Shown: positions 1 through 64,000 of the stretch, one piece after another
Layout: every line of letters starts with the position of its first letter
How positions within the stretch are numbered: the first letter of the stretch is position 1
Assembly: GCA_034670405.1 (NCBI GenBank)
Contig: JAXDDX010000160.1
Span: 350,501 to 414,500 of the forward strand
From: Hoplostethus atlanticus
Taxonomy: Eukaryota; Chordata; Actinopteri; Trachichthyiformes; Trachichthyidae
Reading direction: 5' to 3'
Length of the DNA stretch: 64,000 bases
The notes under the pieces: generated by a model
The model's input: only the letters and a program-made list of their open reading frames with translations
The model's database searches: none
Told to the model about the DNA's origin: nothing
Program-made: the position numbers and the translations under genes

Positions 1-101
1 AGTTTGAGGAACGTGCACAATGAAGGTTAACTCGATAGGCAACTCTTCGATAGGCAGTGGCTGTTGACTACAAACTCATTAGCAACACACAGGAGTCCTT
101 G

Positions 102-110
102 CTACACACA

Positions 111-143
<33 letters not shown>
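102..143. repeat. (CA)n microsatellite
   Basis: Nearly pure CA dinucleotide run with one AT interruption. Short open frames crossing it encode only His-Thr repeats and are not genes. Confidence 0.95.
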
Positions 144-331
144 CACAGTCTCTCCGGTTGCTTCACCTACTGCCAGTATCATCTCCATCTCCACTTCTGT
201 GGAAGCCGTGTGGATGTGGATGGTAACCAGAGGTGGAAAACTCTGGGTTCACAAAGTAAAAGTCCTGCCAGGATCTTTCTCCACCTGTGCTCCTAGCCAG
301 CTGATTACATTCTCCCTCCCCTAGCCCTGAG

Positions 332-698
332 ACTTATTCCCTTACCCTAACCCTAGCCCTGATACATGACTTATTCCCTTACCCTAACCCTAGCCCTGAT
401 ACATGACTTATTCCCTTACCCTAACCCTAGCCCTGATACATGACTTATTCCCTTACCCTAACCCTAGCCCTGATACATGACTTATTCCCTTACCCTAACC
501 CTAGCCCTGATACATGACTTATTCCCTTACCCTAACCCTAGCCCTGATACATGACTTATTCCCTTACCCTAACCCTAGCCCTGATACATGACTTATTCCC
601 TTACCCTAACCCTGATACATGACTTATTCCCTTACCCTAACCCTAGCCCTGATACATGACTTATTCCCTTACCCTAACCCTAGCCCTGATACATGACC
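332..698. repeat. 37-bp minisatellite with telomere-like core
   Basis: About ten head-to-tail copies of a 37-bp unit. Each unit contains CCCTTACCCTAACCCTAG, close to the vertebrate telomere C-strand, followed by a non-telomeric spacer (CCCTGATACATGACTTATT). One copy near 612 lacks the CTAGCCC block. The array is followed at 712-732 by the opposite-strand motif (GGTTAGGGTT). No gene is associated. Confidence 0.93.
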
Positions 699-742
699 CT
701 CTCCCAAAGGGTTAGGAGAGGTTAGGGTTAAAACATACGATG

Positions 743-3120
743 CAAGATTCCTTAAGGCTCCTGTATCAGGGCTAGTCCTTCTCCATGCTGTAGAATGGAA
801 TGGCAAGTGTTTTTACTTTCTGAACCGGGTTTTCCCACCACTGACGCGACCCGCGGACGCGGCACTCAACAAGCAACACGGCGAATGGAAGTGTGACAAA
901 CCATAAAACCGGACAGGGTAGAGAGAGCCGGTTCCCCCTGGACTCTGCAGATAAGGAACCTGCCAGCAGCTCTTGGTCAAATTCGGTGTTGTGATGAAAC
1001 AAGCAGGTGTTGTGACAAAAATCGAGTGGCTGCCAAAAATTGAATCCCCCTTCCTTTCTGTGGCTTAATAATCTGAAAATGTATAAATGTATATAATATT
1101 TATATAATACAAATTGTGGCCCTTAATGCCCTTAATCATAAAGCTCCACCAAAGTTTTCTTCAATAATAACAATAATATCTATCTTTCTGTACACTTAAA
1201 GGTCTTGTCCACCTCAAATCAACTATTATTAACGATGATAAATGATGTTGGCCCCCTACTCTGTTGTTTGTAAACAATTTGAACAATTTTGCCAGTGTAC
1301 AGTGTAGCCCCTCCCTCTCTGAGTAGCCCCTCCCTCTCTGAGTAGCCCCTCCCTCTCTGAGTAGCCCCTCCAGAGGTTTCTCCCATTTTTTCCTAAAAGG
1401 TTTTGTAGTTTTTCCTTGTCCTCTGTGAGGGTCCAAGGCTGGAGGATGTCGTGTACTAACCATTTACTGTTTCACATGTTGGACACTGTGAAGCCTTAGA
1501 GACTGGAACGTGATGAAGGGCTGTACAGATAAAACGTGGTTTGATTTAAGGAGGCACAGATACTTATGGAAATACAAACATCCTGCTTGCCGAAAATTGA
1601 TGCAGATTATTACGCCACAGATGCAGTTCATTTGCAGATGCAGTCACTCGATTTTCGGCACGACACCTGTCTAGGGGCTCGCAGGCATCATTCACCCTGC
1701 AGTAGTCCACACAGAACCGTAAAGACCCATTGGACTTTCACGAGCTCTTTTTGTTTGAAATGTTCGAATTTGGTGTCTATATCTCCGTTACTGGTTACTG
1801 GTGTCGTCTGTGTTGTTCACGGTGTCTTGTTGCAGTTTCAGGGCTGACGACAGGAACTCTTTGCTGGCGTTTTCTCTGTTTTGTCTCGACCAGATCAGAT
1901 TATCGCGCATGCTGCGGCAACGGAGATCTAGGATGGTTTCTTTCATTCATTTTGTTTTAATGGTGTTGTAGGCGGACAGAGTACTGACTGTTAGTGTTTC
2001 GACCTGTGACTGGCCTTTCTATCTTTCTATCTTTGATGTTCGCGTGCAGTATTTCCAGAACTAAAAGTGTATTGTTGGTTGATTCAAGTACACTGACCTC
2101 GGTAGTGGTGGTTCGGTCTGTTTCGTCTCACGAAGCGAGATTAGTGTGTTAGTTAGCGAGCTAACTTCGGGTTTAACTCCGAGGCTTTTCTGTCTCGCGA
2201 CGCCGGGTCACTTCATAGCAGAGTAGATCACCATGGTAACAGGGGCCGCACCGCTAACCTGCTCCGGGCCAGGTGACGTTCAGGCTATTGGATCGGAACA
2301 GGTAAAAAGCCCGCCTCCTGACCAATCAGCTCCCTGAAAAATTTGCGTCATCACGCCTAGATGATACGTGAACTTTTTAAACAATCTTTATTGCAAAATT
2401 CCATCAACAAAACCAAATATGAAGAACATTACATTCCGTGTACAGAGGGACTGTACTGGCAGAACAGCTTTCCATCAGGATTTATTACATTAGAGATACA
2501 GTGGGTCTACCAAGAACTCTTGTTTCATCATTTATCAAAAAGTCAGTCAAATAATATTTATCAAACAATTAAAAAAAATAATTTAATTAATAATGAAAAA
2601 TATTTTCAATTATACTTACAATTAGAAAGTGTAAAGCTTTAAGTGTTTAACACAGAATTGAGACGCCATAGATTTACATTATTTGCCCAAATTAAATCCT
2701 GGTGTCAGTTTGGTCACTGATGGGAAATATTCTCCATACAGGAAGTGACAAATTAAAATTAAAGAGTGAAATCCAAAAGTGTCTCCTAAACCGCAGCTTA
2801 TTGATAATTAACATCTCTATTCTTCCTGGGGTCCACACAGAAAATACATGCATCATATCAGAAACTACACCATCACTGAATAACAGTACATGCAACAACA
2901 ATACAATAATATAGCCGCAAGCAGCAATTTGTGGGTTCAAACCGTTTTGTTACTGCAAACTGCATGCAGAGTGACAGAAGAAGATAAATTCCACAAACAA
3001 ATATATGCAATTAACTGTATGTTTAAGTAAGCAAGGCCACTAGGACAGAGGCTTCCATTCTCAAACAACAAAGCCCAGTTTCAAAATAAAAGCCCCAGAA
3101 AAATACTATACTGTAAGCCC
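743..3120. other. Intergenic, no gene recognised
   Basis: I see no conserved protein or convincing exon here. The 1303-1372 stretch holds about four copies of a 19-bp C/T-rich unit (GAGTAGCCCCTCCCTCTCT). The 2350-2650 part is AT-rich. Short open frames lack recognisable domains. Confidence 0.6.
1303..1372. repeat. 19-bp tandem repeat, about four copies
   Basis: The unit GAGTAGCCCCTCCCTCTCT is repeated head-to-tail with almost no divergence. It gives a repetitive open frame on the minus strand that has no family resemblance. Confidence 0.85.
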
Positions 3121-3135
3121 ATATGGAAAAGATTT

Positions 3136-4095
3136 GTGGCGCCCCCTATTGGCCATTTTTAAGATAATTTTACAAACTTAGTTCAACATAAATATCTACC
3201 AAGTTTTGTGATGATTGGATAAACTCATTGATTTATGGCACAATTTGCGCCAGGCCCACGCCCTTGATTGACAACGCCGTCACCCCCTATTGGTCAATTT
3301 CAAAAACATTTTGGGGACATGTTTCAACAGCTTAATTAAAAATGTCCACCAAAGTTTGGTGATGTTTGGACAAACTGTCATTGATTTAAGGCCAAATTTG
3401 CGCCAGGCCCATGCACATGTTTGGAACTGGTGGCGCCCCCTATTGAGCAATTTCAAAATAATTTTACCCACGTGGTTCAACATTGTTATGAAACATATCC
3501 TGGAGTTTAGTAATGATTGGACAAACAATTTCTGATTTATAGTCTGATTTGTGTTATGCCACGCCCATTTTTTGCATTTGTACCGCCCCCAAGTGGTCGA
3601 TTTGAATGAAACTTTCAGGGTATGTCTCAGGAACTTATGTGGACATATCCTGTACGTTTTGTGATGATTGTTGATTGTTGACTTTGGTCTAATTATGTGC
3701 TGAGCCACGTTCATTGGTCAATATCTAGAAAACTAAATAAGATATCAGCAAGCTTTATACAACTTTATTGGTAGCAATCGGACCTATGGTTTAGGAGATG
3801 TCAAAAATGTGTTTTTCAAAAAATCTAGTCAGGCGGACTTTAGTGGTTCTTGAGGCTTTTTTGTAGAGCACACTGAGCTGGACTTGTGTGTCCAGTCTAG
3901 TGTGTCAAGTCAATCGGAGTAATGGTGTGAGGGGCGTGGCCTTTCCAAAATCACATTTTTGGGCCTTAATTACAGCGCCACCATCTGGCCGATTGGGCTC
4001 ATGTTTCTTGGGAAGCATTTGCACATCATTTCCGGTTATTGGGCCAAGTTTCATGGTTTTAGCTCATTCCAGCTCACAGCGATTTGAGACGCGGA
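3136..4095. repeat. Degenerate ~145-bp tandem interspersed repeat (GGCGCCCCCTATTGG type)
   Basis: The block GTGGCGCCCCCTATTGG recurs at about 3136, 3280 and 3430, with weaker copies near 3580 and 3975. Each is followed by an AT-rich segment, a 'CCAA(A)GTTTGGTGATG' type motif and 'AATTTGCGCCAGGCCCA'. Units are about 145-150 bp and strongly diverged. Similar blocks are common in teleost intergenic DNA as far as I know. I cannot assign a named family. Open frames in it are artefacts. Confidence 0.75.
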
Positions 4096-4099
4096 ATAA

Positions 4100-5590
4100 G
4101 AAAAAACAACAAGCACTACAGAACCACAACTACAAAGATACATGACTACATACAAGACAAGCTCCAATAAGAGAAATCAGGAAGAGAAATACAGAAAATG
4201 AAACATTGAGCAAATAAAAACATAGTAATGATCATAAAAGTCTATCCATGTTATATCAATAGTAGCCAGATATATTTGAAACAGCCAGTAAAGCAACATA
4301 CTTACTGTCTCTACCAAAACCAAAACCTCTCTAGACAGAGTCCACTTCTGTTAAAATGTAGTTTCAGTTTTAAAGAGTTACTTTATTTTCTTGTGCGATC
4401 AAACCTGGAGGTGAATTCCACTCAAACACAACCTATATTTCTGTGTTACTCGATAGACCTGATAGAACTGATCAGATACCTGATAGATAGATTTTAACCG
4501 GGCTTGAATTCTTGATGTATGAGCACGGCAGCAGTCCCATAGGCCTGCAGCCAGTCTCTGAGGAGGTGGACGGGGACCAGGATCCTCAAACAAAGCACCC
4601 ATTCACTGGCAGGCTGTGTGTGGGGTGGGGGGGGGGGCTTTACATTTTGGTGAGCTTCAAGTAAATTAATAGTAGCATAAAGTCTCAGGAAGGACATTTT
4701 CAGCACGGAAAATCCCACATGGTGCAAGACCTCCACCCCGGACCGGTCAGAAGATCCGATATCTGATGTTGGTCACAGACAAGTGAATTATAATTGAATC
4801 CGGCACATAAATCCGGTGCATAATGACAAGGGGAGGTGGGGGAGGGGAGGGGGGGGGGGGGGGTAGAGAGAGAGAGACAGCAACAAAAGCCGGGGAGCAA
4901 CAAAAGCGCCTGGATGCCATGAGGAGAGGGAATGCTGCCTTTCGGTGCTCCTCGTAAACTCCTACTTCCCAGTTGGAAAGTACATAAATATGACCTGTCT
5001 GTGCGTTCACGTGCTTTTGGTCGTTAATTGTAACAAAATGGATCCTGGAATGAACAAAGTCCCTCCATCTTTTGCCACCATATCTTTGAAACCTGCTTAT
5101 ATTGACTAAATGTCTGGGGACAATTTGGATAATGTGATGCATTACTAGACACCAAACTAACAGCTTAGGGGAGGACATTGGTTCTGCTGCTCACCTGAGG
5201 CAATTTCTTTTAGATATGACTTCCAAATACATTTTTGACAATTTTTGCTCTCCATTACAATGATGAAAACTGTAGGAACAAGATCAAAGTGTCATGCCTC
5301 ACTGTACTCAACTGATACCTTTGTTGTTTTATTTTAGAAATCAAGTGGCACAGAACTACTTTGTGCTGCAGCAGCAGAATGAAGAGGGAAATGTGCATCA
5401 GGCATGTAGTTGAAGTTTCAATTAATTGATTAGCCAAAAGTTGTAATATACATAACTTTTACCACTTTTGTTGACACACTCTCAGACGAAGAAGCAGAGT
5501 TTTCACTCAGCCCCTATTTGTGGGTAGCATGACAAAGGCACTGGCATCAGAGGGTGATGGGAAAAATTAAGATTAAGATATTGACATTAC
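4100..5590. other. Intergenic, no gene recognised
   Basis: No conserved reading frame or RNA gene seen. It contains two G homopolymer runs (about 4624-4639 and 4850-4863) and a purine-rich stretch next to the second. Reading frames over these give proline-rich artefacts. Confidence 0.6.
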
Positions 5591-5829
5591 GGGTGCACAC
5601 ATGCACTAACACACACAACACACGCATGCAAGGTAGTGACCGCCGAACACAACACGCACATGCAGGGAGGGTGTCCGAATGAATTTGTCCTCTGCATTTT
5701 TCCCATCCTTGCCGTCCTTCCTCCAGGAGCAGTGGGCAGCCCTGTTTTCCTTCGGCGCCTGATGGACCAGTTCCAGATGTAGATCCTCGTCGTGGTCAGG
5801 GACAGGACAGGATGTTGCATGTTGTTAGA

Positions 5830-6022
5830 TGGGTTCTTTATAGGAGGAGAACCATGTGAGCACGGGGAGAACATGCAAACTCCACACAGAAAGGCCCCAA
5901 TCGGGAGATACCCCACCTGACTGCCGACAGGCCTGGGGAGAACATGCAGATTCCCCCCAGTGTCAACAGGACCTTCTTGCTGTGAGGCAGCAGTGCAAGC
6001 ACTGTGCCACCGTGCCACAAAA
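5830..6022 (-). repeat. tRNA-headed SINE-like element, degenerate copy
   Basis: Read on the minus strand it starts with GGCACGGTGGCACAGTG, resembling a pol III box A region, then GCCTCACAGCAAGAAGG, then the block 'GTTTGCATGTTCTCCCCGTG'. The same blocks occur in the copies at 52019-52262 and 62795-62912. A central part is partially duplicated (the 'ACATGCA' segment occurs twice). This is a very widespread teleost repeat. No RNA gene function is implied. Confidence 0.8.
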
Positions 6023-6379
6023 ATGATTGCAGACTAGAGTCTGCTCTCAATAAATTGACATTAATGTAAAAGTAGTGAGACATGACCTACTGCTGCAGAT
6101 AGTACTGTTAACATTCAGGGTTATAAGGAGTTTTAGAGAAAAACAACTTTGTTTCACTTCCGCAGGCCTACTTTAATTAAATAGTTTTCAATATTGACAG
6201 GTTTATCTTCTAAAATATTGATGCTCTTTGACGTAGCTTCCACGCTCTCCTTCAAGACACGCCCCCTAATAAACATCACACCTTGGCATCACACACATCA
6301 GAAAGTTCACACTTTCAGTCCTATTTACCACCTCGTTGGGTCGAGCCCAGTCGTGAGTTCCAATATTTCCGACAGCACT

Positions 6380-6678
6380 TAAAGGCAGCAGGAGTCCTCC
6401 CAGACCTGGCTGAACGTGACGTGCCGAGGTTTCCTGGCTGAGCCTGTGGAGGGAGCCGGAGTGGGTCTGTCTGTCGCTGCAGTCTCTGTCTGTCTGGAAA
6501 ACAAAACCCTCGTTTTTCGGGTACCACAGTTTGGACACAGCATCAGCAGCAATGGATGCATCGCTGTCCTCCTTCTATTTTTACCACTGACCGCTCCGTC
6601 CGGAAGATATTCCGTTGGATGCTCCAGTGCCCATAGAGGAGGAGGAGGGGGGCGTCCCTACCATTCTTCGTCTACCAG
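6380..6678 (+). promoter_or_regulatory. akt3: Probable akt3 promoter and non-coding first exon
   Basis: This is inference. GC and CpG content rises here and stays high to about 7.1 kb, and a good 5' splice site (CTACCAG|GTAAAA) follows base 6678. The next plausible exon in the same direction is the 5' untranslated segment 8807-9006, which begins after TTCCTTCCAG and runs into the akt3 start codon. No TATA box was identified. The exact transcription start cannot be read from sequence; 5' RNA ends would settle it. Confidence 0.45.
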
Positions 6679-7837
6679 GTAAAAAATAATAAGCTTTAAC
6701 ATGTCGGTAATGAAAGCTGAAATAGTTTAACGTTACACGCACGGTCTGGGGGAGGCGGAGGGGGTTGGGGCCGTTATTTCAGGGGATGGGAGCGGGTTGT
6801 TCCGAGCACCGAGCGGGTGGGAGCGGAGCTTAGCATGCTAGCGGGCTGCTGCTTCGTCATTCGCCAGTCTGGGATGCGGCGCCGGGATGCTGCTGCAGAG
6901 GGAGGGCTAACGGTACCGTCTGGCCTCGGCCCATCTCCGTCCTGAACGACACCCCACCCCCCCTCTCCTCCATCCCCATCCGTTCAAAAAACGGCGTCGC
7001 GTCTCGCAGCGACGGGAGGCACCACGGAAAAACGGCACAAAAAGCACTCAGGAGTCATTTCATCACGGGGATGAAAATAACATCACGTCAAAGGCACACC
7101 GCCTGTCAGTTAGCCTGCTATGCTAGCTAGCCAGCCAGCTAACGTTAGCATCCCCCGCTAGCATCCCTGGCTAGCTCACATCCCCAAGCCATCACAGGCC
7201 AGCTTTCCTTAGACAATATTTTCCCTTTGACCCTTTTGGCACCTTGTCACCTTTTTGCACCGATAATAGCGAACAATCAGCACAAGAGTCACGCAAAACA
7301 CCCATTTGAACGTCTCACCCATTGAACATAATATAGCACGCCGAGCGGATGTTGTTATGTAACATGATGACACCACACGCCCTTGAAACAAAAGCTGTTG
7401 TTTCAGTGTTTGTTTGTTTGTATGCATTGCGGGGCCCCATCACGTCCAATACACGAGAGGCGAGGATGTCCGGGGCACCGAGGGCACCGCTCCGGACCGG
7501 CTTCCCCGCCTGCTAGACATATAACGCCAGCTCATGTCAGCCATTGTTTTTGTTGTCATTGGACGGCTCCCATTTGTTTTCCGACCCCGCAGGTCCCTGT
7601 TGTGCTATGTGCGCTGTGCATTGAGAGAATAGGGTCAGTCTCGCTCCTGCCACCCAGACCTGCACATCTTGTATTGTTGCTGCAGCTCCGCGTGCAGGGT
7701 CCGCGTGGCTCTTAATGAGTTGGAAGCAGTTGTCAGATAAGGGGAGATCAATCTATCAGGAATCTATCAGCAATCTATCAGGAATTGTCAATGCTTTATA
7801 TTAAGATGCTGCACATGCCTGTTAATTCTACTCCACC

Positions 7838-7840
<3 letters not shown>

Positions 7841-7905
<65 letters not shown>
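7841..7905. repeat. (CT)n microsatellite
   Basis: Uninterrupted TC dinucleotide run of about 65 bp in the putative first akt3 intron. Confidence 0.97.
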
Positions 7906-7907
<2 letters not shown>

Positions 7908-8085
7908 ACTATTTTAAACTGTTCTATTTTATACTTTGAACAAAGGTTACATATCTGGAAATGCAACATATCAGTATGGTTATGATTAAGAGTACATGAG
8001 ATGTGATCAATAGATGATCAATAGGTTGATAGAGCCCTACTATGTTGTTATGTGGCTCTAAACACAGGCATGGATCTAATGGTGC

Positions 8086-8712
8086 AACTGGAAAGGAGGG
8101 AGGGAAGAGAGAAGGAGGTATGGGGAAGAGGGAGTGAATGAGGGGAGGAGTGAAGGAGGGAACAAGGGAAGGAATGATTTAAGGAGTGAAGGGAGGGAAG
8201 GAGGTATGGGAAAGGGGGAGTGAAGGAGGGAATGAGGGAAGGAAGGAGATGAGAAAAGGTGGCAAGGGTATGGGGGAGGGAACGAGGGAAGGACAGAGTG
8301 AAGCAGAGAAGGAAGGAGGGAGGGAAGGACGTAGAAGAAAAAAAGGAGGGAGAGAAGGAAGGAGGGAAGTAATAAGGGTGAGGAGAAAAGGAAGTAAGGG
8401 GAAGAGGGAGGGAATGAGGCAAGGAGTGAAGGAAGGAAGTAGCAAAGGAGGGAGGGGAGAAAAGGAGGTAAGGGAGGTGGAGAGGGAATGAGAAAAGGAG
8501 GGAACGAGGGAAGGAAAGAGGAGAAAAGGAGTTAAGGGAAGGGGGCAGGGAATGAGGGATGGAAGGAGGGAGAGGAGGAAAGGGTTAGGGTTAGGAACGA
8601 GAGAAGGATGTTAGGGAAGTAGGGAGGGAAGAAGTGAAGGTAGGAGGGAAGGAGGTATGGAGCGAAGGAGGCAGGGAAGGAGGGAGGTAAGGGGACGGGA
8701 AGTGCAGTGGGT
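8086..8712. repeat. Purine-only (GGAA/GGGA) degenerate minisatellite
   Basis: More than 600 bp in which the plus strand is almost entirely A and G, built from GGAAGGAGGGA-type words with irregular spacing. It contains two TTAGGG words near 8584-8596. Such purine/pyrimidine mirror-rich tracts are known to form triplex (H-) DNA. It ends about 95 bp before the 3' splice site of the exon carrying the akt3 start codon. Confidence 0.93.
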
Positions 8713-8806
8713 CTGAACAATGACTCCTGATCCATGTGAGAGGAAACGACTCTCAGACCTGTTTAGGTTTTACTTCTTTCTCTCCTTTCTCCCTGTTTCC
8801 TTCCAG

Positions 8807-9006
8807 GCTGACTCACTGCTGGAGCGCCTGAACACAGAAGAAGAAGAAGAAGAAGAAGAAGAAGAAGAAGAAGAAGAAGAAGAAGAAGAAGAAGAAAAGA
8901 GAGAGAGAGCGAGAGAGAGCTGACCCAACATCACCCCACCCCCCCAGCTCCCCCCCACCCCTCCAGGTCACCACACTGGGAGATCTGGTGACGAGGAGAA
9001 GCCACC
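8807..9006 (+). other. akt3: 5' untranslated part of the akt3 start-codon exon, with (GAA)20
   Basis: A pyrimidine-rich 3' splice site (CCCTGTTTCCTTCCAG) ends at 8806. The exon then carries a (GAA)n run at 8837-8896, a GA-rich tail, a C-rich stretch and GCCACCATG, a strong Kozak context, at the akt3 start. The GAA run would be transcribed into the 5' untranslated region if this splice site is used. The exon boundary is inferred. Confidence 0.6.
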
Positions 9007-22214
<13,208 letters not shown>

Positions 22215-23258
22215 GCGCTCCGGCCCCGCCAGCCAGTATCGCCCCCATTCGTGGCCATTTTGAGGAAAACACGTAGCCATTTTAGGAAAAAAAAAAAAAA
22301 AAGTCTCCCCTCTTTTTCTCCTTCTCTGCCTCCAGCAGAAGGGGAGAAGTCTTTTTAGGGACTTTAAAAGAGGTTTTGCACAGTGGGCTCGACTCAAACC
22401 GTCTCCCCACACTAAAAAATAAGTCTCCTACATTTTCAGCGCTATTTACTGCAGAAGGCAATGTTTTTGTTATTTATTTTTTCTCTCGTCAGTATTTGGG
22501 TGTCGACCTGGGTTGCGTTCTTCTTTGTAGTTGTTGTTTTTTTTTTTCTCTCTTCTTTTGTCTTTTTTTGCACTTGGTTTGGAAGAGCCGTTTTAGGGAA
22601 CAAAAACCAAAAATGTTGCCTTATGTGTGCAGACGTTTCGTATCATATCGACAGGGTGTTTTTTGGGGGTGGGCGTGGGGGGGGTCATTCTTGTTGAGAA
22701 TAAGTGCATGGCTCGTGGTTCACTCAAAAAAAACCTTCTTTTCTTTCTCATACATCTGCCATGGTAGCGCACATCCTCCGACCCCATGGCGACGAAAACC
22801 AGTCAACAGGTAAAAAAAACTACAAAAAACAAAACGAACAAAAGAGAAACGAGATCAGTTTGTATCCTTTCATTGTTGCAGTGTTATTTACTTTGCTCTC
22901 TTTGTTTTAGGTTATTATTTTTTTAACCCATTTTCTTTTTTCTCTTTTTAGTTGTACTTTTAATTTTCGAAACAGAAACACTAAACTGCCAGAAACTGCA
23001 CGGTTCACTCAGGCGCCACAGAGCACAACCGCATTCAACTCAGCTACCGCTCTAGCTTTACACAGCCAGCAGGGACGCCGCCGCCGCCGCCGCTCCCTCG
23101 CTCCCACAGGCCTTTTCTGCATCGTTTTCCACAGCCGTTCGCTTCTTGTCGACCTTTTCTGTTTCCTCATCGTAGCTGTAGCTCTAGTGGTATGGATGTT
23201 TACACGAGGAAATGTGGCTTAATGTATGTGGGACATGTGGGTCAACCTTATGCTGTCA

Positions 23259-23315
<57 letters not shown>

Positions 23316-24000
23316 GACATCATCACACTCAACAGGGTTTCTGCACTCGTTTGGAAATGTACAGAAAAATAATTCCCAGGTCTTGAAAAGTGCAAAAATA
23401 GTTTGGAAAATTCTGGTTTAAAAAAAACGAGACGCCCTGTCAGCTGACATGAAGGAATCATCGTGAGAACATGATGGGGGCGGAGTCACGCGACCATCAG
23501 CAGAAATCATATTGGACACCAAGAAACTGAATCAGTTCCGCCAAAAAGGAAAATGAAGTCTCACACATGCATGCAAACCCACCGAGGCTGATGGACACGA
23601 AGGACGCTCGGCTCCGGGTTCGGTCCGCCGGTGGAAGGAACACACACACACACACACACACACGTTTAATCTCTATTGACGGTATCAATAAATCACTAGT
23701 CATGTCACAGATCACGTGAAAACTGAGCCGTGAGACGTTCACGTACAAGAGGAAAACGGGAACGACGTCGCCCCTTCGTGATGTAAATATGCAATGCCTT
23801 TTTTTTTTGTTGTTCTTTAGTGGCATCTTGGCGAGACATGAACATTTTTCTGTGTGACTGTACTTCAAGCTTGCTGACAAGAATAGTGACCGAAAACAAA
23901 CAAAACAAAAAAACTACAACCAACGACTCCGAACTGCATTTAATAAAATTTAAAAAAAATATATGGAAAAAAAGAAAAATTGAACAACCGTGTCAAAGAC
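22215..24000 (+). other. akt3: akt3 3' untranslated region (extent inferred)
   Basis: Downstream of the akt3 stop there is no further coding exon. The DNA is T-rich with homopolymer runs, and an AATAAA lies at 23942-23947, with a weaker ATTAAA around 24563. CA repeats occur at about 23262-23312 and 23641-23662. The length of the mature 3' end is a guess from the polyadenylation-like signals. Confidence 0.5.
23262..23312. repeat. (CA)n microsatellite
   Basis: Uninterrupted CA run of about 50 bp in the presumed akt3 3' untranslated region. Confidence 0.95.
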
Positions 24001-24395
24001 TGGACCCTTCCATCGTTCTTTGTTTTTGGGTTGACGCCGCCTCGACTTGTATGTTCAGGGAGGATGTTTCCATGGAGACGAACCCTGCCCCCCCTCCCAT
24101 CACCTGTGGTCCAGTGGATGGACTCCCAGCCAAGTTTATGTGAGAGGACGTGACTAAAGTCTGGAGTTCGCACTGTAATGGGTTGTTGTTGTTTTTTCTT
24201 TCACCCTGTTAAAAAAAGTGGGACCATGGTCAATTTTTTGCAGTGCTGGTTTCATCATCAGGTTGTTCCAGTCCCTCTTCCTCTTCCTCCCTTTTTGTAC
24301 CATAGTACTTTATTTATATGTTTGTGTCATTCTAGGCAGTGTTACCCAGTATGTCGTGCAGTCATAAAAAGGCACCTCTTGAAAGTCGCTGAAGG

Positions 24396-24434
24396 ATGAT
24401 GATGATGATGATGATAATGATGATGATGATGATG
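24396..24434. repeat. (GAT)n trinucleotide repeat
   Basis: GATGAT run with one AAT interruption, in the akt3-pus10 intergenic or 3' untranslated DNA. Confidence 0.93.
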
Positions 24435-25008
24435 GATGCATTAACTGAAGTCTCTTTTATCCAAACGTTTTTTTTTGATCGTTTGCTTGTTTGTTTTCTT
24501 ACCAAAACATTAGGGCAAGAACCCAATAGTGGACTTGCGTTGCCGTGGTAGTATTTATTTTGAATTAAATTAAAAGAATACATTTCAGGGTTTTTGGTGT
24601 CGTCAATGTTTATTTCATTTCTTTTGCCAAACCAGATTTGTAATGTGGAGTTCATTAGGTTCATTACTTAGTACAGTATAGACGCTCCAGTATGTCCATG
24701 ATCACTTCGTACTCTGACCTCTATCGACCTCTAGTGGCGACCAGTAGGAAGTGCAACAACATTGACCGGTCCCTGTGTGGCGGAGTGAACCAGCTGATGA
24801 GAGCCGAGGTCCAAGAGGTAAAATATCACCATGATGAACACTAGAACGACGACGCTGCTCTGGGATCTGATCTGTTCCGGTTTCAGAAAGTGAAATGTGT
24901 CGCAGCTCCGTCTTCCATCGAGGAGGTAAAGGTACTTCAGGACTCAAACAGTACAGGACAGAGAGCGTTGAAAGACACAAATCAAGGAGTCACTGGTATT
25001 GATTAATG

Positions 25009-25014
25009 TTTATT
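25009..25014 (-). terminator. pus10: Candidate pus10 polyadenylation signal
   Basis: TTTATT on the plus strand is AATAAA on the minus strand, about 680 nt past the pus10 stop codon at 25696-25698. It is the first canonical signal I saw downstream. Use is inferred. Confidence 0.45.
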
Positions 25015-25695
25015 ATAGAGGTATAACTCTTCAAATGGTTGAGTCAGAAGAGATGTACAGAACATCTACAAAACACATTTCCTCCTCGGGCACAAAAAGT
25101 AATCGTTTTCTTTGAAGCTATAAAATGAAGTTTAACTTGTTTCAAGGATCATAAAACTCAAAAGGAAAGTTCCAGTAGGAGTAACACCAAAACCTGCTGG
25201 GAGGTTTTAACATTCACAAAAGGAGAGCGGTCCGAGAGGAGGCTGTACAACACTGAGCCTTCGACTGTTGGCAGGGTGACCTCGCCAAACCAAACCCTGA
25301 AGGTACATGTGGCGTTATATCAGTGTAATAGTGAAAGCTCTGTACAATGACCGTAAACCAGTGAGACCACGGTGGAGATGACTGGTAGCCTCCATCTCAC
25401 CAGTGGTGGTGTTACTAGTGTTTCTCCACATTAAGACTACATTTCCCATCAGCCCCGTTGCTTCCTTTTTTTGCAGCTTGGCCAGAAACCCAAATCCAGG
25501 AGGATGAACAGATCAGAAAACAGGGATCCTGAACTGGGAGGATGTCACGATGTGGGAGGTTCGCTTCGACACTCCTGACCAGGTCGGGGTTCAGTGTCGC
25601 GCTCCAAGGCGCCTTGGCGGGACGCACGGCTGCTGCTGAGATCGAACCTGTGGCTTTTGGGTTACGGTGCGGTCTCTCTGGAGGCGGGGCAGCGT

Positions 25696-26850
25696 TCACT
25701 CTGGGATGGCGGGAGGCCAGTCCACATCCACAGACTGGGGGAGGAAACAACAGACACTTCACATTTACGATTAATTACTTAGAACACAAATAACCAGTTG
25801 TGTGGTGAGGATCACCTCCTGGTGGTCCTTCAACAGGTGATACACTTTAATACATCGGTGACCAGTTCCAGACTTCTACTCTTTGATTTGTTTCCAGTCT
25901 TTTAGGTGATCAAACATATCGGAGAATCTTGAAATTAAATTTAATATCAAAGCGTGTGTGTTTCGGCGGCGGGCGTCTGGAAGTGGCCACCGCTAGGCTA
26001 GGCTAGGCATTTAGCTAATGCTCCATTTAAACATGATTACACTCGACTGACACCGACGGCTGTAACGTCAGTTTCTTTACACTTTGACGTTGTGAAAACA
26101 CCGTCCCACCTCCACGTCCAGCTCCAGGATGTCCGTGTCCGTCTTCAGCAGCTGACACAGGTTGGGTTTGGTTCGGCCGAAGTCTCCGTGGACAAACTCC
26201 TTAATGTACCTGAGGACTGTTGAGGAGCGCTTCGGTTTCGGTGACTTCAACAGCTCTACAGAACCAGCCGGCAACACACCGGTTCAGAAAGACACATTCA
26301 GAGACTTAACAAAGCTGGACTACTTCTGACTGAACGTCTAATCACAGTTGTGTGACTATAGATGGAGGGAGGATACGTCCCAGCCTGGGTCTTGAGGCCC
26401 AGGTAGAAGTGATGCGGGTCCAGGAAGCGGGCGTTCATGGTGTGGATGACGCGCTGCCGGACGGCCAGCGCCCGGCGGTGCAGCACCCGCAGAGGAGTCT
26501 TCTGGTTGATGGTCAGATCCTGAGGGAACACAAGGTCACCTTCACTTCCTGTCCAGACCAGAGACTGGCTCGGCCGAGGCTCACTTTCATTCGTTCAGGG
26601 AAACTTCCCATTAACAGAAACCCTCCCACCCCCCCATACCAACACCCATACACACAAATCAGTCCAATAACCTGGAAGATCAATGACCAATAAAGGAATA
26701 GAATCAATACTAATAAAACAGTTACAAGCCCCAAATTAATCAATACAATAAAATAAAGCATAAATACAGTTCATCCTGGACTTCATGTTCTGAGCAGACA
26801 GAATAATGAAAATGATGATAAAGCAGTAAGAAATATAACCTGGATAAGAG

Positions 26851-26916
<66 letters not shown>

Positions 26917-29900
26917 GTGATCTGGTCCAGGAAGGCGATGTCTTCCTCCTGGATGGCGTTCAGCGTCCAGATGAGCGCCGTGTACGACTTGGTCTTCTCC
27001 TCCTCCCCCTCCTTCATACGACCCATGGCCTCTCTGGAGACAAGTACTGCATCAGTACTGCATCAGTACTGCATGTTGTGTAATATTATATAGTATAGGA
27101 CCATAGAATACCATGTAGTATTGTATAATATACAGAAGTATTGCGTAATAACGGTGCAGTTCTACATCCTGTTGGAACTGTAATATAATACAGTATAATA
27201 CAGGATGTAGTATTGCATGATATATTTATTAAACTAGTGTACTTATCAATAGTAAACGGTATAGTGTACATTAATCAGTCAACACTTTTAAATACTTAAA
27301 TATTAATATTACTTAATAAATATTAATTTAAGAAAGTACAACAGAAATGAACTGAGTGAAATGAGTAGTATTGGAAATAAGCAGTATTTGTACAAATTAA
27401 ATTAAATGTTAAATTAAATAATCATCAATTAATCTATAATTAACACATTAAATAGTGATCAATATATTTATAGTGTATATTACAGTATAGTAATAATACT
27501 GATAAGGTGAATTTCTCACCTGGATACAATCTGCAGGTCTCTGACTCGGATCAGGTCGGAGGACTCGTTGATGGTCTACAAGTACAAACAAGATGGTTGG
27601 TAGTTCCACTACACGTGAGAGTATACACACTATGGGTGTGAGAGTATACACACTATGGGTGTGAGAGTATACACACTATAGATGTGAGAGTATACACACT
27701 ATAGATGTGAGAGTATACACACTATGGATGTGAGAGTATACACACTATGGATGTGAGAGTACACACACTATGGATGTGAGAGTATACACACTATGGGTGT
27801 GAGAGTATACACACTATGGGTGTGAGAGTATACACACTATGGATGTGAGAGTATACACACTATGGATGTGAGAGTATACACACTATAGATGTGAGAGTAT
27901 ACACACTATAGATGTGAGAGTATACACACTATGGATGTGAAAGTATACACACTGGGTGTGAGAGTATACACACTATAGATGTGAGAGTATACACACTGTG
28001 GATGTTTGTAGATGAGCAAGCATGTGTGGAAATCTGCTTGGGCTTCTATGAGAATGTGTCAATGTGCCAGTGAGAGAGTGAGAGAGTGAGAGAGTGAGTT
28101 GAGTTGACAGACAGACAGCACCTCCTGTAGCTGCCTCATCTCTGCTCTGTTGAACCGATATCGATGAGGATTCAGCAGCTCCATGGCAAAGGGCCGACCT
28201 GTCCAACAAGCCAAGAGGTCAAATACTTTGTACCACTTCAAACAAAATACTGTGGAAGTTTAAAATGTGTCTCACCGTTTCCCAGAGTCCGCACGTCCAC
28301 ATCCTCTCTTCCAGAGGAGGAGAAGTTAAATCCTGTAGAAACAAACGGGAGAAAGACGCATTCAATTTAACTTTATTTAATCATGGCTACGCCCACAATT
28401 CACCATAAATACATGTACACTGTTATTTTAGTTTCAGAAAGAAATGATGAGGTGAAGAAGAGCAACAATTTCACAGACTAAAGCGGAACGTATCTAGTAG
28501 AAGCTAGCGTTAGCAGTGGCTAGAAGTCCCATGTTAACAGTAACTAAACTAGCCTGCTGGCTAGTTAGCTAGCTACCAGTTAGTTCAGGTTAACTAGCTG
28601 ACTCTTCTCCAGCTCCAACTCAGAGTGTTTTGGAGTAGAGACTAGGGCTAAAGACAAGACAGTTTCACTGAGTCACAGTAACCTACATTTGGAGACAAAT
28701 CTACCTGATCACACTCCAGTGGATCCATGATGGAGCCACACCTGGCTGATAGGAGATTTGTGACGTAACTGCAAAGCCTCTGTAGTGTTTTTACAGCAGA
28801 ACGGCAGGCCGGGCTGTTTGAACTCACCGTTGGCCCTGAAAGCCGAGATGATGGGAGCAGCGATCAGCTCCTCCACCGAGGACTCCATCCTCCTCTCGCC
28901 ATCAATCACCCAGGGAGTCTGAGGCAGGCTGCGGCAGAACTTGTTGTACCTCCCTAAACACCAAAGACAGAGAGACTGGAGGTGAGAAAAGATGGAGGGG
29001 GAGGTGAAAGCTTCTCCGGGGTGTGAGAAGAGATTGTTTAAGGTGCTCTGGTCACTTCAGGGTTGTAAATGTAAATGTCCATTTGTCCTCTCCTCTCTCT
29101 GATCTCCGGACCTCAACAGTGAACAACCTCTACCAGGTCATGACCTCTGGACCTCAACAGTGATCAACCTCTACCAGGTCATGATCTCTGGACCTCAACA
29201 TCATCAACCTCTACCAGGTCATGACCTCTGGACCTCAACAGTGATCAACCTCTACCAGGTCATGACCTCTGGACCTCAACATCATCAACCTCTACCAGGT
29301 CATGATCTCTGGACCTCAACAGTGATCAACCTCTACCAGGTCATGATCTCTGGACCTCAACAGTGATCAACCTCTACCAGGTCATGATCTCTGGACCTCA
29401 ACAGTGATCAACCTCTACCAGGTCATGATCTCTGGACCTCAACAGGGATCAACCTCTACCAGGTCATGATCTCTGGACCTCAACAGTGATCAACCTCTAC
29501 CAGGTCATGATCTCTGGACCTCAACAGGGATCAACCTCTACCAGGTCATGACCTCTGGACCTCAACAGTGATCAACCTCTACCAGGTCATGATCTCTGGA
29601 CCTCAACAGGGATCAACCTCTACCAGGTCATGACCTCTGGACCTCAACAGTGATCAACCTCTACCAGGTCATGACCTCTGGACCTCAACAGTGATCAACC
29701 TCTACCAGGTCATGAAGCTTTTCCATCTGCTGTTCTCAACACCCGGTGTCAGGTAGGTCTTTCTTGGGAGAAACCCTCTGGAGACAGGAAGTGATGCGTT
29801 TTACGTTTCAACAGAAGAAGAACTGGGTAGTTAATAAATAAATGTGTAAATATGAAACGTACACTACAGTACATGAAGATATACCTGTGGAAAATCTGTC

Positions 29901-32153
29901 CCTAGTACAGATAAAGGAAGTGTACATGTTATAATGTTGTAATAATCCTACCCGCCACAAAGACAGATACACGAAGACACTGGACGTCCTGGGAGCTGCA
30001 ACTGGTGGCCGGACGTGTAGGTGGACAAGAGTAGAGCCTAAAGAAAAATCAATAATAATCATTTTATACCACATTTTACTCAACATCAAGAACTGAGACC
30101 TAAAGGAAAACTCTTACTTCAGAAACTTGTTGTCGTGAATCTTCTCCAGGGCTTTGACCACCGCCATTCTGGTGAACACCGACTAGAGGAGAGATCAAAT
30201 GGACACTTAAAGTGGAATCCTGGAGATCCTAGTTTTTTAAAATCCAGTCTCCATCTTTGTCTCTCAGCCTCACTGTGGTGTTCCTCACTGTGGTGTTCCT
30301 CCTGCTCTTCCCAGAAATCACCTGTCAATCAAACGGTGTGTCCGATGCAACATTTTGGAAATTAACTCTAAAAAAGGCATCAAAAACATATTTGAACTTG
30401 TTTGTTTCCTCACCAGTTTGTTCTTGGTGGGTTTGAAACAGTCTGGACAGGCTCCGGAGCTGCAGGAGGGACGGCGCCAGTTATTCATCAGGACATTCAA
30501 GTTAAAGGTTCAGCTTCATCTCTTCAACTAACACGTCACATCCTGCTCACAACATCCCTCCTCGCTATGCCTGGCTCACACTTCTCCACATACGTGAACA
30601 TTCGAGGGACACACAAATATTTATCACATTTATCGTGGTTCTGATGTTTGGCCTGTTGCTTCTGTTTAATGTCTTCAATGTAAAAGACTGCAAAGAAAAA
30701 GAACAGCAGCAGACAAGATACGTTTTACGGGACTCACAGGAAATGGCAGTCGGCGTCTGTCTCTGGGTGTCTGAACTCCACGCCGACCTCGAACACACTC
30801 TGAGAGAACAGCAAAATATAAAGTATAAAAATATAAAGTAATAATATTAGAATTGGCTCTTATTGAATTTCTTCCAGGTCATGGGTCACGTACCTTTGTA
30901 ACCACGGCAACGCCCCCCAGCTCCTTGGCAACGAGGCCCTGCATGATCCACTTGAAGGCCTCCTTCACCAGGATGACGTCGTCCTTGTCGAGGGCCATGC
31001 TCTTCTCTCTGGACGAAGAAACCAACCCATCATTAAACCATCTGATGCTCAACTGCAAATGCATTGTGGGAGAAACGTGGAGGTCAAATGGGTTTTACCG
31101 GAACAAGGTGCATTTACCTCACTTCCTTCTTCACATGGAGCCAGCAGGAATGCTGCGGGATGAAGAAATGACAAAATACATAATAAAGCCATGTAGGCGT
31201 TCAGAGCGTGCACACACACCACACACACACCACACACACACCACACACACCACACACACACACCTACCTCTCTGACACACAGCTGAGCAGGGAGAGACAC
31301 CGACAACACCATGGTGTCAAACTCATAGTTCTCTGCCTTCACCGCCTCCGCTATCTGGAGAAATAGAAAACATCCATTTCAGTGATCGTAAAAACAACAA
31401 ATGCTAAATATGAAAGAAACACTGAACAGTGCAACACACCTTCACAGCGTGGGTCTTGTCACAGAGTTCCTGTAGGATTCCCAGACACAACACACACACG
31501 GGCGACTGCTCAGCCTTCAGGTCGACTTCCTCTGCGGCGGCGGCGGCGTCTCCCTCTGACTGAATGTCCGTCTCCAGTTTCATTCTTTTACTTGGTGGGT
31601 CTTCGGCCGCTTCTGCTACCGCTGCATCTTGGGATTTGTTATTTTCTTCCGTACCATCTGGTACCGTTGCATCTTGGGATGTGTTTATGTCTTCTGCAGG
31701 CTCTGGTGCTGCTGAATCTTGGGATTTGCCGTTTTCTGCATTGCTGATGAAAGCTTCAAGTTCCTTCACCGTATCCTGAGTCAGAAGAAGATGGTGCATG
31801 ATGAATCACCAAATAACTCACATTCAAGTGGCCCACGCCCGCTCTGGCGTGGGTGATAATTCCAGACTCATAGAAATATTTGTCACATCAGCTGTCTGGG
31901 AGTCAGAACCACATGGTATTTGCACTCTATATCCTACATGGGCTTCATGGAGTTCATGTTACTTTGTTTGTTGTAAACTTCAATTCCTCCTTGACAAACC
32001 ATCCCACTAAAAAGCATTCATTCCTACCTGATAGGGTTGTCGGTAGGCTGCCTGCAACCCCACGCAGCAGAACCTGAGGACGCAGCGAGCGCAGCATCCA
32101 GCTGACAACAGCTTCTGGACTATAGGCTTGTCCTTCTCCTTCAGGGGCAGCAT
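25696..32153 (-). CDS. pus10: tRNA pseudouridine synthase PUS10
   Basis: PUS10 makes pseudouridine 54/55 in tRNA, and in mammals it also promotes microRNA processing in the nucleus. Coding exons, 5' to 3' on the minus strand: 32153-32028, 31775-31440, 31354-31268, 31152-31118, 31008-30894, 30799-30738, 30459-30414, 30182-30118, 30037-29952, 28953-28828, 28332-28276, 28198-28122, 27575-27520, 27033-26916, 26519-26377, 26209-26110, 25734-25696. Total 1674 nt, 557 aa (human 529). The N-terminus has MLPLKEKDKPIVQKLL, then two zinc-type cysteine pairs (CARC, CVLC). The C-terminal catalytic domain has REDVDVRTLGNGRPFAMEL (about residues 370-388, containing the catalytic Asp), KTPLRVLHRRALAVRQR and KEFVHGDFGRTKPN, ending DVDWPPAIPE. 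Exon 2 carries a lineage-type insert of three SQD-containing acidic repeats. It converges on akt3 and is head-to-head with cct4. Confidence 0.96.
26851..26911. repeat. (GT)n microsatellite at a pus10 5' splice site
   Basis: On the pus10 strand the intron after the exon 27033-26916 begins GTAACACACAC and continues as about 60 bp of CA repeat. Confidence 0.95.
27612..28003. repeat. 23-bp minisatellite filling a pus10 intron
   Basis: About 17 copies of GAGTATACACACTATGG[GA]TGTGA, with single-base variants (ATAG/ATGG, one copy missing TAT). It occupies most of the intron between exons 28122-28198 and 27520-27575. A short GAGA-rich tandem (28070-28098) lies beside it. Confidence 0.95.
29111..29715. 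repeat. ~41-bp minisatellite in a pus10 intron
   Basis: About 15 copies of a unit ATCTCTGGACCTCAACAGTG + ATCAACCTCTACCAGGTCATG. Variants include ATGACCTCTGG, AACAGGGATC and a shortened AACATCATC form. It is in the intron between exons 28828-28953 and 29952-30037. Open frames across it are repetitive artefacts. Confidence 0.95.
31211..31262. repeat. CA-rich repeat next to a pus10 5' splice site
   Basis: Cacacaccacac-type repeat. On the pus10 strand the intron after exon 31354-31268 begins GTAGGTGTGTGTGTGG and continues as GT-rich repeat. Confidence 0.92.
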
Positions 32154-33145
32154 GGTGGCAGGCTGGACAGATCAGAGAAGAGAAGCTTTACATTGTTTTA
32201 TCAAGTCCTCATGATGTACAACTGAATCCAAACTGGAAGGTGTAACATTGTTTATGTGATTGCATTTCCCAGTACAGAGGATCTAATGGAACTATCCGTG
32301 GTGCTACTCGGGGTGAGACACCGGCCTTGGATGTTAGTGGAATTTCACCATTTCTGTCCTGAATTTCAACAACAAACATAAGATGAAACTGTAATGATGA
32401 TTCCGGAAAATCTGCTTGGAGAATTATGGCCCCAGTGAAAATACCATAACCCTGGTAATCAACAGCCACTAAAGCATGCCTGTCCTGGCCATGTTGACCG
32501 CTAAGCTAGCTAACGTTGAGCATTGTGAGAGTTGTGAGAGTTGTGAAAGCCAACAGAACAGTTACATACCACAACACCCCTGAAATAAACCTACCAGGCG
32601 TAGAAGTAGTTGAGTTGCGAAGATATCGGGCAATGAAAACAATGTTCAGTTACTCGATAGCATGGTCACCCACCAAACTCTTCCTGCTGTCTCAGCCGAA
32701 GTAGACGAAGCTAATCAACTCAGATCAGTTTATCTTAAAATAATGTCGAGAAAAGTTTGGTTTTCGCTACCATGTTACTCAACCATTGTCAAATAACAAT
32801 GTTTCTGTAACTTTGGATAATAAACAAAATATTTTTAATGTATAAGTGAAATTGAATGAATTCTATCACATCAGTAATCAGTTTGTACTGTCTTGCTCGC
32901 GCATGTATCCCGCATGGCACATTTCCAGACGACTATATACGTCATCGCCAAGCGCCAGGCAACTTGACAGCTGGGTCTTTTTCCTCCGAGAGTCGCAGCC
33001 GGTGGCTCTGGAAGGTTCTAGTCTGTACAGGAGACTCATCCGAATCTGTACCCATCCGAAGCCGGACAGGACCGCTTGTACTCCGGGGTTAATCTGCCCC
33101 CCTCACAACACCTTTAGTAATATCTTTCGACGAATATAAGTAGCG
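32154..33145. promoter_or_regulatory. Shared intergenic region between divergent pus10 and cct4
   Basis: The two start codons are 992 bp apart in head-to-head orientation. On the pus10 side an apparent 3' splice site (CTGTCCAG) sits 9 bp before the ATG, so at least one upstream non-coding pus10 exon is expected within this interval. On the cct4 side the segment 32890-33130 is richer in CpG, but no TATA box was identified. A shared promoter is inference from spacing and orientation. Confidence 0.5.
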
Positions 33146-36100
33146 ATGCCTGAACTGAGCGCGGCACCCAAAGCCACGGGCGGATGGAGACACAAAGGAG
33201 GGGCGTATGTGGATCGTGACAAGCCGGCCCAGATTCGATTCAGTAATATCTCTGCAGGAAAAGGTAAAATCCTTATAACGTACTTAAAATGTATTGTCAA
33301 ATATACCCCAAATCCCCCAGTCCCGGTTCAGTTTCCATAACACCATACGTTAATACCACCCATCTAAATGATGCTAGTAGCTGTGGTCTGCGCAGGGCGG
33401 GGCTAACGGTACTTTAGAAGTACAGGCCCCGAAACGTTCCGAAATCCAATTCACTAAACTCGGTTTGAATGTGTCCGTGTCCTAGGCAGACGTACATACC
33501 TCGTATAACAGGTATGAGACTTGAAGTTCATTAGGATCCACTATTTCATTGGGCATGTATCCAATGCACCAGGCAGAACTTATTTCAACCTTTAGTATTG
33601 GTTCTGTCCATAATAAAAACACCTTAAGTTCCTATGTTATGTTCTACCTGGTGTGCACGTTTGCGGATGTGCACGGCAACATTAAAGATTTCTAACCGAT
33701 TTTAACTCCTTGCAAGGACCGGCTGCTCTGCGAGATGCTCATGACTCAACATAATCGCAGCATTAGCTAGCTCAGATACCCTCCTGTTCCACTGCCCCCC
33801 CCCCCCCCCCCCCCACACACACACACAAAATCGAGCATACCTTAAAATTGCTCATGCATGTTTTTTCATGTTACTGCTATTAAAAAGGTCTTGGATATTT
33901 TGAGTGTAACCTGCAGATCTGCAGATTCCCTGGATGTAAAAGAACTTCAACACATGAAAGGAGAACAAGACCATTCTTTGTTAGCAGACGTTTGTGTAAA
34001 CATCAGAAGCTTTTATTAGCTAGTGGCAACCAATAAATACGATCTGTGCACATGGTGTTCAGATATTTCAAATGGCCCGGTCGCTGTGATTTGGAGTCCT
34101 CCTGCCTTCACTTGGATGCCTATGTTGAATGTAACTGACTGGAGGTCAGCTGTAATGGTACTGACAGACCTTTTGTTTGACAGCTGTTGCAGATGCCATC
34201 AGAACAAGCCTGGGGCCCAAGGGCATGGATAAGATGGTCAGTAAACATCCTTTGACTTCAAGCTAACCTCTCCCCCAGCTCCCCCCAGGTCACTTTGTTT
34301 TTAACTAGGAGCTGTTTGTTTCAGATCCAGGACGGTAAAGGTGATGTGACCATTACAAATGACGGGGCCACCATCCTGAAACAGATGCAGGTGCTCCACC
34401 CCGCAGCCAAAATGGTATGTTCCCCCGCCGTGTGACCGCTTCCTGTATTCTGTCCCACACTAATGCTGGTGATGAAAAAGTTGTGATGTGTTTCAGCTGG
34501 TGGAGCTGGCTAAGGCCCAGGACATCGAGGCCGGTGACGGCACAACCACCGTGGTCGTGATTGCCGGAGCCCTGCTGGACGCCTGCTCCAAACTGCTGCA
34601 GAAGGGTAAGAGCTGCAGCGATCAGTTGAATGAAAAATATCATTTAAACATAAATGCTGACAAGTATTGAGCTTCATGTCACTGAGTGGGATTGGTAAAG
34701 GTTTGAATTCGATGAATTTGATTAGCAAAACTGTAGAAACCCTGTTTTGTGCCGGCTGCAGCCTCGAGGTTAGAGGAGCGATCATAACAAAATACCGGCT
34801 TGCCTCGCTGTTCTCGGTCGACGGAAATGATGTTAAAGGGGCGCCCGGGTAGTGGACTAAGCAACTGCCTACCAACGCGTCCCTACAGACACAATTGGCC
34901 GTGTCTGCGGGTTTCTGGGTAAATAAAGGTTAAATTAAACTGTACACTGTTTTTCCTGCCGGTCAGGTATCCACCCCACCACCATCTCGGAGTCGTTCCA
35001 GAAGGCCGTGGACAAGGCCGTGGTGGTGCTGACGGCCATGAGCACGCCGGTGCAGCTGAGTGACCGGGAGACGCTGCTCAACAGCGCCACCACGTCACTG
35101 TGCTCCAAGGTGGTGTCGCAGTACTCCAGCCTGCTGGCGCCCATGAGTGTGGACGCCGTCATGCGCGTCATAGACCCGGCCACCGCCACCAGCGTCGACC
35201 TGCACGACATCAAAATTGTCAAGAAGCACGGGTGAGGAGGAGGAAACCGGTTTTCATCGGCTGGTGGATTCCAAAATTCAGCCGTCACATTTACTATTTC
35301 ACCAGCCACATTCATCTTGGAGTAGAGAGGAGAGACTGATGGTTAGAGAAGGGAAACACAGCAGCAGCAGCATCGGGTCGGCGGCGAGGAAGCAAGAGGC
35401 TCAGACTTAGTTTTAAAGGCCTTGAAGCAACTGATGATGTCATTACTTGTTAAAATAAAAATGTCCTGAATGGTTGAACATGTAATAAAACCTGTTAACA
35501 TATTAACTTCATGAAGAATGTAACATCACATTATTAGTCAATTGTTTGTATTGATTGAAGTATTGATCAGGATTTCCCCAGTGCTAACTGTGTGTGTGTG
35601 TGTTCAGAGGGACCATTGATGACTGTGAGCTGGTGGAAGGCCTGGTGCTGACCCAGAAGGTGGCGAGCACCGGCGTGACCCGTGTTGAGAAGGCCAAGAT
35701 CGGCCTCATCCAGTTCTGCCTGTCCCCTCCCAAAACAGACGTGAGTCTCTGACGGATGAATCCATCACTTCCTTTGCAGAGATTTTTAAAAAAATGCTGA
35801 ATGAGGAATCAAATTGCCAATTGTGTTTCCTCTTCTGATGGTACTTTTTTATCGAGGACATTAATTCTCTGTGGTCTCATTTTATTCAGAAACTGTCTAT
35901 AAATGTTAAGTATCCCAAAGTACCCCAAAATGTACCACAAAGTACCCCAAAGAAGTATTGATACCCAGCCCAAGCCCCATCTAAAACTCTTCTCTTGATT
36001 GGAGCTGATTGATTCCTCTCCCTGACCTCCTGTGTGTTTTGGCGTCCAGATGGACAACCAGATTGTGGTGTCGGACTACGCCCAGATGGACCGCGTGCTG

Positions 36101-39100
36101 AGGGAGGAGCGCGCCTACATCCTCAACCTGATCAAACAGATTAAGAAGGCCGGCTGCAACGTCCTGCTCATCCAGAAGTCCATCCTCAGGTACCAGACGG
36201 CTGTGAACATGCATGCTAGCGTTACGACAGCATATCGGTTGGCTGATATATTATATACCACAGCTACATGAAGTCTGTAAATCCTTTGGTATTGCCTTTC
36301 ATGAAGTTACATCATTTTAACTAGTTGGCATGGCTAGCTACCGAGTGCTATTGGGTAGCATTAATTGAAAATAACTAATCAACCAACGATGGATCAAACA
36401 TCATTTTGAGACGTTTATTCCTGCAGTCTTTCAGATAAAGTAGCTGGATGGTTCCTATAACACTTTTCCCCATATCTAATGATGGATATCGGTTAGACTG
36501 GTAACCAGGTTAACCAGGTTAACCAGGCGTTATTAGAATTGATACTGATACCAAACCTCCTCTGACAGAGATGCTCTGAGCGACCTGGCGATGCACTTCC
36601 TCAACAAGATGAAGATCATGGTGGTGAAGGACATCGAGAGGGAGGACATTGAGTTCATCTGCAAGGTGAGATCCTAGTCTCATCTCTACAGCTGCAGTCA
36701 TCCTGTCTGTCACTGGATGAAACCATATTGATTATGCTCCTCGCCGTTCTGATCGGTTGCATCTCTTCAGTAATCACGTTGGCAGATTCTCAGTTCGTCT
36801 TCTTCACACTTCCAAGGAGTTTGCCTGCAAGTTCGGCTAGCTCCATCTTCTTGGCTTGCAGATATTTGAACAGATATTTGCTTTTGATGACCCAGTATGT
36901 ACTGTGATAAGGCATGCGACGATATGAAAATTTCATGTCACGATTATCCTGGCCAAAATAATTGCGATTCACTATATTATCCCGATAATCATCAAAATAT
37001 GATGGACTGGAATATACTGGAATCACTTTACCTTACATTTTGTTAAGAAACAAATATATTTATTGGATCATAGGACACATATCTTGAATAACTTGTTTTG
37101 TTTTCAGATCACACAGACAGACAGCAAGGACAGCAGAATGAATGCAAAAAAAAAAAAAAAATACGATTATTCCGATAATGGAAATTCACCACGATGAAAT
37201 TATCTTGAGTGTTTTTATCGCGATAAAAGATAAAATCGTATATCGTCCCATCCCTAACTGTGATACTGTGCAGGTTGTCAGTGCCTCTTCAGTTACTCTG
37301 CCCTAAATTCCTATAAATCAAAAAGCCACCAAGGCAAGATGCTGTTCATTTCTTGTCTCTGATCGAACGCTCCCTCTCCTCCCTCCTCCAGACCATCGGC
37401 ACCAAGCCCATCGCCCACATCGAGCAGTTCACCCCGGAGATGCTGGGCACCGCAGAGCTGGCGGAGGAGGTCAGCCTGGACGGATCTGGAAAGCTGGTCA
37501 AGGTACGCTGAGGCCGGATCGGTTTAATCACTGGTCCTAGGTCAGCAGGAAGGAACGTTGAGTAGAGAGAGGGGGGTGTGGTGATCAATGAAAGGTGACA
37601 GTGATGTTGTCCTTTGTATCAAGCTGATTCTGTCCATCAGTTCATGACTGATTCAAACTGAAATAAATCAACAACAACAACATGGAAAAAGCAACTGGAG
37701 ACAAAATTGTTGAGCCATTTTAAGAAAAGGGAAAGAATGGACAGGAAACCATGAAAGGAAAGTAGTAAAAACTAAACTCCAAGGCTTTTGGACTTTTCTT
37801 AACTGGGTTGATGCGTTATTTCAATCTTTGATATTTCTTGACGCAGTAGCCAGTTGATTCAAGGCTTTTTATTCTGATGACAACCAAGTCTTGTATTGAA
37901 CCTCCCTGTTCGCCTGCACAGCGTTCAAGCCAAAGTAGCGTTCCTCGTCCTTTTTCTAGCCTGGTCTCCTCAAGCAGGTCGCTCCAAAGCCTTCCTCTAG
38001 ATGTTTTCTATCCGGGTTATGCCCCAGCGCTGTCCAGTAAACCTGCAGCGTTCCTCTGCAGATCACCGGTTGTGCCAGTCCTGGGAAGACGGTGAGCATC
38101 GTGGTCCGCGGCTCCAACAAGCTGGTGATCGAGGAGGCGGAGCGCTCCATCCACGACGCCCTGTGTGTCATCCGCTGCCTGGTGAAGAAGAGGTAGGTCA
38201 CATGGTACACCATGTCTCCGTTCATGACTGAATGAAGTTCATCAAGTTGATATCCTTAAAAGAATCCAGAGAAACTCACTTTATTTATCTGGATAGCTTT
38301 TGGAGCCTCGTGGGACATGAAATAACTTTCTACACATAAAATATCCTCCTGCAAGAGCGTTTCATTCCATGGTCGTTCCTGATGGTCGCCTCCCTTCATA
38401 AAGTATCTCAAGGGGTTTTAAACAATCTCAGCCTAGTATGAAAAGTCTGCAGTCACTGAACTGCTTCCATTCTGCTTTCTGAGTTTCTCTTCATCGTTCA
38501 GTCTATAGTTTAAACCTCCTCCGTCCGTCCGTCCGTCCCTCAGGGCTCTGATAGCCGGCGGTGGTGCTCCGGAGATCGAGCTGGCCCTGCGGCTGGCGGA
38601 GTACTCACGCACCCTGGCCGGCATGGAGGCCTACTGCGTCCGGGCCTACGCCGACGCCCTGGAGGTGATTCCCTCCACGCTGGCCGAGAACGCCGGTCTG
38701 AACCCCATCTCCACCGTGACCGAGCTCCGCAACAGGCACGCCCAGGGCGAGAAGACCGCCGGCATCAACGTCCGCAAGGTTGGTCGAGTCTTTTCACTCT
38801 GTTACTTGGGTTGTTGAGGGGGTTAGTCAATCCTGTACTGAACATCTCAACGTGCAGAAAGAAACAAAGGAAACAAGCAGCTGATGAGAACGTCTCTTCA
38901 AAAGACCTGCAGACCTTCTCTTCTTCATGTGTCCTGCTTGTGTGTCTCCCTCAGGGTGGGATCTCCAACATCCTGGAGGAGCTGGTGGTCCAGCCTCTGC
39001 TGGTCTCCATCAGCGCTCTGACCCTGGCCACCGAGACGGTCCGCAGCATCCTCAAGATCGACGACGTGGTAAGAGAGACGCCACCGCTGAACTGAACGTT

Positions 39101-42100
39101 AACACACCGCTGAACTGAACGTTAACACACCGCTGAACGTTAACACACCGTTAAACTGAACGTTGACACACCGTTAAACTGAACGTTGACACACCGCTAA
39201 ACTGAACGTTGACACACCGCTAAACTGAACGTTGACACACCGCTAAACTGAACGTTGACACACCGCTGAACTGAACGTTAACACACCACTGAACGTTAAC
39301 ACACCGCTGAACTGAACGTTAACACACCGCTAAACTGAACGTTAACACACCGCTGAACGTTAACACACCGTTAAACTGAACGTTGACACACCGCTGAACT
39401 GAACGTTAACACACCGCTGAACGTTAACACACCGCTGAACGTTAACACACCGTTAAACTGAACGTTGACACACCGCTGAACTGAACGTTAACACACCGCT
39501 TAACGTTAACACACCGTTGAACTGAACGTTGACACACCGCTGAACGTCAACACACCGTTAAACTGAACGTTGACACACCGCTGAACTGAACGTTAACACA
39601 CCGCTGAACGTTAACACACCGTTGAACTGAACGTTAACACACCGTTGAACTGAACGTTAACACACCGCTGAACTGAACGTTAACACACCGTTGAACTGAA
39701 CGTTAACACACCGCTAAACTGAACGTTAACACACCGCTGAACTGAACGTTAACACACCGCTAAACTGAACGTTAACACACCGCTGAACGGTAACACACCG
39801 CTGAACTGAACGTTAACACACCGCTAAACTGAACGTTAACACACCGCTGAACGGTAACACACCGCTGAACTGAACGTTAACACACCGCTAAACTGAACGT
39901 TAACACACCGCTGAACCGAACGTTAACACACCGCTAAACTGAACGTTAACACACCGTTAAACTGAACGTTAACACACCGCTAAACTGAACGTTAACACAC
40001 CGCTGAACTGAACGTTGACACACCGCTAATCTGAACGTTAACACACCGCTGAACGTTAACACACCGCTGAACTGAACGTTAACACACCGCTGAACGTTAA
40101 CACACCGCTAAACTGAACGTTAACACACCGCTGAACGTTAACACACCGCTAAACTGAACGTTAACACACCGCTGAACGTTAACACACCGTTAAACTGAAC
40201 GTTAACACACCGCTGAACGTTAACACACCGCTAAACTGAACGTTAACACACCGTTGAACTGAACGTTAACACACCGCTGAACGTTAACACACCGTTAAAC
40301 TGAACGTTAACACACCGCTGAACGTTAACACACCGCTGAACGTTAACACACCGCTAAACGTTAACACACCGTTGAACTGAACGTTAACACACCGTTAACA
40401 CACCGTTAAACTGAACGTTAACACACCGCTGAACGTTAACACACCGCTAAACTGAACGTTAACACACCGCTGAACGTTAACACACCGTTAAACTGAACGT
40501 TAACACACCGCTGAACGTTAACACACCGTTAAACTGAACGTTAACACACCGCTGAACGTTAACACACCGCTAAACGTTAACACACCGTTGAACTGAACGT
40601 TAACACACCGCTGAACGTTAACACACCGTTGAACTGAACGTTAACACACCGTTAAACGTTAACACACCGTTGAACTGAACGTTAACACACCGTTGAACTG
40701 AACGTTAACACACCGTTAACACACCGTTAAACTGAACGTTGACACACCGCTAAACTGAACGTTAACACACCGTTGAACTGAACGTTAACACACCGTTAAA
40801 CTGAACGTTAACACACCGTTGAACTGAACGTTAACACACCGCTAAACTGAACGTTAACACACCGCTAAACGTTAACACACCGTTGAACTGAACGTTAACA
40901 CACCGTTAACACACCGTTAAACTGAACGTTAACACACCGCTAAACTGAACGTTAACACACCGCTAAACGTTAACACACCGTTGAACTGAACGTTAACACA
41001 CCGTTAACACACCGTTAAACTGAACGTTAACACACCACTGAACGTTAACACACCGTTAACACACCGTTGAACTGAACGTTAACACACCGCTGAACTGAAC
41101 GTTAACACACCGCTAAACTGAACGTCAACACACCGCTGAACTGAACGTTAACACACCGCTGAACGTCAACACACCGCTGAACGTTAACACACCGCTGAAC
41201 TGAACGTCAACACACCGCTGAACGTTAACACACCGCTAAACTGAACGTCAACACACCACTGAACGTCAACACACCGCTGAACGTTAACACACCGTTAAAC
41301 TGAACGTTAACACACCGTTGAACTGAACGTTAACACACCGCTAAACTGAACGTTAACACACCGCTAAACGTTAACACACCGTTGAACTGAACGTTAACAC
41401 ACCGTTAACACACCGTTAAACTGAACGTTAACACACCGCTAAACTGAACGTTAACACACCGCTAAACGTTAACACACCGTTGAACTGAACGTTAACACAC
41501 CGTTAACACACCGTTAAACTGAACGTTAACACACCACTGAACGTTAACACACCGTTAACACACCGTTGAACTGAACGTTAACACACCGCTGAACTGAACG
41601 TTAACACACCGCTAAACTGAACGTTAACACACCGCTAAACTGAACGTTAACACACCGCTGAACGTTAACACACCGCTGAACTGAACGTTAACACACCGCT
41701 AAACTTACAAAATATACTTAACATTTTGACATGAATAACAAGCAAAGAACGGATCTGAAGACCTGCAGCAACATTCAGACATGACGTTGAGGTGGCTGGG
41801 TTGAAACCTGAAATGGGGAAGGAACTTTTTACAAATAATCCCAAAGAAACTGACTCAAGGAATCCCAGTCCACATCAAAACGCCTTTACAGATATCAAAG
41901 TGTTAATCTAGATACAACGAAATCCACCAGAACCCATCTGGTCCACTGCTGGTTTCACTGATTGACACTGGGTTGGCAGAAATGTCATGATGTCACTGCA
42001 CTCAAACCAGGAAGTGGACCTCAGGAAGACACATGACACTGAACACAAATCACACAATAAAATGTCTGTATTCACCAACTAACTGGGCCCATAGTTAAAT

Positions 42101-42394
42101 GATCAATACACAACATAAGAACATGATAGAGTAGATCAACAAAACAACTGTAGGTGTGATCTCTTGGACCAGAACACATTCATCAAATTGGATCCCAGGC
42201 AGAAAAAGTGCAATCGATCCTTTCTATCACTGAAGGTTGAGTTGTGCTTTTTTTTAATGGAACAGAGTAGTTTCACTTCCTCCTGTGTAGAATGTGGTCG
42301 GTGCATTTCATGTTTCATTTCATGTTCAAGTCGAATTGAAAATTGGAGTCTGTTGTGAAAAGCTTGTGTCCTGCTGCAGGTGAACACCCGGTAG
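33146..42394 (+). CDS. cct4: T-complex protein 1 subunit delta (CCT4)
   Basis: Subunit of the cytosolic TRiC/CCT chaperonin ring, which folds actin, tubulin and other proteins using ATP. Coding exons: 33146-33263, 34184-34236, 34325-34414, 34497-34605, 34967-35231, 35608-35740, 36050-36189, 36569-36665, 37392-37502, 38062-38192, 38544-38778, 38955-39068, 42380-42394. Total 1611 nt, 536 aa (human 539). Group II chaperonin motifs are all present: [42 protein letters not shown], and the C-terminal [14 protein letters not shown] and [12 protein letters not shown]. The N-terminus [20 protein letters not shown] is specific to the delta subunit. The last exon holds only four codons plus stop, behind a 3.3-kb intron that is mostly minisatellite. 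A polyadenylation signal is 105 bp past the stop. Confidence 0.97.
33795..33814. repeat. Poly-C homopolymer
   Basis: A run of about 20 cytosines followed by an ACAC stretch, in cct4 intron 1. The length may be unreliable in assembly. Confidence 0.9.
34838..34926 (+). repeat. Internally deleted tRNA-type SINE
   Basis: It starts GGGGCGCCCGGGTAGTGGAC and passes directly from GCCTACCAACGCG to TCCCTACAGACACAATTGG. In full-length members of this common teleost SINE as I recall it, these two blocks are separated by a segment containing the pol III box B (GGTTCGAATCCC), which is absent here. It lies in cct4 intron 4. Confidence 0.65.
36905..37255. repeat. MITE-like element with 'GACGATAT' inverted termini
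   Basis: The left end AGGCATGCGACGATATGA and the right end (reverse complement AGGGATGGGACGATATACGA) match as terminal inverted repeats with two or three changes. The interior is AT-rich with CGATAATC/GATTATCG words and an A15 run. It lies in a cct4 intron. The family name is not known to me. Confidence 0.65.
39084..41705. repeat. 2.6-kb modular 23/18/11-bp minisatellite in the last cct4 intron
   Basis: Well over 100 head-to-tail units built on CACACCG[CT]T[GA]AA. The long form (23 bp) adds CTGAACGTTAA, the common short form (18 bp) lacks five bases (CTGAA), and a minimal form (11 bp) is CACACCGTTAA. Minor variants are GTTGAC, GTCAAC and CACTG. Forms are interspersed in patches, with recurring multi-unit blocks such as at 40850-41050 and 41340-41580. 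It begins 15 bp after the 5' splice site of the exon ending at 39068. Confidence 0.97.
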
Positions 42395-42498
42395 GAGGCC
42401 GTCCGTCCAGTGAGATGTCACTAAGCTCGTACCACGAGGATCGCAGGACTCTGTGCTGTCTGTTCATGTCCTCCTGTAGTCGTTACGTTGCATAATTT

Positions 42499-42504
42499 AA
42501 TAAA
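42499..42504 (+). terminator. cct4: cct4 polyadenylation signal
   Basis: AATAAA 105 bp after the cct4 stop codon, followed within about 30 bp by a T-rich segment (TTGGTTTTTTG). It is canonical in sequence and position. Confidence 0.8.
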
Positions 42505-42572
42505 ATGTCTTGGTTTTTTGACACTCCAGCTCTGTCCCGAGTGATTCTGTTCTTGTCACACCAGGGGGTAAA

Positions 42573-43120
42573 CCAGTGGTTCTCAACCTGAAGGTCACGG
42601 CCCTCCAGGGGGGTCACAAGATCATCTGTGGAACGTGGAGGAGATGGGTCACTGATGCAAAAATGATCATTTCATCTTTGCTGCTTTTTTTTTTTTTTTT
42701 TTGCAGAATAAATCATTGCAGCCTTTTGGCTTCAACCAACAAATTCATGTCAAGTAAGGTTAGACCAATATATCGGTACCTTTTATTAAATATAACACAT
42801 CGGCCCATCGGTGTGTCCACCTCTGATACGATGAGGTTCTTCCATGACCATAGCTACATTAAAAACAGACAACGTTTTTAATAGCTAGCCATTCATTTAA
42901 TGGGGGTTGGGGGGGGGGTCACCCTGCCTTGAAGAGCTGCTGACACTAAAATAATTTCATCAGTCTGGTTTCAGTGGAGACTTTTAGTGTCCATGATCAC
43001 TATTTCAGAGGCTTTTCTGACAAGAATAAAATTCTGGGCCAAACACTGAATACTTTAATACTTTTTGGCATGAAGTCCAAGTTAAAGTTAGCTGCTATTG
43101 GCAGCTTCAAAACGAAAATG
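42573..43120. repeat. Diverged interspersed repeat (hAT-like left end; paralogue at 57080-57520)
   Basis: The left end CAGTGGTTCTCAACC resembles hAT-type termini. From about 42740 the sequence matches the 57080-57520 region in order: 'CCTTTTATTAAATAT', a GTGTCC/GTGTGACG block, a GGGGGGGTCA[CT]CCTGCCTT block, TTTTAGTGTCC, TGGCATGAA and GGCAGCTTCA. Both copies are in the same orientation but much diverged. No intact transposase. Confidence 0.6.
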
Positions 43121-43217
43121 TCAAAAAGACTGGAAGTACCAGCTAAATTATATGAAGTGATGTTTCCAATCTACTGATGACAGGAAATTAATTAAAAATA
43201 GTATGTTCAAGTTGGTG

Positions 43218-43226
43218 GCAGTTGAC
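43218..43226. other. Left outer 9-bp direct repeat (putative target-site duplication)
   Basis: GCAGTTGAC directly abuts the first base of the long-TIR element copy 1. An identical 9-mer abuts the last base of copy 2 at 54434-54442, 11.2 kb away. The inner flanks of both copies do not match it or each other. Confidence 0.75.
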
Positions 43227-45892
43227 CATAGACATACATAGACGCCGCATTGGCCTGTGGCTCGTACGTAAACGTCGCCGCCATATTGGACCGGGCAAGA
43301 CTGGCCTGTAAACAAATACAAGTAAACGGGGAGCTGCGGTTCTTCTGGATGAAAGCACTATAACGTTTACATTTCTCAAGCGATTTCAGTGAGTCGTTTT
43401 ATATTCAAGGGTTTATGATCTACGTGGAGTAGAAAAAAAAGTTTTGTCTCTAGTTACGTAGAATCTCGATCGTTAGGCTATAATCGCTGTGTATCAACTC
43501 TTTCTCTTTGGGAAACCTTCAAAGTGTGAGAAAGGTTAGCTAGCCAGCTAACTACAGTCAGATTCATAATATGTCAGCCGCTCAGCCGAAACGAGTAGCT
43601 TGTCATAAAAATCGGTTTGGAGAAATATAGATATATAAATATAGATGAAAATCTCGATAGGCCATTTGAATTTTCCCTCTTTATTTGCCCTCTGGGGATC
43701 AATAAAGGCGTATCTTATCTTATAATAGTCTTTGTCTGTAATTGTGTGTCTTGGAGTATATCTGTATCCTTTCACTGCTATACAAATATAGAAAGCAGAC
43801 TGACTGCCATTGTCTCACTATTGTAATTTGTATTTGCCGATTTTGTTCCATTTTTCTCAATGATGCTCAATTATTAGTACTTAAAAAGTGAATGAGCTGT
43901 GTTCTGACCTGGAGCACAAGAAAAGCTAAAATGATGGGGACATGGACAGAAAAATAACTTTCTGCACATTTCATGTACATTAAATTATACATTGCTCAAA
44001 GAAATTAAGGGAACACTTAATCATCACAGTATAACACCAAGTCAATTAAACGTCTGGGATATCGATCTGTCCAGTTAGGAAGCGTAAACGATTGTGAATC
44101 AATTTCACCTGCTTTGGTGCAAATGAAAGTGACAACAGGTGGACAGGAGAGGCAACAGCAAGACAACCCCCAAAAAGGAAATGGTTTTGCAGGTGGAGGC
44201 CACAGACCATTTCTCTCTCCTTATCCTTCATGACTGATTTTTCTCTAGTTTTGCATTTTGCTAGTGCCCTTGTCACTACTGGTAGCATGAGGCGGTACCT
44301 GCAGCCCATTCAGGTTGCACAGGTAGTCCAGCTCCTCCAGGATGGCACATCCATACGTGCCGTCGCAAGAAGGTTTTGCCCAGCCTGTCTCAAGAGCGTG
44401 GAAGGAGATACCGGGAGACGGGCCATTACACGAGGAGAGCTGGACAGGGCCGCAGAAGGGCAACAACCCAGCGGCAGGACCGGTATCTGCTCCTTTGTGC
44501 GAGGAGGAACAGGAGGAGCACTGCCAGAGCCCTACAAAATGACCTCCAGCGGGCTACTCGTATGCATGTTTCTGACCAAACTGTCAGAAACAGACTCCAT
44601 GAGGGTGGCATGAGGGCCCGACGTCCTGTAGTGGGACCTGTGCTCACAGCCCAGCACCGTGCAGCTCGATTGGCATTTGCCAGAAAACACCAGAATTGGC
44701 AGGTTCGCCATTGGCGCCCCGTTCTCTTCACAGATGAGAGCAGGTTCACACTGAGCACATGTGACAGACGTGAAAGAGTCTGGAGACGCCGTGGCGAGCG
44801 TTATGCTGCCTGCAACATCATCCAGCATGACCGGTTTGGCGGTGGGTCAGTGATGGTCTGGGGAGGCATATCCTTGGAGGGTACACAAACCTCACACAAA
44901 CCTCCACGTGCTAGCCAACGGTACCCTGACTGCTGTTAGGTACCGGGATGAAATCCTCAGACCCATTGTCAGACGTTACGCTGGTGCAGTGGACCCTGGG
45001 TTCCTCCTGCTGCAGGACAATGAGTGTGTAGGCAGTTCCTGGATGACGAAGGCATTGATGCCATTGACTGGCCCTCACGTTCCCCAGACCTGAATACAAT
45101 TGAGCACATCTGGGATGTTATGTCTAGGTGCATCCGCCGCCTCCAAGTAGCGCCACAGACTGTCCAGGAGCTCACTGATGCCCTGATCCAGGTCTGGGAG
45201 GAGATCACCCACCTGATCCAGGTCTGGGAGGAGATCCCCCAGGACACCATCCGCCGTCTCATCAGGAGCATGCCCAGACGTTGTCGGGAGTGCATACAGG
45301 CACATGGGGGCCATACACACTACTGAGCCACATTATGAGTTGTCGTGATGAAATTCACACAAGTTGGATCAGCCTGTGATCTCAATTTTTCACTTTGATT
45401 TTCGGTGTGATTTTGAATCCAGCCCTCAATGGGTTAATGATTTTGGTTTCCATTGACTGTTCTTACGTCATTTTGTTCTCAACAAATTACACAATGTAAT
45501 CAATAAAGATTTTCATTATTAACCAAGGAAAATAAGCCAAATCCTGCTTGACAAACCTGAGTTTTTACAATGCCTTATGACAATGAATTATTTTCCACCA
45601 CGTAAGTAATTCAGTTCATGTGAGCCTAACGTTGACACTGCTCTCTTGAGCGTCTAGCAGTGATTATAGCTTAACTAAGTAACTGGAGACAAAACTTTTT
45701 TTTCTCCACGTAGATCATAAACCCTTGAATATAAAAAAGGACTCATTGAAATCGGTTGAGAAATGTAAACGTTATAGTGCTTTTCATCCTGTTTACAGGC
45801 CAGTCTTGCCCGGACCAATATGGCGGCGACGTTTACGTATCGTAGCAATGGGCAGAAGCAGTCAATGAGGCGTCTATGTATATATGTCTATG
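43227..45892 (+). mobile_element. Long-TIR DNA element, copy 1 (interrupted by a Tc1-like element)
   Basis: It begins CATAGACATACATAGACGCC and ends GGCGTCTATGTATATATG...CTATG. The first ~270 bp and the last ~240 bp are inverted repeats (shared blocks include CGCCGCCATATTGG, AAACAAATACAAGTAAACGG and AGGGTTTATGATCTACGTGG). The interior includes a CTCTGGGGATCAATAAAGG block like a retroelement tail and has no transposase. It is therefore non-autonomous. A ~30-bp piece of the right inverted repeat near 45787 is deleted relative to copy 2. A 9-bp outer duplication would suit a Mutator-like superfamily, but the family is not proven. Confidence 0.88.
43990..45520 (+). mobile_element. Decayed Tc1/mariner-like transposon nested in copy 1
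   Basis: The left terminus, CATTGCTCAAAGAAATTAAG at 43990, follows a TA. Transposase remnants are read in pieces: an N-terminal helix-turn-helix part from about 44287 (MRRYLQPIQVAQVVQLLQDG), FTDESRF and VMVWGGIS from about 44720-44880, a DDE-type segment near 44990-45030 (LLLQDNE), and the C-terminal SPDLNTIEHIWDVM near 45080 and MPRRCRECIQAHGG. Frameshifts near 44385, 44890 and 45030, and a 30-bp in-frame duplication (LIQVWEEI twice) near 45185-45240, show that it is inactive. The right terminus (the complement of the left one) is missing. Host-element sequence resumes at about 45521. Confidence 0.9.
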
Positions 45893-47100
45893 CTGGCACC
45901 TACTAGGCGTGGGTAAGGGGAGATGGAGGTGGGGTGTTCAAAGCCTCAACTTTGTTTTGACTCAGTAGCCCCCTCTAGTGGCAAGAAAAATCGCTTATTG
46001 CACCTTTTGCTATTTCTTTCTTCCTGTTGCTTTTTATCTTCTGCCATCCTCTTTACATTTACAGGGTGACAACTACAGACATGGGTTACTGATATTACAG
46101 AATCTAACTGAAGAGAGAAAAAGTTAAAGAGTCAGTGATGTGCAGGACAGAGAGCCTCCTCCTCACCAATGAAACCAGAGAGAGACAGAGAGAGGATGCA
46201 CTGGACCAGAATAGGAGGAGGCCCTACACTGTCCTACACTGTCCTACACCTCCACTACACATTATTATTGACATCAAACCATAGACATTATTGACAACAC
46301 ATTGTGAACATTATTATTGACATCAAACCATAGACATTATTGACAACACATTATGAACATTATTATTGACATCAAACCATAGACATTATTGACAACACAT
46401 TGTGAACATTATTATTGACATCAAACCATAGACATATTAGTTCCTTATTTCACATCTCATCACATGATGGGTTAAAACATGCTTGTCATGTGGGGACCCA
46501 GCAGGAGGTTGGGTTTAGAAGACGGTGGCCTTGTCCTCACTAACTGAGACATCTAAAGTGTGTTTGACATGTCAACTCCACAGATTGGTTGGATCAGTCA
46601 TTGTCCCCACCATTGATCAAAATGGATTTGAGGTTTCCAACATAGAAACCAGGCCCTACATTACTGAAGACCACATACTCATCCATGCACTCACTTACAC
46701 AGGAGGAGTCATTCACATGTTATTGGATTTTTTCATTGAAATAATTGTAATTACTCTATTAGTTGTATGAAAATCTCTTTATGGATATTATTCACTATTT
46801 TGAACACTCATCATTAATGATGTTTTGCAGCACATCTATCATCCCATCCATTGGTACAGTGGCAACAGAAAGTCACCCACCACCACCACACCCCACCCAA
46901 TTTGTACATTTTTTCCTCAATTCTATTGAAGTGAAACGTTATTTTTCTTAATTTATCAGAGAGTACATAGATCACTCCATTATTATTGGACTTAATGTGA
47001 TCATGGTGTGAGGATGCTGTCTGGTTGGATTGTCCAATCAAAACAACAGTGCTTGGTGGATTATGACATCATCAGGTCCTGGAACTCGTGTTGAGCATCA
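45893..47100. other. Intergenic inside the TE-flanked unit, no gene recognised
   Basis: No coding exon seen. A ~49-bp tandem repeat (CATTATTATTGACATCAAAC... with CATAGACATTATTGACAACA, about 3.6 copies) lies at 46262-46436. The remainder is unique AT-rich sequence. Confidence 0.65.
46262..46436. repeat. 49-bp tandem repeat, about 3.6 copies
   Basis: Nearly identical copies of CATTATTATTGACATCAAAC + CATAGACATTATTGACAACA + CATTGTGAA. They differ only at GTGAA/ATGAA and by a truncated last copy. Confidence 0.92.
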
Positions 47101-47704
47101 TAATGCGTGCTAGATGTGGATTTTGGTCATTGCACTACTGCGACTGGACGAAGAACGACGGGATTTAGGTAAGTCAGTGGTTTTCCTCTTTAATGTTTAA
47201 GTGTTTGAGGTCCAGTGATGCTGGAACTTCCAACCAGAGGTGGAAAGAGGAGTGAAAGATCTGTTTAGTCAGGTACCACTTTGATTTGACTTGAGCAGGT
47301 TTCTAGAAGTATATTCTCTCTTCAAACTCCGACTTGAGGAAAGGTCAGAAAAATGATTTGACTCAATTAAAAGTAGCCTCTTCTGTAATGTACTGTGTTC
47401 ACACTAACATGATCTTCATGTAGAGTGTTACATCGTCTTCAGTGTTTCAGCCATTTCTACTCTGCACGGTAAATATTGGGAAAGTATCTAAGTTAATATG
47501 TGTAGCAGTAAAAGTGCAGAATACATTTACCAACTTGATGTTAAACGTTGACACCAGATAGGAATACGCTCAATGTTGAATGACAAGTTAACATTGAGAG
47601 GTTAACTGTTGTGTTAATTGGATATTTAAAGGGATTGAAGTAACTATTTTCTCTCTATTCTCTCCATGTCTCCATTTTCCTTTCAGTTTTCCTCCATAGC
47701 AAAC

Positions 47705-50565
<2,861 letters not shown>

Positions 50566-50689
50566 GACCTGTGGCCTCACCTGGGGAGTGAGACCTGTGG
50601 TCTCTATGTAGGTTTTTTTCTAGCAAAACACCTGGGAACTACGCTCAGAAAATATTCACCTATTCATTCACTCACCTACAACAAATCTG

Positions 50690-51124
50690 AGGTATCAGTA
50701 TATGTTAACTGCATGTGTCCTCATTCACCAGCGCTAGGGGAACTTCCACTGAAGCACAGCCAGGTGCCATCTTGGTTCACCCTAACTCAGACATGGCCCC
50801 CAATCTGAGTGATGGGGAACCTGAACAGGACAGGAACTGCCCCCAAATTAGGTAAGATTATTTCCTCCGCAGCTCCACTCCCCCCTCAGATGAGGGTGGA
50901 AGAGGAGGAAAATGGTCCAGTTAGGCCATAATGTGAGCAGATCAGGGACCATGTGCATCCATATGTGAAATTTGCAAGATTTGATGACAAAAAGGCATTA
51001 GTACGCTAGAAGTTTTTGATCACCAATATCAGGACAGACTTGTTCACTTTGAGCACATATTGGTCTCTGCCAAATGACATCAAAAACAATGGAGATACAA
51101 ATACTACTCTTAGAAACTTAAAAT

Positions 51125-51161
<37 letters not shown>

Positions 51162-51645
51162 CCCCCAGGCGGTTCTGGACTCCTGGATAAAAACACCTGG
51201 CTGTGATAACTGAGGGGACTCCATCACTGGACACCACAGACATAGGAATCTCTGAATGAAAAATTGACTCAACCAGGAATGAATGTGATTCTTGTTCATA
51301 GTACTAATGGTCTCCTCACAGGTTGGAGCTCCAACAGCAAGCCCCACTGTGGACTCTGCCACTGTGGCCACCCCTTCGGTTCCCCTGAGCAGCCCTGCAG
51401 GTCCTCCCTTGAACAATGACCTGATCCACTCCACATCTGGTAGGACATTCACCTCCACTTGTGTCTGAATTGTCAAGTCCTTCCACACTGTAGTTGATTC
51501 CAACAAGGTCGCTTTATTGTCCTCTTTTGATTTTTAGAGGTCAGCAAGCCCTAGACGAAGCAGAAGAAGGTGGATGAGGACATTCTGCTGCTGTGCGACC
51601 AAAGCCGAAGATGTGGAGTGAAGTTCCCTATGGAGGTTTTCTAGC
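50690..51645 (+). pseudogene. Decayed duplicate of the 3' exons of the HIPK-like gene
   Basis: 50693-50780 repeats the intron end and exon start found at 49909-49990 (CAGTATATGTTAACTGCATG, then GCGCTA.GGGAACTTCCACT). 51319-51450 repeats one 51-bp unit plus the exon end (CCACATCTGGTA.GACATTCA). 51536-51645 repeats the terminal exon (AGGTCAGCAAGCC...GACATTCTGCTGCTGTG), with a stop already at CCCTAG. A GT microsatellite (51126-51160) was inserted or expanded inside. The copy is clearly non-functional. Confidence 0.85.
51126..51160. repeat. (GT)n microsatellite
   Basis: Uninterrupted GT run of about 35 bp within the decayed duplicate. Confidence 0.95.
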
Positions 51646-52018
51646 CAAACACCTGAGAACGACTCTCAGAAAATATCCACCCACGCGTGATCGAAGACAG
51701 AAAACATTTACAGATGTAAAAGTGAACATCTGAATGAATGTGGTAGCAGCCACACTTGAAACTTCCACTTGGCAGAACAAATTGAATCTGCCACTGCAAC
51801 TTCTCAGATGGCGTCTTGGGCATCGCAAATGTTCAATCTGCACGTAAAATTGTTGCAGAGAATTTGATGCCCAAGTGATTAAATCTGAGCAAATATATTT
51901 CAAGTGTGCAGCTGCTTCTCTTACTTCAGATTAACGGGTGGGTGAATATTTTCCGAGTGTAAAAGCCATCATCAAGTTCTCAGGTGTTTGGCTAGCAGAA
52001 ACCTTCATAGGTCTCCCT

Positions 52019-52262
52019 GTGGGCGACACGGTGGCTCAGTGGTTAGCACTGTGGCCTCACAGCAAGAAGAACACGGTTCCTCTCGGTGTGGAGTCTGCAT
52101 GTTCTCCCCGTGTTGGCGTGGGTTTCCTCCGGGTCCTCCGGTTTCCTCCCACAGTCCAAAGACATGCAGGTCAGGTGGACTGGAGACTCTAAATTGCCCT
52201 GAAAGTGATTGACAGTCAATCTGTGTTGGCCTTGTGACGGATTGGCGACCTGTCCAGGGTCT
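52019..52262 (+). repeat. tRNA-headed SINE-like element, best copy in the window
   Basis: GGGCGACACGGTGGCTCAGT, then GGTTAGCACTGTGGCCTCAC, GTCTGCATGTTCTCCCCGTG, GTGGGTTTCCTCCGGGTCCT, GACATGCAGGTCAGGTGGAC, and the end block GGATTGGCGACCTGTCCAGG. The first 70 bp have tRNA-like box A spacing, but box B is degenerate. The element is the same family as 5830-6022 and 62795-62912. Confidence 0.88.
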
Positions 52263-52815
52263 TTCTCTGTCTTTCACTAAATAAACCCAGTCGCTCAAAA
52301 AACAAATTCACTGTTGTCAGTGGTGTGTTAGCAGTAGTATATATTCACTTTTATTTTAGCTTTTATTCAGATGTAGTTAGTAGAAGTGGAATGTTTCTTT
52401 CCAACAGCACCGATATGGAGACAGACTCTCTCGCCATCAAACTATGGAAGCGTATAGTTAACTTAATGCAAATGTTAATGCAAAGTGGAACATGAAGATG
52501 CAATCCAGTAGCATTTTGCATGCATCATTTGAGTCAATGAGTCAATATTCATTCAGAGAATGACTGACAGGTTGGTAGACCATGGAAATGTTATGCAAAA
52601 GGGGGCGTTCTCACTTTTCACATTTGAATTAACATTTGAAATTTGTTAACCATGGGACATGAAAACAAAGCGGGACATGTCATTGAAAATGCTGTCAAAT
52701 GTCTTTTTCATTCACATTTTATTTTCATCTTCCTTTCATTTTCATTTTCCAATCTGCACTAACCTTTGAATTAAGTTAATTATACGCTTCCATATCAAAC
52801 ATGCATGCACATCCA

Positions 52816-52853
<38 letters not shown>

Positions 52854-53110
52854 CTGGAATAGAGTTAAAGACACCCAACTTTTCCAGTTATTTTCTATTC
52901 TATTCTTTTTGACACTGGTCTAGTCAAGCTTGTTCTTTTCCAGCTTTCCTCAGCGTATAAATTGATTGCTTCAGGCTACAGCTACTCAGCAGGGAGTGTG
53001 TCTTTACTAGATCAGAAGATGTGTAAGGTCGCCGTGACACGAATGACAATGGCCGCAAAATCCAAAAAATGATGGAAAGTGATAAATTACCGGTGTTCAG
53101 GGTAAAAAGG
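52263..53110. other. Intergenic inside the TE-flanked unit, no gene recognised
   Basis: AT-rich sequence without a recognisable exon. A CACGCGCGCACACA microsatellite lies at about 52818-52853. A loose palindromic relation exists between ACTATGGAAGCGTATAGTTA (52440) and AACTTAATTATACGCTTCCATAT (52772-52795), which may be ends of an old inverted-repeat element. Confidence 0.5.
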
Positions 53111-53114
53111 AAGG

Positions 53115-53155
53115 TCCCATACCGGGAGTCGAACCCGCGCCGCCTGGGTAAAAAC
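53115..53155 (-). tRNA. 3' half of tRNA-Glu (tRNA fragment/pseudogene)
   Basis: The minus strand reads TTTTTACCCAGGCGGCGCGG then GTTCGACTCCCGGTATGGGA. This matches the anticodon-stem 3' side, variable region, T arm (GGTTCGACTCCCGG) and 3' acceptor strand of eukaryotic tRNA-Glu. The 5' half (acceptor 5' strand and D arm) is absent upstream, where the sequence reads AAAGGACATTTATTG. It therefore cannot be a working tRNA. It lies about 60 bp outside the left end of element copy 2. Confidence 0.7.
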
Positions 53156-53214
53156 AACACAATAAATGTCCTTTGTATGCCTATGATATGTGTCCCGTAA
53201 ACGGTCGTTTTGGA

Positions 53215-54433
53215 CATAGACATATATACATAGACGCCGCATTGGCCTGTGGATCGTACACGTACACGTAAACGTCGCCGCCATATTGGACCGGACAAGA
53301 CTGGCCTGTAAACAAATACAAGTAAACGGGGAGCTGCGGTTTTTCTGGAAAGCACAATAACGTTTACATTTCTCAACCGATTTCAGTGAGTCGTTTTATA
53401 TTCAAGGGTTTATGATCTACATGGAGTAGAAAAAAAAGTTTTGTCTCTAGTTACGTAGAATCTCGATCGTTAGGCTATAATCGCTGTGTATCAACTCTTT
53501 CTCTTTGGGAAACCTTCAAAGTGTGAGAAAGGTTAGCTAGCCAGCTAACTACAGTCAGATTCATAATATGTCAGCCGCTCAGCCGAAACGAGTAGCTTGT
53601 CATAAAAATCGGTTTGGAGAAATATAGATATATAAATATAGATGAAAATCTCGATAGGCCATTTGAATTTTCCCTCTTTATTTGTCCTCTGGGGATCAAT
53701 AAAGGCGTATCTTATCTTATAATTGTCTTTGTCTGTAATTGTCTGTCTTGGAGTATATCTGTATCCTTTCACTGCTATACAAATATAGAAAGCAGACTGA
53801 CTGCCAGTGTCTCACTATTGTAATTTGTATTTGCCGATTTTGTTCCATTTTTCTCAATGAAAAATGGAACAATTTCAAAGTGAATGAGCTGTGTTCTGAC
53901 CTGGAGCACAAGAAAAGCTAAAATGATGGGGACATGGACAGAAAAAGAACTTTCTGCACATTTCATGTACATTAAATTAAATTATATTATATATGGACGT
54001 CTCCACAAGCATAAACCAAGGAAAATAAGCCAAATCCTGCTTGACAAACCTGAGTTTTTACAATGCCTTATGACAATTATTATTTTCCACCACGTAAGTA
54101 ATTCAGTTCATGTGAGCCTAACGTTGACACTGCTCTCTTGAGCGTCTAGCAGCGATTATAGCCTAACTAAGTAACTGGAGACAAAACTTTTTTTTCTACT
54201 CCACGTAGATCATAAACCCTTGAATATAAAAAAGGACTCATTGAAATCGGTTGAGAAATGTAAACGTTATAGTGCTTTTCATCCAGAAAAACCGCAGCTC
54301 CCCGTTTACTTGTACTTGTTTACAGGCCAGTCTTGCCCGGTCCAATATGGCGGCGACGTTTACGTATCGTAGCAATGGGCAGAAGCAGTCAATGAGGCGT
54401 CTATGTATATCTATGCGTCTATGTATGTCTATG
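53215..54433 (+). mobile_element. Long-TIR DNA element, copy 2 (uninterrupted, 1219 bp)
   Basis: Same element and orientation as copy 1, nearly identical over shared parts. Left and right ends are inverted repeats of about 275-290 bp: CATAGAC termini, the CGCCGCCATATTGG block, and GTTAGGCTATAATCGCTG near the inner limit, answered by CAGCGATTATAGCCTAAC at about 54151. The interior has no transposase. It shows what copy 1 looked like before the Tc1-like insertion: CATGTACATTAAATTAAATT... continues to CATAAACCAAGGAAAATAAG. The 9 bp after its right end equal the 9 bp before copy 1. Confidence 0.88.
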
Positions 54434-54442
54434 GCAGTTGAC
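54434..54442. other. Right outer 9-bp direct repeat (putative target-site duplication)
   Basis: GCAGTTGAC immediately follows the last base (…GTCTATG) of element copy 2 and equals 43218-43226. The 9 bp before copy 2 (CGTTTTGGA) and after copy 1 (CTGGCACCT) do not match it. Confidence 0.75.
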
Positions 54443-55373
54443 GACCGAAGCCCGCAACGGTTTACTTCCGGACACGAGACGTCACTTCCTTCACAACCAC
54501 GCGCCTCGCCGTTGCTAAGGAACGCACCTGCTGCAGTGTTGCCAGGTCCACGGGTTTCCCGCGGATGTGAGCTACGTTTGAAATGTCGCAGGTTGATTTT
54601 TGGGTCCGCGAGTTGTGCTTTTGTGTTTGTATGAATTACTATTCTTTTAAATTAATTAAAACGAAATAATTTATACCTGCCAGCGGTTTCATGTGAGTGA
54701 CAATGAAATAGCGTTTAAGAAATTAATTATGAAGTAATAATTAAAGTTGAAGTATTGAAGTTCATTCTATTGTCCAGAGAAAGAGGCAACGCGTCAGCTG
54801 CCATATATTATTAACGGTCATATCTAGTAACACTGATCAATATCTTCAACAAGGCAAAATGTCTTCGGTCATTTATGGAGTCCTACTAGATGGCACCAGT
54901 CATTGGCTGGGACACAGCTATATCAGGCTACAGTGTCGGAAGTGAATTGGACTATATTTTCACAGAGCTATATTTGTTGTATTATAATATATCATACAAC
55001 ACAATCTGTAAAACTACTCAATATACACAGGCCTATGTATTTTCAATGTATTTTTTCCAGACACGGGGACGTTTTTATGATATTCTACTAATTTACAGTT
55101 TTGAAATACATTTCATAATGGTAGCAATGCTGTTGGATTTTAAAAGCAGTGTTTAAGGTTTGGCATCGTCTTATTTTGAGTTCTGGTGTCGGGCTGGTTT
55201 TGGTCCACTGGGCTGGTGGGCTGGTCTTTCAGACAGATCTGGCAACCCTGACCTGGCAACCCTGACCTGCTGCCTCACCTTAACGTCTGTCGGCACAGAC
55301 AGCAACTCTTTGCAGCGTCCAAACTAATTCATTTAATAGCTGTTTGGAGGTTTCTAAAAACGGGAACAAAACT
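54443..55373. other. Upstream region of fam161a
   Basis: No exon recognised. 54443-54620 is CpG-rich compared with its surroundings. 55210-55260 contains a short duplication (GGCAACCCTGACCTG). A TTG in frame lies 30 bp upstream of the chosen fam161a ATG, but there is no reason to use it. The fam161a promoter is presumably here; I cannot place the start site. Confidence 0.5.
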
Positions 55374-58300
55374 ATGGCGAATGCCCACCGGACAAACGTC
55401 TTGGTCACATCGTGTTTGAAGACGCCGGTAGACCCGCAGACCAAAGCCCCGTTAGCTTTATACGAGCGCGAGAGAGTCCTACCGTACACAGCTGCAGAGC
55501 AGATGGACAACCGTCACTACGAAAAGGAGGTAACTGTTAAGACAGAAATGTAATTATTGTTTTTATGTATTTATGATGTTATTCCTTATTTTATTTTCAT
55601 CTTTATTGATAATTTGTGTCCACTAGGATTCCATGCTTTTAAAATCCCTTCGTCAGTTCTGTTGGCTGGCTTGGTGAAATAAAACTGGGTAAACTACCAA
55701 CTCCGGTCAGTCATCACCACAAAGCAGTACAGGTTTTCTTTTTCGATATCTCTTTTCATGTAACTTCATATATTTTTTATATTATAACATGTGAGTTTAG
55801 CCTGAGGGGGAGGTTCAACTCTGAATCACAAAGAAAAGTACAGTAAGTTGAGGTGGTTTATCTGTCAGCAGGTTTGAGTCTCCCATACACATTGCTCGGC
55901 CTGTTGGTCTGTTGTGACCAAGGTCCTTGCTGTTGAGCTGTGCATGTCCCTTTTCTCATGTTATGACTTGTGTGTACTTAAACACGCTTTAACAAGTCCT
56001 GTTACTGTTTAGACGTTCTTTACTGTTCACTTATGTGAAAGCACTTTTTGAGAGACACTTTTTTTGTCTCTCTACCTTTTTACTTTTTCCTGACTACAAG
56101 TGTTATATGTGTTAACGTTTTAGATTGTTATTGTTGTAATTTTTTTTTTTAAACAAATTTACCCTCGGGTACAAATAAAGAACCCTTGAGCCAAATAAAA
56201 TTGTAATATACTGTTTTTGACTAATAGAACTTTATTCTGTTTGGTGTGAGTCGCTGAGTGGATAATGGTGACGTTGAAGGAAGCAGACACAATCTCTACA
56301 GTCCATTCACACTTCCAGGTCAGTCTGTGTGTGTTGGAAGGGATTTGACCTGCATACTTTGTTGGCCTGACTATTTTTGGCCTCTCACCGTGACTAGATT
56401 ACTGGACGTCACAGTCAGTTCATAATCCCAAACGCTTCGTTTTCCTCTGGACTAGAACGTTACTTCAAGTTAACCCTTCCCTCCTTAAGCAGGATCCTAT
56501 TTACAGGACGAGGTCGAAGTCTTGACCCGTCTGTCAAACGCCTGACGATAATGTGAGCAGAGGTAGAGGCAGACAGCATGAGGTCTGTCTGTTGAGCCCT
56601 CACGCCTTGTTACACAGCCGCCATATGGCCAGTCTAACCGCCCTAGCAGGGTGTAATAGGCTTAGGCCTGCAGGAGGCACTTGGTATTTGTCTGTGCCTC
56701 ATAGCAGGACTGGTCTGTCCCAGGTTCGATCCCCCATGACCCCGAATGTAAACCATGCTGAAGTGTCCTTGAGCAAGTCACTGTATCTGTACGTTTGAGC
56801 CTGCAGGGTCACTGCTTTCTGTCTGACCTTGACCTCTGACCTCCATATGGAGGCTCACAGGCGGAAACACTAATTCCCCCTCAGGAACCAATCAATGTTC
56901 TGATGTTCTCCCATCACTTATTAAACTCTCCATGAGCTTTATCTGTCATGTTCAACTGACGCTGAAATGTAGAGACTAACATCAAGCATGTGTCGGCCAA
57001 CTACCATCTTAGCTTGTCTTGGTGCAGCATGAAAATATGGATCAGCTATAGTCTAACAACTCTGCCAAGGTTGGCAGTTCCATTCTAGTTAGACTGATAC
57101 ATCGATTTGATATATTGATATAGATATCTGCCTTTTATTAAATATTGAATATTGGCCAGTGTGACGACATGATGGAGGATCCTCCCTGACCACAGCTACA
57201 GGAAAACTGTCTGTAAAATGTCAAATTCAGTTTGTACTTATCATCATATCGTATCCATTGATGTTTTTTGAAAATCAATCCCTCGTTTAAAGTCAGTAAT
57301 GTCTCCCAGAGTTTCCCTAGTATTGAATCGGTGGGGGGGTCATCCTGCCTTTTAAAGAGCGTTTCAATGGTTTGGCAATGAGTTTTAGTGTCCCATGGTC
57401 TAAATGCTGTTTTTGGCATGAACATGGAAAATTCTTAAGATATTGAATTTTGGCACAAAATATAGGCTATAGGCAGCTTCAGTACAACAATATTGGTTTG
57501 GTATCGGCATTCAAAAACCCATATTGCAGTAACACTGACAAAGGTGGTGTTAGTGGTTCAATTCCCACCCATATTAAAAATCTGTGCTCTAATATTTCTG
57601 TAAGCTTTGGATAAAAATGTCCACCAAGTTGCATAATAACATTTGACCTCTTCAGATGGTGTACGAAGACTCAGGTTCTGAGTTCGGAGACGAGGATTCT
57701 CCGGGGAAGGGCAGCCCTCTGACGATCAAGGACTACAGGATGGCAGGAGACCGCATCAACCTGAGGGAAATCTTCTTCTCCAACAAGGAGTATTACAGCA
57801 AGCTGGAGGAGCTGAAGAAGGCCCACCTCCACACTATGGCCGAGCTGGACAGCATGTACCGCACAAAGCTGCAGCTCAAATGCATGGCACCCCTGGATGC
57901 GACGCTGGAGGCGGGGCACCTGTGGGTGGCTTTTTTCCTTTGTGATTACATTCCGGGTCCAAAGAGATTTATTGTGTTGTGTCTCTCATGTCTGTTTGTG
58001 TGTGTTGTGTATTTCTCAATAGGATCCCATGGGCGAAGAGCAGCCCAGCAGCTTCATGCTGTTTAAGGAAGTCTCATTCTGCTGTTGAACTCAGGAGAGG
58101 CTCTGGACAGTCGGACACATCAGATGAGGAAGGAGCTGCCAACAACGATGTGGAGAAAGGCCTGCTTTGCTCTCCCAAAGAACACATCAAGAACATGTGG
58201 CAGGACTTCAAGCTGTCCCCCCGCAATCGCCACCCATCGTCCTCCTCACTCCAGAGCCTGCCAGGAGAGCAGAGGAGGCCCAAGCACCCAAAGGGAAAGG

Positions 58301-61300
58301 GCAAAAAGAGGCAGGGGCGTAAAGACGCAGATCAGGAGCCTTGGAAACACCGAGTGACCGTCCCAAAACCATTCCACATGACTCGGCGTGAGGCAGACAG
58401 ACGGAGACACGGCATCAAGACGCGCTCAGAGGTTGAACTGGAGAACGCAGCGCTGCGACGGCAACTGGAGGAACTGACGGAGTGCCGGCGCAAGTTCCGC
58501 GCCAGCCCTGCACCCGCGCACGTTCACCTCCCCCTTTTTGGAGCGCTGCAGGAGCAGGAAGAGGAGCGACGGTGCACCATGCGAGAGCGGGAAGAGCAGA
58601 ATCTGCGCGTCGTCCAGAAGCCCTTCAGCTTCCTGGAGCGAGAGTGGCTGAAGAAAGAGCAAAGAGAGGAGCATCTCCGCCTCCTGCAGCCCTCCGCCCA
58701 GGACGGGGTGAAACCCTTCAAGGCCAAGCCTGTGCCCAAGGCAGTATACCTGGCAGCGTCAGGGGAACAGATGAAGGAGGAGCAGCTGTATCGGTCCATC
58801 AAGATGCAGATGAGAGCAGAGGAGATGCTCTACAGCGCCTCCATGCCCCCCAGCATGCTAGCGCGACGACTCAACGACCGGAAGAAGACCAAAGATGCCG
58901 TGACTGCAGCTGAAGGGGATGACGGCTTCTCCCACAGTCCCAAGATAAACAAAGAGGTACCTGATTTTAATGCCCGTTACCGACGCTTCCAGAGACACTT
59001 GGAGAACCGAAAGGAGGTGAAGCCCATCACTGCATGTGAACCCTTCCGTTTAAGGACGTCGCAGATCTCCTCGCACCGCGAACGCATCCTGGCGGACATT
59101 GAGAAGGAGCAGACCAGTTCTCGGGCGACGCGCTGGCCTTACGTCAGCTCCGGGTCTGTCCGAACGCCCAACTCCAGCCTCTGCTCCTCCCTCTCAGGCA
59201 GCCTGGAGCTCCTGCCTGCTAAAGTCACAGATGCCACCAAAAAGCGCCAAGAGGCTGTAAGGTACCATCATAGAATACCAAGGGCTCATACATAGATAAA
59301 GTAGAGAGAGCTGCAGAACTCAGATGCCCTGTTTAGACATAGCGACAGTCAGAGTCCTACCTCCTTGTTTTGACTCCCCAATGGATGAGTTCTTACGGAC
59401 CTCCTTGCCCCTCGTTTCCCTCAGTTTCCTAGACCACCTCCAAAACACTCTTTGTACCTCATTGTACCCAAGTCCTCATCTGTGACCAGATTGTCTCCTT
59501 GAGTAGAAAGGTGCTTGAACAGAGGAAGAAGGCAGAGGAAGAGGAGGAGAGGTGGAGAGAGAGACAGAAGCAGAGGGAGAAGAAGCTGCAGAAGGTGGTG
59601 TTGAAGCGCGCCCAGGCCAACGACTCTCACCTGGCGCTGGCGCAGACCAACCAGACCAAACTCAACGAGTTCAGGTACCCAGACAACATGTTGAGGACCA
59701 TGTCGCCCCTCAGCCACTCAGTCCGTTACTGTATTCTTACTTGTCGTCTGAAAACACAACTTGAAATTTCAATTAATAGCAGATCATCTGTAACTGTTTT
59801 CAAACCAGAACATAACAATATATTTCCCTCATACTCAGATTACTAAAGACTCTTTGTTTGATCATAGACGTATTTCCACCGCAGGAACCTGAAATTTTTG
59901 GGTACTTTTTTGAGCAGGAACCTTTTTAGTTCCCCAAAAGAGTTTGAGGTTTCTTTTCCACCGCACCGAAGTACTGGGGAGATAATGTAAATAAGGAATA
60001 TGTGACACGACAAAAGTGCGACTGCTTGGTTTCAGCTACTACCCTTGGTTGGAAAGGTCCAAGTTCCTGGAACTAAGTACCAATAGTTCCTGGATAGTTC
60101 CTGCAGTTGGAATGTTGTTTTGAGATGCTCTGGTTTTCCCTGAAGCATCTTTTTATTTTTATTTTTATTTTTATTTTTTAGTTAATCTTTGCTCCGTTCA
60201 CTTACAAGGAAGTAATTATGAATAGTCACTTCTACTTATGCTGGTCTGTTTGTCTGAAAGTAGATGGTAGATAGATGTAGCCACTGCTAATTCAAAATGA
60301 ATGGGAGTCATACGGGTGACTGGGGGCAAAATGTTGAGCAAAATGATCCAGATTTGGTACTAAACACACTGTTGAAGTACTTTGGCCAAGGATTGTGAAA
60401 CATGTTCATTTGTAGTGGCTCAAGTTTGCTGATGCTTGTATGATAGTTGCCTAGGAATGAAACTACATATTCCAGTTGAGCCTAATTCCTGGACCAGTTG
60501 CTCCGGTCTGGGAAACATCTGAATGTTCTCCTTTCATGTCAACCATGTCAACCATTGTGTATTCTCCTAATTACATTGCCTTTCATCTTCATTTCTGAGG
60601 CGTAAAGAATATGTCAATACACATACCTAGATTACAGTTGCAATCCTGATGACTACAAATTAAGCATAAAACTGTTAAATTCAATTGTACATTGTTGTTA
60701 TTGGACAGTTAAGAAAATATGATATATGACAGTGGTGTCCAATCATGTGCCATGGAGGGCCGAGACTCTGCAGGTTTTCACTCCAACCAAAGACTACACC
60801 AGGTGATTTCACTGATTAGTCCCTCTCTGGTTGAAGGTGCGAATCGGTGAAATCACCTGGTGTAGTCTTTGGTTGGAGTGAAAACCTGCATACCCTCGGC
60901 CCTCCGTGGCACATGATTGGACACCACTGATATATATGATCATACCAATGTATTTTTGAATTATCCAATGGGTTTTTAATATGTCATAGGGTCATAGGAT
61001 CCTAAAACCTGACATAAATGACCATGTAAGCTTTCAATTCAAAAAGCTTTCCAAATTTGCAGCAACGTGGTGGTAGCGATATGTAACTGACTGTTGCTTT
61101 GTGTGCCGTTGAATTTGTGTTGTCGGGGATCCATAAACCTGTCTGATGTACAGGAAACAAGACCTCCAGCGCAGGAGGGAGTACCAGCAGGAGATTAAAG
61201 AGATCCAGGAGAGGGTGAAGGGGAGGCCGCTGCTGTTGGAGCAGGTTGCCCAGGTGAACAAGGAGTCTGATCACTGCAGGGGATTCTGGGATGCCAGAAT

Positions 61301-63702
61301 ATGCTGTGCAGCCTTCTGGAGGTGTTGTGGGCCTCGTTCAATGATCATCTGTGATTGGGGGCGTCCATTTGATAAGCCCAGGGACTCTCACTCATCCTCT
61401 AACATCCACTCACCTTACTTTGTATTGGTATACTGCTGTACCAAATCCATCTATAAAGCCTAGTAAGAGTTTTTATAAGATACATAATCGATACAGACAT
61501 TTCAGAGAATTGAAATAAAGACTGATTAATTGATTAGCTAAATAATCAGTTCACTAAAGGGTAGTAAGAAATCTATCTTTGTTCCAAAACAGCAAATACT
61601 GACCGGAAAGTCAGTTGAAAGCAAGAAATCTCAGCACCTGACAAAGTAAGATTCAAGATTCAAGAACTTTATTTGTCACATACACACACGGGGTGTGCAG
61701 TGAAATGAAGTAATCGTTGAGTATTGGTATTGATCAATATCCTATCAACCCCCCACAGATATATTATGGTCATTGTGTATTATGGGACGGTAAAAACCTT
61801 ACTTATTGCACCTGTAACTAATTAAGACTGAACTGAATGTGAGTTGTCCCACACTCAGAAACCCAGGTGGAATAGTACTATACTATACTATACTATACTA
61901 TACTATACTATACTATTAGAGTTTATTGGAGCGTTTGTGTAGTGAGGGTGAATAAAGACATTCTAACTAACAGGACAGAATAGAATGGTCCTTTAAACTG
62001 CGTGGTTGCTCTGACTAACATGGATCCTAACATCTGACGTAACGTGTTTTGGTAACAGAGGAACGCCAAACGGGCAGCAGAGAAGCGCTACGCCGACGCC
62101 CTGCATGGATGTGATCTGACGGAGGACTTTGTCAGCAGCAAGGTGGTCAAAGGGTCCGCACGCAAAACCTCCCCCTCCAGCGACTACAAGCAAAGGTAGA
62201 CGTCTGCCCAGTGCACCACTCACATCCAGTGCATTACAAACAGCCTCACATCCAGTGCATTACAAACAGCCTCGCATCCAATGCATTACAAACAGCCTCG
62301 CATCCAATGCATTACAAACAGCCTCACATCCAGTGCATTACAAACAGCCTCACATCCAGTGCATTACAAACAGCCTCACATCCAATGCATTACAAACAGC
62401 CTCACATCCAATGCATTACAAACAGCCTCACATCCAGTGCATTACAAACAGCCTCACATCCAGTGCATTACAAACAGCCTCACATCCAATGCATTACAAA
62501 CAGCCTCACATCCAGTGCATTACAAACAGCCTCGCATCCAATGCATTACAAACAGCCTCGCATCCAATGCATTACAAACAGCCTCACATCCAGTGCATTA
62601 CAAACAGCCTCACATCCAGTGCATTACAAACAGCCTCACATCCAATGCATTACAAACAGCCTCACATCCAATGCATTACAAACAGCCTCACATCCAGTGC
62701 ATTACAAACAGCCTCACATCCAGTGCATTACAAACAGCCTCACATCCAGTGCATTCTAGTCTTTTAAAGCTGCACTAGGCAACGTTAAATCCGACTTGGA
62801 GCACCCGGAGGAAACCCACATGAACCCTGGGAGAAGAAAGGACCAGTGCCGGGACCTTCTGGCTAAGGGGCCACAGTGCTAACCACTGAGCCACTGTGCC
62901 GCCCCACCAGAATTTCATTTGGATAAATCGGGCGAATGCATGCCGTCTCAGTCAGGGATCGGGCGCAGTTCTCTGTTGCAGCCCCACTTTTGGACCGGTG
63001 CATTGCTCCATATACATTTTGCCTACTGTATCTTACATACCCTCTGAAATACTTGTACATGTAGAATGACATCCCATCACCCCTTACTAATAAGAATTAC
63101 TGTTTCATTTTCTGTAAAGCACTTTTTAAAAGAACTATAAAAATAATGTTTATATTATAGAAAATAATACAGCTGATGATCCAGCTGCAAATTCATGGTA
63201 AAATGTTTAAATCCCTATAATTGGCTTTGCAATCAGATTTGCAATCAGTATTGTGCTGAATTTATTCTTTTGTTGATGCTTTGTCAGTGACGAGGAGGAG
63301 CCAGATATGGGATATGAACCTGTTCGCTACAGACAGGTCTACCTGGATGACGAAGACCTTGAAGCAGACTCAGGAGAGAGGGAGAGAGGCATGGAGGAAG
63401 AAGAGGGTGACGGAGCTTCATTAAGCATCCATGATGGAGAAGGCGTTGGACATTATGATGATGACAATGGCGATGAACACCACTATTTGGATGACAGTTA
63501 CCACTACTCAGACGATAATGAGAATTACTCAGACGACAGTGAGCGTGACCTGGCTCGGGAGGACAGCATGCAGGAGGGTGACATCATCAAACGGCGCCAC
63601 GGCAGCCACAGTGATAGAAGTAGCCAGCATGGCCACAACAATGAAAGCTCTGACAGGGAAAACGGAGACAAATTAAACAAGGCAAGTGATGAGGAAGACT
63701 GA
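55374..63702 (+). CDS. fam161a: FAM161A ciliary/centrosomal protein (UPF0564 family)
   Basis: Microtubule-associated protein of the centriole inner scaffold and photoreceptor connecting cilium. Human FAM161A loss causes retinitis pigmentosa (RP28). Coding exons: 55374-55529, 57656-57921, 58023-59261, 59507-59674, 61154-61253, 62059-62195, 63288-63702. Total 2481 nt, 826 aa; human isoforms are about 660-716. The first exon, MANAHRTNVLVTSCLKTPV, matches the family N-terminus. Exon 2 has FSNKEYYSKLEELKKAHL and a short coiled coil. Exon 3 (residues 141-554) carries the UPF0564 domain with VTVPKPFHM, VVQKPFSFLEREWLKKEQ, EEQLYRSIKMQMRAEEML and ILADIEKEQTSSRATRWPY. Exons 4-5 are charged coiled coil (REYQQEIKEIQERVKGRPLL). 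The last exon is an acidic, His/Asp/Tyr-rich low-complexity tail. The ATG is preferred because an upstream in-frame extension begins only at TTG. No AATAAA was seen in the 298 bp after the stop. Confidence 0.95.
56660..56785 (+). repeat. tRNA-like SINE remnant
   Basis: CCTGCAGGAGGCACTTGG, then GTGCCTCATAGCAGGAC, a box-B-like CAGGTTCGATCCCC at about 56722, and CTGAAGTGTCCTTGAGCAAG, a phrase common in fish SINE tails. Box A is eroded. It lies in fam161a intron 1. Confidence 0.55.
57080..57520. repeat. Diverged interspersed repeat, paralogue of 42740-43120
   Basis: It shares ordered blocks with the copy downstream of cct4: CCTTTTATTAAATAT, CCACAGCTACA, GTGGGGGGGTCATCCTGCCT, TTTTAGTGTCCCATGG, TTTGGCATGAA, TAGGCAGCTTCA. 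It has the same orientation and no coding capacity. It ends about 130 bp before fam161a exon 2. Confidence 0.6.
59868..60112. repeat. MITE-like element with 'CCACCGCAGGAACC' ends
   Basis: The left end TTTCCACCGCAGGAACCTGA and the right-end complement (TTCCAACTGCAGGAACTATC) are similar inverted termini. The interior repeats GGAACCTTTTTAGTTCC and AAGTTCCTGGAACT palindromes. It sits in the fam161a intron between exons 59507-59674 and 61154-61253. Family not assigned. Confidence 0.6.
60730..60929. repeat. Near-perfect 200-bp fold-back MITE
   Basis: The ends CAGTGGTGTCCAATCATGTG and CACATGATTGGACACCACTG are exact inverted complements. The arms stay complementary for about 80-85 bp each (GCAGGTTTTCACTCCAACCA, AAGACTACACCAGGTGATTT), around a ~30-bp loop. 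The CAGTGGTG end suggests a hAT-type origin. Flanks read ATATATGA on the left and ATATATATGA on the right, a near-duplication in AT-rich DNA. Confidence 0.92.
61650..61712 (+). repeat. Retroelement tail fragment
   Basis: GATTCAAGATTCAAGAACTT, then TATTTGTCACATACACACAC and GTGTGCAGTGAAATGAA form a phrase I recognise as common in fish genomes, probably a LINE/SINE end. It is a short fragment in fam161a intron 5. Confidence 0.55.
61875..61916. repeat. (ACTAT)n pentanucleotide microsatellite
   Basis: About eight copies of ACTAT in fam161a intron 5. Confidence 0.95.
62220..62755. repeat. 26-bp minisatellite after a fam161a 5' splice site
   Basis: About 20 copies of CACATCCA[GA]TGCATTACAAACAGCCT, differing mainly at two sites (CACATCC/CGCATCC and CAGTGC/CAATGC). 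The two variants occur in runs. The array starts about 24 bp after the exon ending at 62195. Because 26 is not a multiple of three and no stop occurs in the unit, all three plus-strand frames are open across it. None is a gene. Confidence 0.96.
62795..62912 (-). repeat. tRNA-headed SINE-like element, 5' part
   Basis: The minus strand begins GGGGCGGCACAGTGGCTCAG, then TGGTTAGCACTGTGGCCCC, and ends with GTGGGTTTCCTCCGGGTGCT. It is the same family as 52019-52262 with an internal deletion. Confidence 0.82.
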
Positions 63703-64000
63703 AAGGGATACCTCTTTTCCTGTCAAAGTGTCTTGAAACAAGATTATATAATAGGAATGTCTTCAGAACTTGGTGCAGAGTCTTGGTGCACTGACGGCCT
63801 CACAACCACATTATATTGTAAATGATGTACAAATGAATAGAAAATTCAAGCATGGAAAAGGTATGATAGTATAGCCTATAAGAACTTAAAGAGGAGGTAA
63901 ATATATTGTTATGATGTAACAGTTGTAGAAGAGAAGTGTACAGTGTTTCTTCTGTCCTGTAATGACACAGTGCAGTTTGTTGTCACACTCCATCAACTGA
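63703..64000 (+). other. fam161a: fam161a 3' untranslated/flanking DNA
   Basis: No coding exon or canonical AATAAA signal seen before the window ends. The transcript end is probably beyond the window or uses a variant signal. Confidence 0.6.

What the first reader, a model, noticed from the sequence alone, without database searches (positions are those of the whole stretch)
43218..54442. An 11.2-kb TE-flanked unit carrying a kinase gene, with matching 9-bp outer flanks
Two directly oriented, nearly identical long-TIR elements (43227-45892, 53215-54433) enclose a HIPK-like kinase gene. Seen in sequence: GCAGTTGAC abuts the outer end of each copy exactly, while the inner flanks (CTGGCACCT, CGTTTTGGA) match neither it nor each other. 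A chance 9-bp match at a fixed position is about 1 in 262,000. So neither copy has its own target-site duplication, but the pair does. Either the elements moved together as a composite (macro-) transposon with gene cargo, or a circle holding one element plus the kinase recombined homologously into a single resident element. cct4 and fam161a, which are neighbours in human, are what the unit separates. Gene-sized composite transposition in fish is little described, as far as I know. A 9-bp duplication fits Mutator-like elements.
Basis: partly seen in the sequence, partly recalled or inferred. Interest (0 to 1): 0.88.

Follow-up and report, generated by a model that had tools for sequence, protein, structure and literature searches.

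The report
Kinase gene carried by paired transposons
In this fish genome a gene for a signalling enzyme sits between two copies of a small transposon and appears to have been carried to its place as one mobile package, with related packages elsewhere in the same genome.

Summary
GCAGTTGAC abuts both outer ends and occurs nowhere else in the window; the inner flanks match neither it nor each other. The window's own genome (633 Mb) could be searched, and one odd locus becomes a family.

The flanking element E makes 8-bp target duplications: 16 of 26 scoreable copies outside the window match at 7/8 or better, about 0.07 expected by shuffling. That fits hAT-like (possibly P-type) elements, not 9-bp Mutator. 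Parts of the 7.3-kb kinase segment K lie at 74 or more loci on 55 contigs, 40 shown with the kinase part (capped searches).

Of nine K units with both ends located, seven have matching outer 8-mers; 0 of 72 cross pairs do. C6 is E-K-E with GTGTTACC outside. In the window both E's sit inside K relative to the fullest copy seen, yet abut the duplication. Composite (macro-) transposition is best supported; circle recombination is less likely.

The window's kinase is broken, but 6 of 11 copies are open. Exons diverge 6.7%, introns 2.3%; pN exceeds pS in 15 of 15 pairs, a hint of diversifying selection. No transposase was found; no other species was tested.

The parts
43218..43226 (.). left outer flank GCAGTTGAC; the 8-bp target duplication is CAGTTGAC (43219-43226)
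43227..45892 (+). left copy of element E (about 1.2 kb, long terminal inverted repeats) with a nested Tc1-like element
44000..45514 (+). Tc1-like element nested in the left E (borders approximate, by eye); its transposase ORF is split among frames
   Evidence: PF01498 HTH_Tnp_Tc3_2, E 1.2e-22
45893..53214 (+). K segment (cargo); C46 matches it end to end apart from gaps (the largest about 70 bp) and repeat differences; lacks about 540 bp at the 5' side and about 24-27 bp at the 3' side of the fullest K (7,845 bp at C46)
47705..49678 (+). HIPK-like kinase domain, exons 47705-47884, 48010-48201, 48297-48478, 48727-48850, 49029-49146, 49295-49369, 49506-49678; GT/AG at the six internal introns in 8 of 8 copies; this copy broken in exons 3 and 5
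49939..50566 (+). likely exons 8-9 (49939-50411 with 51-bp repeats; 50462-50566 with a basic, cysteine-bearing C-terminus); model by eye
53100..53160 (-). stretch resembling the 3' half of a tRNA-Glu gene (resemblance recalled; ARAGORN reports no tRNA), part of K's 3' end
53215..54433 (+). right copy of element E
54434..54442 (.). right outer flank GCAGTTGAC (8-bp duplication 54435-54442)
34939..39092 (+). span of two stretches matching TCP-1/cpn60 (34939-35232 and 38514-39092, the latter below Pfam's cut-off): cct4, left neighbour
57946..59292 (+). FAM161A/B coding stretch, right neighbour

Best explanation
The 11.2-kb unit is one member of a family of composite DNA transposons. Two copies of a non-autonomous, hAT-like element E flank a segment K of 7-8 kb with an intron-containing HIPK-like kinase gene. 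A transposase supplied in trans (not identified) recognises the left end of the left E and the right end of the right E, ignores the inner ends, and moves E-K-E as one piece, making an 8-bp duplication (here CAGTTGAC) at the new site between cct4 and fam161a. Shown: E makes 8-bp duplications; K is a dispersed repeat; several K units at unrelated sites have their own outer 8-bp duplications; in the window and C6 the inner junctions have none. The termini of the seven matching units are E ends or E-like stubs, except C89's left end; the right stubs of C46 and C58 are only about 4 bases and too short to prove. Inferred: the transposase, the cut-and-paste step, and that later E insertions into K can become new ends. 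In the window both E's sit inside K relative to C46, so new E ends replaced the old ones. C89 starts within about 2 bp of the window's left K junction and has outer duplications but no left E, which I read as a sister unit whose left E was later excised (inferred).
For: Exact outer match, no inner match. E's 8-bp duplication: 14 at 8/8 and 2 at 7/8 of 26 scoreable among 38 fetched copies, shuffles 0.036 and 0.038. K dispersed: 40 scored of 213, 228 and 1674 candidates in three searches, together 74 loci with at least one K part on 55 contigs. Nine units with both ends located: 5 at 8/8 (window, C46, C6, C104b, C89), 2 at 7/8 (C103, C58), C12a 6/8, C86b none; 0 of 72 cross pairs at 7/8 or better. 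C6 is E-K-E with GTGTTACC outside and no repeat at the inner junctions (its left E is inverted relative to the window's). The window's 3' junction GTTTTGGA|CATA.. recurs at C104a and C89 with different right flanks.
Against: C12a matches only 6/8 and C86b has no duplication. Ends were placed with motifs chosen by eye; at C46, C58, C89 and C12a the placement was guided by the match itself, so window, C6, C104b and C103 (ends at standard E termini or stubs) are the more independent cases. I fetched end pieces for 22 K loci besides the window; both ends were located at only 8. C34, C43, C7 and C35 show a K border without a recognisable E, so many copies are truncated or moved otherwise. No transposase was found. 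No empty site in a relative could be tested. The two window E's are sisters in the tree (support 0.79), which could also reflect recombination or conversion between them.
Confidence: 0.77

Rival explanations
1. K is an ordinary large non-autonomous (Pack-type) transposon whose own short ends resemble E's; the E bodies at its borders are later insertions or conversions, so nothing composite happened.
For: C46 has outer duplications with stub ends only, C104b with a stub at the left. C12a's right E has its own duplication GTTTCTTC, so it is a secondary insertion at that border.
Against: In the window both E's lie inside K relative to C46 and yet abut the outer duplication; secondary insertions would leave E's own duplications and K remnants outside. 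C6 has an E at both ends with no inner duplication.
Confidence: 0.13
2. A DNA circle holding one E plus K (excised by recombination between two E's) recombined into a single resident E already flanked by CAGTTGAC.
For: Gives the same outer match and unmatched inner flanks. E copies are abundant (466 first-look candidates; the 39 other full-length rows scored are 91-96% identical to the left copy). K pairs 7.5-18 kb apart in one orientation at C99, C549 and C664 suggest that units can recombine.
Against: Units whose E is a stub of about 4-19 bp and which still have outer duplications (C46 both sides, C104b left, C58 and C103 right) offer little homology for integration, unless the E's shrank afterwards while keeping their outermost bases.
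Confidence: 0.08
3. Chance match or mis-assembly.
For: No reads were available; 14 of the 22 other K loci examined did not give both ends.
Against: Chance of a given 8-bp match is about 1 in 65,000; 7 of 9 units match and 0 of 72 cross pairs do; similar architecture on other contigs.
Confidence: 0.02

Closest known systems
Ac/Ds macrotransposons of maize (hAT superfamily, recalled); PMC9910405 (passages seen); Huang and Dooner 2008 (seen only as a reference)
   Same: Two nearby copies of an element act as one large transposon through their outer ends, with cargo DNA; PMC9910405 describes a 28-kb macrotransposon whose excision left a modified 8-bp duplication as footprint.
   Different: Maize alleles near the p1 and p2 genes; here a vertebrate, a non-autonomous element, an intron-containing gene as cargo, and many dispersed loci.
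Bacterial composite transposons, possibly including MITE-based ones such as MITEAba12 (PMC6382973; title and start of abstract seen in a listing; that it forms composite transposons is inferred from term counts and recall)
   Same: Two copies of a short element mobilise the DNA between them.
   Different: Eukaryotic element, eukaryotic gene with introns.
Teratorn of medaka (PMC10175614, passages seen)
   Same: Fish; large cargo moved by a cut-and-paste transposon; the paper proposes that cargo flanked by two piggyBac-like copies could insert by transposition.
   Different: Cargo is a herpesvirus genome and the element is piggyBac-like; here a cellular-type kinase gene and an element with 8-bp duplications.
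Pack-MULEs and other gene-capturing DNA transposons (PMC6431247, passages seen)
   Same: Carry host gene sequence between terminal inverted repeats.
   Different: The passage gives most Pack-MULEs as 1-2 kb and none over 7 kb; here a gene with its introns between two whole elements, 11.2 kb.
HIPK-family expansion in fishes (PMC7729161, passage seen; Hipk1 among families unique to marine medaka, PMC7493909, passage seen)
   Same: Extra HIPK-like genes in a fish genome.
   Different: The passages seen give no transposon mechanism; the goosefish paper suggests eye size.

Membership tests
composite (macro-) transposon | two copies of the same element at the two ends | tested here: met
   window and C6; other units keep one E or stubs
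composite (macro-) transposon | target duplication around the unit, not at the inner junctions | tested here: met
   window and C6; outer match in 7 of 9 units. Exception: C12a's right E has its own duplication
composite (macro-) transposon | same cargo with same junctions at several sites with different flanks | tested here: met
   3' junction GTTTCTTC|CATA.. at C6, C104b, C7 and C103 (stub); GTTTTGGA|CATA.. at window, C89, C104a
composite (macro-) transposon | moved by the element's transposase | not tested
   no transposase found; search for family PF05699 not answered
hAT superfamily (element E) | 8-bp target duplication | tested here: met
   16 of 26 scoreable copies at 7/8 or better
hAT superfamily (element E) | target bias nTnnnnAn (motif recalled) | tested here: inconclusive
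   T2 in 8 of 16, A7 in 11 of 16; a bias, not a proof; P-type elements also make 8 bp (recalled)
hAT superfamily (element E) | hAT transposase in an autonomous relative with the same ends | not tested
   search not answered
Mutator-like elements (element E) | 9-11-bp target duplication (recalled) | tested here: not met
   8 bp in the matching copies outside the window
processed retrocopy (kinase) | intronless copy | tested here: not met
   six internal introns with GT/AG sites in 8 of 8 copies examined
HIPK kinase family | kinase domain closest to HIPK | tested here: met
   sister copy L049: PDB best hits HIPK3 and HIPK2, E 1.5e-92 and 7.3e-92, next DYRK2 8.8e-45; PF00069; named relatives mostly teleost HIPK1/2/3-like (120 of 1077 listed)

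The most novel reading that the evidence does not exclude
A vertebrate counterpart of bacterial composite transposons: pairs of a short hAT-like element repeatedly turn the DNA between them into a transposon, and in this fish have spread K with its intron-bearing HIPK-like kinase gene widely (74 or more loci hold part of K, 40 shown with the kinase part), where many copies stay open and their exons evolve faster than their introns under diversifying selection. TE-driven dispersal would then feed a fast-evolving gene family whose expansion in fishes has been read as adaptation.
Probability: 0.45. Interest if true: 0.87.

Novelty: new variant of a known kind. Interest (0 to 1): 0.78.

Why it matters
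Macrotransposition by paired elements is known from maize. In the listings that I saw, no title or passage describes a family that disperses a whole gene this way in a vertebrate (searches; open-access papers only, and searches listed 15 of 35 and 15 of 1,143). It gives a mechanism for a lineage-specific gene expansion, with footprints that can be counted, and predicts that other genes between such element pairs can become mobile. The exon-faster-than-intron pattern suggests that some cargo copies are under selection rather than junk, which can be tested in fishes with HIPK-like expansions.

Tried and rejected
Mutator origin: rejected, 8-bp duplications. Retrocopy origin: rejected, introns present. 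Literature search for terminal-repeat strings: 20 of 30 papers listed, by title unrelated. Element tree to tell transposition from circle recombination: the two window E's are sisters at 0.79, not decisive. Ends of ten K loci fetched by expected distance: both ends found at C86b and C89 only; partial or no matches at C12b, C55, C49, C86a, C19, C5, C69, C121. C34 gave a left border only, and C43's right end was not fetched. C7: right E found, left end a truncated K without E. C63 and C35: the pieces showed no E end; C35 has a K border near window 45959. C104a: right end found, left side diverged, not counted in the nine. tRNA gene in the unit: none by ARAGORN. Junction-pattern counts (and repeats of the first) and the hAT family search did not complete, so how many units share the window's junctions and which transposase acts stay open.
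Full report
OBSERVATION. GCAGTTGAC is found twice in the window, exactly at the outer borders of two direct copies of an element that I call E (43227-45892 and 53215-54433). The inner flanks are CTGGCACCT and CGTTTTGGA. The left copy is longer because a Tc1-like element is nested in it. The segment between the copies (K, 45893-53214) holds a HIPK-like kinase gene (sister copy). Neighbours: TCP-1 chaperonin exons and FAM161A/B.

THE ELEMENT. The window lies in a held assembly (G000:C160:350501-414500; 632.8 Mb, 1161 contigs). E gave 466 first-look candidates, of which 40 were scored; I fetched the 38 outside the window with flanks. A few of these adjoin K (L011, L018, L023, L027, L037, L044). 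Both termini were recognised by script in 26 of 38; 14 have identical 8-mers at the two ends and 2 match at 7 of 8; shuffled pairing gives 0.036 and 0.038. L018 and L045 have a duplication by eye but were scored as misses because of a shifted end. The duplications lean to T at position 2 (8 of 16) and A at position 7 (11 of 16), which resembles the hAT consensus as I recall it. Nine-bp Mutator duplication is not supported. At the window the 8-mer is CAGTTGAC with one extra G at the right end.

THE CARGO IS A DISPERSED REPEAT. Kinase DNA including introns gave 40 scored places of 213 candidates at 90-100% identity, some partial; the 5' part 40 of 228, the 3' part 40 of 1674 (this part holds other small repeats). 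Merged by position these are 74 loci on 55 contigs with at least one part, 40 with the kinase part; the searches were capped, so more may exist. Locus C46 matches the window from 45893 to 53214, apart from gaps (the largest about 70 bp) and repeat differences, and its K runs on beyond both of these points: the fullest K is 7,845 bp, so the window's K lacks about 540 bp on the left and about 24-27 bp on the right.

THE UNITS HAVE TARGET DUPLICATIONS. I fetched end pieces for 22 K loci besides the window. With the window, nine have both ends located: window CAGTTGAC 8/8; C46 GTTAAACT 8/8; C6 GTGTTACC 8/8; C104b CTCAAACC 8/8; C89 ATAGCCAC 8/8; C103 7/8; C58 7/8; C12a 6/8; C86b none. Of 72 cross pairs none reaches 7/8. 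The ends were placed by motifs that I chose by eye, and one base of offset was allowed for real and cross pairs alike. At C46, C58, C89 and C12a the placement was guided by the match itself; window, C6, C104b and C103 end at standard E termini or stubs and are the more independent cases. The other 14 loci lacked one or both ends in the pieces fetched. C6 is the cleanest: E, K, E, outer GTGTTACC, inner junctions GTCTATG|CTCACC and GTTTCTTC|CATAGAC without repeats; its left E is inverted relative to the window's. In other units one or both E's are reduced to stubs that keep the outermost bases (C46, C104b, C58, C103), the right ones of C46 and C58 only about 4 bases.

HOW IT LIKELY WORKS. Two E's flank K; the transposase uses the outer ends. 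The window gives the strongest sign that E ends define the unit: both E's sit inside K relative to C46, and still the outer 8-mer abuts E. The right junction GTTTTGGA|CATA.. recurs at C89 and C104a with other right flanks. C89 starts within about 2 bp of the window's left K junction and has an outer duplication but no left E, which I read as loss of the left E by excision (inferred). Circle recombination into a resident E would give the same outer match, but stub-ended units offer little homology. Not shown: a transposase, an empty site, movement.

THE GENE. The kinase domain spans seven exons with GT/AG sites at the six internal introns in 8 of 8 copies. With three more copies, 6 of 11 are open through these exons; the window, L050, L053, C6 and C104b are broken (C104b lacks most of exons 2-4). 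Exons differ by 6.7% on average and introns by 2.3%, exon above intron in 55 of 55 pairs; among the six open copies pN/pS is 1.73, pN above pS in 15 of 15 pairs. In the first eight copies each exon but one (exon 5) exceeds the introns next to it; an upstream stretch (46450-47140) is also divergent (10%), so non-coding divergence is not uniformly low. Many exon site pairs are incompatible with one tree (683 of 1225), so exchange between copies is likely and could raise exon divergence by itself; pairs are not independent. I take the pattern as a hint of diversifying selection, not a proof. Whether any copy is expressed or active is untested.

RELATION TO KNOWN SYSTEMS. It works like the Ac/Ds macrotransposons of maize (PMC9910405, passages) and like bacterial composite transposons; Teratorn is a fish example of large cargo moved by a cut-and-paste element (PMC10175614, passages). 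HIPK expansion is reported in a goosefish without a mechanism in the passage seen (PMC7729161). Named relatives of the kinase are mostly teleost HIPK1/2/3-like proteins, best listed identity 55% (120 of 1077 shown). The listings showed no report of a composite transposon family with a kinase gene in a vertebrate; only open-access papers are held, and two of the listings were capped (15 of 35, 15 of 1,143).

Noticed in passing
window 47705-49678 and ten sister copies (L048-L054, L093-L095): Kinase exons diverge about three times more than introns (6.7% against 2.3%), with pN above pS in 15 of 15 pairs of open copies and mosaic exon sites: a pattern known from arms-race proteins (recalled).
   Followed up: partly
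G000:C12:3687772-3701000 (L018, L060, L051, L061): A secondary E insertion with its own duplication GTTTCTTC sits exactly at the border between K's 3' end and a CATAGACATA stub, as if E prefers its own unit borders.
   Followed up: partly
G000:C99:1461714 and 1471281; C549:3424 and 21114; C664:6454 and 14012: Pairs of K copies in the same orientation 7.5-18 kb apart, possibly tandem units formed by recombination.
   Followed up: no
L023 (C43:3108558) and L027 (C75:1984307): Two E copies, each next to a K 3' end, share nearly the same right flank (GTCTTTCCC..CATGGGAACC), so this stretch was duplicated together or both lie in another repeat.
   Followed up: no
L016 (C678:3786-6870): The two flanks of this E copy are inverted copies of each other, as at a palindromic junction or an assembly fold-back.
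   Followed up: no
window 53100-53160: Stretch resembling the 3' half of a tRNA-Glu gene (recalled) within K's 3' end; ARAGORN reports no tRNA.
   Followed up: partly
window 62115-62778: Minisatellite open in the three frames of the + strand (repeats of CITNSL../HYKQPH..).
   Followed up: no
G000:C104:1382500-1397500: A third kind of unit: the window's 3' junction with E, but a diverged E-like stretch (about 73%) on the 5' side, hinting at an older E relative beside K.
   Followed up: partly
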